From contig JACAEX010000014.1 of the NCBI GenBank assembly GCA_013388635.1, forward strand, positions 62,001 through 126,000: a stretch of DNA of 64,000 nt. The letters are read 5' to 3'. The translations under genes and the position numbers were made by a program. A model generated the notes under the pieces. That model worked only from the letters and a program-made list of their open reading frames with translations, made no database searches and was not told where the DNA came from. Positions 1-64,000 of this stretch are shown here, one piece after another; position 1 is the stretch's first letter; each line of letters starts with the position of its first letter. Source of the stretch: Syntrophaceae bacterium. Lineage in GTDB: Bacteria; Desulfobacterota; BSN033; UBA1163.

Positions 1-2
1 AA

Positions 3-1220
3 ATAAAAAAGGGCGCGTTTTACCGAGTCATTCTCCCAGGAGCAATCCTCGAAGGGTGCGAAAGATTTGGGCACGATATACGGATATTCGATAAAGAGAA
101 TCGTGAAATCCCTTTCGTCGTTCTCGACAATCGAATCCCACCCAAGAAGACCAACCGGTACGCTCTGGAGGTTCTCTCTTATGATGACCAAGCGACAAGA
201 ACAAAAATCGTTTTGAAGCGCCCGAATCCCATCACCCCGGTTAACCGGATGGAGATAGATTCCCCTGACCGCGACTTCAATAAGGCTGTCACCGTATCCG
301 GGAGCAGCGATCTGAAAAACTGGAAAACGCTCGCGCGCGAGTCTATCTACGATTTCTCCTCTCGGGTAAACCTGAGGAAGATGTATCTCCAACTGGGAAA
401 CAATACCTACCCTTATTTCCAACTCATTATCGACGAGGAGAAAGAGAAGGGGATTTTTCAAAACATAAAACTGAAATTTAACGGAATGGACTTCAGTGCT
501 TCAATGTATACAAAGAAGAAGCTCAAGGTCAGCCGGTTTGTTGTCCTCGATGATACCGAGGGCCATGAAAAGGTGATCTATGATGAATTCAAGCTGCTGC
601 CATCTGTCTTGACCGATCCAACAAAACGGGTCACTGAGATTGAATTCAATTCTGTCCTTCCTTTTTCAGCTCTTGAATTCGCCATTGATCACCCTTACTA
701 TTGCCGGCCGGTCAGGCTTTACGGCACAGCCACAGGCCGAAAAAAAGACTCTGTCCTAATTAAGCAGGATTCTCTTTATAGCTTTCCGATCTCGAATCAA
801 GAGCAAACGAAGAAACATATTGACATACCGATGGCACAGGGATACCGATCTTACAGGGTTGTCATAGAGAACGATGTGAACCCACCGCTCAAAATCGAAG
901 CGATCACACTTCGGTGGGCACAGAAACAGCTCTTTTTTATCGGGCTTGATGATCACCAGGAATACCGGCTCTTCTGGGGAAGCCCAACCGTTGAAGAGGG
1001 GAATTACGATATTGCGAAAATGATCCGCGCTGACAACTGGTTCAATCAGCCCACCCTGTCTATCCAGATTTCTCCCATTGCACAAAATCCGGGCTACCGA
1101 CCTTTTAAAGGAAAAGACGACAAGAGCCTGATAGAGAAGAATATTCTTGTCATCGTCATCATCCTCGTCGTGATCGTGGTAGCTTTTTTTCTATTTCAAC
1201 TCTGGAAAAAAACCGCATGA
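3..1220 (+). CDS. DUF3999-like membrane-anchored protein, 5' end cut by window edge
   Basis: The reading frame is open from the first bases of the window, so the gene starts upstream. A TTG near 213 is an internal codon and not a convincing start, because the preceding codons read as normal protein (a segment resembling YRVILPG...DIRIFD, typical of the DUF3999 N-terminal beta domain). The visible part is beta-rich, about 400 residues. It ends in a single hydrophobic helix (about the last 30 residues, LVIVIILVVIVVAFFLF) followed by a short basic tail, so the bulk is probably periplasmic and C-terminally anchored. Its ATGA overlaps the start of the TPR gene, so the two are co-transcribed and probably work together. 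The family has no established function; DUF3999 is my reading of overall pattern, not a profile match. Confidence 0.7.
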   Translation: MKKGAFYRVILPGAILEGCERFGHDIRIFDKENREIPFVVLDNRIPPKKTNRYALEVLSYDDQATRTKIVLKRPNPITPVNRMEIDSPDRDFNKAVTVSGSSDLKNWKTLARESIYDFSSRVNLRKMYLQLGNNTYPYFQLIIDEEKEKGIFQNIKLKFNGMDFSASMYTKKKLKVSRFVVLDDTEGHEKVIYDEFKLLPSVLTDPTKRVTEIEFNSVLPFSALEFAIDHPYYCRPVRLYGTATGRKKDSVLIKQDSLYSFPISNQEQTKKHIDIPMAQGYRSYRVVIENDVNPPLKIEAITLRWAQKQLFFIGLDDHQEYRLFWGSPTVEEGNYDIAKMIRADNWFNQPTLSIQISPIAQNPGYRPFKGKDDKSLIEKNILVIVIILVVIVVAFFLFQLWKKTA

Positions 1221-2074
1221 ATAAAAAAAACCTCGGAGTCTGTGTGTTATTGACATCCGTTCTCTTTGTCGTTTCTTTAGGAGAAGGATCAACGGATCCG
1301 AACGGAGAAACAAAAACAGCTGCACAACTCCATGCCGAGGGAAACAAACTCTTCAGCCAGGGTCGATATCAAGATGCAATCACCGTCTGGCTGAAGGAAT
1401 TCTCCCTTGATCCCAACAATGCCAATACAGCCAATAATATTGGTATCGCCTATAGAAATCTTGGCGAGCAGTCCACAGCCATTAAGTACCACAAAAGGGC
1501 AATCGAGCTAAACCCTCAGTTCGGCCATGGTTACTATAGTCTCGGTTTAGCCCACTATGACCGGAAGGAATATGAGGAAGCAAGGGATGCTTTCTTGATG
1601 GCAGCCCAATTGAATTGGAGAAAGGGTGTTTCTTACTACAATCTTGGCCTGGTTTATCACGATCTTCGAGACTACCCTAAAGCAGAGGATTCATACCTCA
1701 AAGCCATACAATTCGGCTATAACTCCGAAGCTACCTACAATAATCTTGGGTTGGTCTATTTTGAATGGGGAAATTATGAGAAGGCACTAGCCGCCTTCAA
1801 GGAAGCCAAGAAAATAAACCCTGAATTACCGGGTATTGATTTCCATATAAGAAGATGCAACCAATTTTTGAACAAGCCTCTTTTAGATAGGATTGCGTTT
1901 TGGAAAGGATGGAAAATGAATCAAGAGCGAGCAAGGCCATCCTCAATGGAAAAGGAAAAAATTAGAACGGAGGGTTGGCACTTTCCCTTTCTATCTATCA
2001 TTTTCATTCTTGGTGTCGGTGTCTTTGTATTCTTCCTGTTCAAAATCGCCAAAAATCTGAAACACTCCTCTTAG
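1217..2074 (+). CDS. Tetratricopeptide-repeat protein with signal sequence and C-terminal membrane helix
   Basis: A 285-residue protein starting in a 4-bp ATGA overlap with the upstream gene. It has an N-terminal hydrophobic signal or anchor (residues 5-22), then about five TPR units (residues 38-205) with the usual W/Y-G-Y-A-P pattern (for example NNIGIAYRNLGE, YYSLGLAHYDRKEY, YNNLGLVYFEWGNY). A charged linker follows and then one transmembrane helix near residues 256-277. TPR arrays mediate protein-protein contacts. With both ends hydrophobic the repeats probably lie in the periplasm beside the DUF3999-like partner. No enzymatic domain is visible, so the role is probably assembly or scaffolding (inference). 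Confidence 0.85.
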   Translation: MNKKNLGVCVLLTSVLFVVSLGEGSTDPNGETKTAAQLHAEGNKLFSQGRYQDAITVWLKEFSLDPNNANTANNIGIAYRNLGEQSTAIKYHKRAIELNPQFGHGYYSLGLAHYDRKEYEEARDAFLMAAQLNWRKGVSYYNLGLVYHDLRDYPKAEDSYLKAIQFGYNSEATYNNLGLVYFEWGNYEKALAAFKEAKKINPELPGIDFHIRRCNQFLNKPLLDRIAFWKGWKMNQERARPSSMEKEKIRTEGWHFPFLSIIFILGVGVFVFFLFKIAKNLKHSS

Positions 2075-2105
2075 CCGTCATAAATCAATGCGATGGCTTC
2101 GATCT

Positions 2106-2819
2106 CTATATTTCAACGTCCCCAATATTTTCATCATCCCATTGTCTGGGTTGCTCCAGCAGCTCGAAAATCTCTGAGGCCTCTCTCAAAACATAGTCGG
2201 CTCCCGCCCCTTCGAACTCCTCCCTCTTCGTCCTCCCGGTCAATACGCCGATCGTCTTCATCCCTACCTTCTTCCCGGCCTGGATGTCGATCGGGTGATC
2301 CCCGACCATCACTGCCTCCTCTCCTGAAACATCCAGTGCCTTCATGGCAGAGGAGAGATGATCTGGATGGGGTTTGACCCTTCTGACCCCATCCCTTGAG
2401 ATGAAGACATCGCAAAACCGATCGACAGCCGGAAAGACCTTTCGAACCGCCTCCTCACAGTTCCGCGTGATGATCCCCACCTTCATTCCCCTCTGTCTCA
2501 GGCTTCTCAGGGTTCTCTTCACGCCGGGGATCAACCTTCCCCTCCTCGCAGCCTCCAGTTCAAACCGTTGGAGGATCTGATGGGCCCTTCGATAAAATTC
2601 CGATGCCCGAGCAGGGCTCTTCTTCCGCACGATGGGATAGACCTGATCAATCATCTCCAGCAGGTATCTCTGCGTAATCGACCTCTCCTCAACGCCGAAC
2701 CCTCGGATCAATTCCAAGACCTCTTCCCTCATGGCGTTGAAATCGATGTTCAGGACAGCCAGGGTTCCGTCAAAATCAAAGATCACCGCCTTAATCTTGC
2801 CGAATGTAAACTCGTCCAT
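2106..2819 (-). CDS. HAD-superfamily hydrolase, phosphoglycolate-phosphatase-like
   Basis: A 237-residue HAD subfamily IA protein. Motif I is DFDGTLA (residues 15-21, nucleophile Asp), followed by a helical cap. Motif II is the TRN after a hydrophobic strand, motif III is the KPHPDH lysine, and motif IV is GDHPIDIQAG. This matches Gph/PpaX-type phosphatases that hydrolyse small phosphate monoesters in the cytosol. Substrate cannot be told from sequence; phosphoglycolate or another sugar phosphate is likely. It is convergent with the TPR gene and lies downstream of serB on the same strand with a 75-bp gap, so it may be the last gene of the serine-related unit. Confidence 0.9.
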   Translation of the reverse strand: MDEFTFGKIKAVIFDFDGTLAVLNIDFNAMREEVLELIRGFGVEERSITQRYLLEMIDQVYPIVRKKSPARASEFYRRAHQILQRFELEAARRGRLIPGVKRTLRSLRQRGMKVGIITRNCEEAVRKVFPAVDRFCDVFISRDGVRRVKPHPDHLSSAMKALDVSGEEAVMVGDHPIDIQAGKKVGMKTIGVLTGRTKREEFEGAGADYVLREASEIFELLEQPRQWDDENIGDVEI

Positions 2820-2854
2820 GTTCTATCTATTTTCCTGCCTGAAGTGACGTAATT

Positions 2855-2893
2855 ACATCTAATTTCGAAATCCAAGCTTCGGATTTCGGATTT
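2855..2893. repeat. Short palindrome after serB (GAAATCC/GGATTTC hairpin)
   Basis: The spacer downstream of serB contains GAAATCC and GGATTTC arms around AAGCTTC, followed by further GGATTT units. It uses the same words as the larger palindromic spacers of this window (TTCGGATTTCGGATTT at 11630 and 22850). There is no T-tract, so it is not a clear intrinsic terminator. Confidence 0.5.
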
Positions 2894-4099
2894 TCATTTT
2901 TTTAAGTCGAGATCGGAGATCCCCAAGCAGTAGAGCACCCCCTTCATGTGGTCCCTCGTCAGCGCACCGTCCGCCACCTCCCTTAGAATCTCCTTGGCAT
3001 TAAAAGCGATCCCAAGCCCTGCATTGGCAATCATGATCCGATCGTTCCACCCATCTCCGACGGCTACCACCTCATCTCGGGTGATCCCTTCCCTATGACA
3101 GATCTCATCCATGATCTCAGCCTTCCTCTGGCCATCGATCACCCTTCCTTTAATTCTTCCGGTCAGCCTTCCCTTCTCGATCTCCAGCTCGTTCCCAAAG
3201 GCATAATCAAATCCCAGCCTCTTCTTTAAGATGTCGGTGAAGTAGCTGAACCCTCCGCTGATCAGGGCCACTTTAAACCCCATCTCCTTCAGCGCAGCGA
3301 CCAACTCCTCGCTTCCTTTTGTAAGCCTGAGCGTCTTGGCAATCGATTCCAACCGTTTGATCTCCAAACCTTTCAAAAGGGATACCCTTTGACGGAGGGA
3401 GCGGACGAAGTCGATCTCCCCTTTCATCCCTTTTTCTGTCAGGGCCTTCACCTTTCCCTTCACGTTTGCAAGCCTGGCCATCTCGTCGATGATCTCTCCT
3501 TCGACGATCGTTGAATCCATATCGAAGACGATCACCTTCTTCCTCTTCTTAAAGGCAGGCTCAGCCTGTGCGACGATATCCATTTTCACTCTCTTCGCAG
3601 TCTGGGCCAGGTCCGTTCGAAGCCTTGGAAAATCGACGTCCCGCAGGTCGATCCACATCTCCATCGCCAAAAATTCTCCACGGGCGATCATCTTAATCCG
3701 TTCAATATTGCAATGGTGCTTCGAAAGAACAGAGGAAAACGCAGCCACCACCCCTGGCCGATCAGCTCCCAGGATGGTCAGGACATAAGGCCTTTTCGTC
3801 TCGGCGAGCCTCAACCCCTTGAATTCATGGAGAGGGGTGAGGGTGATCTTCACATCCAGTCTCTTGGCCAGATGGCTGAGACCGGTTCTGAGATGGGTTA
3901 ATCTGAGGTCGGATCGAAGAGGTTGGACAAGAAGGACCATGGTGAACTGAGAATGGATCACCGACTGCTCAATGTCAACGATGTTCAAACCTCTTCTGAA
4001 GAGGAACTGGGTCACCTCTGAGACGATCCCTACCCGATCCTCTCCGATCACCGAGATGACATAGCAATCCTCTTCCCTCGAAAGAGATTGAGACGACAT
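2894..4099 (-). CDS. serB: Phosphoserine phosphatase with tandem ACT domains
   Basis: About 401 residues from the ATG at 4099; the longer frame begins with a TTG at 4138 inside the upstream gene, so the ATG two bases after the preceding stop is preferred. Two ACT domains (roughly residues 10-80 and 95-165, each with the GxDRxGVV-type turn: GEDRVGIV, GADRPGVV) precede a HAD phosphatase domain. That domain has motif I DMDSTIVEGE, motif II ISGGF, a conserved lysine (GQRKAEI) and motif IV GDGWNDRIM. The enzyme releases serine from phosphoserine, the last step of serine synthesis; the ACT pair suggests amino-acid feedback. It is directly downstream of a class V aminotransferase, consistent with a serine pathway operon. 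Confidence 0.93.
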   Translation of the reverse strand: MSSQSLSREEDCYVISVIGEDRVGIVSEVTQFLFRRGLNIVDIEQSVIHSQFTMVLLVQPLRSDLRLTHLRTGLSHLAKRLDVKITLTPLHEFKGLRLAETKRPYVLTILGADRPGVVAAFSSVLSKHHCNIERIKMIARGEFLAMEMWIDLRDVDFPRLRTDLAQTAKRVKMDIVAQAEPAFKKRKKVIVFDMDSTIVEGEIIDEMARLANVKGKVKALTEKGMKGEIDFVRSLRQRVSLLKGLEIKRLESIAKTLRLTKGSEELVAALKEMGFKVALISGGFSYFTDILKKRLGFDYAFGNELEIEKGRLTGRIKGRVIDGQRKAEIMDEICHREGITRDEVVAVGDGWNDRIMIANAGLGIAFNAKEILREVADGALTRDHMKGVLYCLGISDLDLKK

Positions 4100-4101
4100 T
4101 T

Positions 4102-5226
4102 TTAAGTCAGGATGTCCCTCAAGGCCCCGGTCAGGCAATGGATATACCGGACTTTACAGGTCTCTCCCATCAGGCCGACCCTCCATATCTTTCCCTTCAG
4201 CCAGCCCAGACCTGCTCCCACCTCGATGTTATATTCATTCAGAAGCCTCGACCTTGCCTTGAGATCATCGACCCCCTCTGGAAGGAGAACCGAGGTCAAC
4301 ATCGGCAACCGATACCCTTCCTGTGCAAAAAGTTTGAATCCGAAACCTTCCAGTTCCATCTTTAAGCGATCGCCCAGGGTCTCGTGACGTCGAAATCTCC
4401 TTTCGAGCCCCTCTTCAAAAATGATCTTCAATCCTTCTCTCAAGGCATAGAACATGGAGGCCGGTGCTGTATGGTGATAGACCCTATCCTCTCCCCAGTA
4501 CTTCTCGAGCAAACCTAAATCGAGATAGAAACTCTGAACCTTCGTCTTGCGGGATCGGAGAAGATCCATTGCCTTGGGGCTGACCGTGATCGGACAAAGC
4601 CCTGGCGGGACACTGAGGCACTTCTGGGAGCTGGCATAGCAGACATCGATCCCCCATTCGTCCACCCTCACATCATACCCTCCCAGGGTGGTCACCGCAT
4701 CCACCACCAAGAGCGTATCCACCTTCTTGCAATAGGCCCCGATCTCTTCAAGGGGCTGCCTGACGCCGGTCGAGGTCTCTCCATGAACGAGGCCACAGAT
4801 CTTGGCCTCGGGATGTTCTTTTAAGACCTTGATCATTCTCTCTGGATCGATGATCTTTCCCCATTCCTCCTCCACCCGGACGACCTTTGCCCCGCACCGG
4901 GAAGCCACTTGAGTCATCCTGTCTGCAAAAAAGCCATTCACTCCGATCACAACCAGGTCTCCGGGCTCCACGAAATTGACATAAGATGCCTCCATGCCCG
5001 AACTCCCCGTGCCGGAGATCGCCAGGGTGACCCTGTTCTCCGTCTGAAAAACGCCTCTTAGCATCTCGCTGATCTCATCCATACATGCAAGAATTTGGGG
5101 ATCGAGATAACCGATGACCGGGTTCGACATGGCCTGATAAACCCGGTAATGGACATTGCTCGGTCCAGGGCCCATGAGAATCCGGTAGCTCGGATGCATA
5201 TCTCCTCCCGTCCACTTTTCCATCAT
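4102..5226 (-). CDS. Class V aminotransferase (alanine-glyoxylate / serine-pyruvate type)
   Basis: 374 residues from the ATG at 5226, which overlaps the upstream TGA (TGATG) and has GAGGAGG in front. PLP enzyme of fold type I: N-terminal GPGPSNV, phosphate-binding GTGSSGMEA, aspartate in VVDAVTTLGG and the Schiff-base lysine in SSQKCLSVPPGL, all as in AGT/SgaA/PucG relatives. Members move amino groups between serine or alanine and glyoxylate, pyruvate or hydroxypyruvate; some archaeal and clostridial members act as phosphoserine aminotransferases. Because serB follows at 2-bp spacing, supply of phosphoserine or serine is the best guess, but serine:glyoxylate exchange is not excluded. Confidence 0.9.
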   Translation of the reverse strand: MMEKWTGGDMHPSYRILMGPGPSNVHYRVYQAMSNPVIGYLDPQILACMDEISEMLRGVFQTENRVTLAISGTGSSGMEASYVNFVEPGDLVVIGVNGFFADRMTQVASRCGAKVVRVEEEWGKIIDPERMIKVLKEHPEAKICGLVHGETSTGVRQPLEEIGAYCKKVDTLLVVDAVTTLGGYDVRVDEWGIDVCYASSQKCLSVPPGLCPITVSPKAMDLLRSRKTKVQSFYLDLGLLEKYWGEDRVYHHTAPASMFYALREGLKIIFEEGLERRFRRHETLGDRLKMELEGFGFKLFAQEGYRLPMLTSVLLPEGVDDLKARSRLLNEYNIEVGAGLGWLKGKIWRVGLMGETCKVRYIHCLTGALRDILT

Positions 5227-5996
5227 CAAACCTCCTCAAGATCTAATTTCATTCCATCGCTGGCCGCGATCACTCTCAATCCTAACTCCTTTTCCAATTC
5301 CGCTGCAACCACCCAGGGCTTCGCCTGGATCATGGTCATCCCGAAGTGGGTCAACACCGTCAATTTCGGCTTCACCTTCTTGACGATGGTCTTCACATCC
5401 TCAATCGAAAGATGGTCGATCAGATCATCCCCAACAGGCTTGAGCCGAACCACGTGGATGATCAATATCTCTCCCCGGTATAAGTCCGGAAGATCCGGGA
5501 AAAACCTGGTGTCGGTCACCCAGGAGATCGTCCGGGGCTCTATCTTGAAATTGAGCCCATAGGTCTCCACCCGGTGGTGATGCTTTTTCGAAGTGGAGAA
5601 CCGAATCTCTCCCAGCCGGTACTGAGAATTCTCCTTCAGCACCTCCACCTTCTCAACATAACTTCTGACGTATTTCAAGACAACCGGATCCTCCTCGATG
5701 GCATCCTGGGGAGCAAACAGGACCCCCTTTCTCTTAAAACCTCCATCGGTCATCGCCTCGATCATCACGTTGACGTCTCCAGAGTGGTCCAGGTGTTTAT
5801 GGGTGAGGAGAATCCCGTCCAGCGCGGAGGGGTCTAATCGCGGCTTGCTGTGAAGACACCGGACCAGCGCACCCGGTCCGGGGTCCATATAGAGATTGGT
5901 CTTGCCGACCGAGAGCCAGACCCCGCCTGAGGAGCGAAGCTGTCTCATCACTACGAATCGAGCCCCTGCCGTACCGATGAATTTGATAAAGGACAT
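5226..5996 (-). CDS. Metallo-beta-lactamase-fold hydrolase
   Basis: About 256 residues from the ATG at 5996 (MSFIKFIGTAGARF). The frame runs upstream to 6050, but those codons are made of the AGGTTA-type repeat and look non-coding. The metal motif THKHLDHSGD is complete (HxHxDH); later ligands fit SWVTDTRF and LTHFGM. Similarity is to RNase Z/PhnP-like phosphodiesterase folds acting in the cytosol; the substrate is unknown. Its TGA overlaps the ATG of the aminotransferase, so translation is probably coupled. Confidence 0.85.
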   Translation of the reverse strand: MSFIKFIGTAGARFVVMRQLRSSGGVWLSVGKTNLYMDPGPGALVRCLHSKPRLDPSALDGILLTHKHLDHSGDVNVMIEAMTDGGFKRKGVLFAPQDAIEEDPVVLKYVRSYVEKVEVLKENSQYRLGEIRFSTSKKHHHRVETYGLNFKIEPRTISWVTDTRFFPDLPDLYRGEILIIHVVRLKPVGDDLIDHLSIEDVKTIVKKVKPKLTVLTHFGMTMIQAKPWVVAAELEKELGLRVIAASDGMKLDLEEV

Positions 5997-6000
5997 GGTA

Positions 6001-6121
6001 AAGAATAAGGTTGAGGTTAAGGTTGAAGTTAGAAAACACCTTCTGGCCACGGAAAAATCCCATTTCTTAAGTGAACTCAGTCTCCATTCTTAACCTTAAC
6101 CTGAACCTCAACCTGAAAGTT
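6001..6121. repeat. Palindromic spacer with 6-bp periodic arms (GGTTNA / AACCTN)
   Basis: The left arm consists of GGTTGA, GGTTAA, GGTTGA-type units (6007-6030). The right arm (6090-6121) is the complementary AACCTT, AACCTG, AACCTC, AACCTG. The arms are inverted relative to each other across about 60 bp. It lies between the zincin-like gene and the metallo-beta-lactamase gene and contains no plausible gene. Confidence 0.75.
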
Positions 6122-6124
6122 TTT

Positions 6125-6499
6125 TTATTCATCCTCGAGTTCTCTCAGCCTCTCATCATCCAGGCCGAAATGGTGACCCACCTCATGGATGACCACCTCT
6201 TTGATCCTCTTCTCAACCTCCTCTTTCGTCCTGCACATCGATTCGATGGGGATCTTAAAGAGTGTGATCTTATCTGGAAGGACATTCCCATAGTAGAACC
6301 CCCTCTGATCCAAGGGCACGCCTTGATAGAGTCCTAATAGTTCAGAGGAGGATCGAAGTCCCATCTCCGAGAGGATCTCCGGTGAGGCCCGATCCTCAAT
6401 CACCACATCGACATTCTTCATCTTCCTCCTGATCGACCTGGGAAGTCTCTCAAGGGCAAGGAGCACCGCCTCCTCGAATTCTTTCCTGGTCAACTTCAT
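6125..6499 (-). CDS. Zincin-like metallopeptidase family protein
   Basis: 124 residues with a C-terminal zinc-site signature HEVGHHFGLDDERL (HExxHxxGxxD), the hallmark of the short PF06262-type zincin-like proteins. The preceding part (DVVIEDRAS..., LGLYQG, ITLFKIPIE) also matches that family. No signal peptide; cytosolic. The family is widely conserved but its substrate is not established. It stands first in the minus-strand serB cluster, separated from the next gene by a palindromic spacer. Confidence 0.85.
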   Translation of the reverse strand: MKLTRKEFEEAVLLALERLPRSIRRKMKNVDVVIEDRASPEILSEMGLRSSSELLGLYQGVPLDQRGFYYGNVLPDKITLFKIPIESMCRTKEEVEKRIKEVVIHEVGHHFGLDDERLRELEDE

Positions 6500-6510
6500 A
6501 TCATTGGGGC

Positions 6511-6607
6511 CGGGAGGTCAAGGGCTCGAGGGTTCGAAGATTCCTGTTTAACCTGTAAGTTACCACTGAAACCCTTACCCTCGACCCCTGGAACCCTTGA
6601 ACCCTTT
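6511..6607. repeat. Palindromic spacer with AGGGTTCG / ACCCTTGA-type arms
   Basis: The left arm is AAGGGCTCGAGGGTTCGAAG. The right arm repeats ACCCTT, ACCCTCG, ACCCCTGGA, ACCCTTGA, ACCC in inverted orientation. It fills the entire spacer between the acetoacetyl-CoA ligase stop and the zincin-like gene start. Confidence 0.65.
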
Positions 6608-6608
6608 T

Positions 6609-8759
6609 CTATTTCTGGAGCTCCGGAACGATCTTTTCAAAATAATCCAGAACCTGCGGGTTCATCAGTGCATCCCTGTTCAGAACCGGCCTTCCGTGGA
6701 TGATATTTGTGACCGCGCTCTCCACCTTCTTCATGTTCAGGGTGTAAGGGGCCTCGGGCATCTCCATGATGATGGCTGGCACATGGCGAGGCGATGCCTT
6801 TTCTCGCAGGGTCTTTCTGATCTTGTTCTTTAACTCCTCTGTTAAATTCACACCTGGAGCAAGTTTCACAAAGAGGATCACCCTCTGATCGCCCTCCCAG
6901 TTCTGGCCGATCGCCAGGCTATCGGCTATCTCATCCATCTTCTCAACCACGTTATAAATTTCGGCTGTTCCGATCCGGACTCCGGATGGCTTCAGAACGG
7001 CATCGGAACGACCATAGAAGGTGATCCCTCCGGTGTCACTGTGCATGACGATATAGTCGCCGTGCCGCCAGACGTTTGGGTAGTGTTCAAAGTATGCGCT
7101 TCTGTACTTTTCACCGGTCGGATCATTCCAGAAATAGAGGGGCATGGGCGGAGCAGGCGCCTCGCAGACCAGCTCTCCCTGAACGTCCCACACGGGCTTC
7201 CCCTTCTCATCGTAGGCCTTCACCTTCATCGCCAGGCCCGGGCCCTGAAGTTCGCCCGCATAGACCGGTTGAATGGGGCTCCCAATCGCAAAACACCCGT
7301 TGATATCCGTGCCGCCCGAAATGGAATTGAAATGGAGATCCTTCTTGATCTCGCGATAGACCCACTCGAAGCCTTCTGCAGAAAGAACTGAGCCCGTTTG
7401 AGAGATCTCCCTGAGGGAGGAGAGGTCATACCTCTTTCCTGGCTGGATCCCCTCGCTCCGGAGATAGTTAATATAGCTTGCGCTGAGGCCGAAGATCGTA
7501 ATCCTTTCATCCTGCACTAATTTCCACATCGCGCCGGCATCAGGATAGTTCGGATTGCCATCGTAAAGGATGATCGTCGCCCCTGCGCCGAGCGAGCTGA
7601 GCAACCAGTTCCACATCATCCAGCTACAGGTGGTGATGTAAAAGATCCTGTCCTCCCGCCTCAAATCCGTATGCAAAATCAGCTCCTTCAGGTGGTTGAT
7701 CAGAATGCCCCCTGCGGGCTGGACCATGCACTTTGGCTTGCCGGTGGTCCCGGAAGAGAACATGATGAAGACCGGATGGTCAAAGGGCAGCTGCTCGAAC
7801 TCCAGAGCAGGCTCCTCCTCTCTGGCCAGAAACTCTTCATAACGGACGCCATTGGGGATATGGCTGAGATCCGTTTCACCTCCGGTATAGGAAACGACCA
7901 CGACCTTTCTGAGAGAGGGCATGGCCCTGGCAAGTTCTGAGGCATTGCCCAGGGAGCTGAACACCTTTCCCTTGTAAAAATAGCCATCGACCGTGAACAA
8001 GACCTTGGGTTCGATCTGGCCCAGTCGATCCAGTGCAGCCTGGGCTCCGATGTCGGTAGCACAGGACGACCAGACCGCTCCAATACTGGTTGCAGCCAGC
8101 ATGGCAATCGCCGTCTCCATAAGGTTGGGCATATAGCCTGCTACCCTGTCGCCCGGCACCACTCCGATCTCTCGCAACGATTTTGCCAGCCGGGCTACTG
8201 CACGATGAAGCTCTGCATAGGTCATCTGGCTCGATTTCTCTGTTTCTCCCTTGAATATGAAAGCGAGTTGATCGTCTCGATAACGGAGAAGGTTCTCTGC
8301 AAAATTGAGCCTGGCCCCGAGGAACCACCTCGCCCCTGGAAACTTCCTCAGATCATCCACCACCTCATCATACCCTTTCGAGGCTTTTATCCCCGCGAAG
8401 TCCCACATCGCTGCCCAGAAGTCAGGGATGCGATCGATGGACCACTGATATAAATCATGATAGGATTTGAAATCCTTACCATATCTCCGGTTTACAAACT
8501 CCATAAACCGCGTCATGTTGGCATTCTTGACCTGCTCCTTCGAGGGTACCCATAGAGGCTTCTTGAAGGGTTTTGGAGTGGCCGCCTTTGAAACCCTGGT
8601 CGATGGCTTCTTCAAAGCTTTTTTCAAAGGTTTGCTTATCACTTTCTTCGAAGGTTTTTTTAAAACCTTCTTTGGCATCTTTTTTTGTCGCTTCTTTGTG
8701 ATCTTTTTCGATGCCTTCTTTGAACGATTCTTCAAGGACCTTTTAACGGCTCGCTTCAT
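6609..8759 (-). CDS. Acetoacetyl-CoA synthetase with lysine-rich N-terminal extension
   Basis: 716 residues from the ATG at 8759, which has GGAGGGG a few bases upstream; the longer frame from 8837 has no comparable site. ANL-superfamily adenylate-forming enzyme: A3 motif FSSGTTGKPK, A5-type GGTDINGCF, A7 HGDY, A8 GRSDAVLKPSGVRIGTAEIY, and the family-specific N-terminal linker FWAAMWDFAGI as in acetoacetate-CoA ligases. It activates acetoacetate (or a related acid) to the CoA thioester with ATP in the cytosol. Unusual: residues 1-70 are a run of K, P, S and A with many KK/KKP units, resembling histone H1/AlgP tails. The usual enzyme length is about 650, so this tail accounts for the excess. 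Divergent from the CaiB-like gene. Confidence 0.9.
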   Translation of the reverse strand: MKRAVKRSLKNRSKKASKKITKKRQKKMPKKVLKKPSKKVISKPLKKALKKPSTRVSKAATPKPFKKPLWVPSKEQVKNANMTRFMEFVNRRYGKDFKSYHDLYQWSIDRIPDFWAAMWDFAGIKASKGYDEVVDDLRKFPGARWFLGARLNFAENLLRYRDDQLAFIFKGETEKSSQMTYAELHRAVARLAKSLREIGVVPGDRVAGYMPNLMETAIAMLAATSIGAVWSSCATDIGAQAALDRLGQIEPKVLFTVDGYFYKGKVFSSLGNASELARAMPSLRKVVVVSYTGGETDLSHIPNGVRYEEFLAREEEPALEFEQLPFDHPVFIMFSSGTTGKPKCMVQPAGGILINHLKELILHTDLRREDRIFYITTCSWMMWNWLLSSLGAGATIILYDGNPNYPDAGAMWKLVQDERITIFGLSASYINYLRSEGIQPGKRYDLSSLREISQTGSVLSAEGFEWVYREIKKDLHFNSISGGTDINGCFAIGSPIQPVYAGELQGPGLAMKVKAYDEKGKPVWDVQGELVCEAPAPPMPLYFWNDPTGEKYRSAYFEHYPNVWRHGDYIVMHSDTGGITFYGRSDAVLKPSGVRIGTAEIYNVVEKMDEIADSLAIGQNWEGDQRVILFVKLAPGVNLTEELKNKIRKTLREKASPRHVPAIIMEMPEAPYTLNMKKVESAVTNIIHGRPVLNRDALMNPQVLDYFEKIVPELQK

Positions 8760-8909
8760 ACCATCCCCTCCCTCTATCCAATCTTTTCGAACTGCCCTCC
8801 ATTCCATATCACTCCCGAGGCTTTCCGTCAAGGTCAATCTCTGTCAACGACGCCAAAACCTTTTATTTTCCAAACCATTATGTTATTAAATTAAAAAACT
8901 CTGAAAAGG

Positions 8910-10064
8910 GTGGAGTCCGTGGGGCTTCTGACCGGATTCAAAATGGTCGATCTTTCAAGACTTCTTCCCGGGCCATATGGCAGCCTGCTTCTGGCTGACC
9001 TCGGGATGGAAGTGCTAAAGATCGAAGATCCTGAGGGGCCTGAGGGGGACAGCGCCCTTTTTCTCTCGGTGAATCGGAACAAGAAGAGCATGACGTTGAA
9101 CCTCAGGGTAGCAGAAGGAAAGGAGATCTTCTATAAGTTGATCAAATCGTATGACGTCATATTGGAAAGCTTCAGACCCGGGGTGATGGATCGTCTCGGC
9201 GTCGGGTACGAGGAATTGAAGAAGAGAAACCCCAGGGTGATCCTCTGCTCCCTCTCAGGATATGGCCAAGATGGCCCTTATCGAGAGAGGGCAGGCCACG
9301 ATATCAATTACATCGGCCTGGGAGGAGTTCTCGATCTGACCGGACTGAAGAACGGCCCTCCCGTGCTCCCTCCGGTTCAGATCGCAGATCTCGGAGGAGG
9401 CGGGATGATGGCAGCCGTCGCGATCCTTGCGGCGATCATCCACCGTGAGAGAACGGGCCAGGGGCAACATCTGGACGTCTCCATGCTCGACGGCGTGATC
9501 TCCTGGCTCTCCATCCACGCAGGGAAGTATCTCTTTGACCAGGAACTTCCCAAACGGGGGGATATGCCGCTGACAGGAAGATATGCCTGTTATCAGGTCT
9601 ACCCGACCAGGGATGGGAGATACATCTCCCTCGGGGCCCTGGAGCCAAAGTTCTGGAAGAACTTCTGTGAGGCGATCGACCGGAGAGATCTGATCGGAAA
9701 ACAATTCATAGAGGGAGAAGCACAGGCTCGTGTGATCGAAGAGATCAAAGGGCTTTTCAAAACCAAGACACAGAGGGAGTGGATCGATTTTTTCAGGGAT
9801 CTGGATGTATGCTGTGAACCCGTTCTCACTCTTGAAGAGGTCTTTCAGCATCCCCAGGTGCTGCACCGGGAGATGCTGAAGGAGTTCGAACATCCTGTAG
9901 GGGGAAGAATTCGGCAGGTGGGGAGTCCCATCAAGACCTCTCAATTCCGTTTTGAGATCAGAACTCCTCCACCGCAAAGAGGAGAGCACACCCTGGAGGT
10001 ACTTCAGGAAATAGGATATTCCGGAAAAGAGATCGAACGTTTCAGAGAAGTGAAAGCGATTTGA
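8910..10064 (+). CDS. CaiB/BaiF family protein, alpha-methylacyl-CoA racemase-like
   Basis: 384 residues. Start is GTG at 8910; a second GTG at 8919 has a better-placed GGTGGAG and may be the true start. N-terminal VDLSRLLPGPYGSLLLADLGMEVLKIE and the NRNKKSMTLNL segment are typical of family III CoA-transferases. The AGHDINYIGLGG motif carries the His-Asp pair characteristic of alpha-methylacyl-CoA racemases more than of true transferases. The enzyme acts on acyl-CoA in the cytosol. Next to korDABC and acyl-CoA ligases it fits a pathway degrading branched acids or branched-chain amino acids (inference). Confidence 0.88.
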   Translation: MESVGLLTGFKMVDLSRLLPGPYGSLLLADLGMEVLKIEDPEGPEGDSALFLSVNRNKKSMTLNLRVAEGKEIFYKLIKSYDVILESFRPGVMDRLGVGYEELKKRNPRVILCSLSGYGQDGPYRERAGHDINYIGLGGVLDLTGLKNGPPVLPPVQIADLGGGGMMAAVAILAAIIHRERTGQGQHLDVSMLDGVISWLSIHAGKYLFDQELPKRGDMPLTGRYACYQVYPTRDGRYISLGALEPKFWKNFCEAIDRRDLIGKQFIEGEAQARVIEEIKGLFKTKTQREWIDFFRDLDVCCEPVLTLEEVFQHPQVLHREMLKEFEHPVGGRIRQVGSPIKTSQFRFEIRTPPPQRGEHTLEVLQEIGYSGKEIERFREVKAI

Positions 10065-10071
10065 TAGTGAG

Positions 10072-10222
10072 AAATGCGAAATTCGAATTTCGAAATTCGA
10101 AACAATTCCAAATTCTCCAATATCAAATTTTCTAAAAAAGGCCTTTTTTCTTTTTTAAATTGGGAATTTTGGACATTTGAATTTGTTTCGTACTTCGGAT
10201 TTCGATATTCGAAGTTAGGGGC
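10072..10222. repeat. Palindromic spacer (CGAAATTCGAA... / ...TTCGGATTTCG)
   Basis: The left arm is built from GAAATTCGAA units followed by GAAACAATTCCAAATTC. The right arm reads AATTTGTTTCGTACTTCGG then ATTTCGATATTCGAAG, its inverted counterpart. The long imperfect palindrome ends just before korD and fills the spacer after the CaiB-like gene. Confidence 0.75.
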
Positions 10223-10228
10223 CTGGGG

Positions 10229-10432
10229 ATGCCCAAAGTCGAGATCGATCGCGAACGATGCAAGGGGTGCGGCCTCTGCACCATCTCCTGCCCAAAGGGG
10301 CTGATCCGGATGGGCGAGGAGATCAATCGCCAGGGCTATTTCTTCGCCTTCTGGGATGAGAACGGGGCATGCACGGGCTGCGCCATCTGCGGAGAGATCT
10401 GCCCGGATGTGGCCATTCGGGTGTGGAGGTAG
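10229..10432 (+). CDS. korD: 2-oxoacid:ferredoxin oxidoreductase, delta (ferredoxin) subunit
   Basis: A 67-residue protein with two complete 4Fe-4S binding patterns, CKGCGLCTISCP (from residue 11) and CTGCAICGEICP (from about residue 48). It carries electrons from the TPP/CoA catalytic centre to external ferredoxin. It is first of four genes in the order delta-alpha-beta-gamma, the order known for KorDABC/OorDABC 2-oxoglutarate ferredoxin oxidoreductases. The alpha gene starts two bases after its stop. Confidence 0.92.
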   Translation: MPKVEIDRERCKGCGLCTISCPKGLIRMGEEINRQGYFFAFWDENGACTGCAICGEICPDVAIRVWR

Positions 10433-10433
10433 G

Positions 10434-11498
10434 ATGGGAGATCAAAATCCAGAAAAGATGTTGGTGAAAGGGAATGAGGCCCTGGCCATGGCTGCCATCG
10501 ATGCAGGCTGTCTCCTCTACTTCGGCTATCCGATCACCCCTCAGAATGACATACCGGAGTACCTTTCGAAGCACCTCCCTCCTTTGGGCGGTGAATTCAT
10601 CCAGGCGGAGAGCGAAATTGCCTCCATCAATCTCCTCTTGGGAGCTTCGGCCACGGGAAAGAGGGCCATGACCTCCTCCTCAAGCCCTGGGATCTCTCTC
10701 ATGCAGGAAGGAATCTCCTATATGGCAGGAAGCGAGCTCCCAGGACTGATCGTCAACATCTCAAGAAGTGGACCAGGCCTTGGCGGAATCTCACCCTCAC
10801 AGGGCGACTATTTTCAGGCCACCCGGGGCGGCGGACATGGAGACTATCGGATGATCGTCCTCGCTCCCTCCACCATCCAAGAGATGTACGATCTAACCAT
10901 TCTTGCATTTGACCTGTCTGACAAGTACCGAAATCCGGCGATGATTCTCGGAGATGCTCTCATCGGACAGATGAAAGAACCTCTCCTGAGGAGAAGGCCT
11001 GAGAAGATAGACCTTCCCCCGAAGGATTGGGCGTTGACCGGAGCCAAAGGGAGGAAGCCCAACCGGCTTAAATCGCTCTATCTTCAGGATGGTGAACTCT
11101 CGGAGCATAACTGGAAGCTCTACCAGAAGTACGAACGGATGAAAAGGGAGGAGGTCCGTTTTGAGACCCTTCTCACAGAGGATGCCAAACTGGTTGTGGC
11201 CGCCTTCGGAAGCATGGCCAGGGTTTCGAAGTCCTCTGTCGAGTTGGCCAGGGAGGAAGGGATGAAGGTCGGCCTCTTCCGTCCGATCACCCTCTTCCCC
11301 TATCCGGAGAAGGCCCTTCACGATCTCTCAAAACGCGTGAAACGATTCTTAACCGTGGAACTCAATACTGGCCAGATGGTGGAGGACGTGAAGCTCTCGG
11401 TCGACCGGGATGTCGAGGTCTATTTCTACGGAAGGCCTCCAGGATCGCTTCCCACTCCGGAGGAGATACTGGAGGAGATTAGAAAATACTACGGATAA
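10434..11498 (+). CDS. korA: 2-oxoacid:ferredoxin oxidoreductase, alpha subunit
   Basis: 354 residues from the ATG at 10434, preceded by GGAGG; the frame extends upstream into korD but that part is out-of-frame shadow. N-terminal KGNEALAMAAIDAGCLLYFGYPITPQNDIPEYL and EAEIASINLLLGASATG-like segments are the pyrimidine-binding region of the POR/KOR family. The C-terminal half (VVAAFGSMARVSKS..., VGLFRPITLFPYP) is the transketolase C-domain. Pairs with KorB to decarboxylate a 2-oxoacid with CoA, reducing ferredoxin, or the reverse. The gene order favours 2-oxoglutarate; a branched 2-oxoacid (VorB-like) is possible. Confidence 0.9.
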   Translation: MGDQNPEKMLVKGNEALAMAAIDAGCLLYFGYPITPQNDIPEYLSKHLPPLGGEFIQAESEIASINLLLGASATGKRAMTSSSSPGISLMQEGISYMAGSELPGLIVNISRSGPGLGGISPSQGDYFQATRGGGHGDYRMIVLAPSTIQEMYDLTILAFDLSDKYRNPAMILGDALIGQMKEPLLRRRPEKIDLPPKDWALTGAKGRKPNRLKSLYLQDGELSEHNWKLYQKYERMKREEVRFETLLTEDAKLVVAAFGSMARVSKSSVELAREEGMKVGLFRPITLFPYPEKALHDLSKRVKRFLTVELNTGQMVEDVKLSVDRDVEVYFYGRPPGSLPTPEEILEEIRKYYG

Positions 11499-11647
11499 AA
11501 TCCGAAGCACGAAACAAATTCAAAGCTCCGATTACCAAATGTCCAAAAATCTTTTGGTCATTCTAATTTCGGTAATTTGGATTTGTTTCGGATTTTCCGC
11601 CAAAGGCGGATCTGCTTTGGCATGACGATATTCGGATTTCGGATTTA
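11499..11647. repeat. Palindromic spacer copy A, with CCGCCAAAGGCGG hairpin
   Basis: It starts CCGAAGCACGAAACAAATT and ends with TTTGTTTCGG, an embedded CCGCC/GGCGG hairpin, GGCATGACGATATTCGG and ATTTCGGATTTA. A closely similar copy lies at 22715-22867 between livH and livM. Fills the korA-korB spacer. Confidence 0.85.
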
Positions 11648-11658
11648 AGGAGTTAAAG

Positions 11659-12411
11659 ATGGAGCTTGTCTTCAAACGTCCGGAGTGTCTCATTGATGTC
11701 CCTTTCCACTTCTGCCCGGGCTGCCATCACGGAATTGCCCACCGTTTGGTCGCAGAGGCCATCGATTACTTCAAGATCAGGGAGAAGACGATTGGGGTGG
11801 CCTCGGTGGGCTGTTCTGTCTTTATGTATGACTATTTTGACATCGACGTCCTCGAGGCACCCCACGGAAGGGCTTCTGCTGTGGCCTCAGGGGTGAAGCG
11901 GGCGAGGAAGGACCGGATCGTCTTCACGTATCAGGGCGATGGAGATCTGGGCGCCATCGGCATTGCCGAAGGCATCCATACGGCCAACCGGGGTGAAAAC
12001 ATCACCCTCATCTTTGCCAATAATGGAATCTACGGAATGACCGGCGGGCAGATGGCGCCGACCACCCTTCTCGGCCAGAAGACGACCACGAGCCCTTACG
12101 GAAGAGACTTCACCTACGACGGTTATCCCATCCGAATGGCAGAGATGCTGGCCACGCTTGAGGGAAGCGCCTTTGTGGCCCGTGTGGCGGTGAACAATCC
12201 GGCCAATCTGATGAAGGCAAAAAAGGCGGTCCGCAAGGCCTTTCAGATGCAGATCGAAGAGATGGGCTTCTCTTTCGTCGAGTTTTTGTTGGCCTGCCCC
12301 ACCAACTGGGGCCTCTCTCCCTTAGAGGCAAACCGTCGGGTTGAAGAGGAGATGATCCCCTACTTCCCGCTTGGGATCCTGAAGGAGAGGAAGATGGCAG
12401 ACTATCTATGA
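11659..12411 (+). CDS. korB: 2-oxoacid:ferredoxin oxidoreductase, beta (TPP) subunit
   Basis: 250 residues with AAGGAG before the start. CPGCHHGIAHRL near the N-terminus, the TPP signature YQGDGDLGAIGIAEG, and NNGIYGMTGGQMAPTT are all diagnostic of the beta subunit. The early cysteines fit the conserved CPGC motif of KorB. Works with KorA in the cytosol. It is separated from korA by a 160-bp palindromic spacer, unusual for genes of one enzyme. Confidence 0.93.
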   Translation: MELVFKRPECLIDVPFHFCPGCHHGIAHRLVAEAIDYFKIREKTIGVASVGCSVFMYDYFDIDVLEAPHGRASAVASGVKRARKDRIVFTYQGDGDLGAIGIAEGIHTANRGENITLIFANNGIYGMTGGQMAPTTLLGQKTTTSPYGRDFTYDGYPIRMAEMLATLEGSAFVARVAVNNPANLMKAKKAVRKAFQMQIEEMGFSFVEFLLACPTNWGLSPLEANRRVEEEMIPYFPLGILKERKMADYL

Positions 12412-12530
12412 GAATAACCAATCACCAAATACCAATAACCAAAGAAATTCCAATCACCAATATCCAAGTTCCATTTGGTTATTGGAAAATGGGTCATTGG
12501 TTATTATTTGAAGCTTGGGATTTGGTTTAT
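12412..12530. repeat. Palindromic spacer with 7-bp periodic arms (CCAATNN)
   Basis: The left arm is a run of heptads CCAATCA, CCAAATA, CCAATAA, CCAAAGA, then CCAATCA, CCAATAT, CCAAGTT. The right arm carries the inverted TTATTGG, AAAATGG, TCATTGG, TTATTAT units. Fills the korB-korC spacer; the korC start lies at its edge. Confidence 0.8.
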
Positions 12531-12532
12531 TG

Positions 12533-13108
12533 ATGATCAGCAGAATTATGAGTGGTGATCGTTTTTATTATGATGTGATCATGGCGGGCTTTGGGGGGCA
12601 GGGCGTGATGTTGATCGGAAACCTCCTGGCCTATGCCGCCATGAAGGAGGGAAGGCACGTCACCTACCTTCCCACCTATGGAGTCGAGATGAGGGGTGGG
12701 ACGGCCAACTGTACAGTGGTGATCTCCTCCAGGGAGATCGGCTCTCCTGTTGTCGAAAGGCCCCATGGCGTGGTCCTGATGAACCTTCCATCCTTGTTGA
12801 AATATGAGCAGCGGGTGCTTCCCAAAGGACTTCTGCTCTTCAACTCGTCCCTGATCGATCCCAAAGAGGCTTCACGCAAAGATATCGAAGTCCTTCCCGT
12901 CCCTGTCAACGACATGGCGATTGAAAATGGAAACCCCAGGCTGGCCAATATGGTGGCCCTGGGAGCTTTTGTCGAGAAGACCAAATTGGTACGAATGGCC
13001 TCCCTCTTCGAATCCCTGGAAAAGGTGCTGGACGAACGCTACCGTCAATTCATCCCGCCCAACATCAAGGCGATTGAGCTGGGGGCCAGATTTGTTCAAT
13101 CCCTTTAA
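12533..13108 (+). CDS. korC: 2-oxoacid:ferredoxin oxidoreductase, gamma subunit
   Basis: About 191 residues from the ATG at 12533; an ATG at 12548 is equally possible, while the TTG at 12515 lies in the palindromic repeat. The N-terminal AGFGGQGVMLIGNLLAYAA and the YGVEMRGGTANCTVVIS segment are the classic gamma-subunit signatures. No strong ribosome site is seen for any start. Completes the four-subunit enzyme. Confidence 0.9.
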   Translation: MISRIMSGDRFYYDVIMAGFGGQGVMLIGNLLAYAAMKEGRHVTYLPTYGVEMRGGTANCTVVISSREIGSPVVERPHGVVLMNLPSLLKYEQRVLPKGLLLFNSSLIDPKEASRKDIEVLPVPVNDMAIENGNPRLANMVALGAFVEKTKLVRMASLFESLEKVLDERYRQFIPPNIKAIELGARFVQSL

Positions 13109-13151
13109 AGCCCTCGACCGGATAGGGCTCAGGGAGGAGAAAGGAAAGACC

Positions 13152-13742
13152 ATGGGAGAAGAGAAATCCTTTGAGGAGATCCGGGTCGGAGAGAAGATTA
13201 AACGATTGAGAGACCAAAAGGGGCTCTCGCTCAAAGAGGTGGCCGATCTAACAGGGTTTTCAACCGCGCTCCTTTCCCAGATGGAGAACCACCTCGTCTC
13301 CCCTTCCCTCGGGACCATGATCAAACTGGCCAGGGCATTGGAGGTGAAGGTGGGAGACTTTCTCGGTGAGACCGAGGGAGAACCCTTCACGATTGTGAGG
13401 AAGGATGAGAGAAAGAAGGTCTCCCGGTTCGCCTCAAAGGACGGCGTGAAATACGGCTACTCCTACGAGTCGCTGGGATTTGAGAAGAAGGATCGGCACA
13501 TGGAGCCCTTCATCGTCACCCTGGAACCCGCGACGGTCAAGAGCTCCAAAACCTCTGTCCACGAGGGAGAGGAGTTTATCTTCGTTTTGGAAGGGGAGAT
13601 GGAAGTGATCCTCGGAAACCATACGGATGTCCTCTACCCGGGAGACTCGATCTATTACGATTCGACCATCCCTCACCGGGTCCAATGCCACCAGGACAAA
13701 GTCACCAGAATTTTAGCCGTCCTTTATACTTCCAGTACATAA
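13152..13742 (+). CDS. XRE-family regulator with C-terminal cupin sensor domain
   Basis: 196 residues from the ATG at 13152, preceded by GGGAGGAGAAAGGA. Residues 10-70 form a Cro/CI-type helix-turn-helix (GEKIKRLRDQKGLSLKEVADLTGFSTALLSQMEN). Residues 115-190 form a cupin barrel with the HEGEEFIFVLEGEMEV and GDSIYYDSTIPHRV motifs. Such regulators bind a small acid or amine in the cupin and control nearby catabolic genes. It follows korC by about 40 bp and probably regulates the kor/liv region (inference). Confidence 0.9.
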   Translation: MGEEKSFEEIRVGEKIKRLRDQKGLSLKEVADLTGFSTALLSQMENHLVSPSLGTMIKLARALEVKVGDFLGETEGEPFTIVRKDERKKVSRFASKDGVKYGYSYESLGFEKKDRHMEPFIVTLEPATVKSSKTSVHEGEEFIFVLEGEMEVILGNHTDVLYPGDSIYYDSTIPHRVQCHQDKVTRILAVLYTSST

Positions 13743-13762
13743 AGCATGAGAATAAGCAACCA

Positions 13763-15052
13763 ATGAGAAGCGCTAAATCCCGAATAGACTCCAACAGACA
13801 AAATTCAAGATTCAAGATTCGTTTGGGTCATTGGATCTTTGAGATTTGGAATTTGTTCGGGTCCTGGGATTTTGGATTTGGAATCTGGCTCCGCCTCTCC
13901 TTTTGTGCCCTTCTTTTCTCCGTCATCGTACCTATTCCTTGTTTCGGCCAGCCGCCTCTCAAGGTGGGCTGTCTCATCCCGCTCGCAGGCCGATGGGGAG
14001 AATCGGGAAGGGAATGCGCCAGGGGCATGCTCGATGCCAGCAAATGGCTCAACCAGAGGACAGGAGTCTTTGGGATGAAGCTGGAGATCCTGCTCATCGA
14101 CGACACTTCCCAGCCCGCTGAGACAGTGGCCGCGTTCCGGAAATTGAATGAGACAGACCAAATCCTTCTTCTCTATATCTACTCCACGGAGACGACCCTC
14201 GCCCTTCTCCGTCATATCCACTTCTATCGCATCCCTGCGCTGACGAGTTCTCTTTCGCCTCCTTTCACCAACCCTGCCAAATATCCCTATCTCTTTGCGG
14301 TCAATCCGACCCCTCTCGACCTGTCAAGAATCGCAATGAAGTTCATCTCGGAAAGATCCGGGATTAAGGCGAGAAAGCCAAAACTGGTCTTTGTCGGTTC
14401 TCCTGACCATTTGGGTCAGCATTTTCTGGATGAGGCAAAGCAGTACGGAAAATCGATCGGACTCGACATCGGGCCGGACATCTGGGTCTCTGACCTATCC
14501 CCTTCAGGCGATGCCATAAAAGGATTGTCCTCTCCCCTTCTCAAGATGAGCGCGTACAATCCTGATTACGCCTACGTCAGCCTCTCTCCGAAAGAGATAT
14601 CCTTCCTTCTACAGCAGGCCAAGGAGATGGACTTCCGAACCAGATGGATTTGCAGCATGAAGGGATTTGATGAAACCCTTATCCCATACGACGGTCTTCT
14701 TGGGGTTCAACCGGTCGCACCGTTTGGAGAAGATGTCCCGGGAATGGTCGGGATCAGGGAGGCCCATCAGAGATGGCATCCCTATGACTCTCATACCCTC
14801 TCATATGTTGAAGGATGGGCGAGCCTTCTGGTAATGGCAGAGGCCCTCGGAAGATCGCTTCCAGAACAGGGATTTTCACGGGAAAGGGTAAAACTCGCTT
14901 TCGAGACTCTTAAAGATTTCGTCATCGGTGGCCTTATCCCGCCCGTGACCTTTACTGCCAAGGACCATCGCCCGAGCGTTGAATCCAGAATCTTCATCAT
15001 CAAAGACGGGAAGCTTTCGCGACAGACCGGTTTTATCTCCATAGGAAGGTAG
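13763..15052 (+). CDS. Branched-chain-type ABC transporter substrate-binding protein (LivJ/K family)
   Basis: A periplasmic-binding-protein type I fold: PLKVGCLIPLAGRWGESGRECARGM is the typical N-lobe start, followed by TSSLSPPF and the long C-lobe. A hydrophobic signal sequence (LSFCALLFSVIVPIPCFGQ) ends at about 13950. The true start is uncertain: the ATG at 13763 would add about 40 residues encoded by a palindromic repeat, so translation may begin at a non-ATG codon near 13853. Presumably binds an amino acid or organic acid for a Liv-type transporter; the nearest permease genes are at 21.8-24.7 kb. It may instead serve as sensor partner of the kinase that follows. Confidence 0.85.
   Translation: MRSAKSRIDSNRQNSRFKIRLGHWIFEIWNLFGSWDFGFGIWLRLSFCALLFSVIVPIPCFGQPPLKVGCLIPLAGRWGESGRECARGMLDASKWLNQRTGVFGMKLEILLIDDTSQPAETVAAFRKLNETDQILLLYIYSTETTLALLRHIHFYRIPALTSSLSPPFTNPAKYPYLFAVNPTPLDLSRIAMKFISERSGIKARKPKLVFVGSPDHLGQHFLDEAKQYGKSIGLDIGPDIWVSDLSPSGDAIKGLSSPLLKMSAYNPDYAYVSLSPKEISFLLQQAKEMDFRTRWICSMKGFDETLIPYDGLLGVQPVAPFGEDVPGMVGIREAHQRWHPYDSHTLSYVEGWASLLVMAEALGRSLPEQGFSRERVKLAFETLKDFVIGGLIPPVTFTAKDHRPSVESRIFIIKDGKLSRQTGFISIGR
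13796..13882. repeat. Palindromic spacer element overlapping the annotated 5' end of the next gene
   Basis: Contains TTCAAGATTCAAGATTCG repeats on the left and GATTTGGAATTTG, GGGATTTTGGATTTGGAA units on the right. It has the same word style as the other spacers (GTTTGGGTCATTGG is also present in the 12412 element). It lies inside the open frame of the solute-binding protein, upstream of the signal peptide core. Confidence 0.6.
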
Positions 15053-15113
15053 GGGGAGTTTGCAGTTTTAATCTGCTTGACCATGAGCAGTGAAAGTGAT
15101 AAATTCCCCTTGA

Positions 15114-16631
15114 ATGAACCTTGAAGAAATCCTCAAAACACACCGCAAACAAATTGTAGATGAGTGGATTTATCGGCTCCACACAGAGGTGAGTGAACGC
15201 TATTCTGCTCGACCGGTAGACGAACTCTTCCGCACCGTCTCAAAAGCAAATGAAGCCAATTATGCTGTGCTCGTCTCTAAGGATTTTTCCGAGATTAATG
15301 ACCATATTCATTGGATCACCAATTTACGCCTTGAGGGAGGCTTTTCCCTTTCAGAAGTCCAGAGTGCTTATGAACTCTACAGGACCGTTCTCTTTCCTAT
15401 CCTTCCAAACGAATTAAATGAGAAAGACCTCCATGCAGCATTGAAGAATATCAATTACTGCCTCTTTTATACCATTACAAGATTCAGCAACTATTTCCAG
15501 TCCTTACATGAGAAACATATAAGAGATTATGCTCAAAATCTTGAGAGCGAAGTCGAAAAAAGAACAAAAGAACTGGCTGAATCAGAGTCGAAATACCGCA
15601 TTCTCATTGAAGAGATCAATGATGGTTATTTTGTTACTCAGAAGGGGGTCATCGTTTTTGCCAATCAGGCTTTCTGCAACATGCACGGATATACCCTCCC
15701 GGAAATTATCGGAAAACCCTACACAGAGCTGGTCGCCCAGAAATCCTTACCCATCGTGCAGCGGATTTACGAGAAAGGAACGATCGGAGAAGCCACGGAT
15801 GACGTTTATACCTACTTTAGGCGCCACAAAAACGGCAGTACATTCCCAACGGAGAATAAGATAAAGTGGATTCTTTATCAGGGTGATTATGCTGTGGCAG
15901 GTATCTGCAGGGACATCACGGAGAGGATTGAAACGGAGAAGCGAATTCGGGAATCTGAGCGTCTTGTTCATATAGGAAAACTGACCACCTCCCTCGCCCA
16001 TGAGATACGAAATCCTCTCTCATCCGTGAAGATGAATAGTCAGATCATCTTGAAAAATATGGAGTTTCGTGGGAACGACAAGAGACGGATGGAGATCATT
16101 GTCAATGAGATCTCTCGCTTAGAAAGAATCCTTGATGAAATGCTTGATTTTGCAAGGCCTATAAAATTGAATCTCGAACCGGTCTCCATCAATCGCGCCA
16201 TAGATTCCTGCCTTGAGATCCTGGATGCCAAAATGAGGGAAAAGAACATCCGTGTGAAAAAGTTTTATGGCAAGGGATTATCCTCTATCCCTGCTGATCG
16301 TGAAAAGATAGAACAGGTTGTGATCAATATCCTCCTGAATGCCATCGAAGTCCTCCCAGAAGGTGGAAAGATAGAGATCGTGACAAGGCAATTGGGGATG
16401 GAAAACAGGGCTCTTGAGGTGGAGATCAGTGACGATGGGCCTGGGATCAGTCCGGAAGACCTTCCCTATGTTTTCGATCCCTTCTTCAGCAACAAAAAGA
16501 AGGGCACCGGCCTGGGGCTCTCAAACGTAAAAAAGATCATCGAAGCCCATGGGGGCACAGTGGACGTGGCGATCCGGAAACCCCATGGAACACAGGTCCA
16601 TTTTACCATTCCACTCAGGGAGGTGAGATGA
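15114..16631 (+). CDS. PAS-domain sensor histidine kinase with RsbRD-like N-terminus
   Basis: 505 residues, cytosolic (no transmembrane segment seen). Residues 1-130 resemble the RsbRD N-terminal domain. A coiled stretch follows, then a PAS domain (about 160-275), and a HisKA dimerisation domain with phospho-accepting His296 in SLAHEIRNPLSSVK. The HATPase domain has N-box INILLNAIEVL, G1 DDGPGIS, F-box DPFFSNKKKGTGLGL. It is an NtrB-type kinase; its 3' end overlaps the sigma-54 regulator gene (ATGA), so they form a two-component pair. The signal is unknown; adjacency to binding proteins suggests substrate availability. Confidence 0.93.
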   Translation: MNLEEILKTHRKQIVDEWIYRLHTEVSERYSARPVDELFRTVSKANEANYAVLVSKDFSEINDHIHWITNLRLEGGFSLSEVQSAYELYRTVLFPILPNELNEKDLHAALKNINYCLFYTITRFSNYFQSLHEKHIRDYAQNLESEVEKRTKELAESESKYRILIEEINDGYFVTQKGVIVFANQAFCNMHGYTLPEIIGKPYTELVAQKSLPIVQRIYEKGTIGEATDDVYTYFRRHKNGSTFPTENKIKWILYQGDYAVAGICRDITERIETEKRIRESERLVHIGKLTTSLAHEIRNPLSSVKMNSQIILKNMEFRGNDKRRMEIIVNEISRLERILDEMLDFARPIKLNLEPVSINRAIDSCLEILDAKMREKNIRVKKFYGKGLSSIPADREKIEQVVINILLNAIEVLPEGGKIEIVTRQLGMENRALEVEISDDGPGISPEDLPYVFDPFFSNKKKGTGLGLSNVKKIIEAHGGTVDVAIRKPHGTQVHFTIPLREVR

Positions 16632-18004
16632 AGGCGAAGAGAATTCTCATCATTGATGATGAACGTTCCCTTCTTGAAACCCTTGAGATGTTCCTTACCG
16701 AGAAAGGTTACTCAGTTCGGTGTGCCCTCTCTGGAAAAGAGGGTTTGAAGCAGTGCAGTCTCTTCGATCCTCATGTGATCATTCTGGACATCCGCCTCCC
16801 TGACAGGGATGGTCTGGAAGTGCTTCAAGAACTGATCCAGAATGATAAAAAGAACATTATCATCATTACAGCATTTCATGATATGGATATAACGATTAAG
16901 GCTGTGAAATTAGGAGCCTTCGACTATATCCCCAAACCCATAGACGTGGAAGAACTCGATCGGGTGATCGATAAGGCCCTAAAATCTTTAAGCCTGGGAC
17001 GAACGGTCGAGGAGGATGTATGCATAGATCCTTCCTTATCCTATTTAAGTGGCAAGATCATCGGCAAGAGCAAGGGAATTAAAGAGATCTTTAAGGCCAT
17101 TGGAATACTGTCAGAAAACCGGGTCACCGTCCTCATCGAGGGTGAAACAGGTACGGGCAAGGAGCTGATCGCAAGGGCAATCCATTGTAATAGCCCTTAC
17201 AGGGAGGAGCCTTTCCAGGCCATCAATTGTTCAACCATTGTGGGCACCCTCCTGGAAAGCGAACTCTTCGGTCACGAGAAGGGAGCTTTCACCGGGGCAT
17301 TCGGTTTAAAGAGAGGGAAGTTTGAACTCGCAGGTCATGGGACGATTTTCCTCGACGAAGTTGACGATCTCCCTCTTACGCTCCAGTCGAAAATCCTAAG
17401 GTTCTTGCAGGAAAAGGAGTTTGAACGTCTTGGGGGAGAAAAGAAGATCAAATCGAACGCAAGGGTCATCGCCGCAACCAACAAAGACCTTTGGAAGATG
17501 GTAAAGGAAGGCACCTTCAGAGAAGACCTCTTCTACAGACTCAATGTGGCCAATATCAAGGTACCCCCGCTCAGGGAGCGTAAGTCGGATATCCCCCTTC
17601 TGGTTGAGTATATCCTCAGAAAAATCAGCCAAGAGTTGAGCAAAAGCATAAAAAAAGTTGAAAAGGAAGCGCTGAAGAGAATGATCGAATACGATTGGCC
17701 TGGCAATGTAAGAGAATTGGAAAATGTCCTTACCAATGTTGCCCTCAATACCCCAGGGGAGGTCATCCTTGAAGAAGCGATCGCTCCCTTGTTGGGACAA
17801 AAGCTGAACATCCATCAGAATCCGATCTATCTTCTCAATAAGAAACAGAATCTCAAGGATATCGAGAAGGAGCATATCCTTGAGGTCCTTAACCATACCC
17901 AGTGGCATTTGGGCAAGGCCTGTCAGATCCTCGGAGTTTCACGGCCTACCCTCCGCCATAAACTCAAAGCGTACGAAATTTCAGGCGATCGGAAAACGAT
18001 TTAG
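16628..18004 (+). CDS. NtrC-family sigma-54-dependent response regulator
   Basis: 458 residues: receiver domain with phospho-acceptor Asp54 (ILDIRLPDRDG) and the K of YIPKP. The central AAA+ domain (about 140-370) has Walker A GETGTGKE, the sigma-54 contact loop GAFTGAF and Walker B-type GTIFLDEVDD. The C-terminal Fis-type helix-turn-helix is LGKACQILGVSRPTLRHKL. It activates RNA polymerase-sigma-54. A consensus sigma-54 promoter lies 128 bp beyond its stop, before the first transporter gene, making that the natural target (inference). Confidence 0.95.
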   Translation: MKAKRILIIDDERSLLETLEMFLTEKGYSVRCALSGKEGLKQCSLFDPHVIILDIRLPDRDGLEVLQELIQNDKKNIIIITAFHDMDITIKAVKLGAFDYIPKPIDVEELDRVIDKALKSLSLGRTVEEDVCIDPSLSYLSGKIIGKSKGIKEIFKAIGILSENRVTVLIEGETGTGKELIARAIHCNSPYREEPFQAINCSTIVGTLLESELFGHEKGAFTGAFGLKRGKFELAGHGTIFLDEVDDLPLTLQSKILRFLQEKEFERLGGEKKIKSNARVIAATNKDLWKMVKEGTFREDLFYRLNVANIKVPPLRERKSDIPLLVEYILRKISQELSKSIKKVEKEALKRMIEYDWPGNVRELENVLTNVALNTPGEVILEEAIAPLLGQKLNIHQNPIYLLNKKQNLKDIEKEHILEVLNHTQWHLGKACQILGVSRPTLRHKLKAYEISGDRKTI

Positions 18005-18131
18005 ACAACCGTACTCGTTTGAAACTATTTTTCAAAAAGTAAAAGAGCTTTTCAACTCAACCTGAACAATAGGTTCCACTCAAACCCTTTAACGCATTGG
18101 AATTATACTGATTACCTGATGAAAGGCGGGT

Positions 18132-18147
18132 TGGCACGCCTGTTGCT
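18132..18147 (+). promoter_or_regulatory. Sigma-54 (-24/-12) promoter
   Basis: TGGCACGCCTGTTGCT matches the sigma-54 consensus with GG and GC separated by exactly ten bases. Expected start of transcription is about 18158, giving a 5' leader of about 60 nt to the ATG at 18220. It directly follows the NtrC-type regulator gene. Upstream, at 18021-18040, an ACT-ATTTTT-C-AAAAAGT inverted repeat could be an activator site. Confidence 0.85.
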
Positions 18148-18219
18148 AACCTCATCATCTCGTGATGATTTGAAATTGGGATCCAATTGGGATCCAAATG
18201 AGTGAGAAAGGAGAGGGTG

Positions 18220-19476
18220 ATGATGAAAAAAAAGAGACTGATCGGTGGCCTTTGTGTACTCTGGATAAGCTCCGTTTTATTTCTCCTCCCAGCTTTAGCA
18301 CAGGAAAAACCTGTTAAATTGGGAGTCCTCTTCATCATGTCCGGTCCAATGGGAGGATATGGCAAACATGGCATGCAGGCGGTTCAGCTTGCCGTGGATG
18401 AAATCAATGCCCGGGGAGGGATCCTCGGCCGAAAGGTGGAGGCCCTCTTTGAAGATACAAAACTTAAGGCTGACTTGGCGACCCAGATCACAAAAAGATT
18501 TATCCTTGAGGACAAAGTCGATTTTATTATCGGCCCTACATCCAGTGGAGTGGCGGTGGCCGTATCAAAGGTTGTGACAGAACACAAAAAAATCCTCGTC
18601 TTGACACAAGCTGCTGCAGATTCCTTAACCGGAGACCAGTTCAGTCGTTATCAGTTTGCAACCCTGAGCAATGCCATGATGCATTCCCGCGCCGGAGCCA
18701 TCTATTTGGCCTCAAAGCCCTACAGGCGGTGGATGTGCATTGGCCCCAACTATAACTACGGGTGGGATTCCTGGGCCCAATTCAAGGCAAAATTGAAAGA
18801 ACTAAGGTCTGATGTAGAGTTCATTGGCGAATTATGGCCGAAGCTGATGGAGAAGGATTTCACCCCTTTTATCCAGAAGATCATAGAAGCGAAACCCGAT
18901 GCGGTCTGGTCTCCTCTCTGGGGGATGGACGCGGTGAACTTCATCAAACAGGGAATCCCTTTGGATCTCTTTAATAAAATCAAATTCGCCTTCCCCGACG
19001 GAGCGGCCTTAGAAACATTGTTGCCCCTGGGTAAGGATATGCCAAAGGGTATCTACGTGGCCGCCCGGTACTTCTTTCTGACGCCAGATACAGAAACGAA
19101 TCGGCAATTCGTAAAAAATTATATGGATCGATTCAAAGATTATCCCGACTATATGGCAGCAGAAACCTATGCGGGTGTCTATTTTATCAAGGCCGCCATC
19201 GAACGGGCAGGAACTCTGGACACAGAAAAGTTAATCGAGGCGATCGAGAAGGAACCTCTCGCCTGGGAAACCCCTGAGGGTTGGAAGATCATGAGGAAGG
19301 AGGACCATGCCGTGGTGGAGGATGTCGTCTGGGGCGAAACGATTTACAGTGAAAGATACGGGTTTTCGATCCTCAAAAATATGCAAGCCATTCAAGGAGA
19401 AGAAATTTGCAGGACCCCGCAAGAATTGAAAGAGGTTCGTGCCAAATATGAAAAGAAGATAAGGGGAGAAAAGTGA
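18220..19476 (+). CDS. Branched-chain-type ABC transporter substrate-binding protein
   Basis: About 418 residues from the ATG at 18220, which has AAGGAGAGG just upstream; a GTG at 18202 is less likely. Signal peptide MMKKKRLIGGLCVLWISSVLFLLPALA then the mature EKPVKLGVLFIMSGPMGGYG of type I periplasmic binding proteins. Two lobes follow (IIGPTSSGVAVAVSKV; AETYAGVYFIKAAIERAG). It collects a substrate in the periplasm for the LivHMGF-type permease encoded downstream. First gene after the sigma-54 promoter. Confidence 0.93.
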   Translation: MMKKKRLIGGLCVLWISSVLFLLPALAQEKPVKLGVLFIMSGPMGGYGKHGMQAVQLAVDEINARGGILGRKVEALFEDTKLKADLATQITKRFILEDKVDFIIGPTSSGVAVAVSKVVTEHKKILVLTQAAADSLTGDQFSRYQFATLSNAMMHSRAGAIYLASKPYRRWMCIGPNYNYGWDSWAQFKAKLKELRSDVEFIGELWPKLMEKDFTPFIQKIIEAKPDAVWSPLWGMDAVNFIKQGIPLDLFNKIKFAFPDGAALETLLPLGKDMPKGIYVAARYFFLTPDTETNRQFVKNYMDRFKDYPDYMAAETYAGVYFIKAAIERAGTLDTEKLIEAIEKEPLAWETPEGWKIMRKEDHAVVEDVVWGETIYSERYGFSILKNMQAIQGEEICRTPQELKEVRAKYEKKIRGEK

Positions 19477-19542
19477 ATGCGCAGCGGGGGTGTTTAGGTT
19501 CGAGCTATGATTTCAATTATTTCTCATTGATGGGGACCCTAA

Positions 19543-20289
19543 ATGTTGGAAATTAGAGGCCTGATGGTCTTCTATGAAAATGCCCTTGCGATTAATAACA
19601 TCAATCTGAATTGCCAGGGAGAAAAGGTAACTGGCGTTTTTGGTGCGAACAGCGCAGGGAAGTCTACTCTGATGTACACGATCTCTGGGATTATTCTGGA
19701 TGTGAAGAAGAAAGAGGAGATGAAAGGAGGAGAGCGAATCACTGTTCTTGGATCGATCGCCTTTGACGGAATGGATATCACCCATATGAAGCCGAGCGAA
19801 AGGGCAAGGAGGGGGATCATCCTCTGCCCGGAAAGGAGAAGGATCTTTCCTGAAAGTAGTACACTCGAAAATTTAAAAATAGGGGCTTATCTGGCCACAT
19901 CGATCCAGGCAAAAAAGACCCTTGATTATGTCTTTACGATCTTCCCACCTCTAAAAAATCTGAAGAACAGGGAGGGAGGATTTCTGAGCGGGGGTGAGCA
20001 ACAGATGCTGGCCATCGGAAGGGCGTTGATGGCACAGCCGAAATTGTTGCTTCTGGACGAACCCCTGCTCGGGTTGAGCCCTCTCATGGAGGTCATGCTG
20101 GCTCGTTCGATTCGGGACATCAACGCACAGACAGGGATCAGCATTCTTATCACAGAGCAATATGCTCGTCCAATTTTGCCCATCGTTCACTACGGCTATA
20201 TCCTTGAAAATGGGGGAGCTGTTTTACAGGGAACTTCCCAAGAATTGATGGAAAACCCGGATGTGAAATCCGCTTATTTTGGGTTGTAG
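19543..20289 (+). CDS. livF: Branched-chain-type ABC transporter ATP-binding protein, LivF-like
   Basis: 248 residues. Walker A GANSAGKST, signature LSGGEQQMLAIGRAL, Walker B LLLLDEPLLGL, and the C-terminal ENGGAVLQGTSQELMENPDVKSAYFGL typical of LivF. Compared with ordinary LivF it carries about 15 extra residues between Walker A and the Q-loop region (KKKEEMKGGERITVLGS). It is placed between two binding-protein genes, away from livG, whereas livG-livF are usually adjacent. Confidence 0.92.
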   Translation: MLEIRGLMVFYENALAINNINLNCQGEKVTGVFGANSAGKSTLMYTISGIILDVKKKEEMKGGERITVLGSIAFDGMDITHMKPSERARRGIILCPERRRIFPESSTLENLKIGAYLATSIQAKKTLDYVFTIFPPLKNLKNREGGFLSGGEQQMLAIGRALMAQPKLLLLDEPLLGLSPLMEVMLARSIRDINAQTGISILITEQYARPILPIVHYGYILENGGAVLQGTSQELMENPDVKSAYFGL

Positions 20290-20329
20290 GGCTAAATTGT
20301 GTATGAATTGCAACTGGCGTTCACTTGGG

Positions 20330-20358
20330 TTGACAGCATTCTTCGTTTTAAGTAGATT
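20330..20358 (+). promoter_or_regulatory. Predicted sigma-70-type promoter before third binding-protein gene
   Basis: TTGACA (20330-20335), 17-bp spacer, TAGATT (20353-20358). It lies in the 120-bp spacer before the binding-protein gene at 20413 and would give it expression independent of the upstream sigma-54 promoter. Confidence 0.5.
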
Positions 20359-20412
20359 GTTCTTGACTTCTCTGGATGTGGGGGAAAATCTACGATTAAA
20401 GGAGGGAGGCAT

Positions 20413-21705
20413 ATGAAAAGAAGGGGGTTTATTCTATTTGTAGGAGTTTCTTTTTTAATTGTCGCTTTATTAAGCATTCAATCCATCAGCACCAAGGCCA
20501 GCGCTCAGGGAAAGCCGATCGTGATCGGATCTCCTCTTTCTACGGCCTTTCTATACGGATGGGACGCAGAGAGGGCAATCAAATTAGCAGTTGAAGAGAT
20601 CAATGCAAAAGGAGGGGTGCAAGTCGGCAAAGAGAAGAGGCCGTTTAAGGTGGAGGTGATGGATACTCGCGACCTCGAACCCGGAGTGCCTGTGAGCGAC
20701 GCTCTATTGGTGGTGGAGAAGCTCATCCTCGAAAAAAATGCTGATTTTATCGTCGGCGGTCCGGTTAGGTCCGAAGCTGCCCTCGCCGCAATGGATCTCT
20801 TATCCAAGTACAAGAAGGTGTCCATATTGACCACGGGAGTTCTGACCCCAGCCTATCACAAGCGGGTGGCAGAGGAGTATGAGAAATTCAAATACTGTTT
20901 CAGGATCTCAGGAGAAGTTGGCTGGATGGTCGTGGGAGAGTTCATCCCCTGTCTCATGGATATCAAGGCTAAATATGGCCTCAATAGACTCTTCATTATG
21001 ATCCAGGATGTTGCACACGCGCGTGCAGGAGGTGATATTGTTGCTAAATTGGCCTCAGAGAAAGGTTGGCAAGTTCTGGGAAAAGAGATCTATCCCACCG
21101 GAACAACGGATTACTCGGTGGGCCTGCTCAAGGCCAAAAGGGAGAATGCGCAGGTGATCCTCATCTGGATGGATATGCCCGAAACCTCTATCCTCCTGAA
21201 GCAATGGTATGATATGAAAGTTCCGGCGCTCCCCTTTGGCACCATCATCTCGGCTGCTGAACAACCCGGATTCTGGAAGGCTACCGAAGGAAAAGGAGAA
21301 TACTGTCTGGCAAGCGTGGTGAATGCTGGAAATGCCCCCTCCAAAGCAACTCCGTGGACGATGAGGTTTGTCGAAGCCTATCAGAAAAAATACGGTCTGG
21401 AACCAGAGGGCTATGGAACCTCCTCCAGCTATATGGCGGTCTATGTCCTGAAAGACGCTATTGAGCGGGCTGGCTCACTTGGCTCAGATGCAGTGGTGAC
21501 CGCTCTTGAGAAGACGGATATGATGGGAGGGGTCTACGGAAGAATTAGGTTTAATCCCAAAAACCACCAGGTCATCCCCAGCGTTGATCCGAACGAGGGG
21601 GCAGTGGGAACGATCTTCCAATGGCAGGCTGCCAAAAGGATTACTGTCTTCCCACCCAAAATTGCTGTGGGAGAGATCAAGCTCCCTCCCTGGATGAAAA
21701 AATAA
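20413..21705 (+). CDS. Branched-chain-type ABC transporter substrate-binding protein
   Basis: 430 residues with AAGGAGGGAGG before the ATG. Signal peptide (MKRRGFILFVGVSFLIVALLSIQ...ASAQ), then KPIVIGSPLSTAFLYGWDAERAIKLAVEEINAKGG, a standard type I periplasmic binding fold. It differs enough from the proteins at 13763 and 18220 that three ligands, or three ligand-affinity classes, are likely. Followed by the permease genes. Confidence 0.92.
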   Translation: MKRRGFILFVGVSFLIVALLSIQSISTKASAQGKPIVIGSPLSTAFLYGWDAERAIKLAVEEINAKGGVQVGKEKRPFKVEVMDTRDLEPGVPVSDALLVVEKLILEKNADFIVGGPVRSEAALAAMDLLSKYKKVSILTTGVLTPAYHKRVAEEYEKFKYCFRISGEVGWMVVGEFIPCLMDIKAKYGLNRLFIMIQDVAHARAGGDIVAKLASEKGWQVLGKEIYPTGTTDYSVGLLKAKRENAQVILIWMDMPETSILLKQWYDMKVPALPFGTIISAAEQPGFWKATEGKGEYCLASVVNAGNAPSKATPWTMRFVEAYQKKYGLEPEGYGTSSSYMAVYVLKDAIERAGSLGSDAVVTALEKTDMMGGVYGRIRFNPKNHQVIPSVDPNEGAVGTIFQWQAAKRITVFPPKIAVGEIKLPPWMKK

Positions 21706-21841
21706 CATGCTGGAATACTGGAATAGTGGAATGCTGGGAAAGAATAAAGGGATGGAAAAACAGAAAAAAAGAAGTAGCAAGGTATCGAATTGGTCTTGAA
21801 ATAACCCAATCTTCCAACATTCCATTATTCCAATCTCTGTT
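21706..21841. repeat. Palindromic spacer with 8-bp periodic arms (TGGAATNN)
   Basis: The left arm has TGGAATAC, TGGAATAG, TGGAATGC in tandem (from 21712). The right arm, near 21810-21835, has the inverted CTTCCAAC, ATTCCATT, ATTCCAAT. The element fills the spacer completely and abuts the livH start codon. Confidence 0.8.
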
Positions 21842-21843
21842 CT

Positions 21844-22710
21844 ATGGACATTCTGATTTACGGCATGGTCAATAGCTTTTCCCTGGCCCTGATGGCGATC
21901 GGCTTCACCCTGGTCTATGGGATCAGCAGGCTCCCCAATTTCGCCCATGGAGCACTCTATGTGGTCACAGGGTTTCTGGTCTGGAGCTTTCTCAATATTT
22001 TGAAGATCCATTACATCTTTGCGATTCTGCTCGGCCTGCTGATCATGGGATTGATCGGCGCATTCATCTATCGGTTCATCCTCATCCGCGTCAGAGGAAT
22101 GGCGACCTCTGAGATCATTGCGACCTATGCCCTGGGCTTGGCGGTTCTTGAGTTCTTGCGGTGGAAAGGCTTCAAGGGGATGACCTATACGCTTCCGGTC
22201 TTCATTGAAGGGAGCGTCAGTATTGGAGGCACCCCCGTCGATCTTCAGCGGTTGATCGTCATAGGAATCGGGATCATCGTGGTCGCTTTTATGTGGCTCT
22301 TCACCCATTTCAACAAGACGGGTTTGGCACTGAGAGGAATGGCGCAGGATGAACATGCGGCCATGATGTTGGGAATCGATTCCGACTGGATGGCGGTGAT
22401 TGCCATGGCCATGGGCTCCATCCTCGCCGGTCTGTCAGCCATCGTCCTCCTTCCTCTGGGCAACATTGTTGTGGAGACGGGCTACAATGTCCTGATCCTC
22501 TCCATTGCAGTATGCATTGTGGGAGGCCTCGGAAGCTGGGTCGGTGCGATTTTGGCCGCCTTCATGATCGGGTTCATCCAGATCATTACGGTCGCTTATA
22601 TCCAATCCCATTTCCATATGGTCGTCGCGCTCCTGGCCATTATCATCACCCTGATCTTGAGACCCTCTGGACTCTTTGGCAGACAGAAGGAGTTGGAGGA
22701 AAGAGTATAA
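21844..22710 (+). CDS. livH: Branched-chain-type ABC transporter permease, LivH-like
   Basis: 288 residues with about eight hydrophobic segments. The N-terminal YGMVNSFSLALMAIGFTLVYGISRLPNFAHGALY, the GLALRGMAQDEHAAMMLGID cytoplasmic loop and the terminal LRPSGLFGR are diagnostic of LivH. It forms half of the membrane channel with LivM. No good ribosome site; the start sits at the end of a palindromic spacer. Confidence 0.93.
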   Translation: MDILIYGMVNSFSLALMAIGFTLVYGISRLPNFAHGALYVVTGFLVWSFLNILKIHYIFAILLGLLIMGLIGAFIYRFILIRVRGMATSEIIATYALGLAVLEFLRWKGFKGMTYTLPVFIEGSVSIGGTPVDLQRLIVIGIGIIVVAFMWLFTHFNKTGLALRGMAQDEHAAMMLGIDSDWMAVIAMAMGSILAGLSAIVLLPLGNIVVETGYNVLILSIAVCIVGGLGSWVGAILAAFMIGFIQIITVAYIQSHFHMVVALLAIIITLILRPSGLFGRQKELEERV

Positions 22711-22714
22711 AAAC

Positions 22715-22867
22715 AAAATTCCGAAGCACGAAACAAATTTAAAATTCAGTTCTTAAATTTTCAAAACTGTTTAGGTCATTCGAATTTCGGTAATTTGGAT
22801 TTGTTTCGGATTTTCCGCCAAAGGCGGATCTGCTTCTGGCATGACGATATTCGGATTTCGGATTTAC
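22715..22867. repeat. Palindromic spacer copy B, homologous to 11499-11647
   Basis: Begins CCGAAGCACGAAACAAATT and ends with TTTCGGTAATTTGG, ATTTGTTTCGG, CCGCCAAAGGCGG and GGCATGACGATATTCGG, matching the copy between korA and korB nearly base for base at both ends. The middle part (22740-22785) is diverged. Confidence 0.88.
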
Positions 22868-22882
22868 GTTTAGCTTGGTCTC

Positions 22883-23908
22883 ATGGATAAAAACCGGGTC
22901 ACTCCAGAGAGACGTAAAGAGCGATTGGATCGAGGGATTAAAGTCCGAACAGAGGGGATCTATGCCATTGCTTCATGGGAGGAGATTTCTTATCTCGTTC
23001 TTCCGCGACTGCTTCTGATCGTAGGCCTGCTTCTCCTTCCGTTACTGATGCCGTCTCTTTACTGGAAAAGGGTGATCTCGATCGTCTCGATCTACGCACT
23101 GCTCGCCCTCGGGTTCGATTTCCTTGCCCATTTTGTCGGACTGGTCTCTCTGGGAGGCGCCTTCTTTGTCGGGACAGGTGGATATATCGCAGCCATTCTC
23201 AACAAGGCATTCGGTCTATCACCAACCTTCACCATTCCGATGGCCACCCTGGCCGGAGCAGCAATCTGTACCCTTCTCCTTCTTCCCGCCCTTCCTCTGA
23301 GAGGGGTCTACTTTGCCATCGTGACCCTGATGTACCCTCTGGTACTGGCAAGAATTATCGAGGCGCTAAACATCCTGGGCGGGACAGACGGTATCCTGGG
23401 TGTGGCCGGTTTCCCAAGCCGATGGATCGAACAGTACCTCATCCTCTTGATCATTATCCTCGCCCTCTTCGGTTTGAGACGGCTGGTCAACGAAGATATC
23501 GGCCTGGTCTTCCGGGGAGTCAAGGATAATGATCAAGCGGTCAGGGCGTCTGGATTAAGCATCACCTTCTACAAGGCGATTGCAGTTTTTATCGCCTCTG
23601 GTCTCGGTTCTCTCGGAGGCGCCTACCTCTCCCATATCTACATGTGGTCAGGGATCTCCCAATTCGCCTTGGATTTCTCCATCATCCCCATTGCTGCAAC
23701 GGTGATCGGCGGAGGAGGGACGTTGGTCGGACCCCTGTTAGGGTGTTTCATCCTCGTCCCCGTTTCAGAACTGTTGCGTGCCTTTGGAACCCTTCGAATC
23801 GTCTTCTACTCGCTGATCCTGATGCTCTTCATCATGTTCAGAAGCGAAGGGATCATGGTCTATGCACAGCGAAAATATCATCAATTCGAGAGGTGGGTAA
23901 AGGTATGA
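22883..23908 (+). CDS. livM: Branched-chain-type ABC transporter permease, LivM-like
   Basis: 341 residues with a roughly 35-residue charged cytosolic N-terminus, then about nine hydrophobic segments. SIYALLALGFDFLAHFVGLVSLGGAFFVGTGGY, the loop VFRGVKDNDQAVRASGLSITFYKAIAVFIASGLGSLGGA and the C-terminal FRSEGI match LivM. The stop overlaps the livG start (ATGA). Confidence 0.92.
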   Translation: MDKNRVTPERRKERLDRGIKVRTEGIYAIASWEEISYLVLPRLLLIVGLLLLPLLMPSLYWKRVISIVSIYALLALGFDFLAHFVGLVSLGGAFFVGTGGYIAAILNKAFGLSPTFTIPMATLAGAAICTLLLLPALPLRGVYFAIVTLMYPLVLARIIEALNILGGTDGILGVAGFPSRWIEQYLILLIIILALFGLRRLVNEDIGLVFRGVKDNDQAVRASGLSITFYKAIAVFIASGLGSLGGAYLSHIYMWSGISQFALDFSIIPIAATVIGGGGTLVGPLLGCFILVPVSELLRAFGTLRIVFYSLILMLFIMFRSEGIMVYAQRKYHQFERWVKV

Positions 23909-24693
23909 GTCAAGAGCCCATCCTGCAGGTCAACAAGGTATGCAAATCTTTCGGAGGGGTTCAGGCATTATCGAATGTCAGCTTCGAGGTGAGCCAGGGA
24001 GAGGTCTTTGGAATCATCGGCCCGAATGGGTCAGGCAAAACCACGCTCATCAATTGCATCACCGGTTTCATCAGGATGGACTCTGGCAGGGTCCTTTACC
24101 GAGGCAGGGAGATCACGAACAAGCCGCCCAACCGGATTGCCAATCTCGGAGTGACGAGGACGTTTCAGATCATGAGGCCCTATTACAGTCTTCCCGCCTA
24201 CAAGAACCTGATCATCCCCCTCTTCTCTCCGAGGGCCCGGCAGAGCGGTGGATGGAGAGGAGGGGGTAAGCTTGGAGATCGAGCAACCGTGAGCATCGAC
24301 ATCCTTGAAGAGATCGGCTTTGAACGGGACTCGTTTGTCCCGTATAAGCTCGCTTCGAGCCTTCCCACCGGGTATCTGAAGCGCCTCGAGCTTGCCAGAT
24401 GTCTTGCCCTGAGGCCGGACATCATCCTCTGTGATGAGGTCTTCTCAGGACTCAGTATGAGTGAGATCGCCAGCATGGTCCCCCTGATCGAAAAGCTCCA
24501 GATGGATGGGATCACCCTGGTCATGATCGAACATCGGTTGAGAGAACTCTTCCGGGTGGCCAACCGGGTGATGGTGCTGAACTTCGGTGAGAAGCTGACA
24601 GAAGGTGTTCCTGAAGAGGTGATGCAGGACGAGAAGGTGAAAGAGGCTTACCTCGGCTCAGAGAAGTTATTGGATTATATGTTTGAAGCTTGA
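23905..24693 (+). CDS. livG: Branched-chain-type ABC transporter ATP-binding protein, LivG-like
   Basis: 262 residues from the ATG at 23905 overlapping livM. Walker A GPNGSGKTT, TRTFQI Q-loop, YLKRLELARCLA in place of the usual LSxGQ signature, and IILCDEVFSGL in place of the common LLLDEP Walker B. LivG-specific VFGIIGPNGSGKTTLINCITGF is present. The divergent signature SSLPTGYLKRLELARC (no LSGG) is worth noting, although LivG proteins often show LPYGxxRRLEIARAL. Confidence 0.92.
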   Translation: MSQEPILQVNKVCKSFGGVQALSNVSFEVSQGEVFGIIGPNGSGKTTLINCITGFIRMDSGRVLYRGREITNKPPNRIANLGVTRTFQIMRPYYSLPAYKNLIIPLFSPRARQSGGWRGGGKLGDRATVSIDILEEIGFERDSFVPYKLASSLPTGYLKRLELARCLALRPDIILCDEVFSGLSMSEIASMVPLIEKLQMDGITLVMIEHRLRELFRVANRVMVLNFGEKLTEGVPEEVMQDEKVKEAYLGSEKLLDYMFEA

Positions 24694-24699
24694 TGAAAG

Positions 24700-24803
24700 A
24701 TCATTGCAAAATTAGCAATTAGCAATGGCCATTTAGCAATGATAAAAATTTTTAAATTCTTTGTTAATTTTGCACTGTTAATTTTTCAATTTTCAACGGG
24801 GTT
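24700..24803. repeat. Palindromic spacer (AGCAATT/AATTTTGC type)
   Basis: Left arm AAATTAGCAATTAGCAATGG, with another TAGCAATG unit. Right arm TTGTTAATTTTGCACTGTTAA followed by TTTTTCAATTTTCAA. Same layout as the other spacers, here before the acyl-CoA ligase gene. Confidence 0.65.
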
Positions 24804-24811
24804 TAAAAAGG

Positions 24812-26455
24812 ATGGAAGCCGAGTTGACGTTTACCCAATTCGAAAGGATGTGTGAAAGGTACCCGGATCGTCCGGCCATTGTCTATCTGGGAGAGAAGTT
24901 CTCCTATTCAAGGCTGAAGGATCTGATCGACCGTTTTGCTACAGGTCTGAACGAGCTGGGGATCGGCAAAGGGGATCGGGTATTGATCTATATCTCGAAC
25001 TCTGTCCAATGGGTGATCACCTTCTTTGGGATTCAAAAGATCGGGGCGACTGCCGTACCGGTCGCGCCGATCTACACCTCTTTTGAGATCGAATATATGA
25101 TCAATGACTCTGGCGCAGAAACGATCGTCTGTCTCGACACCAATTTCTGCTATGTGAGGGATATCTTTGGGAAGACCTGCCTGAAAAGGGCGATTGTCAC
25201 AAATCTGGCCGATCCCCTCCCCTTATGGAAACGGACGGTCGGCTTCCTTTTCGACAAGATTCCCCGTGGAAGCGTGGAGAAGAATAAGAATGTCTACGCC
25301 TTCAAAGATCTGATCAGATACCCTCCCTTGAGAAGGGAGGTTCCAATCGACCCGTGGAGGGACCTCGCCTATATCCTTTACACCGGCGGCACAACCGGTT
25401 TTCCCAAAGGGGTGCCCGGCAATCATATCGGAATGACCTCCTATGTTAAAGACGTCATGGAGGACGTAGCAGGAGGTTATGTCGAAGAGGGAAGAGATAC
25501 CTACATTGCGATCAACCCGCTCTTTCATATTATGGCCTTGGGGCTCTTCATGGCCATCGGTCTTAACTACGGAAACACCACGGTCATCATGCCCGTACCC
25601 CAGGTCGATGCAATCCTGTATGCCATCCAGAAATATAAAGTGAGGTGGATGCTCGGCGTCCCTGCTCTGTATCGCATGATCCTGGAGAACGATCGATTGG
25701 GTCAATATGACCTGAGCTCCCTTCGATACTGTTATTGCGGGGGGGATGTCCTCCCCATCGAAGTCTTCAAGAGGTGGAAGGAACTCCTTGGCCTATCCAT
25801 CTATCAGGTCTATGGGTCAACCGAAGCAGGCCACGTCACTTACAACCGGCTGGATAGAGAACCCCAACTGATGTCGATCGGCCTTCCTTTAAAGTCCAGA
25901 CAATGCATCGTCGTCGACCCCGACACCCTGGAATCAGTACCTGCAGGTCAAGTGGGAGAGCTGCTGGTCACGTCCGACTATACGATCAAGAACTACTGGA
26001 ATAAGCCGGAAGAGACGCAGCGATCCTACGTGGATATCGATGGAAAGAGATACTACCGGATGGGCGATTACGTCCGGCGAGGCGAAAATGGGGAGATCTA
26101 CTATGTCGAGAGGTCTGCCGATATCATTAAGTATAAGGGCTACCGGGTCTCAGCCTCAGAGATCGAGGCGGTCTTACAGGATCATCCCACGGTCATCGGC
26201 GCTTGCGTGGTGGGCGTTCCTGACTCGAGGGTGGGTGAACGGATCAAGGCGATGGTCGTGCTCAAGGAGGATGCGAGGGGCGTGGATTCATCCGAGCTTC
26301 TGAAATGGTGCCGTGAAAGGCTGGCGCCTTACAAGATCCCGCAGTATATTGAGTTCAGGGATATGCTGCCAAAGTCCAAGGTGGGAAAGCTTCTCAGGCG
26401 CGAAATCAGGGAAGAGGAGCGCCGAAAGATATCGAAAGAAAAAGTTAGCCCTTAG
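24812..26455 (+). CDS. AMP-forming acyl-CoA synthetase / ligase
   Basis: 547 residues of the ANL superfamily: ILYTGGTTGFPKGV (A3), YQVYGSTEAGH (A5), YRMGDYVRRGENGEIYYVERSADIIKYKGYRVSASEIEAVL (A7-A8 region), and the catalytic lysine in PKSKVGKLLRREI (A10). It activates a carboxylic acid with ATP and CoA. Encoded right after a Liv-type transporter, it probably activates the imported acid, as seen with aromatic or medium-chain acid uptake systems. The exact substrate cannot be inferred from sequence. Confidence 0.92.
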   Translation: MEAELTFTQFERMCERYPDRPAIVYLGEKFSYSRLKDLIDRFATGLNELGIGKGDRVLIYISNSVQWVITFFGIQKIGATAVPVAPIYTSFEIEYMINDSGAETIVCLDTNFCYVRDIFGKTCLKRAIVTNLADPLPLWKRTVGFLFDKIPRGSVEKNKNVYAFKDLIRYPPLRREVPIDPWRDLAYILYTGGTTGFPKGVPGNHIGMTSYVKDVMEDVAGGYVEEGRDTYIAINPLFHIMALGLFMAIGLNYGNTTVIMPVPQVDAILYAIQKYKVRWMLGVPALYRMILENDRLGQYDLSSLRYCYCGGDVLPIEVFKRWKELLGLSIYQVYGSTEAGHVTYNRLDREPQLMSIGLPLKSRQCIVVDPDTLESVPAGQVGELLVTSDYTIKNYWNKPEETQRSYVDIDGKRYYRMGDYVRRGENGEIYYVERSADIIKYKGYRVSASEIEAVLQDHPTVIGACVVGVPDSRVGERIKAMVVLKEDARGVDSSELLKWCRERLAPYKIPQYIEFRDMLPKSKVGKLLRREIREEERRKISKEKVSP

Positions 26456-26464
26456 CAACCCCAA

Positions 26465-27259
26465 ATGGCAAGGTCCAAGTCCCTTCTGGCAAAAACCCGA
26501 TTCTTCATCCTCTCCATACTCATCCCTCTCTTCCTATGGCAGTCCGCAGAGAGCTCGGATCTTCGCATCCCCATCCTGCTCTACCATCGCCTCGGCCCGG
26601 TTGCGGCAGACAGCATGACCCTACCAACATCTGCGTTCCACTCCCACCTAAGGTATTTTCAGAGCCACGGCCATCGGGTTATCGCCCTGCGGGATCTGGT
26701 CGATTATCTCCTTGGGAAAAAATCCCCTCCTCCACCAGGATCGCTCGTGATCACGGTCGATGATGCGCACTGCTCTGTCTACACCGAGATGTTGCCTCTC
26801 GTAAAAAAATACAACCTTCCTATCACCCTTTTTGTTTATCCCTCGGCCATATCGAACGCCTCTTATGCGATGACATGGGACCAGCTCAGAGAGATAAAAC
26901 AGATCGGCCTTCTCGACATCCAGTCCCATACGCTCTGGCATCCCAACTTCAAGAAAGAAAAGAAGAGATTAAAACCCGGGGAATACGAGGAGTTTGTTGA
27001 AAGGCAGCTCAAAAGGTCGATGGAAAGGCTCCAGAAGGAACTCGGAGTCAAGGTGGAGATGCTGGCATGGCCCTTTGGCATCTACGACGAATGGCTGATC
27101 AGCAAGGCGGTTCAGGCCGGATATGTGGCTGGCTTTACGATGGAGCGGAGGCACGTCACTGCCTCTGATCAGATCATGGCCCTTCCCCGTTACCTCATCG
27201 TTCACCAGGAGAAGGAAAGTCCTGAAAATATGATCCGGCGCCTTCTCCAGACCAGGTGA
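26465..27259 (+). CDS. Polysaccharide deacetylase (NodB-homology) family protein
   Basis: 264 residues with an N-terminal signal or anchor (residues 11-30). NodB motif 1 is present as VITVDDAH (usual TFDDG), motif 2 as SHTLWHPN (metal histidines), motif 3 as LAWPFG. IPILLYHRLGP at the start of the mature part is typical of exported deacetylases of the PgaB/IcaB or peptidoglycan type. It acts in the envelope on N-acetylated glycans. Its start lies 9 bp after the ligase stop, but the function does not match the transport cluster and fits better with the cell-wall genes that follow. Confidence 0.9.
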   Translation: MARSKSLLAKTRFFILSILIPLFLWQSAESSDLRIPILLYHRLGPVAADSMTLPTSAFHSHLRYFQSHGHRVIALRDLVDYLLGKKSPPPPGSLVITVDDAHCSVYTEMLPLVKKYNLPITLFVYPSAISNASYAMTWDQLREIKQIGLLDIQSHTLWHPNFKKEKKRLKPGEYEEFVERQLKRSMERLQKELGVKVEMLAWPFGIYDEWLISKAVQAGYVAGFTMERRHVTASDQIMALPRYLIVHQEKESPENMIRRLLQTR

Positions 27260-27363
27260 GGCTCCTTCCACTTCCACACGGACTATCTTCAGCCCCCAAG
27301 AATTCCTTTCAGATCGGACCGTCTTAGCATTGGCATTCAAACAGAATGGGCTTAATTAAAACG

Positions 27364-27379
27364 TGGCACTTTCCTTGCA
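27364..27379 (+). promoter_or_regulatory. Sigma-54 (-24/-12) promoter
   Basis: TGGCACTTTCCTTGCA matches the consensus with ten bases between GG and GC. Predicted transcription start near 27390, about 28 nt before the ATG at 27418. It would drive the DUF4015 gene and the hydrolase-NamZ fusion as an operon. Confidence 0.82.
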
Positions 27380-27417
27380 GTTAAGTATGGAAAAAAGAAA
27401 GAAGAGAGAGAAAAGAG

Positions 27418-28770
27418 ATGCTCCAGAAGGCTTCGATTTTCTTCTCCAGTCTTGCCAATAAATTCAACAGATTATACCTCAACAAAAACCATACTATCCC
27501 CCTAAAAAAGAGCTTTTTGTGGACCTTTCAAATCTCGCTGACCATTCTATTTTTGTCAATTCCCGGTAACACTTTTGGGTATACGATTGGAAAGGTGGTC
27601 GATTTCTTTACGAAGAGGCCTCTCAAAGGAGCAATTATTGTCAGCAGTAGCGGCCAGTACATCGAGCAGACCGATGACAACGGCATCTTCTGTGTGAAGG
27701 AGAATGGGACCAGGGTGGCAGCCAGGGCCTATGGATACTTGAGGACTTACCAGAAGCTCTTTCCGCCTCTGACACCAGTCCCTCCCGAGGTCAAGCTCTT
27801 TCCGTTCAGACCCAAAGCCCTCTACCTCTCCTTTTACGGCATCGGAGAAAGATCCCTTCGAGAATCGGCCCTGAGGCTGATCGAGGAGACAGAGCTCAAC
27901 GCCCTTGTCGTCGATGTGAAGGGAGATCAGGGCATGATTTCCTACAGGACCTCAGTCCCCCTCGCCTCGGAGGTCGGCGCCCAGAAAAAGATAACCGTGA
28001 AGGACATGGAAGGGCTGATGGCCACCCTGAAGGAGAAGCGGATCTATACGATCGCACGGATCGTCGTCTTTAAAGACAATCTCCTTGCCATGAAGATGCC
28101 TGAGCTGGCGGTGAGGAACCATAGAGGAGAGATTTGGCGCGATCGGGAAAACCTCGCATGGGTCGATCCGTTCAGGAAAGAGGTCTGGGATTACAATATT
28201 GAGATCGCTGTGGAGGCCGCTCTCCGCGGATTCGATGAGATCCAGTTCGACTATGTCCGGTTCCCTGAGACCACCGGCCTCCGGTTTTCCATGCCAAACA
28301 CAGAGGAGAACAGGGTCAAGGCCATCTCCGGATTCCTCGCCGAGGCAAAAAGGAGACTGAAACCCTATAACGTCTTTCTTGCCGCAGACATCTTCGGTTA
28401 CGTCTGCTGGAATCTCAACGACACGTTCATCGGACAGAGACTTGACGAACTCATAGCCCCGCTCGACTACCTCTCTCCAATGCTCTACCCATCGGGCTTC
28501 CAGTATGGCATTCCGGGCTATCGCCTCCCTGTTGCAAACCCATATGAAATCGTATATCTTTCCCTCAAAAAAGCCCAGGAACGCTCCGGTCTATCATCCG
28601 TCCGATTCAGGCCATGGCTCCAGGCCTTCAGAGACTATGCCTTCGATAAGAGAGGCTTCCACGGAGATGAAATCAGGAGCCAGATCAGAGCAGCTGAAGC
28701 CTTTGGCTCCCATGGCTGGATGCTCTGGAATCCATGTAACATCTATTCTCGGGACGGACTGAGAGATTAG
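27418..28770 (+). CDS. DUF4015 putative glycoside hydrolase
   Basis: 450 residues. An N-terminal hydrophobic segment around residues 37-58 follows a positively charged stretch (signal anchor). A short carboxypeptidase-regulatory-like beta module comes next (GKVVDFFTKRPLKGAIIVSSSGQ, residues 58-120). The main TIM-barrel-like domain follows from about 135, with KALYLSFYGIG, ALVVDVKGDQG, VDPFRKEVWDYNIEIAVEAALRGFDEIQFDYVRFPE and LSPMLYPSGF, characteristic of DUF4015 (PF13200). The EIQFDYVRFPE segment bears likely catalytic acids. Probably acts on an envelope glycan. Transcribed with the fusion gene 13 bp downstream. Confidence 0.88.
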   Translation: MLQKASIFFSSLANKFNRLYLNKNHTIPLKKSFLWTFQISLTILFLSIPGNTFGYTIGKVVDFFTKRPLKGAIIVSSSGQYIEQTDDNGIFCVKENGTRVAARAYGYLRTYQKLFPPLTPVPPEVKLFPFRPKALYLSFYGIGERSLRESALRLIEETELNALVVDVKGDQGMISYRTSVPLASEVGAQKKITVKDMEGLMATLKEKRIYTIARIVVFKDNLLAMKMPELAVRNHRGEIWRDRENLAWVDPFRKEVWDYNIEIAVEAALRGFDEIQFDYVRFPETTGLRFSMPNTEENRVKAISGFLAEAKRRLKPYNVFLAADIFGYVCWNLNDTFIGQRLDELIAPLDYLSPMLYPSGFQYGIPGYRLPVANPYEIVYLSLKKAQERSGLSSVRFRPWLQAFRDYAFDKRGFHGDEIRSQIRAAEAFGSHGWMLWNPCNIYSRDGLRD

Positions 28771-28783
28771 GCCTCTTGACCCA

Positions 28784-31207
28784 ATGGAGCCCTCAGGGAG
28801 GCTGAGAACTGTGACATGGCCAAAAAAGCTTCTCATCACACTGACCCTGTCCACCCTCATTCAGCCACTTCTCCCAAACCTGGTCAGAGGCCAGGAGAGG
28901 CCGGAATCCATCCCCCGGCTTGACGAAAAGCAGCTGACCGCCATCGCCGGAATCGTGGAAAGGGCGATCCGCGTCGGCAGGATTCCTGGCGCTGTGGTTT
29001 TGATTGGACACCAGGGCAGGATTGTCTACCGCCGTGCCTTCGGTCATCGGGCGATCAGACCGAAAAGGCTGCCCATGACCGTGGACACGGTCTTTGATCT
29101 CGGCTCGTTGACCAAGGTGGTGGCCACCACCACGGCAGTCATGCAGCTCTCTGAAAAAGGAAGTCTGCGAATCGAGGACCGGGTTTCAGAGCATTGGCCG
29201 GAATTCAAGGATAGCGGAAAGGAAGAGATCACCGTTCGAGACCTCCTCACCCACTATTCCGGTCTTAGAGCAACTCTCAAGATGAGGCCGGAGTGGTCCG
29301 GCTACAATGGAGCCCTCCGGATGATTCTAACGGAGAAGCCCCTCGCCCCTCCGGGGAGCCGTTTTATCTACAGCGATATTAACTTCATCATCCTCGGCGA
29401 GCTGGTCCGTCAGATCTCAGGCCGATCCCTCGACCTCTACTGCGCTGAACATATATTCAAACCTCTCGGGATGAAGAAGACAGGCTTCAAACCTCCGGCC
29501 TCGCTCAGGAGCCGGATCGCCCCGACCCAGCATCAGCATGGAAATAGAGGAAAGATCCTCTGGGGAGAGGTCCATGACCCTGTAGCCTACCGGATGGGTG
29601 GCGTGGCAGGCCATGCCGGCCTCTTCTCCACGGCTGATGACCTCGCCCTCTTCAGTCAGGCACTCCTCGACGGCGGGAGTCGGAAAGGGGTGCGAATCCT
29701 GAGCCCGCTCACCGTTGAAAAGATGACCACTCCGCAGACACCGCTCAACAAGAACGTCTTGAGAGGTCTGGGCTGGGATATCGGCCCACCCTTTGCTCCC
29801 AACCGGGATGAACTCTTTCCGGCAGGCTCCTACGGACACACCGGCTTCACCGGGACCTCGATCTGGATCGACCCGATTTCCAAAACCTACATCATCCTCT
29901 TGACCAACCGGGTCCACCCTGACGGAAGGGGCGATGTGAGTTTTCTTCGCTCGCAGATCACCGCGCTCGTTGCCTCTGCACTCGAACCCCTCTCGCAGGA
30001 AAAGATCCTGTCGATCCATCCATCTCTCGGCAGCCATTACGAAGCCGCAAGGTCCAATCGCATCCATCGCTTTCGTGAGGGCAAGGTTCAAACTGGGATC
30101 GATCTCCTGAAGGCCCAGAAGTTTGAACCCCTCTGGGGTCTGCGCATCGGGCTGATCACCAACCATTCAGGCCTCGATTCAAACGGAAGGCGCACCATTG
30201 ACCTCCTCTACGAAGCACCACGGGTGAAGCTGGTCGCCATCTTTGTCCCGGAGCATGGCCTCTCCGGGTCGATGGAAGGGAAGATCCCTTCCTCGACAGA
30301 CCCTAAGACCGGTCTCCCTGTCTACAGCCTCTATGGAGAAACCGATCGGCCCCCGGAAAAGATACTCAACGCTCTCGATGCCCTGGTCTTCGATATCCAG
30401 GAGGTGGGAGTTCGTTTCTTCACCTATGTCACCACCCTGGGCTATGCAATGGAGGCTTCGGCCAAGAGGGGTCTGGCCTTCTATGTCCTCGATCGGCCCA
30501 ATCCGATCACCGCTTCGTTCGTTCAGGGCCCTGTGATGGACGGAGATCTGAAATCCTTTGTCGGTTATTTTCCCATGCCCCTCCGCCATGGCATGACAGT
30601 CGGTGAGCTGGCTTCCATGTTCAATGCCGAAAATCGGATCGGTGCCGATCTACACATGATCCGGATGCGCGGTTATCAGCGCACGGATTGGTATGACGAG
30701 ACAGGCCTGCTCTGGGTCAATCCCTCTCCCAACTTACGAACGCTCAACCAGACGATCCTCTACCCAGGAGTGGCCATGGTCGAAGGAGCCAATGTCAGTG
30801 TGGGAAGGGGAACGGATACGCCCTTTGAGCTCTTAGGTGCTCCGTGGATCAAAGGGAGAGAGCTTGCCGACTACCTGAATGGAAGAAAAATCCAGGGCGT
30901 CCGGTTCATGCCCGTCGACTTTATACCAAGGGCCAATCGTTTTGAGAATCAGTTGTGCCACGGCATCCAGATCGTCCTGGTGGATCGCCACTCATTGGAC
31001 TCCCCAGGCCTCGGCATCGAGATCGCCAGCGCCCTCTATCGGCTCTATCCCGACGACTTCCAGATCGACAAAACACTGCCTCTGATCGGCTCTCGAGAAG
31101 TCCTCCAGGCCATCAAGGACGGCCAGGACCCAGTTTCTATCGCTCAAAGCTGGCAAGCCTCTCTCGAAATGTTCAACAGGATAAGATCAAAATACCTGCT
31201 CTATTAA
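28784..31207 (+). CDS. Fusion of serine hydrolase (beta-lactamase fold) and NamZ-type exo-N-acetylmuramidase (DUF1343)
   Basis: 807 residues. N-terminal signal peptide (LLITLTLSTLIQPLLPNLVRG); a GTG at 28811 with GGGAGG upstream is an alternative start. Residues 45-400 are a class C beta-lactamase/AmiE-like hydrolase with SxxK (Ser108-Lys111, GSLTK), a YSD triad element and HTGFTG. Residues about 440-807 are a DUF1343/NamZ domain (LRIGLITNHSGLDSNG, IFVPEHGLSG, VFDIQEVGVRFFTY, VNPSPNLRTL). In Bacillus, amidase-like AmiE, NamZ and NagZ are neighbouring genes for recycling peptidoglycan; here two of these activities appear joined in one exported protein. Expected role: trimming or scavenging of muropeptides in the periplasm. 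Confidence 0.9.
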   Translation: MEPSGRLRTVTWPKKLLITLTLSTLIQPLLPNLVRGQERPESIPRLDEKQLTAIAGIVERAIRVGRIPGAVVLIGHQGRIVYRRAFGHRAIRPKRLPMTVDTVFDLGSLTKVVATTTAVMQLSEKGSLRIEDRVSEHWPEFKDSGKEEITVRDLLTHYSGLRATLKMRPEWSGYNGALRMILTEKPLAPPGSRFIYSDINFIILGELVRQISGRSLDLYCAEHIFKPLGMKKTGFKPPASLRSRIAPTQHQHGNRGKILWGEVHDPVAYRMGGVAGHAGLFSTADDLALFSQALLDGGSRKGVRILSPLTVEKMTTPQTPLNKNVLRGLGWDIGPPFAPNRDELFPAGSYGHTGFTGTSIWIDPISKTYIILLTNRVHPDGRGDVSFLRSQITALVASALEPLSQEKILSIHPSLGSHYEAARSNRIHRFREGKVQTGIDLLKAQKFEPLWGLRIGLITNHSGLDSNGRRTIDLLYEAPRVKLVAIFVPEHGLSGSMEGKIPSSTDPKTGLPVYSLYGETDRPPEKILNALDALVFDIQEVGVRFFTYVTTLGYAMEASAKRGLAFYVLDRPNPITASFVQGPVMDGDLKSFVGYFPMPLRHGMTVGELASMFNAENRIGADLHMIRMRGYQRTDWYDETGLLWVNPSPNLRTLNQTILYPGVAMVEGANVSVGRGTDTPFELLGAPWIKGRELADYLNGRKIQGVRFMPVDFIPRANRFENQLCHGIQIVLVDRHSLDSPGLGIEIASALYRLYPDDFQIDKTLPLIGSREVLQAIKDGQDPVSIAQSWQASLEMFNRIRSKYLLY

Positions 31208-31278
31208 CGACCTCTTCTACAGATCGAATGAAAAGGCCGGATCTCCCTGGAATCTTACTCCTCTGATCTGTCCCGTTC

Positions 31279-32784
31279 CTATTCTTCCAGGTCCGGAGAA
31301 AACCAGTTCTTCGAGCGGGCCACTGCCTGCTCCCATCCCATTAGGAGCTTCCGGCGCCGGTCTCTGGACATCCTGGGAATAAATTCCCGGCCCGTTGACC
31401 AGTTGGCTGAGATCTCTTCCCTGTTCCTCCAGTATCCAACCGCAAGCCCTGCTAAATAAGCAGCTCCCAGGGCAGTGCTTTCGAGAACCTTCGGCCGTCT
31501 GATGGGGATGTCAAGGAGGTCAGCTTGAAATTGACAGAGCAGATTGTTGACAGCCGCGCCACCATCCACCCTCAGCTCTGTTAGGCCAAGGCCGGAATCG
31601 TGCACCATGCAATCGACAACCTCTTTGGTTTGAAAGGCAATCGATTCGATCGCCGCACGCACGAGGTGGCTCCGGTTGACGCCCCTCGTCAATCCTAGAA
31701 TCGCGCCGCGAGCATTCGGATCCCAATGGGGAGCGCCCAGTCCGACAAAGGCCGGGACCACGTAAACCCCATTTGAATCCTCCACCATTGACGCCAAGGT
31801 TTCGCTCTCCTCAGCAGAGCGGATCAGCCTTAACTCGTCTCTCAACCACTGGATCACTCCACCCGCGATGAAAGTGCTTCCTTCAAGGGCATAGGTGATC
31901 TCTCGTCCCATGCCCCAGGCGATCGTGGTCAGGAGGCCGGATCCAGAGCGTTTTGCCTCTACACCCGTGTTCATCAACATGAAGCACCCCGTCCCATAAG
32001 TGGTCTTAACCATACCCGGGTCAAAACAGCACTGGCCAAAAAGGGCTGCCTGCTGATCTCCGGCGATCCCGGCAATGGGAACCGCTGCACCCAGGATTTT
32101 TGGGTCGGTAAAGGCCACAGGATGACTGGAAGGCACAACCTCGGGGAGGAGGGAGGGAGGAATGCCAAACCGTTGCAGGATCTCATCATCCCATCTCAGT
32201 TCGTGGATATTATACAGGAGGGTTCGCGAGGCGTTTGAGTAATCGGTGACGTGGGCCTTCCCCCCGGAGAGCCTGTCCACAAGCCAACTGTCGATGGTTC
32301 CGAAGGCGAGGTGGCCTCGCTCCGCCTCTCTTCTCGCTCCGGGTATCTGGTCGAGGACCCACTTGAGCTTGGTCCCGGAAAAATAGGCATCTGTGACCAG
32401 TCCGGTCTTCTCCCTCAGCCTGGTGTCAAATCCTTCCTCCCGAAGCTCTTTGCAGAAGCTGGCCGTCCTTCGGCATTGCCAGACGATGGCGTTGTATATC
32501 GGCTTGCCAGATCGACGGTCCCAGAGAACCATGGTCTCCCGCTGATTGGCGATCCCGATGGCAGAGATATCGCTGGCCTGCAGGTTTGCCCTTCGCAGTG
32601 CCTCGCGGATCGTATGGATCTGGGAAGTCCAGATCTCCATGGGATCATGTTCCACCCAGCCTGGTTTGGGATAGATCTGTTTGACCTCCTGCTGGGAGGA
32701 TGAAACGATCTCACCGGCCCTGTTGAAAATGACCGTTCTCGAGCTGGTCGTCCCCTGATCGAGGGCCATGATGTAGGAACCCAT
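31279..32784 (-). CDS. glpK: Glycerol kinase
   Basis: 501 residues, the usual GlpK length. N-terminal [43 protein letters not shown], the FGGY signature region [21 protein letters not shown], and [22 protein letters not shown] are all present. GGAGGCAAAGG precedes the ATG. It phosphorylates glycerol in the cytosol. Lies 21 bp downstream of a lipase-like hydrolase, so the pair could release glycerol from acylglycerols and trap it as glycerol 3-phosphate. Confidence 0.97.
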
Positions 32785-32805
32785 CCTTTGCCTCCAGTCC
32801 CGGGT

Positions 32806-33651
32806 CTACCTTCGAGGACCAAGATGCGATTCTAACCATCTTTCGACATCGCGTAATACGGTCTCATGTTCAGGCTCATTAAATACCTCATGGTAGAAAC
32901 CATCATAGGTTCTGATCTCTTTATCGGCAGAGCTGACCGTGTCATATAGCATCTGAGCGCCAGCCGGATCGACTAACCTGTCCGCACCCCCTTGAACGAT
33001 CATGATCGGGAGCGTAATCTTACTTGCCTGAGCGCTGACATGCTGCATCGTTTTGAGCATCTCAGCCGCTAAACGAGCGGTGATTTTTCCTTTATGAACC
33101 AGAGGATCACTGACATAGGCCTGCACCACCGCTGGATCTCGGGACACCCCGTTTGCATCCAGCCTGAGCACCCCGGACTTGGGGATCAAAGCTGAAAGCA
33201 TCTTGCTCAAAAGAAGTATAGCGGGAGTGATGGTGCTGGGTACTTTGACTGCCGGTCCGGAGAGGACCGCACCGGTTAGTTCGGCCTGGTGATCGAGCAG
33301 GTAAAGGGTACTGATCAGTCCACCCATGCTGTGCCCAACCAAGAAGATCGGTCTGTCAGGGTGCCGACGGCATATCATGTCAAAGTAAACCTGGAGCGTC
33401 TGGGTATAGTCATCAAAGCGTTTGACATAAACCCTTATGCCATCTGATTTGCCGTGGCCGATATGATCGATTCCGTAAACCGCATAGCCCAGGGGGACAA
33501 AGTGATTGACAACGTTCCCATATCGGCCGCTGTGTTCAGCCAACCCGTGAACAAGGAGCAATACTGCTCTGGGCTCACCTTCCGGCAGCCAGCCCTGGAA
33601 ATAGATGTTAGCACCTCGAACCCCTTTAAAGAATCCCTCCTCGTGTCTCAT
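32806..33651 (-). CDS. Alpha/beta hydrolase, monoacylglycerol-lipase-like
   Basis: 281 residues. HGLAEHSGRYGNVVNHFVPLGYAVYGIDHIGHGKSDG is typical of the serine aminopeptidase S33/monoacylglycerol lipase group. The nucleophile elbow is GHSMGG; the acid is probably in VQGGADRLVDPAG and the His in YDGFYHEVFNEPE. No signal peptide. Upstream of glpK in the same orientation, supporting a role in acylglycerol breakdown. Confidence 0.9.
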   Translation of the reverse strand: MRHEEGFFKGVRGANIYFQGWLPEGEPRAVLLLVHGLAEHSGRYGNVVNHFVPLGYAVYGIDHIGHGKSDGIRVYVKRFDDYTQTLQVYFDMICRRHPDRPIFLVGHSMGGLISTLYLLDHQAELTGAVLSGPAVKVPSTITPAILLLSKMLSALIPKSGVLRLDANGVSRDPAVVQAYVSDPLVHKGKITARLAAEMLKTMQHVSAQASKITLPIMIVQGGADRLVDPAGAQMLYDTVSSADKEIRTYDGFYHEVFNEPEHETVLRDVERWLESHLGPRR

Positions 33652-33726
33652 CTTCCCATTTTCCTTTTCTCAAATAGGTCCGGCCCGAAACCACCGCAAC
33701 GTTTATTTAAGCCTGTCCCCCCACAT

Positions 33727-33993
33727 TTATTCGTAATGAGTCCACATCCGAATGACCTTGACAGTCTTTATCTCTTCCAAAACCTGATATACGAGGCGGT
33801 GTTGGATATTGATGCGACGTGAGCAGGCTCCGGAAAGATCTCCGGTCAGCTTTTCAAAGGGGGGAGGGGTCTGAAACGGATTTTTAGATAGGATTTCAAG
33901 AAGTTTTTCGGCTTTTTGCCTCAGGCCTGCCGCAACAATTTTTTTTGCGTCTCTCTGTGCTTGTCTGGTATAGACAATCCTCCACTTTACCAT
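33727..33993 (-). CDS. YoeB/Txe-family mRNA interferase toxin
   Basis: 88 residues from the ATG at 33993, which overlaps the antitoxin stop (ATGGTAA). The RelE-fold sequence WRIVYTRQAQRDAKKI at the start and the catalytic set of YoeB (FEKLTGDLSG with Glu, INIQHRLVYQV with Arg, and C-terminal MWTHYE with His-Tyr) are complete, so the toxin should be active. It would cleave ribosome-bound mRNA when the antitoxin is lost. Confidence 0.9.
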   Translation of the reverse strand: MVKWRIVYTRQAQRDAKKIVAAGLRQKAEKLLEILSKNPFQTPPPFEKLTGDLSGACSRRINIQHRLVYQVLEEIKTVKVIRMWTHYE

Positions 33994-34229
33994 CCAGGCT
34001 TCTCGCTGCACTTTTTAACAGGCGTCTTGAGACCCTTCCGAATTGATTCTCTCATGCCGGGGATCGATAAGAGATATAATGTCTCTTGAATGGAGCGCCA
34101 ATCATCCTCGGAGATCAAAATGGCGTTTGACCTCTTTCCCGTGATCTGGATCGGCTCGTGGGATTCTCCCGCCTGGTCGAGCAACTTATAAAAATTTGCC
34201 CTCGCCTCGGTCGCCTTAACCGTCGTCAT
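33987..34229 (-). CDS. Phd/YefM-family antitoxin
   Basis: 80 residues from the ATG at 34229, which has GAGGTGA eight bases upstream; the GTG at 34238 is not needed. The N-terminal MTTVKATEARANFYKLLDQ and ITGKRSNAILISEDDWRSIQETLYLL are typical of YefM: DNA-binding N-half, toxin-binding acidic/hydrophobic C-half. Overlaps the toxin gene; autoregulation through the palindrome just upstream is likely. Confidence 0.92.
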   Translation of the reverse strand: MTTVKATEARANFYKLLDQAGESHEPIQITGKRSNAILISEDDWRSIQETLYLLSIPGMRESIRKGLKTPVKKCSEKPGW

Positions 34230-34253
34230 ATGGATCACCTCAATCGTAAGCGT

Positions 34254-34274
34254 ACATTAATACGTACGTAATGT
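34254..34274 (-). promoter_or_regulatory. Putative antitoxin operator palindrome
   Basis: ACATTA and TAATGT arms flank ATACGTACG, with a nested TACGTACGTA palindrome, 25 bp upstream of the antitoxin ATG. Phd/YefM antitoxins bind such palindromes, so this is the likely operator of the toxin-antitoxin unit. Confidence 0.6.
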
Positions 34275-34290
34275 CAAGGTTTATTTTGGG

Positions 34291-34305
34291 GTCAGGTCTT
34301 GAAAT
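34291..34305. repeat. Isolated copy of RAYT end-like motif
   Basis: GTCAGGTCTTGAAAT matches the terminal motif of the RAYT element 340 bp away (GTCAGGCCTTGAAAT) with one change and in the same orientation as the element's left end. Likely a solitary REP-type end. Confidence 0.6.
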
Positions 34306-34444
34306 ATCAGTTTTTCCCATACCATCGCTATCAGTTTGTTGACGCTGGCGCTACTACAGCATGGGAGGGCGGTTTTTCTATTCCAAGGAGGAGGGGTTTT
34401 GATTGCTCATGCCGAAGCATCTCACTTTTTACTTTTTAGACCAT

Positions 34445-34473
34445 TTGATTAACGCCGAGAAATGTGATAAATA
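34445..34473 (+). promoter_or_regulatory. Possible promoter of tRNA-Thr
   Basis: TTGATT, 17-bp spacer, TAAATA, ending 42 bp before the tRNA. The fit is moderate and it is the only reasonable pair in the spacer. Confidence 0.4.
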
Positions 34474-34515
34474 ATTCTTTACCGAAACCAACCCTTGATA
34501 CCGGTACTGAAGAAA

Positions 34516-34590
34516 GCCCACGTAGCTCAAAGGTAGAGCTGCTGATTTGTAATCAGCGGGTTGGCGGTTCAAATCCGTCCGTGGGCTCCA
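34516..34590 (+). tRNA. tRNA-Thr (anticodon UGU), CCA encoded
   Basis: Acceptor arm GCCCACG pairs with CGTGGGC, the D-arm is GCTC/GAGC, and the anticodon arm is GCTGA-TTTGTAA-TCAGC with anticodon TGT. The variable loop is GGGTT, the T-arm GGCGG-TTCAAAT-CCGTC, the discriminator T, and the CCA is genomically encoded. All stems close without mismatch except normal D-arm variation, so it should be functional. It reads threonine ACA/ACG codons. It sits between a toxin-antitoxin pair and a transposase remnant. Confidence 0.96.
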
Positions 34591-34629
34591 TGTATTTTCA
34601 AGTGTCATTTTCAAGTGTCACGGGAAATG

Positions 34630-35610
34630 GTGTCAGGCCTTGAAATGTGAATTAAGGCGATTCATCAGTTTCGACAATTCCTTATCCTTGACCATCTCCG
34701 CTCTCAACCTGGCGGCCACCTTGCTCACCGTACTATAATGAATCCCTCCAAACAGCTCCCCGATCGCCCCGTTACCGAGCCCTGTATAACGATGACAGAA
34801 ATAGATGGCCACCTTTCTGGCCGTAGTTGCTCCTCCCCCTCTTCCCCATATCTCTCCCTCGTTGACCCCGAAGGCCTCGGATACCACACCCACCACCTCC
34901 TCCGGCGGGGGATGCCCAAGCAATCTCTTGCGCTCAACGATCCCTTCCGAAAGACGCTTCCCTTCTAACATCCCCTTGATTCTCTCTATAAATCCTTCAT
35001 CCCCAAGAATGACCTGACCATAGAGGTTTCTCAAAGGTGTCGGCTCCCTGGCTCTTAACCCCTCCTCCACATATTCACGGTATCTCTCTCGCCCTCTTTC
35101 TCTCCTTACCAAATTGAGAAAGAACCCACGCGTATTCCACCCACTGCGACCCCTTCTCCTTCCCAATGTACCCAAGATAACTGCTCCATGGATATTGCTC
35201 CGGCCTCCTGACCACACCCGCCCTCACCGGATTGAGGTGAACATATCGGCTCAGCAAAAGAAGATAAGCATCCTTTTCAACAAGGATCCCTCTGTAACGC
35301 CCTTGGAAAAGATGCCCACTCCTTCCATATCTACGGTTAAAATACCCCGCATAACTGCTGTTGATCCCATGCATCACCTTCAGAACGTTCCCCTTCGGCG
35401 TCTCCCAAACCAGGTCATAGTGGTTATCCATCAGAACATAACTGTGAATCAAAATTCCGTAACGATCGTGGTAATCCTCGAGGATCTGCAGGAATTTCAC
35501 CCGGTTCCCATCTCTCAGGAAGATGTTCTTTCTTTCGTTTCCACGGCTGGTGATGTGATATAAAGCAGCATCAAGAAGTAGAAAATCTGCCAATTTTCAA
35601 GGCCTGACAC
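34630..35610 (-). mobile_element. REP-associated (RAYT) transposase element bounded by 16-bp inverted repeats
   Basis: GTGTCAGGCCTTGAAA at 34630-34645 and its exact reverse complement at 35595-35610 bound a frameshifted Y1 transposase gene whose stop codon lies inside the left repeat. The repeats correspond to REP-type ends recognised by this family. A third, solitary copy of the motif is at 34291. The element lies about 40 bp from tRNA-Thr. Confidence 0.8.
34633..35593 (-). pseudogene. Frameshifted RAYT / Y1-type transposase with C-terminal helix-turn-helix
   Basis: The N-terminal part (35593-35075, TTG start) has YHITSRGNERKNIF, the HUH region VLMDNHYDLVW and GRSGHLFQGRYRGILVEKDAYL of REP-associated tyrosine transposases. 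The C-terminal part continues in another frame from about 35110 (RYREYVEEGLR...) to 34633 and includes a DnaA-like helix-turn-helix (YTGLGNGAIGELFGGIHYSTVSKVAARL). The frames switch within a purine-rich stretch near 35095-35120. Also, the HUH second histidine is Asp (NHYD instead of NHxH), a one-base change. Both point to an inactive gene. Confidence 0.82.
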
Positions 35611-35615
35611 TATAC

Positions 35616-35638
35616 TTTAGCTCTAGTCTAGAGCTAAA
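35616..35638. repeat. Perfect 11-bp inverted repeat with 1-nt centre
   Basis: TTTAGCTCTAG-T-CTAGAGCTAAA directly outside the RAYT element's right end. No T-tract follows; it could be another element end or a protein site. Confidence 0.6.
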
Positions 35639-35839
35639 ATTCTAGTAAAGAATCAACACCTTTTTCGAAGACATCTTTCACCTCCATCATTTTGATTCTT
35701 TGATTTTAGTCTATTCAATCAAAGAGGAGGTGTCAATCAGAATCAAAAGGGCGCAGACTCTGTGGGAGTGTCCGGTGGGGACATAGCTAAATTATTTGGG
35801 TGGTTCTAAAATTCCAGGCCATTTTGGACACCTATGAAC

Positions 35840-35920
35840 AAAATCGTATGATTTGGGATTGAAATTTCGAATAGGATAAAGACGAAGGGGGTATGAAAAT
35901 CCGCTTTATACGGCTGTCAT
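35840..35920 (+). pseudogene. Remnant of DUF5674 gene: promoter, leader and first codons
   Basis: AAATCGTATGATTT, TTTCGAATAGGATAAAGAC and ATGAAAATCC align in order with 48244-48308, the leader and start of the intact DUF5674 gene. After about ten codons (M-K-I-R-F-I-R-L) similarity ends and a stop follows. The -10-like TATGAT is retained. A partial duplicate that lost its coding body. Confidence 0.7.
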
Positions 35921-35999
35921 GGACAGGGTTGTCAATCATCGATCGTGGCTTGTCATATATACCAATTTGAACCAGCGAAGGGCCTTGGGAGCCGGTTCT

Positions 36000-36206
36000 T
36001 TACATTCTGTCCACTGATGGCATCCCTCCCAATCCACAATAACCATATTCTCTGCCCGGAGGCGCAGCCTTTCTTCGCCACATCATGCAATTTAAACCTT
36101 CGCATATCCATTCCATGTTTATTCCTCTGACTTCCTTGTTTTTGGCTTTTGAAAATTTGAATGGACAATATTTTTTACTCGCTTCATCCTTAGTAACTAA
36201 CATCAT
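36000..36206 (-). CDS. Small cysteine-rich hypothetical protein
   Basis: 68 residues; GGAGGGGCG stands right before the ATG at 36206. The pattern KYCPF...C-EGLNCMMWR...GYCGLGG (four spaced Cys with a WCPF-like start and YCGL end) recurs in short bacterial and phage hypothetical proteins, suggesting a small metal-binding fold. Function unknown. It stands alone on the minus strand. Confidence 0.6.
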   Translation of the reverse strand: MMLVTKDEASKKYCPFKFSKAKNKEVRGINMEWICEGLNCMMWRRKAAPPGREYGYCGLGGMPSVDRM

Positions 36207-36343
36207 CGCCCCTCCTTTAATTTCTAATCTTCCCCTATTCCAATAAGACCGATTAGACCAGACTCACGATTACAAGGATTGAGAGTCCGGTTGGAGGGTT
36301 TTAATTACCTCCAGGTCTATGCGGTTCGTCGTTTTTAAACGGA

Positions 36344-37747
36344 CTACGCTCTCTCAAAGACCGAAACAGGAGACGGGCTTAGGCTGCTCCCTTTTAAGAC
36401 TTTATCGCGCGGCAGAATCTTCTGGGAATCCCACTTTTCGTTGTTATCGGCCCAATCCAGGGATGTATCGATGTATTTCGCAACGCTTTTCCCAGCGATA
36501 TTAAGTAACAGGAAAAGAAGACTTCGTTTGAGGTTGATGGGAGAAACTCTTAAAAAATATGGAATATGCCGAAGAATCGAAGAAAAAGAGTAAAACTCGT
36601 TCTGGACATAACGATGTCCTTCGGCAAGTTCCTGGGGAGTCATGTTCTTGGGTTGAAATACAACAGTATGGTGGTCGTAATGGCTCCAATCATGAGAGAT
36701 GATCCGTCCCTGATCTTTGAAACGCTGGTATAGTCGTGTTCCGGGATAGGGCGTCAGAACCTGTAAGGCCATCGTGGGAAGTTTAGTCCTCCCCAAAAAC
36801 TCCAGGGTATCATCGAAAATGGCTTTCGTATCCGTATCAAATCCCAAAATGATAGAGGGGTGAAAGGCAATCCCGTTGTCCTGGATAATCTTAATCGCCT
36901 CCTCTGTCTCTTCTATGGATTTAAGCGCTTTTTTCATTCCCACCAGGCTTGAAGGCGATACGGATTCAAGCCCGAAGAACAAGGCCGCACAGCCTGAGAG
37001 GCGACATAACTTTAGCATCTCTCTATCTCTCGCTAAGGATATGGAACTCTGTCCTACCCATCGGATGCCTAACGGCATCAAACCTTCAAACAATTCTTTG
37101 GAATATTCCGGGTGCCCGGCGACATTATCGTCTAAGATCAAAAACGTCTTGGAATCGGATTGTTTGATATCTTCAACCACCATCGAAACCGGCCTATGCC
37201 TGATTTTTCTGCCATAAAAATCTGTTACCGAACAAAATTCACAGGCGTACGGACATCCCCTGGTCGTCAGCAGCCCTACGCAGTTAAATATCGCCTTGTC
37301 AATACGAAAATCTCGTCGAGGGAAAGGAACCTTTGAAAGATCAGGCTCTGGTACATGGTAGAATTTCTGGAGCGTTCCCCTTCTAAAATCGTTGACCAAA
37401 TCTGCCCAACAGCCTTCTGCCTCTCCGATGACCACTGCATCGGCATGCTGGATGGCTTCTTGCGGCAAGATAGTAGGATGAATTCCACCGAGAACGACTT
37501 TGGAACCTCTTTTTCTAAACCTTCCGGATAATTGATAGCTTCGATTTGCCGTTGCAGTCATGCAAGAAATTCCAACCAGGTCGTAATCTAAAGAAAAATC
37601 TATCTCTCTGATTTCTTCATCCACAACGGTGATGTCCACATCATCTGGCGTCAGTGAGGCCAGGATGTGGAGACCTAATTGAGGTATCTTAATAGCTCGT
37701 AATTTTTTACGAAACTTATGAGAAGGTGAAACCAGTAAGAGTTTCAT
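36344..37747 (-). CDS. B12-binding-domain radical SAM protein
   Basis: 467 residues from the ATG at 37747 (AAAGGAAG upstream); the longer frame lacks a site. Residues 1-135 form a cobalamin-binding-like Rossmann domain (KLLLVSPSHKF, YDLVGISCMTAT, VVLGGIHPTILPQEA), without the classic DxHxxG. The radical SAM domain starts with TTRGCPYACEFCS (CxxxCxxC), followed by LILDDNVAGHPEYSKELFEGL and FFGLESVSPSSL. The C-terminus has hydrophobic stretches. Similar proteins (BchE/HpnJ/HpnR-like) modify lipids or tetrapyrroles; substrate here unknown. No pathway neighbours. Confidence 0.9.
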   Translation of the reverse strand: MKLLLVSPSHKFRKKLRAIKIPQLGLHILASLTPDDVDITVVDEEIREIDFSLDYDLVGISCMTATANRSYQLSGRFRKRGSKVVLGGIHPTILPQEAIQHADAVVIGEAEGCWADLVNDFRRGTLQKFYHVPEPDLSKVPFPRRDFRIDKAIFNCVGLLTTRGCPYACEFCSVTDFYGRKIRHRPVSMVVEDIKQSDSKTFLILDDNVAGHPEYSKELFEGLMPLGIRWVGQSSISLARDREMLKLCRLSGCAALFFGLESVSPSSLVGMKKALKSIEETEEAIKIIQDNGIAFHPSIILGFDTDTKAIFDDTLEFLGRTKLPTMALQVLTPYPGTRLYQRFKDQGRIISHDWSHYDHHTVVFQPKNMTPQELAEGHRYVQNEFYSFSSILRHIPYFLRVSPINLKRSLLFLLLNIAGKSVAKYIDTSLDWADNNEKWDSQKILPRDKVLKGSSLSPSPVSVFERA

Positions 37748-38064
37748 CACTACGGCTTCCTTTCTTACAAAAATATTTAGAAGGCGGCATCCCATCTAAT
37801 GAAGCATCTGGGGTAACCTTCCTCTGACAAAGTTTGGATGCCCTACCCCTTAAACCTAACCCAAACCGGCTTCTTAACCTTTACCTGACGACCATTTGCA
37901 TGGTTCGTGCGTGACGAGCCATCACGAAGAATTTATCTGATCGTGGCCCGGGGTGGGCAATCTTAATCCGCTCTCCAACCTCAAACGGGCCATCGCTTCA
38001 AACGTAGTTTGGCTCCATGGGAACATTGAGGAGCTTTTGGGATTCTACCCGCCGGAGTCTCGAT
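37748..38064. other. Spacer without a recognisable gene
   Basis: 317 bp between the radical SAM gene and the LapA-like gene. It contains AACCTAACCC/AACCTTTACC runs (37850-37890) reminiscent of half of a palindromic spacer. A short plus-strand open stretch (about 37945-38088) reads like protein (NLKRAIASNVVWLHGN) but has no start. I see no RNA gene. Confidence 0.5.
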
Positions 38065-38295
38065 CTATCTGTTCAAATTCTTCTCTCTGAACGAGGCCCT
38101 GATACTTCTGGGAACCCAGAGAAAGAGAATGATGAGCATCCCTGAACCGACAGATATTAAGATCGTATAGATCAACGAAGTCTCAAAATTCCAAAACAGA
38201 AATTTCGTCACCACAGATGGAGCCGTCGAATTTTGGAACGCAAAGACAACCACACCGATGACCACCAGTAAAGCCAGCCACAAAGAGAACCGCAT
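38065..38295 (-). CDS. LapA/DUF1049-family small inner-membrane protein
   Basis: 76 residues with two transmembrane helices (residues 5-22 and 42-62), FAFQNSTAPSVVTKFLFWNFETSL between them and a basic cytosolic tail. This is the LapA (DUF1049) layout, an inner-membrane protein linked in E. coli to control of lipopolysaccharide assembly. GGAGCG precedes the start. A second member of the family is at 43031-43237. Confidence 0.88.
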   Translation of the reverse strand: MRFSLWLALLVVIGVVVFAFQNSTAPSVVTKFLFWNFETSLIYTILISVGSGMLIILFLWVPRSIRASFREKNLNR

Positions 38296-38428
38296 GGATT
38301 TCGCTCCTTTCTGAAGGAAAGAGATAGGATCGTATAATCCCTGTCAAGCTTAGACCCACCACTTTCCTTCTGCTTTGCAAACTGTACCAATCTTTTATAA
38401 GGCTATTCCGGTCGTCACAGCCAACCAA

Positions 38429-38962
38429 TCAACGCCCTCGTCGGATATGCATAAAGATTCGCACCAGTGATCGCCTCCAATAGACCCCGAGCACCATCGA
38501 TAGAGAGGCAAAAAAAGCCGCCCCGAGACCACAGGCAACGCGTACACCCTTGGCCAGCCTCAACTGTTCCCTCCCTCGCCGAAGTTCTATCTTGCCTGTC
38601 TCAAGTCGCCTTTCCCCTTCGGTCACCATAATCTCTCCCTTGGCAACCTGATCATCTCCTTGGCCGATCCGCTTTCTACCTTCCTCGAAGCTCTTTCCAC
38701 CTTTCAGTAACTTGTCCGCTAACACCAGAAACAGGTTGTCTTTAGCTCGCTCGTACTCCTTCTTACCTTCTGACAACTCTTGCTTGCCGCTCTCCAACTT
38801 CGCTTTGCCCTCCTCGAGCGCGTGCTCTCCCTTTTCAAGTTCTCTTTGGCCATCGGCTATTTGCCTTTCCCCGGCAGTAATCTTCCCGGTGAGAGACAGA
38901 TAACCGACCAAAGATGTAACAGCCAATAGAATAATGAGCAGTAGGACAAGCATCTTGACCAT
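38429..38962 (-). CDS. Membrane protein with long central coiled coil
   Basis: 177 residues: N-terminal helix (residues 4-24), then about 110 residues of heptad-like repeats (KGEHALEEGKAKLESGKQELSEGKKEYERAK and similar G-x-x-x-L/I units). A C-terminal hydrophobic helix (VACGLGAAFFASLSMVLGVYW) and basic tail follow. The repeats resemble the stalks of YhgE/Pip and RND-associated proteins. It probably spans the periplasm between two membrane anchors or folds back as a hairpin. Function unknown; a member of the envelope block. Confidence 0.8.
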   Translation of the reverse strand: MVKMLVLLLIILLAVTSLVGYLSLTGKITAGERQIADGQRELEKGEHALEEGKAKLESGKQELSEGKKEYERAKDNLFLVLADKLLKGGKSFEEGRKRIGQGDDQVAKGEIMVTEGERRLETGKIELRRGREQLRLAKGVRVACGLGAAFFASLSMVLGVYWRRSLVRIFMHIRRGR

Positions 38963-38995
38963 GATTTTTCCCCTGTGTTTTAATGATCTAACGGG

Positions 38996-39526
38996 CTATT
39001 CAATCTTTTCAGACAAAATCAAAGTCTCTCGTCTAAGAGGAGACGGGACATAGACCAGGTTGATTTCTATCCTCCCGAGGGCCTTTTCCTTGACAGCCAT
39101 CCTTGGGATTGTAACATCCAAAGACCCCTCGGCAATCTCACCAGGCTTAAGCGCCTTTAAAAACAAAGAAGCTGTCGCTATTTTCTCTCCGGATTTAAAA
39201 GGGATTGGTTTCCCAGCTCCATCCGAGTATTCGAGGGTGACCGCCTGGATATCCAGGATATCTGGTGATTTATTGGTTATTTTGATATGACCCTTGAGGC
39301 TTGGCGTCTCGACGATCTCTTTAGAAGCTATGTCTACGTCCATGACGACTTGAAGGTCGGTAAGCTCCACAAGAAAATTCTGCCCCTTAAGCTCTGACTT
39401 TTGAGGAACCAGATTTTTTGTGGTCCGTTCCTGTTTGGGAGCTTCTGCCTTCTGCGCCTTAGAACAACCAAAAACTCCAATGGCCAAACCCAATCCTATG
39501 AGTATGAAGATCTTGATGAAATGCAT
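38996..39526 (-). CDS. Lipoprotein with LEA14-like beta-sandwich
   Basis: 176 residues from the ATG at 39526 with GGGGG upstream; the frame runs to 39643 but the extra part (poly-K) lacks a site. Signal peptide ending in a lipobox (GVFGC, residue 20 lipidated). The mature part (LVELTDLQVVMDVDIASKEIVETPSLKGHIKITNKSPDILDIQAVTLEY) looks like a water-stress/LEA14 or DUF-type immunoglobulin-like fold. Expected at the periplasmic face of a membrane. Function unknown. Confidence 0.75.
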   Translation of the reverse strand: MHFIKIFILIGLGLAIGVFGCSKAQKAEAPKQERTTKNLVPQKSELKGQNFLVELTDLQVVMDVDIASKEIVETPSLKGHIKITNKSPDILDIQAVTLEYSDGAGKPIPFKSGEKIATASLFLKALKPGEIAEGSLDVTIPRMAVKEKALGRIEINLVYVPSPLRRETLILSEKIE

Positions 39527-39706
39527 ACGCTGTCCCCCTTTCTGAGTTCCGTATCCGTAAGTTTCCATTCTTTTCGTTCCCCCCTTATCCATTTTTTTCC
39601 TCCTTTCTTCCTTTTTCTTCTTACTCGAAGAGCCGCATGCCAATCATCGGGCCAGAGTGAGGATGCTAAGTAAATTCATCAGCGGAGACATGTCGTAAGA
39701 AACACT

Positions 39707-40030
39707 CTATCCATCAGATCTCCTTCCGATCTCGTTCACTCCTGCCGGCTGGAACACGGTGTGAAACATTATTCTATAGGGTTCTTTGAGCAGGCTCATT
39801 GCCCCCCGGAGCACCCTGAAACGATCCGACCTCAAGTGGCTTTTAAGGCTCTCCTGAGTATCCCATTCTTCAATAAGATAGAGTTCATTTTCATCCTCGA
39901 CATTCTGACAAAAGTTGCACCAAAGACACCCTTTCTCCATCCTGATGGGACCGATCAGTGAAGCAATCGTCTGAGATAACTCCAAACGCTTCTCAGAAAG
40001 AACCTCCATTCGCACGATGACGAGAACCAT
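39707..40030 (-). CDS. Antibiotic-biosynthesis-monooxygenase (ABM) domain protein
   Basis: 107 residues from the ATG at 40030 (MVLVIVRMEVLSEKR). Dimeric alpha+beta-barrel fold: GCLWCNFCQNVEDENELYLIEEWDTQESLKSHLRSDRFRVLRGAM matches ABM (PF03992) proteins. Members are small quinol or heme-modifying monooxygenases or signalling proteins. The predicted sigma-54 transcription start is only about 3 nt upstream of this ATG, so the mRNA would be nearly leaderless. Confidence 0.85.
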   Translation of the reverse strand: MVLVIVRMEVLSEKRLELSQTIASLIGPIRMEKGCLWCNFCQNVEDENELYLIEEWDTQESLKSHLRSDRFRVLRGAMSLLKEPYRIMFHTVFQPAGVNEIGRRSDG

Positions 40031-40043
40031 ACCGAATTGTATT

Positions 40044-40059
40044 TGCAAGTGGCTTGCCA
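40044..40059 (-). promoter_or_regulatory. Sigma-54 promoter of cassette 1
   Basis: On the minus strand TGGCAAGCCACTTGCA, with GG and GC ten bases apart. It differs by one base from the promoter of cassette 2 (44936-44951). Predicted start at about 40033, before the ABM, lipoprotein, coiled-coil and LapA-like genes. Confidence 0.82.
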
Positions 40060-40158
40060 CCAAGCAAAAGAAAATCAGAAGTTTGGAATCATTCTTTAAT
40101 AACAGGGAATTGGATTGATGGGGGAGAACAGCAGAGAAGTATAAACCTATCTCTTTGC

Positions 40159-40192
40159 CCTCAACATTTGGTGGAACCTCAGTATATTGAGG
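40159..40192 (-). promoter_or_regulatory. Tandem palindromic upstream activating site, cassette 1
   Basis: Two 16-bp sites, CCTCAACATTTGGTGG (40159-40174) and the perfect palindrome CCTCAGTATATTGAGG (40177-40192), lie 18 bp centre to centre, about 100-130 bp upstream of the -24 element. Both are conserved at the same place in cassette 2. Geometry fits dimers of a sigma-54 activator bound on one face of the helix. Confidence 0.72.
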
Positions 40193-40223
40193 GATACTTT
40201 GGATAGGGGCGGATGGTGAGAGC

Positions 40224-40676
40224 TCAGTAATGCAAACTGATCGTCAGATCCAGGGTTCCCCCGCTGTACTGGAAACTGGCCGAAGAGAAAGAAGGCGCGG
40301 AGAGCAAGGCTTTTACATCGTTTGAAAAACCGTAGCCTTCGATTGGGATCCCCAGCCAGTTGGTGTCAAGCTTGCCGTTCATGTTTTCATCGTGAACGAC
40401 GGCAAGCGCATACGTTCCCGGCGGGATGTCTTCAAAGTCGCAGCGGGCTTCCATCTTCCGAATTTTTATTACCATAACATTGACTGCCTCTCGCAGAACC
40501 TCAATTGGGAAGCCCTCTGGCGAATCGAAAAGTGCGCAATCCACGGTTCCAGTACTGTTTCTTATGTTCAGGACTTTCACGTGAATTCCCGGACATGATG
40601 ATAACTGGGCAAGGGCAATGGTGGTGAGATTCGTAAATACCAGCACTACAAACAATACAATGCACCCAATTTTCAT
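40224..40676 (-). CDS. DUF2141 domain exported protein
   Basis: 150 residues: signal peptide (MKIGCIVLFVVLVFTNLTTIALA), then the DUF2141 beta-sandwich with VDCALFDSPEGFP, FEDIPPGTYALAVVHDENMNGKLDTNWLGIPIEGYGFSND. Periplasmic or outer-membrane-facing; function not established. GGAGG precedes the start. Its 3' end lies just outside the cassette 1 activator sites. Confidence 0.9.
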   Translation of the reverse strand: MKIGCIVLFVVLVFTNLTTIALAQLSSCPGIHVKVLNIRNSTGTVDCALFDSPEGFPIEVLREAVNVMVIKIRKMEARCDFEDIPPGTYALAVVHDENMNGKLDTNWLGIPIEGYGFSNDVKALLSAPSFSSASFQYSGGTLDLTISLHY

Positions 40677-40800
40677 GGGGACCTCCTTTTTGTTTGAATT
40701 TTAGACCGTGGCGGCTACCGCGGACTTCCGATTGATTGACTCATTCATGATCTTCCTCATAATTCTGGTCTGCATAGTCTGAGTCATGCTTGTAAGACTG

Positions 40801-41652
40801 TTAATTTCCCTCCAGGAAATAAGCAAACTCACCTCCCATAACGAGAATCATCGAAGAATAAAAGACCCAAAAAACGAAAATGACCAAGCCGCTCAATGAG
40901 CCATAAAAAAAAGAGTAATGGGCGAGATGGACCACATACCAGGTGAAAACATGTTTGGCCAGTTCCCAGAGCAAGCCGGTAAAAAGAGCTGCCTGGAGGG
41001 CGGATGTGAAGTGGATCTTCTTATAAGGGATGATTTTGTAAATCAAAAAAACCATGCAATAGGTGAGGAAAAAGGGGAGCAGGTATTTCAAAATCCATCG
41101 AATTGTCGGCCCTATTGCTACAGAAATCTGTCCCTGGTAATCCTGAAGGAAGGTGATCATGGGGCTAAGAATCAAGCTCACAATGAGAAGGATTCCTGCC
41201 AGGAGAATCATCAATAGATCAATGCCGATTCCACGTAACATTCCTCTGTTTTTCTCCACCCGAAACACGATATTGAGAGCGATTCGCAGAGAGCCGAAGA
41301 CCCATGTGGAGAACCAGAGTAAACCCACGAACCCCAGGATTCCCACAATCTGACGGCTCTCGATTAGATCCATGAGGCTTCTTATTATCTTCGGATCCAA
41401 TGTCGGAGCCACATTGCTGAAATAGGTGCGTATATGATTGAGCACGGCTTGGTCGTTGTAAAGATAGGTTCCAACCAGCGCCAAAAGCAGAAGGAGAAAA
41501 GGGATCAAGTTGATGAGGATGTTAAAGGCAATCCCCGAAGCCAGGAAAAAGCCGTTGTCGTCATTGAATTTTCTTAGAGCCTGCCAGAGGAGACTGAAGT
41601 TCTTGAAAAACTTCTTGAGCCATTTGAATCTCATCGGATGAGTCCGTTTCAT
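40801..41652 (-). CDS. YihY/virulence factor BrkB family membrane protein
   Basis: 283 residues with about six transmembrane helices. GIAFNILINLIPFLLLLLALVGTYL, WFSTWVFGSLRIALNIVF and LFTGLLWELAKHVFTWYVVH with YGSLSGLVIFVFWVFYSSMILVMGGEFAYFLE are the family signatures. Once misnamed RNase BN; now regarded as an inner-membrane protein of envelope function, possibly lipid transport. Probably at the distal end of the cassette 2 transcript. Confidence 0.92.
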   Translation of the reverse strand: MKRTHPMRFKWLKKFFKNFSLLWQALRKFNDDNGFFLASGIAFNILINLIPFLLLLLALVGTYLYNDQAVLNHIRTYFSNVAPTLDPKIIRSLMDLIESRQIVGILGFVGLLWFSTWVFGSLRIALNIVFRVEKNRGMLRGIGIDLLMILLAGILLIVSLILSPMITFLQDYQGQISVAIGPTIRWILKYLLPFFLTYCMVFLIYKIIPYKKIHFTSALQAALFTGLLWELAKHVFTWYVVHLAHYSFFYGSLSGLVIFVFWVFYSSMILVMGGEFAYFLEGN

Positions 41653-41784
41653 TCCGTCAAGGGATCCCTGGAGAAAACCTTCGATTCACTCTTAAAGAAA
41701 ATGGGCCACCGGGCGGTTTGATGTTCTTGGATGCTCCTTTCCTCCCCGCCTTTCTTCCTATGCCGCCTGACCCTCTCGATCCAA

Positions 41785-42819
41785 TCAATCTCCGGTGCCG
41801 GATCCCAGCATGATGGCAAGCCCTCGTGTTTCTTCATAACTTTCCAGTGCGATCTTGACAAGGCTGGTCATGGGCACCGAGAGGATCATACCAATCGGCC
41901 CAAGGACCCATCCCCAGAAGACCAATGAAAGGAAGACTACCAGCGCTGATAAACTCAGACCTCTGCCCATAAACTTCGGTTCCAGGATATTGCCAATCAC
42001 GCCATTGATGACCAAAAAACCGAGAACGGCTAAAAGGGCAGACCCCACCCCTAACTGGATGAGAGCGAGAAGGACGGCAGGCAAGGCAGCAATGATTGAG
42101 CCAATATTAGGCACATAGTTCAGCAGGAACACGAGCGTTCCCCAGAGCACGGGATAATCGACCCCGAGGATTAAGAGCCAAAGCCAAATGGCAAGGCCAG
42201 ATGCCGCACCGATCAGGGTTTTAATGACCAAATAGCGTTTGGCGCTCTGGCTGAATTTCTCAATAGTAGAAAGCGACCTCTCCGGGTTTTTTAACACAAC
42301 CTTCAATTTCTTTGGCAAATCTGCTGCCTCTAAAAGGATAAACACAACCGTTAGCAGGATCAGAAACGCATTGGTGAAGACCATGCTCAGGGTTGAAAAT
42401 ATGTTTCCCGCCAAGTCCATCACCCACCCCGGATTTAAAGTATGGGGTACCTCTTCTGCTGGAATGTTAATGCCCCTTTCGCTCAGCCAGCTTATTAAAG
42501 CAGCAATATGGGTTGATAACCGGTCTTGATAGTCGGGGAGGGATCTCAAGAAATCATTCAGAGAAGGACCGATCAATGCTCCAAAAAGCAATCCCACAAT
42601 GAGGATAGCCATCAGAATGAGAACAAGTGCAAGGACCTTCGGCACGCCTTTGCGTTGCAACCAGAACAACGGTGGAGTGCAAATGACGGCAATGAACACC
42701 GCAAGAAAAAAGGGGACCAGAATGGAACTGGCCGTCTTCATTCCTGCCACTACAATGATAAAGCTAGCCAGGATCAATAGTGCGGGCGTCTTGGCCACGT
42801 GTTTCACATTATCATCCAT
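41785..42819 (-). CDS. AI-2E family transporter (PerM/TqsA-like)
   Basis: 344 residues, about eight helices. The N-terminal paired helices, the amphipathic middle (LPDYQDRLSTHIAALISWLSERG) and the C-terminal LWGTLVFLLNYVPNIGSIIAALPAVLLALIQLG with FMGRGLSLSALVVFLSLVFWGWVLGPIGMILSVPMTSLVKI are diagnostic. Family members export small molecules or act as ion antiporters; AI-2 export is only one case. An 11-bp inverted repeat (ACGGGCTAAAC at about 42873, GTTTAGCCCGT at about 42958) and a CCCGCC/GGCGGG hairpin lie upstream. Confidence 0.92.
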   Translation of the reverse strand: MDDNVKHVAKTPALLILASFIIVVAGMKTASSILVPFFLAVFIAVICTPPLFWLQRKGVPKVLALVLILMAILIVGLLFGALIGPSLNDFLRSLPDYQDRLSTHIAALISWLSERGINIPAEEVPHTLNPGWVMDLAGNIFSTLSMVFTNAFLILLTVVFILLEAADLPKKLKVVLKNPERSLSTIEKFSQSAKRYLVIKTLIGAASGLAIWLWLLILGVDYPVLWGTLVFLLNYVPNIGSIIAALPAVLLALIQLGVGSALLAVLGFLVINGVIGNILEPKFMGRGLSLSALVVFLSLVFWGWVLGPIGMILSVPMTSLVKIALESYEETRGLAIMLGSGTGD

Positions 42820-43030
42820 TGAGTACCCGTTTACTCCTTCCTCTTCTCCCCTTCTTCTCCGAAACTCCCCAAAACGGGCTAAACCCCGCCTATGGCGGGA
42901 TGCTACCCAACGATATATTTCAGTGGAAATAATATTATACTTTTTATAATAGCTTTGTTTAGCCCGTCAAGATCCTTGAAAAAAATCGGCAAGAAGGAAT
43001 TCCAACAACTTGGAAAAAGAGTAATCAAGA

Positions 43031-43237
43031 CTATGGACTCTTTTTCTTCATCCTTCCAATCATCATCAGTAAGCCTCCAGTCATTAAGCCAATTACGAAA
43101 CTCACCAGAATGGATACAACGGAGGAGGTAGAAATTTTCCAGAAAAGGAAATTAACAACTACAGGCTGAATGTTCTGAATGGCAAAGATCAGCAAAAGAA
43201 TGAGAAGGACGATGATGGCGATCAATTTGGCACGCAT
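43031..43237 (-). CDS. LapA/DUF1049-family small inner-membrane protein (second copy)
   Basis: 68 residues, two helices (residues 4-21, 41-60) joined by FAIQNIQPVVVNFLFWKISTSSVV, then a basic tail. It clearly belongs to the same family as the gene at 38065 but is divergent in sequence, so it is an old paralogue rather than a recent duplicate. Lies in the cassette 2 gene run. Confidence 0.88.
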   Translation of the reverse strand: MRAKLIAIIVLLILLLIFAIQNIQPVVVNFLFWKISTSSVVSILVSFVIGLMTGGLLMMIGRMKKKSP

Positions 43238-43348
43238 TTATTAAGCCCCCCTTTTTTACTTTTATTTATCAGGCCATAACCCCTAAAAATATCCATACTG
43301 ATAAAGGCCTTTGCCTTCATCTTCAACGTAACCAATTTATTATGCCAT

Positions 43349-43747
43349 TCAGCGGCAAAAAATGCGGGATATGGCCTCAAGACCTTGTTTAACGCCACCG
43401 AGGACTGCGGCAAGCTGAAGCATGGGTTCCTCGATCCTCCGTTTTACCTCCAACTCGAATTCTTTAACCCGGAGCGCCATATCATGCACCATTTCAATTC
43501 CATCCTCGACTCGATCCACCTGCCGGTGAATGGATTGCACGATGCTTTTGACATCCCGAGAAATCAAACCAACGTCGCGACTGACAGGAGCCACCTGGAG
43601 GCGTACGGAATCGATCAATCTCTCTGCTTCACGGGCTGCCCTGCGGACCTCGAGAAGGACAGGGATGAAGAAGATGAGGACCAAAACCAGGATTGCCGCA
43701 ATGACGGTGACGCTGACGGTCAATAGCGTTGCTAACGTTGGATTCAT
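43349..43747 (-). CDS. DUF948-like membrane-anchored coiled-coil protein
   Basis: About 132 residues from the ATG at 43747 with AAGGAG seven bases upstream. One N-terminal helix (residues 8-30), then an amphipathic helix rich in V/I/L heptads with RRAAREAERLIDSVRLQVAPVSRDV and IHRQVDRVEDGIEMVHDMA, as in the DUF948/YtxG general-stress proteins. Adjacent ytxG-ytxH-type pairs are known in Firmicutes; here the YtxH-like gene is directly upstream. Confidence 0.8.
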   Translation of the reverse strand: MNPTLATLLTVSVTVIAAILVLVLIFFIPVLLEVRRAAREAERLIDSVRLQVAPVSRDVGLISRDVKSIVQSIHRQVDRVEDGIEMVHDMALRVKEFELEVKRRIEEPMLQLAAVLGGVKQGLEAISRIFCR

Positions 43748-43764
43748 GATCATCTCCTTCCCAC

Positions 43765-44124
43765 TTAGACTTCTTTTCCTCCTGTGTCTCCTTTCTCCGA
43801 TTCACCGGCTTCGGCCTCCTTTTTCTCACCACGGGCCAATATCTCTTTCGCCTTCGAGCGAGCCTCCGAGAGATGCCGATCGGCTTCCTTCTTTAACTCT
43901 TTTGCTTGATGCTTGGCTTCATCAATGATTTCCTTTGCTCTCGTGCTGGCATCGACATAAATTTCCTTTCCATCCTTTAAAACCTCGCTTCCCTTCTCCT
44001 TGATATCAGACCTCAGTTCTTTTCCCGATTTCGGAGCAAATAACATGCCTGCCAATGCGCCTAAAAAGCCGCCTATGACAAACCCTTTTAAAAAGTTTCC
44101 CCAATTTTTTTCATTCTCTGCCAT
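43765..44124 (-). CDS. YtxH-domain general stress protein
   Basis: 119 residues from the ATG at 44124 with GGTGGG upstream. The glycine-rich helix FLKGFVIGGFLGALAGMLFAPKSGKELRSDIKEKG is the YtxH hallmark. A long charged helix with repeated KEIIDEAKHQAKELKKEAD follows, ending in an acidic/lysine tail. Membrane-attached; role unknown but stress-linked in other bacteria. Confidence 0.9.
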   Translation of the reverse strand: MAENEKNWGNFLKGFVIGGFLGALAGMLFAPKSGKELRSDIKEKGSEVLKDGKEIYVDASTRAKEIIDEAKHQAKELKKEADRHLSEARSKAKEILARGEKKEAEAGESEKGDTGGKEV

Positions 44125-44232
44125 GGTAAAACCCACCTTTCCTTCACTTTTTTCAACTGTCGGAGATAAATTCAATTACCTACTGCAAGCGATATCCCTT
44201 CATTCTCCTTACCCCAAAAGGATCACCGTCGC

Positions 44233-44514
44233 CTATTTCACGATCAGATTATTTTTGACGGATTTGACCCCCTGGACGCTCCTTGCGATTTCACCCGCTT
44301 TATGCACGGCCTGTTGAGAATTAACGAAGCCGCTCAGTTGGACAGTTCCCTTGTAAGTTTCGACACTGATCTGGAATGACTTGAAAAAGTCATCATTTGC
44401 AAGCAGAGTTTTTACCTTGGTCGTGATGACCGAACCGTCAACGTATTCACCTGTACTTTCATGCGTGCGCGTCGATGGACAGGCTGTAAAGGCAGCGATT
44501 AGCATAATAAGCAT
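44233..44514 (-). CDS. BON-domain lipoprotein (OsmY-like), start possibly displaced by a frameshift
   Basis: 93 residues: hydrophobic start with a lipobox-like AAFTAC, then one BON domain (SVITTKVKTLLANDDFFKSFQISVETYKGTVQLSGFVNSQQAVHKAGEIARSVQGVKSVKNNLIV). BON domains bind phospholipid and occur in osmotic or periplasmic stress proteins. The ATG at 44514 has no ribosome site. An ATG at 44539 in another frame begins MKYRYSL and would join perfectly if a T-tract near 44520 had one T fewer, so a real or assembly frameshift is possible. Confidence 0.82.
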   Translation of the reverse strand: MLIMLIAAFTACPSTRTHESTGEYVDGSVITTKVKTLLANDDFFKSFQISVETYKGTVQLSGFVNSQQAVHKAGEIARSVQGVKSVKNNLIVK

Positions 44515-44704
44515 TAAAAAGTGAATAACGATATTTCATTTCTCTTTTTCGTAGCAATGACTCCTCTCTGTAAGTTTGATTGTGAAATGGTTCATTACAA
44601 CAACTTTTCTACCGAAGGGATCGTAAACTTCTCCAAAATCTTTCCGGACCTGCTAACCACCTCCTTTCCAAATGTATCACCTTCTCCAGCAAGGGGCTAA
44701 ATCG

Positions 44705-44854
44705 CTATAATATTTTTCGCCCCTGAATAAGTCGGACCACTAACACGATTATGGCAATGACCAGTAGGACATGAATGACCCCACCCATCGTGTAGCCCAA
44801 GAGCAATCCCAGAAGCCACAAAATTAAGAGAATCACCAATATGGTCCAAAGCAT
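44705..44854 (-). CDS. lmo0937/DUF5670-family 49-residue membrane protein
   Basis: A 49-codon gene starting at the ATG at 44854: MLWTILVILLILWLLGLLLG, then YTMGGVIHVLLVIAIIVLVVRLIQGRKIL. Two transmembrane helices with a G-Y-T-x-G-G turn, matching the short lmo0937-type proteins common in stress operons. It is the first gene after the cassette 2 sigma-54 promoter with a leader of about 70 nt. Confidence 0.85.
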   Translation of the reverse strand: MLWTILVILLILWLLGLLLGYTMGGVIHVLLVIAIIVLVVRLIQGRKIL

Positions 44855-44935
44855 GTTCAACTACTTTCTGACGCAGAATGCGTCAATTTAAATCTACTTT
44901 GGGGATCTTAAAAACAATGACCTTAAAATAGTAAT

Positions 44936-44951
44936 TGCAAATGGCTTGCCA
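44936..44951 (-). promoter_or_regulatory. Sigma-54 promoter of cassette 2
   Basis: On the minus strand TGGCAAGCCATTTGCA, ten bases between GG and GC. Predicted transcription start about 44925. It would read into lmo0937-like, BON, YtxH, DUF948, LapA and perhaps AI-2E and YihY genes. Confidence 0.85.
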
Positions 44952-45049
44952 ACAGGCTGAAGAAATCAGAAGCCTGGAATTATCCTTTAATGACGTGGGA
45001 TTAGGTTAACAGGAGAGAAAAGCAGAAAAGTATGAACCTATCTTTTTAA

Positions 45050-45083
45050 CCTCAATATTTGGTGGAGCCTCAATATACTGAGG
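45050..45083 (-). promoter_or_regulatory. Tandem palindromic upstream activating site, cassette 2
   Basis: CCTCAATATTTGGTGG (45050-45065) and the near-perfect palindrome CCTCAATATACTGAGG (45068-45083), 18 bp centre to centre, 100-135 bp upstream of the -24 element, just past the stop of the activator gene. Matches cassette 1 in sequence, spacing and distance. Confidence 0.75.
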
Positions 45084-45107
45084 GATACTTTAAGGGGAAG
45101 GAACAGT

Positions 45108-46649
45108 CTAATCGGTTTCTTTTTTCTCCGGCCGGCGTATCCCGAGCTTATGCATCCTCGCTCTTAAGGTACTCGGATTGAGGCCTAGGATCGCCGCTGC
45201 CCCATCCTTTCCCTCAATGCGCCATTGGGTTTCGGAAAGGGTCTTAAGGATATGTTTTCGTTCTGTCTCCTCTAAGGTTCTTAAAGTAGATGATAATGGG
45301 GGTGATAAAATCTCCAGTTCATCTGCCAGTTGTAACACCGGCCCCGGGCACAGGATTATGGCCCGTTCAATGATACTCTCCAGTTCCCGGACGTTCCCTG
45401 GCCACGGGTAATCCTGAAGTGCCTTCATCGTCTCCTTCTGGATCGAGGTGATCTGTTTTCCCAATTTCCTCGAATATTTCTCTATGAAGGCCTGGACCAA
45501 CAACGGGATGTCTTCTTTCCGCTGCCGGAGTGGAGGGACCGTGATGGGAAAGATGTTGAGCCGATAATAAAGGTCCTCCCGAAACCGGCCCTTTCGGACC
45601 TCTTCCTCAAGGTTCCGATTGGTCGTTGCCACAATCCTGATATCGACTTTGATGGTCTGGGAGGAACCCAAGCGCTCAAACTCGTTATGCTCGATCGCCC
45701 GAAGCAGTTTGGCCTGTACCTCCAAGGGAAGCTCCCCGATCTCGTCGAGACAAAGGGTGGAACCATGGGCGATCTCGAAGCGGCCTACCTGCCGGCTATC
45801 CGCACCGGTAAATGCCCCCTTCTCACGGCCGAACAATTCGCTCTCAATTAAATTCGACGGCAGGGCAGCACAATTCACCGTGATCAGCGGCCGGTCCTTG
45901 CGGGGGCTCATGTTGTGGATGGCCGCAGCGATCAGCTCTTTTCCCGTACCCGTCTCACCGAGGATGAGCACCGTTGTGTTCGTAGGAGCGACCTGTTCCA
46001 CTCGATAGAGAACATACTTGAGACCATCGCTTTGCCCGATAATGTGATCGAACTGATGTTTCTTTTTGATCTCTTGACGGAAGTAAATATTCTCGAGCTC
46101 CAGTTGGTCTTTCAATGTTTTAATCTCAGAAAGAGCCGTTCGAAGTTCGATGGTTCGCTCCTCCACTCGTCTCTCCAGTTCGCTATGAGCTTTCCGTAAA
46201 GCCTCTTGCGCAAGTTTCCGCTCGGTGACATCGCGGATGTTACACTGAATCACTTTCTTATGATCAACCAGATAGACATTGCTAACAAATTCCACATCAA
46301 TGTGTCGTCCATCTTTTGTCTCAAGCGGCAAATCCTCGTAGCGAACATATCCCTTGCTCTGCAGTTCTGCAAAAGCGGTTTTGGATGCCTCGATATCTCT
46401 AAGGGCACCAATTTCCCAGAGCTTCTTCCCTAAAAACTCCTCATGTGAATAACCCAACATTTCTATTAAGAATGGGTTAACATCCACTATTTGTCCTGTA
46501 TCGGCATCGAGGATTAATATTCCGTCCTTGGCGGTTTCGAAGAGACGCCGGTAACGAGTTTCGGAAACCTTCAGCGTTTCCTCGGCCCGGTTGCGTTCCG
46601 CGATTTGAACCTGCAACGCTTCGTTAGCCTCCTGTAAACGCCGCTCCAT
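45108..46649 (-). CDS. PAS-domain sigma-54-dependent transcriptional activator
   Basis: 513 residues from the ATG at 46649: coiled N-terminus, PAS domain (about 28-150) with a PAC tail, coiled linker, AAA+ domain with Walker [15 protein letters not shown] loop and [18 protein letters not shown], then a Fis-type helix-turn-helix ([22 protein letters not shown]). There is no receiver domain, so the PAS domain is the likely sensor. The frame stays open upstream, and an ATA codon at 46721 with AAGGGGTGG in front would add the common N-terminus [21 protein letters not shown]. The gene abuts cassette 2 and probably controls both cassettes (inference). Confidence 0.93.
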
Positions 46650-46781
46650 AGCATTCAGCCTGGCCCGAAGCTCTTCTATCTCAAGGAGAAGTTGCTGCTT
46701 TGTCTTGGATTTTGTTTTTATAAGACCACCCCTTGCTTGGTCGTTCTCAGATCTCTAATCCTCGGTCTCCAATCCGATTAG

Positions 46782-46811
46782 ATTCTATGCAGAAATTTTA
46801 AAAGAAATCAA
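46782..46811 (-). promoter_or_regulatory. Predicted sigma-70-type promoter of the PAS activator gene
   Basis: On the minus strand TTGATT (46811-46806), 18-bp spacer, TAGAAT (46787-46782). It lies upstream of the ribosome-site-like AAGGGGTGG at about 46730. Confidence 0.45.
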
Positions 46812-46896
46812 CTCGAATCCGCTGGGCTCCATGACCTTCATGCTTTTGGGATTCCTGCCGATTTTTGCGATCCCGGCATTCACAGAAGTTTCTTTA

Positions 46897-47901
46897 TTAA
46901 TCCTCCCTCAGGAATTGAGCTGTCTCCTCGGGAAAGGAAATATTGATGTAAATGCCTGACCCCATTTCAAATCCAGCCGGGGTCGTCAGTCTTGGGATAA
47001 TCTGAAGATGCCAGTGGTAGTAATCTTCTTGTTCGTCCTTAATGGGAGCGGTATGGATGACGTAATTGTAATCGGGATCGCTCAGTTTGGAATAGAGTTT
47101 GAGCAAGGTTGCCTTTAAGAGCTTTGCAAATCTTTTTGAATCCTCCATGGAGATTAAACCGAAAGAGGCCTGATGCTCTTTGGGAACAATCCAGGTTTCA
47201 AAAGGAAACCTTGAGGCAAAGGGCTGGAGCACGACAAATCTTTCGGTATCGATCACGATCCTCTTGCCGAGGTGGAGTTCCTCTTGAATCGAATCGCAAT
47301 AGACACACCTTCCGTGGTCATCATAATATCGAGCCGCCTCTTCTAATTTCTTCCGAATATTGGATGGGACGATCGCGGTACCCACCAGCTGGGAATGGGG
47401 GTGATCCAGTGAGGTCCCAGCAGCCTCCCCGTGGTTTTTAAAGACGATGATCAATTTGATCCTCGGATCCTCCTTCAGGGCAAGGTACCTTTCCCGATAG
47501 GCAAGAAGAACCTCCTCCACCTGTTTATCCTCCATCAGGGGAAGGATTCGGTTATGGATGGGGCTCTCGATTACCACTTCATGGACTCCCACTCCATCCA
47601 TCATCCTGAAAAAGCCCTTCTCTTCTTTTCTCTCCCAACTCCCCTCCGGGGAGAGGGCAGGAAATTTATTGGGAATGACCCTCACCCACCATCCTTTACT
47701 ATCTGCTGGACCGCTGCTTCGATAGGCCAGGGACTCATGAGGGGTGAGATGCTCATTGCCCGGACAGAAGGGGCAGTCTTCTTTGTAGGGAGGTTTTTCA
47801 ATCAAAGTTTCAATCTTTTTAAAATCGTGGGGTCTCCTTGATCGCTCTGCAGCAATGATCACCCACTCCTTCGTTGTCGGATCTTGTCTTAATTGAGGCA
47901 T
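46897..47901 (-). CDS. galT: Galactose-1-phosphate uridylyltransferase family protein
   Basis: 334 residues from the ATG at 47901 with GGAGG upstream. HIT-superfamily nucleotidyltransferase: N-terminal LRQDPTTKEWVIIAAERSRRP, zinc-site CPFCPGNE, active-site DHPHSQLVGT (His-Pro-His nucleophile region) and YYHWHLQIIPR. Such enzymes exchange UMP or AMP between sugar phosphates; many bacterial members of this length are GalT or ADP-glucose-type phosphorylases. No other galactose gene is nearby. Confidence 0.88.
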   Translation of the reverse strand: MPQLRQDPTTKEWVIIAAERSRRPHDFKKIETLIEKPPYKEDCPFCPGNEHLTPHESLAYRSSGPADSKGWWVRVIPNKFPALSPEGSWERKEEKGFFRMMDGVGVHEVVIESPIHNRILPLMEDKQVEEVLLAYRERYLALKEDPRIKLIIVFKNHGEAAGTSLDHPHSQLVGTAIVPSNIRKKLEEAARYYDDHGRCVYCDSIQEELHLGKRIVIDTERFVVLQPFASRFPFETWIVPKEHQASFGLISMEDSKRFAKLLKATLLKLYSKLSDPDYNYVIHTAPIKDEQEDYYHWHLQIIPRLTTPAGFEMGSGIYINISFPEETAQFLRED

Positions 47902-48228
47902 GGGAACCTCCTGCAAAACCTGTTTGGTTTTATCCTCCTATCCCTTTCCATGATGGAGGGTGTGGAAGGACTTTTATTCGCTATTATATCAGTAAGGGAG
48001 TTTATAAACAAACCACACTTTTGCGCTCCGTAAGATCGCTTCCATATCTATATTTTCTGAATGGGTCGGCATTTTACCACCGGAAACACCGCTCAGCCAG
48101 CGCACAAACTCGCTCTTTATGGGAACCCATGTGGTCAGCGGGCCCGATATATGGGAGATGGGATCAATGATGCCTCAGACCTGGACCAAATAACGGTGGC
48201 GGAGTCCTTGTCCGCTTGGGCAATCCAC
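47902..48228. other. Spacer holding a decayed P-type ATPase fragment
   Basis: About 330 bp without an intact gene. The only recognisable content is the P-type ATPase remnant at 48115-48200. The rest shows no RNA structure that I recognise. Confidence 0.5.
48115..48200 (+). pseudogene. P-type ATPase fragment (hinge motif)
   Basis: One frame reads MGDGINDASDLDQITVAES, corresponding to the strictly conserved GDGINDAPxLxxADVG hinge motif of P-type cation ATPases. THVV just before it fits in another frame, so at least one frameshift is present. The rest of the ATPase is missing. Confidence 0.45.
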
Positions 48229-48256
48229 TTGACATTATCTGATCAAATCGTATGAT
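48229..48256 (+). promoter_or_regulatory. Predicted sigma-70-type promoter of the DUF5674 gene
   Basis: TTGACA (48229-48234), 16-bp spacer, TATGAT (48251-48256), 41 bp before the ATG. The -10 region and leader are duplicated at 35845-35893. Confidence 0.65.
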
Positions 48257-48296
48257 TTATCATTAGATTTTCGAGTAGGATAAAGACAGAAGGAAT

Positions 48297-48641
48297 ATGA
48301 AAATCCATATCATCCGGCAGCGTGCCACAGAAGAAGAGATACATGAAATGCTGGAGGAACTTGAGACGTATATCAAATTGGTTGTCGACGTGGAGCGGGG
48401 CATACTGGCCGGAGGCGGGGAGTATCATGTCGATTGTGAGGAAGTTCTCTTGGAAGACGGGAGCCGTCAGGAGGACCTCTGGGGGGTTGATTGGTATCCG
48501 GAGTCTAAAAGAGTGGAATTTATAGCACTCATCAACATCCGGCCTCGGCAGGGAAACCGTGGCATGGAGGTTGAAGACCCGAAGCTTCGGACGAAGATCG
48601 AAACCATTGTACGTCGACTCTTAGAAGGCGTATCCAAATGA
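48297..48641 (+). CDS. DUF5674 family protein
   Basis: 114 residues, AGAAGGAAT before the ATG. MKIHIIRQRATEEEIHEMLEELETYIKLVVDVERGILAGGGEYHVDCEEVLLEDGS and INIRPRQGNRGMEVEDP match the conserved DUF5674 family, whose function is unknown. The strongly conserved GGGExHxDCE stretch suggests a catalytic or metal site. Overlaps the next gene by ATGA. Confidence 0.88.
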   Translation: MKIHIIRQRATEEEIHEMLEELETYIKLVVDVERGILAGGGEYHVDCEEVLLEDGSRQEDLWGVDWYPESKRVEFIALINIRPRQGNRGMEVEDPKLRTKIETIVRRLLEGVSK

Positions 48642-48961
48642 AAGACTTAAAAAGGATGCGTGAACGGTTTATTCAGGATAAAAGTTCCGTGCGCATGGGC
48701 AATCTGGCATCTGACTTGCTCCGGCTAAGTAAATGGGTCCGGACGGGACATAACGATCAGGCGATCATTGATCTGATGCGCCAGATTGCATGGCTTATGG
48801 AATGGACCGGAGATCTGGCTTCCGCTGAGCTCGCTGATATGCAACGTGAGATCTGCCGGTGGCGTCGGGTCTGGCCTGTTGAAAAGGCACGTCACATCCT
48901 TGCACTTCGCGCATCCCAGATGTCGGACCAGATTCTAAAAGGATCAGGGCTGCTTGAATAG
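48638..48961 (+). CDS. Hypothetical protein paired with DUF5674
   Basis: 107 residues, helical, no signal or membrane segment; rich in Arg and Trp (LLRLSKWVRTG, IAWLMEWTGDL, ICRWRRVWPVEKARHILAL). I do not recognise a family. The 4-bp overlap with the DUF5674 gene means they are co-expressed, so the two products may act together; the arrangement resembles two-gene accessory modules. Confidence 0.75.
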   Translation: MKDLKRMRERFIQDKSSVRMGNLASDLLRLSKWVRTGHNDQAIIDLMRQIAWLMEWTGDLASAELADMQREICRWRRVWPVEKARHILALRASQMSDQILKGSGLLE

Positions 48962-48987
48962 GTCACAAAAGGGTTGAACCATTCCGG

Positions 48988-49557
48988 TCAAGGCCGATCG
49001 AAATACGGATTTTTTCCCCTCACGGACAAGGGAATGCCGATCACAAGATCGGAATCCAGAAGGTTCAGCCTTCTTGCAGCCGCGCCCACGGTGTACATGA
49101 TCCGGTTATCAATATTCAACTCTCCTGCCAGTTTGACTGCTGAGCCTAAGGCAATTCCTAAGTCAATGGCCTGAAATACACAAACAGGCCCGGTGAAATC
49201 CTCTCCCTCCCGTTTGCCCGAGGCCAGAAGGTCTTTGCAGCTCCTGTAACCGCACGCACCACAGTTGAACGGAACTTCAACCCTCTTGGGATCTCGAGAT
49301 ACCCCGATCAGCAAGACCGCTGCAGAACCTCTCACATTGTCAGCATCTCTCTTAAAAATGGGAAGTTCGGTCGATTTCTCTCCGACCTTCCTCTCCATTG
49401 CCGCGGCCAGCCTCTCCAGGTCCTCGCCGGTGAGAATGACGGTCTTGACCGAATCAATCCCTCTTGTCTTCGGCGCTGTCCTCGCACTCACTGCCATCAT
49501 GGATGCTCCCATCTCGAGAGCCTCTTTCTCAATCTTCCCGCTTGTCAGAACTGCCAT
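48988..49557 (-). CDS. DUF2148 ferredoxin-like protein
   Basis: 189 residues from the ATG at 49557 with AAGGAGG upstream; the frame extends to 49707 but that overlaps the MFS gene. SARTAPKTRGIDSVKTVILTGEDLERLAAAM and the cysteine cluster FNCGACGYRSCKDLL plus GPVCVFQAIDLGIALGSAVKLAGEL are the DUF2148 signatures. Likely a small iron-sulfur protein of anaerobes; partner unknown. Confidence 0.9.
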   Translation of the reverse strand: MAVLTSGKIEKEALEMGASMMAVSARTAPKTRGIDSVKTVILTGEDLERLAAAMERKVGEKSTELPIFKRDADNVRGSAAVLLIGVSRDPKRVEVPFNCGACGYRSCKDLLASGKREGEDFTGPVCVFQAIDLGIALGSAVKLAGELNIDNRIMYTVGAAARRLNLLDSDLVIGIPLSVRGKNPYFDRP

Positions 49558-49631
49558 GACCTCCCTCCTTCCTTTTCGATCTGCAACGACTTGTATAGAT
49601 TTCATAGTTTTCATCAGGAGCGGAGCCAAAT

Positions 49632-50918
49632 TCAGATTCCGGCCCGCATCCTGTCTGCATTTCTGGGCGCTGCAATCCAGAGGCTGATGCAGGCCACCGC
49701 ATTGCATCCCATGGACAGGACAAAAGCACTGGTATAGCTCCCCGAGATGTCATATAGATAACCGCCCAGCCAGGGGCCAATCGCGCCACCCACTCCCATA
49801 CCCATGAGCAACAGACCAGCTACCACACCAAACTGTTTGCCATGAAATATATCCGCTGAACCGGCGAAGACGGTTGGTGTGTAAAGCCCAGCTCCATAGC
49901 CGAAACAGATAGGAAAGATGTAGAGCGGCCAGTGCCGGGATGTATCCCGAACCGAGAGCAAAGCGAGGAGCCCGGCCACGGACAGGAGGGCAGCCAAGGT
50001 GGCGGTTTTTTCCCGGCCCATCCAATCGGATATGAATCCGGAAAGCTGGCCAGCACACATCATTATGCCAAAGAGGGCATAGACAGAGGCACCCAACATG
50101 CTGCTGAACCCTGCATCCTCAATAAATTTTACCTGATGGGCCAAGACGAGGTAGTTCCCCACCCCCCAATAGAGAAAGTAGGACAGCACCAGGAACCATA
50201 GCTGATAAGTTCTCATCAGCTGGCCCACACTCCATTCGGCGACCATAGGGTTTTTCATAAGAACTTCTCCGGCCGGTAAGTCTCCGGTCGAGGGTAAATC
50301 AGAATCGCCGTAAGCCTCCAACCCTCTGTCTTTGGGGTGATAAGAAAAGAAGAGCAGGTTTAAGGGCAGCAAGATGACAATCAGGACGGCTGTCAGAACG
50401 AGATAGGCATTTCGCCATCCCCATTGCAATATGGTGTATTGGACAAAAATACTATAAACGAAACTGAGACCCCCGCCCATCTGGCCAAGCCCCATGACCA
50501 GGCCTCGTCTCCTAACAAACCAATTCATCAGGGTTGGGGCCAAGATGGGCCACCCGCAAAAGGCACTTCCCAAAGGCATCAGCAAGCCGAAGAGCACGTA
50601 GAAGTGCCACAACTCCCTAACAAAGGCACAACCCGCCGTGGCCAGGCCAAGAATCGTGATTCCGAAAAACCTTATCCTCCCTGGCTTCCACTGGTTGGCC
50701 AGAGTGCCAGCAGCGGGCGACAGGAGGCCATAAACGAAGATATTAAGGGAGAACATAATGGCAATGTTGGCCCGGCTCCAGCCGAACTCATCCAGAATCG
50801 GAGCAAAAAAGACCGAGAAGGAATGCCGGATGCCGTAGATTAGAATCATGCTGACAACAGTGCTACCGACAATGATCCAGCCGTAAAAAAAAGGGGATCG
50901 CTCTAAAAGCCTTTTCAC
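49632..50918 (-). CDS. MFS transporter, oxalate/formate antiporter-like
   Basis: 428 residues, 12 hydrophobic segments, GTG start with GGAGGG upstream. The N-terminal FFYGWIIVGSTVVSMILIYGIRHSFSVFFAPILDEFGWSRA and VRRRGLVMGLGQMGGGLS are typical of the OFA/monocarboxylate branch of the major facilitator family. It moves a small organic anion across the inner membrane; the substrate is not predictable. Confidence 0.9.
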   Translation of the reverse strand: MKRLLERSPFFYGWIIVGSTVVSMILIYGIRHSFSVFFAPILDEFGWSRANIAIMFSLNIFVYGLLSPAAGTLANQWKPGRIRFFGITILGLATAGCAFVRELWHFYVLFGLLMPLGSAFCGWPILAPTLMNWFVRRRGLVMGLGQMGGGLSFVYSIFVQYTILQWGWRNAYLVLTAVLIVILLPLNLLFFSYHPKDRGLEAYGDSDLPSTGDLPAGEVLMKNPMVAEWSVGQLMRTYQLWFLVLSYFLYWGVGNYLVLAHQVKFIEDAGFSSMLGASVYALFGIMMCAGQLSGFISDWMGREKTATLAALLSVAGLLALLSVRDTSRHWPLYIFPICFGYGAGLYTPTVFAGSADIFHGKQFGVVAGLLLMGMGVGGAIGPWLGGYLYDISGSYTSAFVLSMGCNAVACISLWIAAPRNADRMRAGI

Positions 50919-51212
50919 CGTCCCTCCTCTCCATTGAAATTGTCAGAATTGCACAATTCAGGTTAACATGATCGGGGATGGCTTTCCAGATGTTTTCTCT
51001 GTCAGCAGACATCCCTTGTTTTTTGGAAGGAGATGAGGTAACCTAAATTGAACCCCTAAAAACTCGGTTGGCAGTCGAAGCGACCTGCACACGGTGGGCA
51101 TACTAAAGTCTTCGCCTGAAGGCGAGGGTTTTCCTCCCCGAGTGAGACAATAAGTTTTGAGTCTGGAGTTCAGGGTTCGGAGTAAAGATTTAATGTCGTG
51201 GAGGCCCATTTT
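50919..51212. other. Spacer between divergent genes with possible element remnant
   Basis: Around 51045-51150 the sequence CTCGGTTGGCAGTCGAAGCG, CTTCGCCTGAAGGCGAGGG (hairpin) and CCTCCCCGAGTGAG resembles the 3' end of an IS605/TnpB-type element, but no protein remains. No clear promoter pair was found. Confidence 0.3.
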
Positions 51213-53649
<2,437 letters not shown>

Positions 53650-53761
53650 ACCCACCGATCTGTTGCCTTTTGGCAAGCTCTCGAAATGGAATTTCTTTCA
53701 TTCTCAAAGGACAACCTCCCGTCACCTCAGTGAGTGCGCTGTGTCAGAAGTCTCTTTTCTT

Positions 53762-53830
53762 TCATTGCCATTCCGGACTTCATCTGGGATCCAGTCTCTT
53801 TGACTGGATATCCGCTTTTGCAGAAATGAC
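53762..53830. repeat. Degenerate intergenic palindrome between eno and the DUF2267-like gene
   Basis: GGATCCAGTC and GACTGGATATCC arms around TCTTT, with outer parts TCATTGCCATTCCGG and TTGCAGAAATGACC. It resembles the common deltaproteobacterial palindrome GTCATTCC...GGAATCCAG. It could end transcription from both sides as a hairpin, but has no T-run. Confidence 0.65.
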
Positions 53831-53846
53831 CGGGTCAAAACTTATG

Positions 53847-54122
53847 TCAAGAGGTGTTAGACACACCCCTCTCTTCGTCCACCTCCCCAGTCTCAAATAA
53901 TCGTTCATCCCGCTGATAGTCATCCATTTGCGCAGCCCTGATTGATTCCCATCCAAGGCGAAGATCGGGCGGGGAGACCTCGGCAATTTTTTGGGAAAGT
54001 TCTTCTCCAATAATTAATTTTGTAAGCGAGATCACTGCCCTTGCCGCAGCGTCAGCCTCTTTTAAATCCTTCAGGTTCGCCATCTTCATCACCGCCTCCA
54101 GAAATTCTTTTCGCGTCTTCAC
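53847..54122 (-). CDS. DUF2267-like small protein controlled by a fluoride riboswitch
   Basis: 91 residues from the GTG at 54122, which has AAAGGGGGTGATC upstream. Helical and acidic: KTRKEFLEAVMKMANLKDLKEADAAARAVISLTKLIIGEELSQKIAEVSPPDLR resembles half of a DUF2267 domain. The tail (DDYQRDERLFETGEVDEERG) is strongly charged. No signal or membrane helix. The function is unknown. The leader carries a fluoride aptamer and terminator, so it should be induced by fluoride. No fluoride exporter (crcB/fluc, eriC-F) is present in the window. Confidence 0.8.
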   Translation of the reverse strand: MKTRKEFLEAVMKMANLKDLKEADAAARAVISLTKLIIGEELSQKIAEVSPPDLRLGWESIRAAQMDDYQRDERLFETGEVDEERGVSNTS

Positions 54123-54149
54123 ATGATCACCCCCTTTCTCCTTCAAAAA

Positions 54150-54180
54150 TAAAAACTTCTACCGAGATGCGTAGAAGTTA
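54150..54180 (-). terminator. Intrinsic terminator of the fluoride riboswitch
   Basis: AACTTCTAC-GCATCTCG-GTAGAAGTT followed by TTTATTTTT on the minus strand. The 9-bp stem overlaps the aptamer's 3' pseudoknot strand. Confidence 0.9.
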
Positions 54181-54225
54181 TCAGTTCCGTCATGGGCGGA
54201 ACGGTTAGAGGCGAACTTCATCGCC
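54150..54225 (-). promoter_or_regulatory. Fluoride riboswitch (crcB motif) with expression platform
   Basis: On the minus strand: GGCGATGAAGTTCGCC (54225-54210), TCTAACC, stem GTTCCG...CGGAAC, CTGAT, then AACTTCTAC. GGCGA pairs with TCGCC, and loop GAAGTT pairs with AACTTC as the pseudoknot; this is the exact fluoride-aptamer layout. The 3' pseudoknot strand is also the 5' arm of the terminator, so fluoride binding should block termination (an ON switch). Confidence 0.93.
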
Positions 54226-54245
54226 ACAAATTTTGCTTCCAGGCC

Positions 54246-54274
54246 ATTATCATGCAAAAAAAAGAGAAAGTCAA
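54246..54274 (-). promoter_or_regulatory. Sigma-70-type promoter of the fluoride riboswitch transcript
   Basis: On the minus strand TTGACT (54274-54269), 17-bp spacer, GATAAT (54251-54246). Predicted start near 54239, about 14 nt before the aptamer. Confidence 0.82.
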
Positions 54275-54470
54275 ATTTTAAGAGCACCTAACCTGCTGAA
54301 ACAATTTGGCCTTTTACCTCATTTTTTTCTCTAACACTTTTTGTCCCCCTTACCCCATTTCCAAGGACGCCTCAAATGGCGTCGACCGATCCTAAAAATA
54401 CCTAACAATTTCGGTAAAGTCTCGCTTGCGATAGGCCTTTGTAACCCCATAATTTATGGCAAAATTTCCC

Positions 54471-54499
54471 TTGACAAAAAAAAACTCTTATTTTAGTAT
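54471..54499 (+). promoter_or_regulatory. Sigma-70-type promoter of the fhs/acs operon
   Basis: TTGACA (54471-54476), 17-bp A-rich spacer, TAGTAT (54494-54499). Predicted start near 54506, giving a leader of about 215 nt that contains a GCGGAG-TTAGT-CTCCGC hairpin (54652-54669). I see no known riboswitch in this leader. Farther upstream a GACGCC-TCAAAT-GGCGTC hairpin lies near 54366-54383. Confidence 0.75.
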
Positions 54500-54720
54500 C
54501 CCAACCGACATTGTGATTATTAGCACATAAACCGCCCTGCCTGAAATGCCATTTTGTACAAAGTGATAAAAGAAAGGGGGGATCATTCAGTTCAAGGTTT
54601 GGGATCGTTTTGGATCGAAGGTTATAGATCAAAACAACATTAGCCCTAACCCTCCGCGGAGTTAGTCTCCGCTTCCAAAAAAGAAATAAGAATCTGAAAA
54701 AGAAAGGGGGATTCGAACAC

Positions 54721-56508
54721 ATGCCATTTACCATTTCCAAAAAGTATATCGATGCAGATCCGAGAAAGCTTCCCGACTGGCAGATTGCGGATATAGCTGA
54801 AGAGACTATGCCCACTGTAGAGGAATGGCAGGATAAATTGGGTCTCAAAAAGGATGAGATCATTCCTTACGGAAGGTTGTGTAAGCTTGATTTTATGAAG
54901 ATTATTAACCGCCTGAAGGATAGACCCGACGGAAAGTATATCGAGGTCACAGCCATTACCCCTACCCCTCTGGGAGAAGGAAAGACAACAACCAGTATGG
55001 GTTTGATCGAGGGACTTGGAAAGAGAGGGAAAAACGTTGGGGGATGTATTCGCCAGCCTTCAGGCGGTCCAACGATGAATATCAAGGGTACTGCTGCAGG
55101 GGGAGGGAAAGCTCTGCTCATTCCGATGACCGAATTCTCCCTGGGCCTTACCGGTGACATCGACGCCATTACAAACGCTCACAATCTGGCCATGGTTGCC
55201 CTCAACGCCCGGATGCAACATGAACGAAACTACGACGATGCGGAGCTGGCCAAGCGGAACCTCAGACGCCTCGATATCGATCCTACCAACGTGGAGATGG
55301 GCTGGGTGATGGATTTCTGCGCTCAGGGTTTACGGAACATTGTGATCGGACTCGGGGGTAAGATGGATGGCTTTATGATGCAATCCAAGTTCGGCATCAC
55401 GGTAAGTTCTGAGCTTATGGCCATCCTCTCCATTGTCCGGGATCTGAAAGATCTTCGTGAAAGGCTGGGGAAGATTATCGTGGCCTACGACAAGAAAGGC
55501 AAGCCGGTCACGACTACAGATCTCGAAGTGGCGGGTGCGATGTGCGCCTTTATGCGGACTACAATCAATCCCACTTTAATGTATACAATAGAATATCAAC
55601 CTTGTCTGGTCCATGCCGGACCTTTTGCCAACATCGCCGTTGGCCAATCCTCAATTATTGGTGACCGCATCGGCTTGAAGATGTTCGATTATCATATCAC
55701 GGAGAGCGGCTTTGCTGCTGACATCGGTTTTGAGAAGTTCTGGAATGTGAAATGCAGGCTGAGCGGGTTGAAGCCTAATGTTTCGATCCTAACCGTAACA
55801 GTCCGGGCACTGAAGATGCACGGAGGCGGACCTGCTGTCGTGGCGGGGCGACCCATCCCTGATGAGTACACAAAGGAAAACCTTCAGCTTCTCGAAAAAG
55901 GGATTGTCAACATGACACACCTCATCGGGGTGATCAGAAAATCGGGGATCAGTCCGGTGGTCTGCATCAATACATTTCATACCGATACCAAAGACGAAAT
56001 CGCCATGGTCCGGAAATACGCCGAACAGGCAGGCGCTCGTTGCGCAGTTTCTGAACATTGGCTTAAAGGTGGAGATGGAGCATTGGAGCTTGCTGACGTG
56101 GTCCTCGATGCCTGTAACGACAAAGTTGATTTCAAGTTTCTCTATCCTCTCGAGATGCCGCTGCGTCAACGGGTTGAGACCATTGCAAAAGAAGTCTACG
56201 GAGCCGATGGTGTTTCCTGGACTCCGGAGGCTGAAGCCAAAGCCAAAAGGCTTGAGGCCGATCCTAACTTTAAAGATTTCACCACCATGATGGTCAAGAC
56301 CCATCTGAGCCTTACGCACGACCCGACTCGTAAGGGAGTGCCCAAGGGCTGGATCCTGCCGGTCCGGGACATCCTGGTCTTCGCCGGGGCCAAATTTCTC
56401 TGCCCGATGACCGGGACGATCAGCCTGATGCCAGGAACGAGCTCTGATCCTGCCTTCAGAAGGATCGATGTCGATGTCAATACCGGCAAAGTGACAGGGC
56501 TGTTCTAA
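54721..56508 (+). CDS. fhs: Formate-tetrahydrofolate ligase
   Basis: 595 residues, slightly longer than the about 555 of Moorella because of the N-terminus. P-loop-like [16 protein letters not shown] (about residue 80), [47 protein letters not shown], and [24 protein letters not shown] are intact. Ligates formate to tetrahydrofolate with ATP, the entry of the methyl branch of the Wood-Ljungdahl pathway (or gains ATP in reverse). First gene of the operon. Confidence 0.98.
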
Positions 56509-56516
56509 GTCATCGT

Positions 56517-56571
56517 AATCCCCGCTCCCTATTTCTGACCCTTGCGGAAGAGAAATTTGGGGGTGGGGATT
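56517..56571 (+). other. Hairpin between fhs and folD
   Basis: AATCCCCGCTCCC and GGGGGTGGGGATT form a 13-bp stem (with two wobbles) around a 29-nt loop. There is no U-run, so it is more likely a processing or stabilising element than a terminator. Confidence 0.4.
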
Positions 56572-56639
56572 CTCATTTAAGGTTTGTCTCCTATAAGTTT
56601 AAAACGGGAAATCCGCTGTTAAAGAGAGGAGGGGGAAAG

Positions 56640-57527
56640 ATGACGGCGAAATTGATCAATGGCAATGAGATCGCTCAACAAATTCGCGAGGAACTGAAAC
56701 AAGAGACCGCCCAGTTAAAAGAGAAATATAATCTTGTCCCGGGCTTGGTCACTATCCTTGTGGGTGAAAATCCGGCCTCGGTGAGTTATGTGACCGCCAA
56801 GCAAAAGACCTCCAAGGAGTTAGGGTTTTATTCCATTCAGGACAATCAACCTGCAACCATTACGGAAGAAGAGCTTCTGAAATTGATTGATAAGTATAAC
56901 AAAGACCCTAAAATCCATGGGATTCTCGTTCAGCTCCCTCTTCCCAAACATATCAATGAAACCAAAATCCTCTATGCGATCGATCCGAAGAAAGATGTCG
57001 ACGGCTTCCATCCGGTCAATGTGGGGAAATTGATGATCGGTGAGGCCGATTATCTTCCCTGTACTCCAGCTGGAATCCAACAACTTCTCATTCGAAGCGG
57101 TGTAAAGATTGACGGGGCTGAAGTCGTGGTGGTGGGGAGATCCAACATCGTTGGAAAACCGATTGCCAATATTCTTCTTCAGAAACAGAAAGGAGCCAAT
57201 GCCACGGTGACGATCTGCCATACGGGCACCAGGGATATGGCCTTCCATACCCGGAGGGCAGACATCCTGATCGTGGCTGCTGGAAAACCCAAGGCGGTTA
57301 CCGCAGATATGGTCAAGGAAGGAGCGGTGGTCATTGACGTGGGTGTCAATCGAATTGGAATGACCCCTGAGGGAAAGGCCAAGCTATGCGGGGATGTCGA
57401 TTTCGATGCCGTCAAAGAAAAAGCCAGCATGATTACCCCTGTGCCCGGTGGCGTGGGTCCCATGACCATTACTATGTTAATGATGAACACCGTGAAAGCA
57501 GCCAAACTGCACGGAGGAATTAGCTAA
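56640..57527 (+). CDS. folD: Bifunctional methylene-THF dehydrogenase / methenyl-THF cyclohydrolase
   Basis: 295 residues, AGAGAGGAGGGGG before the ATG. YVTAKQKTSKELG with the catalytic Lys, LVQLPLPKHINE, DPKKDVDGFHPVNVGKL, CTPAGIQQLL, and the NAD(P) motif VVVGRSNIVGKPIANILL are present. Catalyses the two middle steps of the methyl branch. Confidence 0.98.
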   Translation: MTAKLINGNEIAQQIREELKQETAQLKEKYNLVPGLVTILVGENPASVSYVTAKQKTSKELGFYSIQDNQPATITEEELLKLIDKYNKDPKIHGILVQLPLPKHINETKILYAIDPKKDVDGFHPVNVGKLMIGEADYLPCTPAGIQQLLIRSGVKIDGAEVVVVGRSNIVGKPIANILLQKQKGANATVTICHTGTRDMAFHTRRADILIVAAGKPKAVTADMVKEGAVVIDVGVNRIGMTPEGKAKLCGDVDFDAVKEKASMITPVPGGVGPMTITMLMMNTVKAAKLHGGIS

Positions 57528-57602
57528 CTGAGATTTCTTCAAAAACGATCATTCATGATGAGAACGGCTCCTCAGTGAAGACTCTCTCTGCTCTTTAAGG
57601 TT

Positions 57603-57622
57603 GGGCTTCGGCTGGGAAGCCC
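57603..57622 (+). other. Perfect 7-bp hairpin in folD-downstream spacer
   Basis: GGGCTTC-GGCTGG-GAAGCCC. It lies 75 bp after folD and is followed by TTCTTCTG, not by a U-run. Possibly an mRNA-processing or attenuation element. Confidence 0.4.
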
Positions 57623-57640
57623 GCTTCTTCTGAGCCTAAA

Positions 57641-57706
57641 GGGTTAAAGATTAAGGTTTGAGATAAAGGGAATATCCCTTAACCTCTGACCTCGATCCTC
57701 TAACCC
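57641..57706. repeat. Palindromic spacer with short-period arms (GGGTTAA / TAACCC type)
   Basis: The left arm GGGTTAAAGATTAAGGTTTG with AAAGGGA is inverted as TCCCTTAACCTCTGACC and CCTCTAACCC. Same design as the spacers at 6001 and 6511, here inside the acs operon. Confidence 0.7.
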
Positions 57707-57761
57707 GATAAGAAACGGGCATCGTTAATCATTTTGGGGAAATTCCTACTCTTCAGGCTCC

Positions 57762-58430
57762 ATGAAACCGATCTATATTTTTATTGACGGAAAAGAGATT
57801 GAGTGCTTTGAGGATCAACCCCTACTATGGGTAGCTCTGGATCATGGGATATATATCCCCAATCTCTGTGCCTTACGGGAAAGGGCAGAGCCCTATGGAG
57901 CATGTCGACTTTGTTATGTCGAATCCGAGGGAGAAGATCGGCCAGTGACCGCATGTACCACAAAAGTGAGGAAGGGAATGGTTATTAATACCAAAGGACC
58001 AAAAGCCCTCAGGCTCGCCCGAACGGCCTTTGAACTCATCCTGAGTAACCATCCGGTCAATTGTGCCCATTGTTTAAAGAGTGGCTCCTGTGAATTGCAG
58101 AGGATCGCTCGGCATCTGGGAATTAAACTAAATTCAAAAAAATATAAAAAATTTATAAAGGATCTGCCTGTTGATGAGACCAGCCCGATATTTATCTACG
58201 ATCCCAATAAATGTGTGCTCTGCGGGAAATGTGTTTGGCTTTGCCAGGAGAAACTCCATACAGGAACCCTTGGTTTCGCTTATCGCGGTTTCTACAGAAG
58301 GGTCACCGCTTTTGGAGATGAGCCCGTCGGGTTATCCGATTGCAGGGATAAGATCGAATTGGTGGAGATCTGCCCTGTCGGTGCTTTTGGGGCAAAGGAT
58401 AGACAGAGAATAAAAAGAATAGGAGGATAA
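57762..58430 (+). CDS. NuoG/HoxU-like iron-sulfur protein
   Basis: 222 residues. N-terminal 2Fe-2S ferredoxin fold (DGKEIECFEDQPLLWVALDHGIYIPNLC, CRLCYVE, TACTTKV). A His-Cys3 type cluster region follows (NHPVNCAHCLKSGSCELQ), and then one four-cysteine 4Fe-4S motif (CVLCGKCVWLC) with a later CP (VEICPVGAF). This is the electron-wire part of NuoG or the HoxU diaphorase subunit without catalytic domain. Located between folD and acsE it may carry electrons to or from a methylene-THF reductase or NAD(P) enzyme; no metF is visible in the window. Confidence 0.88.
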   Translation: MKPIYIFIDGKEIECFEDQPLLWVALDHGIYIPNLCALRERAEPYGACRLCYVESEGEDRPVTACTTKVRKGMVINTKGPKALRLARTAFELILSNHPVNCAHCLKSGSCELQRIARHLGIKLNSKKYKKFIKDLPVDETSPIFIYDPNKCVLCGKCVWLCQEKLHTGTLGFAYRGFYRRVTAFGDEPVGLSDCRDKIELVEICPVGAFGAKDRQRIKRIGG

Positions 58431-58433
58431 GTT

Positions 58434-59321
58434 ATGATTATCATAGGTGAAAATATCCATGTGATTGCGAAGGACGTGTCGGCGGCGATCAGAGAGAGGA
58501 ACGCAAGCGTGATCCAGGGGCTTGCCAGGGAACAAACCCAGTCAGGGGCGCATTATATCGACTTAAATGTGGGACCGATGAAAAAGGATACCGAGGAGAC
58601 CATGAAATGGCTGGTCAATTGTGTTCAGGATGTAAGTGATCTTCCATTGTCAATTGACACCATGAATCCAGTAGCCATGGAGGCTGGATTAAAGTATTGC
58701 AAGAAAAGACCTCTCCTGAACTCCGCTTCTGGAAAGAGCGACTCCAAGTCACAAATGCTTCCCCTGGCCAAAAAATATAACTGTGATGTGGTCATCTCGG
58801 TGATGACGGATAAGGGAATGCCTCCGGAGGTGGAATCAAAGATAGAGAGTATTCTGGAAACCGTCGCCTATGCCAATGAGCTGGGGATTCCCAATGAAGA
58901 CATCTGGGTCGACCCGATCATTCTTCCTGTGAGCACAGCGGGTGAAGGGCAGAATATCGCCGTGGGAAATCTTGAATTTATCAAGATTCTCCAGGACGTC
59001 CTTCCTGGTGTCAAGTCAACCGTTGGACTTTCCAATATCTCCAATGGCGTTCCGGCTCACCTAAGACCGATCCTCAACCGAACCTATCTGGTGATGCTTG
59101 CACGAAACGGACTCTATTCAGCCATTGCCGATCCCCTCGATGAAGAATTGATGGCCTTGATGAGAGGGGAACTTCCTCAGATCACCGATCTCATCTACAG
59201 AACGATGGATGGCGAGGAGATCGATCTCTCCTCTTTATCTCAGAAAGAGGTGGCCTATGTGAAGACCGCAAGGGTCCTCCTGGCTCAAACCCTTTATTCA
59301 GATGCCTGGTTAGAAATTTGA
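58434..59321 (+). CDS. acsE: Methyltetrahydrofolate:corrinoid/iron-sulfur protein methyltransferase
   Basis: 295 residues, GGAGG before the ATG, 3 bp after the preceding stop. Pterin-binding TIM barrel: IIGENIHVIAKDVSAAI, GAHYIDLNVGP, LPLSIDTMNPVAMEAGLKYC, NSASGKSDS, DPIILPVS, VGLSNISNGVP, and the C-terminal AEID-like loop. Moves the methyl group from methyl-THF to the cobalt of the corrinoid protein. Bacterial type. Confidence 0.94.
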   Translation: MIIIGENIHVIAKDVSAAIRERNASVIQGLAREQTQSGAHYIDLNVGPMKKDTEETMKWLVNCVQDVSDLPLSIDTMNPVAMEAGLKYCKKRPLLNSASGKSDSKSQMLPLAKKYNCDVVISVMTDKGMPPEVESKIESILETVAYANELGIPNEDIWVDPIILPVSTAGEGQNIAVGNLEFIKILQDVLPGVKSTVGLSNISNGVPAHLRPILNRTYLVMLARNGLYSAIADPLDEELMALMRGELPQITDLIYRTMDGEEIDLSSLSQKEVAYVKTARVLLAQTLYSDAWLEI

Positions 59322-59388
59322 TAAAAAATTTATGAGTCACTATTGAAATAAAATATTTTTGTTTGATAATTTTTTTAGGAGGTGAAGA

Positions 59389-60165
59389 ATGGAATATAAG
59401 GCGCCGAAGGAGGCTTATAAAGGAGTGGTCAGAGAAGTCACGATTGGAAAGGGTGATAAGGCATTGAAAATCGGAGGAGAGAATATTCTTCCCCTCCATT
59501 TTTTTGATGAAGGGTCACTCCCCAATCCACCGAGATTTGCTTTGGAAGTGCTCGATATGGAACCTGCGGATAAGGTCCCTCATCTTCTCGAACCCTTTGG
59601 AGACGCCATTTCCGACCCGATCAAATGGGCAAAAAAATGCGAAACATTCGGCGTTGACGCCGTCTGTCTTACGCTCGTCAGTACCGATCCTGCTGAGAAG
59701 GATGCGCCTGCCGATGGAGCAGCCCAATTGGTAAAGAGGATGGCCTCCGAAATAAAAAAGCCCCTGATCGTTTATGGATCTGGAGATGAGAAGAAAGACG
59801 CAGAAGTCCTTCCCAAGGTCGCGCAGGTTTGTGCTGGCGAGAATCTCCTGATCGGACCGGTCCAAAAGGAGAATTATGAGGTGGTGGGCAAGGCCATATT
59901 GGACAATGGCCATGTAGCCATTGCGCAGAGTCCACTCGACATCAACCTTCTCAAGGAATTGAATGTCAAGCTCTGCAAATTCTTACCTCCGGAGAGGGTG
60001 GTCATCGATCCCTTATCCTCGGCACTGGGTTATGGGATTGAGTATAGCTTCTCCCTGATCGAGAGGGTGAAACAGATCGGAGTGATCACCAAGGATAGCA
60101 TGACCATGATGCCCATCATCGCTAACCTCGGCGATGAATGCTGGAAGACAAAACAGGCGAAGTAA
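59389..60165 (+). CDS. acsD: CODH/ACS corrinoid protein delta subunit, ended early by in-frame TAA
   Basis: 258 residues with AGGAGGTGAAG before the ATG. TIM-barrel segments VTIGKGDKALKIGGENILPLHFFDEG, DPIKWAKKCETFGVDAVCLTLVSTDP, VIDPLSSALGYGIEYSFSLIERVK, and MTMMPIIANLGDECWKTKQAK match AcsD/CdhD. The family normally continues about 40 more residues. Here the TAA at 60163 is followed in the same frame by codons giving LRWEGITALSLYLAGANILVLRHPETLNYLKE, the usual C-terminus, up to a stop at 60289. Either a nonsense mutation (with a small deletion) or a sequence error. The small corrinoid subunit binds the B12 partner and methyltransferase in the ACS complex. Confidence 0.85.
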   Translation: MEYKAPKEAYKGVVREVTIGKGDKALKIGGENILPLHFFDEGSLPNPPRFALEVLDMEPADKVPHLLEPFGDAISDPIKWAKKCETFGVDAVCLTLVSTDPAEKDAPADGAAQLVKRMASEIKKPLIVYGSGDEKKDAEVLPKVAQVCAGENLLIGPVQKENYEVVGKAILDNGHVAIAQSPLDINLLKELNVKLCKFLPPERVVIDPLSSALGYGIEYSFSLIERVKQIGVITKDSMTMMPIIANLGDECWKTKQAK

Positions 60166-60291
60166 AATAGGACACAGGGATTGCGCTGGGAGGGAATCAC
60201 GGCTCTATCCCTCTATCTGGCCGGAGCGAATATCCTGGTCTTGAGACATCCCGAAACACTTAACTACCTAAAAGAAACCCTAAGGAGGTAA
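60166..60291 (+). pseudogene. Detached in-frame C-terminal segment of acsD
   Basis: 41 codons in the acsD frame after the TAA: WEGITALSLYLAGANILVLRHPE is the conserved end of AcsD/CdhD. Its last codons double as the ribosome site (AAGGAGGTAA) of the next gene. It has no start codon of its own that would make a stable protein. Confidence 0.75.
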
Positions 60292-60297
60292 TGGTAA

Positions 60298-62604
60298 ATG
60301 GCGGAGTTAAAGGAGATTACAAGAAAGTTAAAGGAGATTCATGAGAAGATCAAATCGGAGATTCCCTGGGAGCCGATCGGACATACGCCCATGCCTGAGA
60401 TCGCCGACCTCAGGAACTGGGATATGAAACTCCTCCAGACCTACAAACCCTTCTATGCCCCGTTCTGTGACCTTTGCTGCTTTTGTACCTACGGTAAGTG
60501 TGATCTCACAGAGGATCGAAGAGGAGCATGTGGGATCGACATTGGAACTCAACAGGCCAGGTTTGTGCTTTTGGCCTGCCTGATGGGATGTTCGGCCCAC
60601 GCCTCTCATGCCGGACATATTCTGGAGGTCTTAATTGAGAAGCATGGACCAGATAAGAAGATCAATCTGGGAACTTCTGTAGAGCTGGAAGCACCGAATA
60701 TAAGAACAGTTCTCGGGTTAAAGCCTGAGACGCTGGGCGATCTAAAAATAGCGATCGAATATGTTTACAAAGAGATCGCCCACCTTCTTGATTCCACCCA
60801 TATGGGTCAGGAAGGAAGCTGCCTGGATTATGAATCAAAATCTTTACATGCCGGGATGCTGGATCATGTCGGAATGGAGGTCGCTGATATTGCTCAGATT
60901 GTAGGATTTAACTATCCCACTTCTGTTGCGAATACGCCATTGGTTGACCTGGGATGGAATTCGGTCGATAAAACAAAACCGATCATCTGTTTCATTGGCC
61001 ATAACCCTGCAACTTCAACGGTCGTTATTGATTACCTGCAGGAGAATAATCTTTACGATAAGGTTGAGGTTTGCGGAGTATGCTGTACTGCCTTAGAGAC
61101 CACCAGGTATTCTGATAGGGCTAAAGTGATCGGTCCATTTTCCCGCCAGCTTTTTTACATTAGAAGTGGCATTGCCGATGTCATCATGACGGATGAACAG
61201 TGTATTCGGACCGATATGCCACAAGAGGCTACCAAAGCGGGCTCAGCCCTGATCGCCACCCTTGATAAGGTGATGTATGGATTGGAAGATGCGACCGAAA
61301 TGGATACCGGTGAAATCGTCAAGAAGATGGTTGAGGAAAAGAAGCATTTCGCCATTCTTGATGGCAAGAAAGCAGCTGAAGTGGCTGTAAAAGTGGCCAT
61401 GGCCATTGCCCCTCAGCGTAGGAAGCAATGGTTAACAGAACAGGAGGCAACCGAGCTGGCCAAGAAATGTGGTCTCTGTGGGATGTGTGAACAGGTTTGC
61501 CCCAATTTATTTGATATCGGAAGGGGAGTCAATGAAGTGGCCAAAGGGAACTATGAGGTGATCAGGGAAATATTTAATCTGTGCGTGGGTTGCGGCAAAT
61601 GCGAAGAGGAATGCCCTCGAAACATCCCGATTCTAAAGATCATGCAGGTCGGCGCAAGTAAAGAAACTTACAAGATCAGAGCAGGTCGTGGTCCGATTAT
61701 GGATACGGAGATCAGAACCGTAGGCGCACCGATCACATTGGGAACGATTCCTGGAGTGGTGGCATTAGTGGGTTGTTCCAATTTTCCTGACATTCGAGAC
61801 CTGGCAGAGATCGTGGATGAATTTGCCCGAAGAAAATATATCGTGGTCGTTTCAGGATGTACGGCCATGGCCGTAGGGATGTGGAAGGATGCAGATGGAA
61901 AGACCATCTATGAAAAGTATCCCCCTGAATTCGATGCAGGCGGAGTAGTCAACGTCGGCTCCTGTGTGGCAAACAGCCATATCTCGGGAGCTGCGATCAA
62001 GATTGCTAACATCTTTGCTGCCCTGCCTCTGAGGGCAAATTACGAGGTCATGGCCGATTATGTGCTCAACCGAGTCGGTGCGGTAGGCATTGCGTGGGGG
62101 GCTTATTCTCAGAAGGCGGCCTCCATTGCCACAGGCTTTAACCGATTGGGAGTCCCGGTCATTCTCGGCCCACACTCTTCTAAATATCGGAGGCTCTATT
62201 TATCAAGAAAAGATGAAGACGAATGGAAGGTGATGGATGCACGAAAGAAGCAGATTGTGGAGACCGGTGAGCCTTCACCAGAACATCTTGCCTATGTTTG
62301 TGAGACAAAGGAGAAGGCCATGGTGATGATTCCCAAGCTTTGTATCCGAAAGAATGATACACCTCAGGGAAGGGCGATTAAATTGAATCACTATATCTCT
62401 CTTTACAAGAAGTATATGGGAGGTGGGCTCCCGGAAGACCTTCCTCTCTATGTGAGGAGAGATGCGGACATCCCTCTCGTCTATAAAAAAGAGGTCAAGG
62501 CTTACTTAACTCAGATTGGCTGGAAACCCAAGGAACCGGTTGGACTTCCCACCCTGATCGGGACTTATCCTACAAAGGTTCCGGTGGATTCGGTCATTCA
62601 CTAA
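60298..62604 (+). CDS. cdhA: CO dehydrogenase catalytic subunit, archaeal (CdhA) type
   Basis: 768 residues. N-terminal cysteine cluster FCDLCCFCTYGKCDL (residues 56-70) and ACGID, active-site region SAHASHAGH, VCGVCCTALE, and two internal 4Fe-4S ferredoxin motifs CGLCGMCEQVCP and CVGCGKCEEECP (about residues 395-445). These ferredoxin motifs are absent from the bacterial CooS/AcsA (about 630-680 residues) and are characteristic of the archaeal ACDS alpha subunit. ILGPHSSKYRRLY near the C-terminus also fits. Interconverts CO and CO2 in the ACS complex. AAGGAGG precedes the ATG. Confidence 0.94.
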   Translation: MAELKEITRKLKEIHEKIKSEIPWEPIGHTPMPEIADLRNWDMKLLQTYKPFYAPFCDLCCFCTYGKCDLTEDRRGACGIDIGTQQARFVLLACLMGCSAHASHAGHILEVLIEKHGPDKKINLGTSVELEAPNIRTVLGLKPETLGDLKIAIEYVYKEIAHLLDSTHMGQEGSCLDYESKSLHAGMLDHVGMEVADIAQIVGFNYPTSVANTPLVDLGWNSVDKTKPIICFIGHNPATSTVVIDYLQENNLYDKVEVCGVCCTALETTRYSDRAKVIGPFSRQLFYIRSGIADVIMTDEQCIRTDMPQEATKAGSALIATLDKVMYGLEDATEMDTGEIVKKMVEEKKHFAILDGKKAAEVAVKVAMAIAPQRRKQWLTEQEATELAKKCGLCGMCEQVCPNLFDIGRGVNEVAKGNYEVIREIFNLCVGCGKCEEECPRNIPILKIMQVGASKETYKIRAGRGPIMDTEIRTVGAPITLGTIPGVVALVGCSNFPDIRDLAEIVDEFARRKYIVVVSGCTAMAVGMWKDADGKTIYEKYPPEFDAGGVVNVGSCVANSHISGAAIKIANIFAALPLRANYEVMADYVLNRVGAVGIAWGAYSQKAASIATGFNRLGVPVILGPHSSKYRRLYLSRKDEDEWKVMDARKKQIVETGEPSPEHLAYVCETKEKAMVMIPKLCIRKNDTPQGRAIKLNHYISLYKKYMGGGLPEDLPLYVRRDADIPLVYKKEVKAYLTQIGWKPKEPVGLPTLIGTYPTKVPVDSVIH

Positions 62605-62620
62605 TAAGGAGGATGAAGAG

Positions 62621-63178
62621 ATGAGTCAGTTAGCCCCGTTAATGCCATATCATCGAGTGAATATTCTGACAGGGACGAGGACGGCCAGATTGGTAGAGGA
62701 TCCAGTGGAGTATGCCAAGCAGATTCAAAAAGCCCAGCGTCCCCTCCTTGTCCTCGGCCCTCGCTTGCTTAAGATCACTCTGGGTGAGAGGTTGCTCATT
62801 GAATATGCCCTGGACATTGCAAAGGCAAAAAATATCCCCACCTGTGCGACGGCCACGGTAAAATCAAAGATGGTGGAATTAGGAGTCCCACCCGACAGTG
62901 TTTATGACATTGTTGAGATCGTCAATGCCCTGAAAGATCCAAATTGGAGGGGTGTGAGGAAAGAGGGGAATCACGATCTCGTCTTGTTCTTCGGTTTCAG
63001 GACCGATCTCGGGGAGCAAGGGCTTTCAGTCCTTAAGCATTTTGCACCCCATCTGAAAACGATGACCCTGTGTAAATACTATTACCCTCATGCTGATTTT
63101 TCCCTCCCCAATATGAGAAAAGATGAGCAATGGAAGAGTTTTCTCGAAGGGCTGATCGAAAATCTGAAGAAGGAATAA
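62621..63178 (+). CDS. cdhB: ACDS complex epsilon subunit, archaeal type
   Basis: 185 residues, AAGGAGGATGAAG before the ATG. RPLLVLGPRLLKITLGERLLIEYALDIAKAKNIPTCATA, VKSKMVELG, VYDIVEIVNALKDPNW and LVLFFGFRTDLGEQGLSVLKHFAPHLKTMTL are features of CdhB, a DHS-like NAD/FAD-binding fold. It forms the alpha2-epsilon2 CODH with CdhA. Rarely found outside archaea and some Chloroflexota/Desulfobacterota, supporting the archaeal-type reading of cdhA. Confidence 0.92.
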   Translation: MSQLAPLMPYHRVNILTGTRTARLVEDPVEYAKQIQKAQRPLLVLGPRLLKITLGERLLIEYALDIAKAKNIPTCATATVKSKMVELGVPPDSVYDIVEIVNALKDPNWRGVRKEGNHDLVLFFGFRTDLGEQGLSVLKHFAPHLKTMTLCKYYYPHADFSLPNMRKDEQWKSFLEGLIENLKKE

Positions 63179-63203
63179 ATCGTCCTACGAAAGGAGATCT
63201 GAG

Positions 63204-64000
63204 ATGGAGTTTCATGCTGACATCGGACCGCAATATGAAGGCGAAGTCATCCGAAAGGAAAATCTGTACATGGAGTTTGGAGGACCTAAGGTAGCGCATA
63301 AGTTCGAATTGGCCACGGTAAAGAGTCCCGATGAAATTGAGAATGAAAAGGTGGAGATTGTTGGACCTGACCTAAATGAATTGGAGCCCTATAACCCCGA
63401 AACGGATAAGGGAGGGTCCCATCCCATTGCCATTTTGATCGATGTGGCCGGAGCCGATCTGGATAAGGATGCAGAGGCCATCATCGAAAGAAAGATCCAT
63501 ATGTACCTCAACTTTATTCAGGGCTGGTATCACATGAATCAGAGACAGGACATGTGGGTAAGAATGAGCACCGATGCCTATAAAAAGGGGTTTACCTCCC
63601 TCAAAGAATTGGGGGAGATCTTTAACTTCCTCTTTACCTCAGAGATGCCGATCATCGAAAAGATTCAGACCACGATCATCACGGATCCAAAAAAGGTGGA
63701 GGAACTCCTGCCGGAGGCCTTGAAAAGATATGAGGCCAGGGATGAAAGGGCCAGACAGCTTAAGGATGAAGACGTGGATCAATTCTACGGCTGTGTCCTC
63801 TGCCAGAGCTTTGCCCCAACCCACTGCTCCATCATCGCCCCGAACCGGATTGCCAATTGCGGGGCCATTAACTGGTTTGACGGAAGAGCCGCGGCTAAGA
63901 TTGACCCTGAGGGCCCTATTTTTGCGATTGAAAAAGGGGAGTTGATCAATCCCGCCAAGGGAGAGTATGAGGGGGTCAATAAAGTCGTGGCAGAGAAATC
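63204..64000 (+). CDS. cdhC: Acetyl-CoA synthase beta subunit, archaeal (CdhC)-like, 3' end cut by window edge
   Basis: AAGGAGATC precedes the ATG at 63204; 265 codons are visible. The A-cluster motif starts at Cys197, far nearer the N-terminus than in bacterial AcsB (about residue 506 in Moorella), so the protein lacks the bacterial N-terminal CODH-binding domain, as in CdhC. FYGCVLCQSFAPTHC and IANCGAINWFDGRAAAKIDPEGP are clear. The third cysteine is at 208 (APTHCS) rather than the expected 209 (APxHVC). Joins methyl, CO and CoA into acetyl-CoA at the Ni-Ni-4Fe4S A-cluster. Confidence 0.93.
   Translation, partial: MEFHADIGPQYEGEVIRKENLYMEFGGPKVAHKFELATVKSPDEIENEKVEIVGPDLNELEPYNPETDKGGSHPIAILIDVAGADLDKDAEAIIERKIHMYLNFIQGWYHMNQRQDMWVRMSTDAYKKGFTSLKELGEIFNFLFTSEMPIIEKIQTTIITDPKKVEELLPEALKRYEARDERARQLKDEDVDQFYGCVLCQSFAPTHCSIIAPNRIANCGAINWFDGRAAAKIDPEGPIFAIEKGELINPAKGEYEGVNKVVAEK

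Follow-up and report, generated by a model that had tools for sequence, protein, structure and literature searches.

What might an AmiE-like serine hydrolase do when it is fused to a NamZ-type muramidase and encoded directly behind a protein of the domain family DUF4015, and which polymer would the two act on? The window analyzed here, a stretch of 64,000 nucleotides from a Syntrophaceae draft genome, carries this gene pair, which an earlier note had described as a unit at 27364-31207 under a sigma-54 promoter. The DUF4015 and fusion genes do form part of such a unit, but its conserved form starts at 26465, with a deacetylase gene that had been missed:

26465..27259, + strand: polysaccharide deacetylase, CE4-type, PgaB/IcaB-like, 264 aa, first gene of the trio (PF01522, 74 bits)
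27364..27379, + strand: sigma-54-type -24/-12 element TGGCACTTTCCTTGCA, identified by sequence as a perfect TGGCAC-N5-TTGCA
27418..28770, + strand: DUF4015 protein, 450 aa, with signal region, weak CarboxypepD_reg-like region (residues 58-110) and TIM-barrel glycosidase-like domain (134-443) (PF13200, 389.7 bits)
28784..31207, + strand: AmiE-type serine hydrolase-NamZ exo-beta-N-acetylmuramidase fusion, 807 aa (PF00144, PF07075, PF20732)
28961..29929, + strand: AmiE-type domain of the fusion, residues 60-382, with S108-L-T-K111, Y196-S-D198 and H352-T-G354 (Pfam, alignment)
30146..31204, + strand: NamZ domain of the fusion (NamZ_N 455-654, NamZ_C 658-807; Pfam)

We consider it rather probable that the trio is an operon for processing peptidoglycan in the periplasm (of Gram-negative type) and encodes three exported enzymes, in which the DUF4015 protein would make the ends that are consumed by the AmiE-NamZ fusion.

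The AmiE-NamZ fusion protein

The coordinates and length of the 807-residue reading frame were confirmed, and all three Pfam domains lie in this single frame with scores far above cut-off (Beta-lactamase, 259.4 bits; NamZ_N, 267.9; NamZ_C, 159.4); NamZ_N and NamZ_C both exceed their curated cut-offs and place the protein in the NamZ family by domain content. The earlier note had considered a stop between the domains; a whole-genome search found none inside the frame. PDB matches comprise 4k05 and 4jja (DUF1343/NamZ family) together with S12 esterases and beta-lactamases. The PF00144 domain contains SxxK, YxD/N and HxG/KTG, which we take to be the catalytic motifs of S12/AmiE enzymes; across 16 aligned, diverse fusions, all with PF00144, NamZ_N and NamZ_C, the S, K, Y, D, H and G of these motifs are invariant, the residues between them only in part, and the NamZ portion likewise has invariant acidic residues. 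The N-termini of the fusion and of the DUF4015 protein look, by eye, like Sec-type signal peptides, in agreement with the export proposed earlier for the fusion; the three enzymes of the operon would, on this reading by eye, be exported.

The AmiE-like label is borne out by the PF00144 domain and its motifs, but AmiE identity as opposed to PBP4B-type or esterase S12 enzymes is a prediction; among curated NCBIfam models PBP4B comes nearest, with a match below cut-off (194.8 of 385 bits). The hydrolase domain could thus be a DD-carboxypeptidase or esterase (PBP4B-like), with peptides and sugars trimmed independently; the S12 esterases and beta-lactamases among the structural matches, and the esterases, such as EstG, that are its nearest solved folds, agree with this possible but doubtful assignment. 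It accounts less well for the fixed coupling to NamZ within one polypeptide, and for the adjacency of AmiE and NamZ in haloarchaea and, as passages of PMC5061867 indicate, in Bacillus. The alternative concerns one step, and is compatible with a wall-trimming operon.

A survey of domain architectures shows the fusion to be not unusual: the same architecture occurs in 80 of 80 kept genome loci and is no peculiarity of this genome. In a quick tree of sampled rows, NamZ domains from fusions group in a single clade (SH-aLRT 100); this single clade applies within the sampled rows, where standalone NamZ sequences came only from the phylum of the window and from plasmids, and most fused sequences were found with a fused query. 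A fusion of Beta-lactamase (DD-peptidase) and DUF1343 was already listed in a 2008 domain table as DDPept-DUF1343 (PMC2605481, YP_439122.1); it joins the same two domain families, with no domain-level difference seen from the 807-aa protein, and stands there as one example against the 80 loci kept here. The uniform architecture, the single clade and the published precedent led us to reject both an assembly error and novelty; the AmiE-NamZ fusion is old, widespread and ordinary by itself.

A conserved trio of deacetylase, DUF4015 and fusion

The DUF4015 gene, noted previously as a glycosidase-like neighbor, ends 13 bp upstream of the fusion gene, and homologs of the deacetylase lie directly upstream of DUF4015 in relatives. 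The complete trio was found in 19 other genomes or plasmids, from the same family, Nitrospirae, Zoogloea, Paraburkholderia, Burkholderia, Cupriavidus and others; the fusion accompanies the deacetylase-DUF4015 pair at all but one of 20 other loci, the exception being G100, where it is located on a different contig. At two loci (L031 and L052) the DUF4015 gene overlaps the fusion gene. That one Burkholderia and one Cupriavidus plasmid carry DUF4015 with both partners suggests that the trio can move as a unit.

A count over 198 genomes from the phylum of the window placed DUF4015 no more than 4 kb from 8 of 13 long-frame NamZ genes and from none of 103 others (Fisher p 2e-9, relatedness ignored), leaving 5 of the 13 without it; the long-frame class (at least 660 aa) is set by length alone and includes G111 and G042, the locus of the latter (L121) having been scored as unfused. 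This count took 116 of 117 NamZ matches, omitting a sub-cut-off fragment in G084, and the 15 strongest of 29 DUF4015 matches; by eye, none of the remaining 14 lies less than 4 kb from a NamZ match. Most fusions have no DUF4015 nearby; it is present at 10 of 70 assessable loci.

The deacetylase itself is nearest to enzymes that act on poly-GlcNAc: its best PDB match is the poly-beta-1,6-GlcNAc deacetylase 4u10 (E 2.6e-18), followed by 6dq3, 4wcj and 5bu6 (BpsB/PgaB). On this evidence the locus could be a PNAG-like exopolysaccharide unit, in which deacetylase and DUF4015 protein act as a split PgaB on a poly-hexosamine, with AmiE-NamZ as an unrelated neighbor or active on the same decorated polymer; the modeled fold of DUF4015 scores only slightly lower against the PgaB hydrolase domain (Z 23.8) than against Cwp19 (Z 24.9). 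We regard this unit as improbable, given that, in different phyla and also on plasmids, the fusion stays with the pair at 19 of 20 further loci, that the NamZ family is one of MurNAc enzymes, and that no PNAG synthase was noticed by eye among the reading frames at 24000-36000. Membership in PgaB proper is not indicated: matches of the deacetylase to the NCBIfam PgaB/IcaB models stay below cut-off (PgaB, 101.3 of 321.9 bits), and deacetylase and hydrolase domains reside on separate reading frames.

DUF4015 as a candidate wall-cutting enzyme

Since the fusion sits beside the same two genes here and in distant bacteria, the DUF4015 protein of the proposed peptidoglycan operon is a good candidate for a new cell wall-cutting enzyme. 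Its predicted model (pLDDT 81.9) aligned best in VIA-align with Cwp19 (Z 24.9, rmsd 3.1, 290 aligned residues), then with the C-terminal domain of PgaB (rmsd 3.4, 301 aligned), with alpha-L-fucosidase close behind (Z 22.6); 4s1a is a PDB homolog. As a caveat, TIM-barrel folds are common to many specificities. A search of the DUF4015 protein for GHL10 (PF02638, the Cwp19 family) gave no Pfam match at E <= 10, hhalign of DUF4015 against one GHL10 domain gave a probability of 0.5%, and the CarbopepD_reg_2 match is weak (E 0.0078, 16.7 of 32.2 bits). In the literature searched, DUF4015 turned up in a single paper on sporulation, in the legend to a figure, where DUF4015 and deacetylase domains are each fused to YkyA domains (PMC12700454).

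The conserved trio gives DUF4015 a testable function. More speculatively, and on balance doubtfully, DUF4015 might represent an unrecognized peptidoglycan-cleaving family (lytic transglycosylase or muramidase) that, with its dedicated deacetylase, feeds AmiE-NamZ and replaces NagZ where the latter is absent, the whole forming a mobile, cross-phylum wall-trimming cassette. If DUF4015 does cut peptidoglycan, another TIM-barrel family would join the wall lytic enzymes.

Muropeptide pathway context

The locus had been proposed to serve peptidoglycan trimming or scavenging. A role in peptidoglycan remains the best reading, but the known MurNAc route finds no support: neither GH3/NagZ nor AnmK was found in this draft genome (95.43% completeness), and its MurQ-like matches all stay below cut-off (39 and 33 of 302 bits), a gene content that does not correspond to a Bacillus-type MurNAc rescue operon. 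These results argue against muropeptide scavenging for growth, with products imported and catabolized as in the Bacillus MurNAc operon, an unlikely reading that draws on the enzyme pair being the same as in Bacillus (passages of PMC5061867). Haloarchaea are without murein. Seven haloarchaeal plasmids nevertheless keep, beside NagZ and anhydroMurNAc kinase and with transporter genes nearby, an AmiE-like gene, an uncharacterized gene and NamZ, an arrangement that speaks for the peptidoglycan-processing reading and likewise for scavenging. The middle gene is annotated as glycosidase-like in one of the seven; its product resembles DUF4015 weakly (17.5 bits in one case and 12.5 in a second, against a cut-off of 27; hhalign gave a probability of 43% across 89 columns).

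Could the DUF4015 protein of a wall-processing operon then stand in for NagZ? A same-strand GH3 gene lies no more than 6 kb away from none of the 13 long-frame NamZ genes and from at least 25 of 103 others (p 0.07), the latter a lower bound, with matches in G049, G085 and G146 among those left uncounted; most GH3 matches from NamZ-less genomes and some second copies were also left out. GH3 is present elsewhere in six of nine genomes with strong DUF4015 matches above 360 bits (G060, G077, G191, G167, G166, G100), and is also absent from fusion-less genomes of the same family (G001, G002, G004, G006). These three observations weaken the view of DUF4015 as a strict NagZ replacement; the trio does suggest an alternative to NagZ-dependent muropeptide breakdown.

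The sigma-54 element

The -24/-12 element at 27364-27379 is intergenic and correctly spaced, its first base lying 54 bp upstream of the ATG of DUF4015. The pattern TGGCAC-N5-TTGC occurs 17 times in the genome, vs. three times for the reversed pattern; by a crude ORF call, and as fractions without a control, 11 of the 17 sites fall outside reading frames and nine begin within 100 bp before a same-strand start. As a class, the element therefore exceeds chance. The claim of a regulated unit fares less well than the element itself: TGGCAC-N5-TTGC was not found before the deacetylase or DUF4015 in the stretches scanned at 20 other pair loci (a looser TGGCTC-N5-TTGC precedes the deacetylase of G060, and L193 has two non-consensus matches), and searches of this draft genome with PF04552 and TIGR02395 found no rpoN. 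As rpoN is present in 15 of 17 family genomes searched, this one included, an assembly gap is possible. With the element not found at relatives' operons and rpoN not found in the draft, sigma-54 control would be a local feature at best, and we rejected it as a property by which to define the operon.

The window has two strong sigma-54 elements, at 18132 and 27364. The regions before them share no 8- or 9-base word and eight of 7 bases; palindromes, also compared, led nowhere.

Proposed mechanism and comparison with known systems

The activities, substrate and step order that we infer for the trio would be as follows. The CE4 deacetylase would edit N-acetyl groups of the glycan, and the DUF4015 protein, a TIM-barrel of Cwp19/PgaB fold, would cut the glycan strand as a muramidase or lytic transglycosylase, yielding short chains and free ends. 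The AmiE domain would remove stem peptides from the terminal MurNAc, after which NamZ, in the same protein, would release the denuded MurNAc from the non-reducing end; fusion of these last two steps may allow the denuded end to pass between active sites. A partner that makes ends is plausible because, according to passages of PMC5061867, B. subtilis AmiE and NagZ work sequentially on released muropeptides, and because passages of PMC10653849 place AmiE in PF00144 and list it among enzymes that leave intact peptidoglycan alone.

Among known systems, the B. subtilis muropeptide-rescue genes amiE-nagZ-ybbC(namZ) share the adjacency of an AmiE-type S12 hydrolase and NamZ. As the earlier note had correctly stated, the matching activities are encoded separately but side by side in Bacillus; the genes there are amiE, nagZ and ybbC (passages of PMC5061867), together with murQRP, whereas here the two activities are fused and accompanied by a deacetylase and DUF4015, NagZ not being found in the genome. 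Cwp19, described in part of PMC6016235 as a measured peptidoglycan lytic transglycosylase, provides the nearest fold to the DUF4015 model; GHL10 is another Pfam family, with no significant sequence relation found. In PgaB, which the deacetylase resembles in sequence (as it does IcaB) and DUF4015 in the fold of the PgaB C-terminal domain, deacetylase and glycoside hydrolase domains are combined in one protein; here they form two. Finally, RmNag3 of Rhodothermus marinus, in the portion of PMC6987092 that describes it, is like the 807-aa protein a signal-peptide glycosidase fused to an S12 domain and proposed to act in peptidoglycan turnover; it differs in being a GH3 N-acetylglucosaminidase with a C-terminal S12 beta-lactamase domain, where the partner in the present fusion is NamZ.

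Gene Arrangement of the Locus

The earlier note placed the AmiE-type and NamZ domains in one protein, and ORF calling with Pfam confirms it: one reading frame spans an S12 serine hydrolase domain plus a complete NamZ, and the fusion is real, not an artefact. Its unit of fusion and DUF4015 genes was likewise correct, but omitted the adjacent deacetylase gene because its coordinates began at the sigma-54 element. The genes are:

Upstream of the deacetylase gene, ending 9 bp short of its start: AMP-dependent ligase gene
26465-27259: CE4-type deacetylase gene, 158 bp upstream of the DUF4015 gene
27418-28770: DUF4015 gene, its end separated from the fusion ORF by 13 bp
28784-31207: fusion gene, 807 aa, S12 serine hydrolase domain followed by full NamZ (N and C) in a single frame

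Distribution of the Fusion

The fusion is known and widespread. Both parts lie in a single frame at all 80 loci retained from the genome-contig scan (tblastn; best 80 of 150 places encoding a relative), in which the query was the fusion itself and unfused relatives therefore rank lower; all three Pfam domains occur in 16 of 16 sampled fusions. The carriers identified by record title include Nitrospirae, Acidobacteria, Planctomycetes, Burkholderiales, Nitrospirillum, Verrucomicrobia and Armatimonadota. One example of a 'DDPept-DUF1343' architecture is already published (PMC2605481), the sole source in the literature searched that combines DUF1343 with beta-lactamase. In a quick-method tree of 133 NamZ domains, the 92 fused rows form one group (SH-aLRT 100), and the fused state changes once, whereas shuffles average 35.4 changes. 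Across the window's phylum NamZ mostly stands alone: of the 116 matches used, which come from 113 of 198 genomes, 13 lie in frames of at least 660 aa. The fusion is also encoded, at 62% identity, on a 3.2-kb contig binned as a Methanoregula MAG (L006); bacterial contamination of this bin is suspected.

The Conserved Trio

The part worth following is the conserved trio of deacetylase, DUF4015 and fusion, which recurs 19 times besides the window: in homologous loci L002, L003, L031, L039, L048, L052, L054 and L060; in phylum genomes G003, G008, G009 (where a contig end cuts the deacetylase), G010, G060, G077, G191, G167 and G166; and on plasmids of Burkholderia savannae (L193, typed conjugative) and Cupriavidus metallidurans (L194, typed mobilizable). 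In genome G100, deacetylase and DUF4015 adjoin and the fusion is located on a different contig. DUF4015 lies upstream of the fusion in 10 of the 70 assessable loci among the 80 retained (L055 and L080 counted as partial). On the NamZ tree its state changes at least twice across 87 labelled fused rows, and all 20 positive rows fall within one 33-row clade (support 96); this fits a single gain followed by loss, and horizontal transfer may be an alternative. No description of the trio was found in the literature searched, which takes in few subscription journals.

Proposed Function and Alternatives

The most likely reading is that the locus is probably a peptidoglycan-trimming operon. DUF4015 would cut strands that the deacetylase would edit; the AmiE domain would remove peptides from the terminal MurNAc, and the NamZ domain would then remove this sugar. 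NamZ enzymes are specific for peptide-free MurNAc ends. The AmiE and NamZ roles are predicted from family knowledge (PMC10653849; PMC5061867) and from this NamZ specificity. In 16 aligned fusions, S108, K111, Y196, D198, H352 and G354 are invariant in the S12 domain, and E490, D537, R544, D570, R571, E667 and R675 in the NamZ domain. A non-amidase S12 domain is a somewhat unlikely alternative.

The earlier note had left trimming and scavenging side by side. Nutritional scavenging is unlikely: the window's genome shows no clear sign of the Bacillus rescue pathway, since this draft (95.43% complete) yielded no GH3, no AnmK and only MurQ-like matches far below cut-off. Trimming is the half retained.

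Sigma-54 Element

The proposed sigma-54 promoter stands as a textbook -24/-12 match at 27364, but its wider role finds little echo: TGGCAC-N5-TTGC occurs in 0 of 20 other deacetylase-DUF4015 loci within the scanned sequence (reaching at most 500 bp upstream of the deacetylase and 300 bp upstream of DUF4015, shorter at contig ends), and two models found no rpoN in the draft genome. A looser match (TGGCTC-N5-TTGC) precedes the deacetylase of G060, and L193 has two non-consensus ones; several loci leave no room for a promoter between deacetylase and DUF4015 (gaps of 14 bp in L003 and 4 bp in locus L129, for example). Since rpoN is present in 15 of 17 family genomes searched, this one counted among the 17, its absence is possibly an assembly gap.

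The genome has 17 strong sigma-54 elements; genes downstream of elements other than that at 27364 look, from their N-termini, like AmtB, DsrA and response regulators. Two NtrC-type regulators were read by eye in the window; one of them, at 15114-19476, is paired with a histidine kinase, and just behind it the window's second strong element, at 18132, precedes an ABC substrate-binding gene of branched-chain amino-acid type.

Related Clusters and Comparison With Cwp19

Seven haloarchaeal plasmids of Halorussus and Haladaptatus (L192, L196-L201) carry a conserved island: an AmiE-like hydrolase, an uncharacterised protein, NamZ, NagZ and anhydroMurNAc kinase in all seven; ABC substrate-binding protein, GH18 and IclR genes in six, the record end cutting the stretch each time in the seventh; and a peptidoglycan-recognition gene in three. 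Archaea are not known to have murein, and the island looks like a system for using bacterial wall fragments. A term search of PMC12352652 found neither DUF1343, NagZ nor Halorussus. On a Paenibacillus guangzhouensis plasmid (L195), a murQ-anmK-NamZ cluster houses a 1895-aa protein (10767-16454) with SpoIID, GHL10, Big and cohesin domains; its GHL10 part is a Cwp19 homologue (E 9.9e-119).

In the literature searched, DUF4015 turned up in one paper, PMC12700454, where a figure legend mentions it alongside deacetylases as a fusion partner of YkyA. With its model as Foldseek query (mean pLDDT 81.9, pTM 0.81, built from 9 sequences), the PDB relative 4s1a, whose deposition describes it as uncharacterised, ranked first; the next places went to Cwp19, listed twice, and to SleL, which lyses spore cortex. 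VIA-align ranked Cwp19 (Z 24.9) ahead of the E. coli PgaB C-domain (Z 23.8), followed by alpha-L-fucosidase (Z 22.6) and beta-galactosidases and hexosaminidases (Z about 19-20); the PgaB match is the one that would suit a split-PgaB polysaccharide unit, which is quite improbable. The trimming reading draws on Cwp19, a lytic transglycosylase of measured activity (PMC6016235), in which strand 4 is followed by an Asp-Tyr pair, an Arg is conserved and the strand-7 Glu is missing (PMC5765458). Sequence comparison of DUF4015 with a GHL10 domain was not significant. Matched by eye rather than by superposition, DUF4015 would share these features: D278, Y279 and R214 are invariant in the alignment, and the end of strand 7, likewise read by eye, has no Glu.

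Follow-up and report, generated by a model that had tools for sequence, protein, structure and literature searches.

A fluoride riboswitch upstream of a small, half-length DUF2267 homologue in a Syntrophaceae bacterium

The locus and its switch

The window analyzed here is a stretch of 64,000 nucleotides from a Syntrophaceae bacterium. It contains, on the minus strand, a transcription unit consisting of a promoter, a fluoride riboswitch aptamer, an intrinsic terminator, and a gene of 91 codons with a GTG start at 54122 (just 5' of which lies AAGGGGGTGATC), flanked by the enolase gene (eno) and a formate-tetrahydrofolate ligase-like gene (Table 1). These elements of the unit had been proposed in a first-pass annotation of the letters alone, and all of them were recovered; the promoter ends about a dozen bases 5' of the aptamer.

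Table 1. Positions of the features at the locus (window coordinates)
Feature	Position	Strand	Basis or remark
Sigma-70-type promoter TTGACT-17-GATAAT	54246..54274	-	10/12 consensus matches
Fluoride riboswitch aptamer (RF01734)	54165..54234	-	50.4 bits, gathering score 34 (covariance model)
Pseudoknot 5' strand GAAGUU, P1 loop	54214..54219	-	Sequence; pairing covaries over 14 distinct family units
Pseudoknot 3' strand AACUUC, common to terminator	54174..54179	-	Sequence, family covariation
Intrinsic terminator AACTTCTAC-loop-GTAGAAGTT, then TTTATTTTTG	54154..54179	-	Stem pairing, family comparison
Good ribosome-binding site, AAGGGGG(TGATC)	54130..54136	-	Sequence
Small protein of 91 aa, predicted to be helical, a half-length homologue of DUF2267 that ends in the conserved acidic tail DDYxRDExLFETGEV	53847..54122	-	ORF, profile search, alignment, selection, structure model
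Enolase (eno), convergent neighbor, outside switch control	52366..53649	+	Near fluoride riboswitches in G014, G015, and G016 as well
Formate-tetrahydrofolate ligase-like gene, divergent neighbor, same order in G014	54721..56508	+	Named from sequence

The covariance model search that had been suggested as a check aligned the full RF01734 model (positions 1 to 64) with a score above the Rfam threshold (E = 5e-11 over the window). The conserved core is present, with the GAUG/GUUC loop, AACCG, CUGAU, and CUAC, together with a P1 of GGCG/CGCC and the predicted 6-bp pseudoknot (GAAGTT/AACTTC in the DNA). Judged by these sequence features, the riboswitch is typical of its class. The terminator stem of nine pairs (also written AACUUCUAC/GUAGAAGUU, then UUUAUUUUUG) includes AACUUC, the 3' strand of the pseudoknot, such that the two structures are mutually exclusive.

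For comparison, 15 fluoride riboswitch units (14 of them distinct) were collected from 17 genomes of the window's family. The 3' pseudoknot strand is also able to pair with a downstream strand as a terminator-like stem in all 15 units, and a clear U-run follows the stem in 12 of them; it is absent in the exchanger and MutS units. In 4 of the 14 distinct sequences, the second pseudoknot pair is G-C instead of A-U, and in the same sequences, the fifth terminator pair is C-G instead of U-A. This three-way covariation indicates that one nucleotide serves both structures, which is what a switch between mutually exclusive folds demands. The switch mechanism that these alignments predict is therefore well supported: without fluoride, the strand AACUUC(UAC) would pair with GUAGAAGUU and transcription would terminate, and with Mg2+-fluoride bound, AACUUC would be kept in the pseudoknot with GAAGUU, so that the terminator could not form and the 91-amino-acid protein would be made. 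Fluoride binding and read-through are assumed here from the aptamer family. The transcription-terminating RF01734 switch of Bacillus cereus crcB shares all aptamer parts, the terminator that uses the pseudoknot strand, and the ON logic with the switch in the window but differs from it in the target gene.

Two variant aptamers of the family, L026:186-267 (32.2 bits) and L035:6998-7075(-) (23.8 bits), score below the Rfam cutoff, and both combine a loop A-to-G change with a change of xUGAU to xCAAU. These changes would presumably turn the A6-U38 long-range pair of the Thermotoga petrophila structure into G-C, a compensatory exchange near the ligand site. Weaker RF01734 matches in G003:C16 (24.9 bits) and G014:C31 (23 bits; also within a long open frame) were rejected, as the conserved core is absent. 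A subthreshold match to the sR2 snoRNA over the start of the small gene was dismissed as chance; it lies inside the conserved coding region, and the RNA class is archaeal.

A half-length DUF2267 homologue

Compared with six relatives, the small gene has synonymous sites close to saturation (pS of 0.71 to 0.85) and nonsynonymous change of only 4 to 10%, which indicates very strong purifying selection and that the gene is real. The protein had been described as DUF2267-like, and a resemblance to this family (PF10025) does exist: residues 5 to 74 align to positions 2 to 73 of the 122-position model (E = 1.3e-4). However, the score of 22.6 bits is below the Pfam cutoff of 29.8, as are the scores of all copies in the family genomes, the last 40% of the model is missing, and the protein has a conserved acidic tail of its own. 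We therefore refer to it as a half-length DUF2267 homologue, which by the Pfam rule is no member. All homologues in the family share the core TRKEFLEAVMKMANLKDLKQAD..ARAVISLTK..IGEELSQKIAE.SPPDLR.GWESI, and the stand-alone copies share the tail DDYERDE.LFETGEV.

The predicted structure is all-helical, with medium confidence (pLDDT 73). A sequence search of the PDB found no solved relative (a single low-E phmmer row had no passing stretch), Foldseek found no significant fold match (best E = 4), and tblastn against plasmids gave no match. The protein looks soluble and matches neither the CrcB/Fluc nor the CLC-F family of membrane-embedded fluoride exporters. Within the literature searched, no paper brings DUF2267 together with a fluoride riboswitch, and a single one refers to DUF2267 at all; the gene for the small protein appears to be a novel target of an established class of riboswitch.

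Fluoride regulon and neighboring genes

The pairing of a fluoride riboswitch with the small gene, as proposed for the window, is conserved: a search of the protein in other fluoride riboswitch loci, also suggested in the first-pass annotation, found it in G007, G008, and G014 and thus, with the window's genome (G000), in 4 of the 17 family genomes, which belong to three genera. This conservation argues that the small protein is part of a fluoride regulon. The riboswitch at the G007 copy is a variant of 32.2 bits, just below the Rfam cutoff. At a fifth copy, in G001:C38, an Rfam search of the leader gave no match, but when it was aligned to five family riboswitches as references, the leader outscored every one of 500 shuffled sequences in three cases; on these grounds, it looks like a decayed fluoride riboswitch. 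The gene order in G014 is riboswitch-DUF2267-riboswitch-prenyltransferase-like-MFS, flanked, as in the window, by the formate-tetrahydrofolate ligase-like gene and eno, and the order in G007 is riboswitch-DUF2267-prenyltransferase-like-riboswitch-Na+/H+ exchanger.

The targets of the 15 units are the half-length DUF2267 protein (4 units), a prenyltransferase-like alpha-alpha toroid protein (4 units), a dynamin-like GTPase (2 units), MutS-V proteins (2 units, identical), a cysteine-rich protein that matches no Pfam family (2 units), and a Na+/H+ exchanger (1 unit). CrcB is not behind any of them, and none of the 17 genomes contains a CrcB at or above the cutoff. The described targets of fluoride riboswitches are exporters, Na+/H+ antiporters, pyrophosphatase, HAD phosphatases, and enolase (PMC11139923). 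A CrcB-free regulon around the target in the window appears to be new.

Only one fluoride riboswitch is present in the window's genome, and no gene other than the small one lies under it. No CrcB, CLC, regulon Na+/H+ exchanger, or prenyltransferase-like protein was detected in this genome, and its best match to the regulon MFS protein is 27% identical. As the genome is a metagenome-assembled genome of 106 contigs with 95% completeness, the absence of an exporter is likely but not proven and could also reflect a gap or an unrecognized family. The MFS gene, which comes right after the prenyltransferase-like gene in G014 and one gene later in G011, is a candidate for a fluoride or stress exporter in the CrcB-free genomes. 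Copies of it in fluoride riboswitch clusters (L031:10284-11453, L029:4093-5283, and L028:6390-7580) are 83 to 87% identical to the G014 copy.

Since G014 has the longer cluster at the same place, of which the window keeps the first part only, the small gene could also be a relic with little role in fluoride defense, left at the head of an operon whose switch once ran an exporter or the prenyltransferase-MFS cluster before those genes were lost. The window's genome indeed lacks the prenyltransferase-like protein and has only distant MFS matches. We regard this explanation as quite unlikely, however, because the protein is under very strong selection, the small gene comes with a complete riboswitch, promoter, and terminator of its own, and the neighboring genes in G014 are under a separate riboswitch.

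Fluoride is known to target enolase, which is often part of fluoride riboswitch operons (PMC11139923), and for this reason, the linkage of eno to the riboswitches in four genomes is probably meaningful or inherited. In the window, as noted in the first-pass annotation, eno is convergent to the small gene, with 197 bp between the stop codons. The further suggestion that convergent transcription from a fluoride-induced unit lowers or otherwise modulates eno expression fared poorly. No strong terminator was found between the two genes, which speaks for it, but eno is not among the genes downstream of the switch, there is no sign of transcription beyond the small gene, and the arrangement is not kept: eno is likewise convergent in G014, with two further genes in between, and divergent from a riboswitch-dynamin unit in G015 and G016. 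The linkage is real, yet there is no evidence of regulation, and we consider an effect of this kind highly improbable. The intergenic region contains an imperfect palindrome without a T-run, ATCCAGTC-AAAGA-GACTGGAT (53789-53813), which has no further copy in the window.

Several further observations concern other members of the regulon. The cysteine-rich protein (L029:1806-2663; 285 amino acids) is encoded directly behind a fluoride riboswitch, and a second copy starts behind the riboswitch in L032 (G001:C25) and runs past the contig end. The MutS riboswitch unit is identical across the whole extracted leader in L029 (G011:C32) and L033 (G001:C153), which belong to different genera, and the genes beside it are near-identical; either a fluoride island was recently transferred or contigs were cross-binned.

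Relatives under other control and a possible role

Copies of the small gene also occur behind c-di-GMP-I riboswitches (RF01051), a class that is absent from the window. In G016, the copy lies about 50 bases behind such a riboswitch (46.7 bits) and 5' of a gene for a protein with a cyclic-nucleotide-binding domain; another G014 copy follows a second one (48.4 bits), and a third is found on the contig-end fragment L063, possibly a further assembly fragment of a locus of this type. The leaders in G016 and L044 each close with a terminator of which the 3' aptamer strand is a part, a layout that suggests ON logic like that predicted for the window, although the aptamer and the ligand are different. 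The c-di-GMP-linked copies are about 82 to 87% identical to the window protein. In addition, G000:C64 and G001:C105 encode fusions of the half-length DUF2267 module with a TctC domain, in which the module stands where a signal peptide is expected; this suggests a cytosolic ligand-binding protein, and a similar fused frame is present in G013. The best relatives outside the family (G368 and G082) have no fluoride riboswitch and are adjoined by amidohydrolase-like genes.

The first-pass annotation had called the protein a fluoride-response factor. Its membership in a fluoride regulon, in four genomes, bears this out in part, but the c-di-GMP-linked copies, the TctC fusions, and the relatives outside the family argue against specificity; on sequence evidence, the protein is a conserved, probably fluoride-induced factor that is not fluoride specific. 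This bears on the idea that it is a dedicated fluoride tolerance factor, for instance one that shields enolase or another Mg enzyme sensitive to fluoride, with the other copies being specialized paralogues. Among the seven stand-alone family copies, four have a fluoride riboswitch and one a decayed leader; enolase lies within a few kilobases of a fluoride riboswitch in G000, G014, G015, and G016; and the small gene is the sole gene under such a switch in the window's genome. We nevertheless think a dedicated role rather unlikely, because the c-di-GMP-linked copies resemble the window protein too closely to suggest a clear shift in function, the fluoride-controlled copies in G007 and G008 have no enolase in the stretches read, and the relatives outside the family lie beside amidohydrolase-like genes.

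Our preferred interpretation, which we consider probable, is that the switch in the window lets fluoride turn on the transcription of a single small gene. Its product would be conserved as part of an unusual fluoride regulon in an uncultured, Syntrophia-like family without CrcB and would be, most likely, a small helical adaptor. Such an adaptor might serve general stress adjustment and have been placed under fluoride or c-di-GMP control or fused to a ligand-binding TctC domain. The adaptor role is speculative, as only the small size, the helical prediction, the fusion, and the rewiring point to it. The distribution of the copies is best read as that of a signal-agnostic module that different sensors may switch on.

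A broader and more tentative proposal, which we put forward with considerable doubt, is that this lineage meets fluoride without Fluc or CLC-F, through a riboswitch regulon of nonclassical genes, and that the half-length DUF2267 protein is a signal-agnostic stress effector captured separately by fluoride and c-di-GMP riboswitches. If so, the same effector would give a common response (for example, slower metabolism or envelope remodeling) to two unrelated signals. The genes under fluoride riboswitches reveal what fluoride harms and how cells cope with it, and in the lineage examined, which lacks the usual exporters, other targets are retained, with one small protein repeatedly chosen by a fluoride or a c-di-GMP switch. 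This pattern gives an uncharacterized protein family a testable function and suggests that fluoride stress and second-messenger signaling share an effector. The frames that fuse the half-length DUF2267 module to TctC are L040:5270-6334, L061:1501-2568, and L039:1778-2305(-), the last of which meets a gap.
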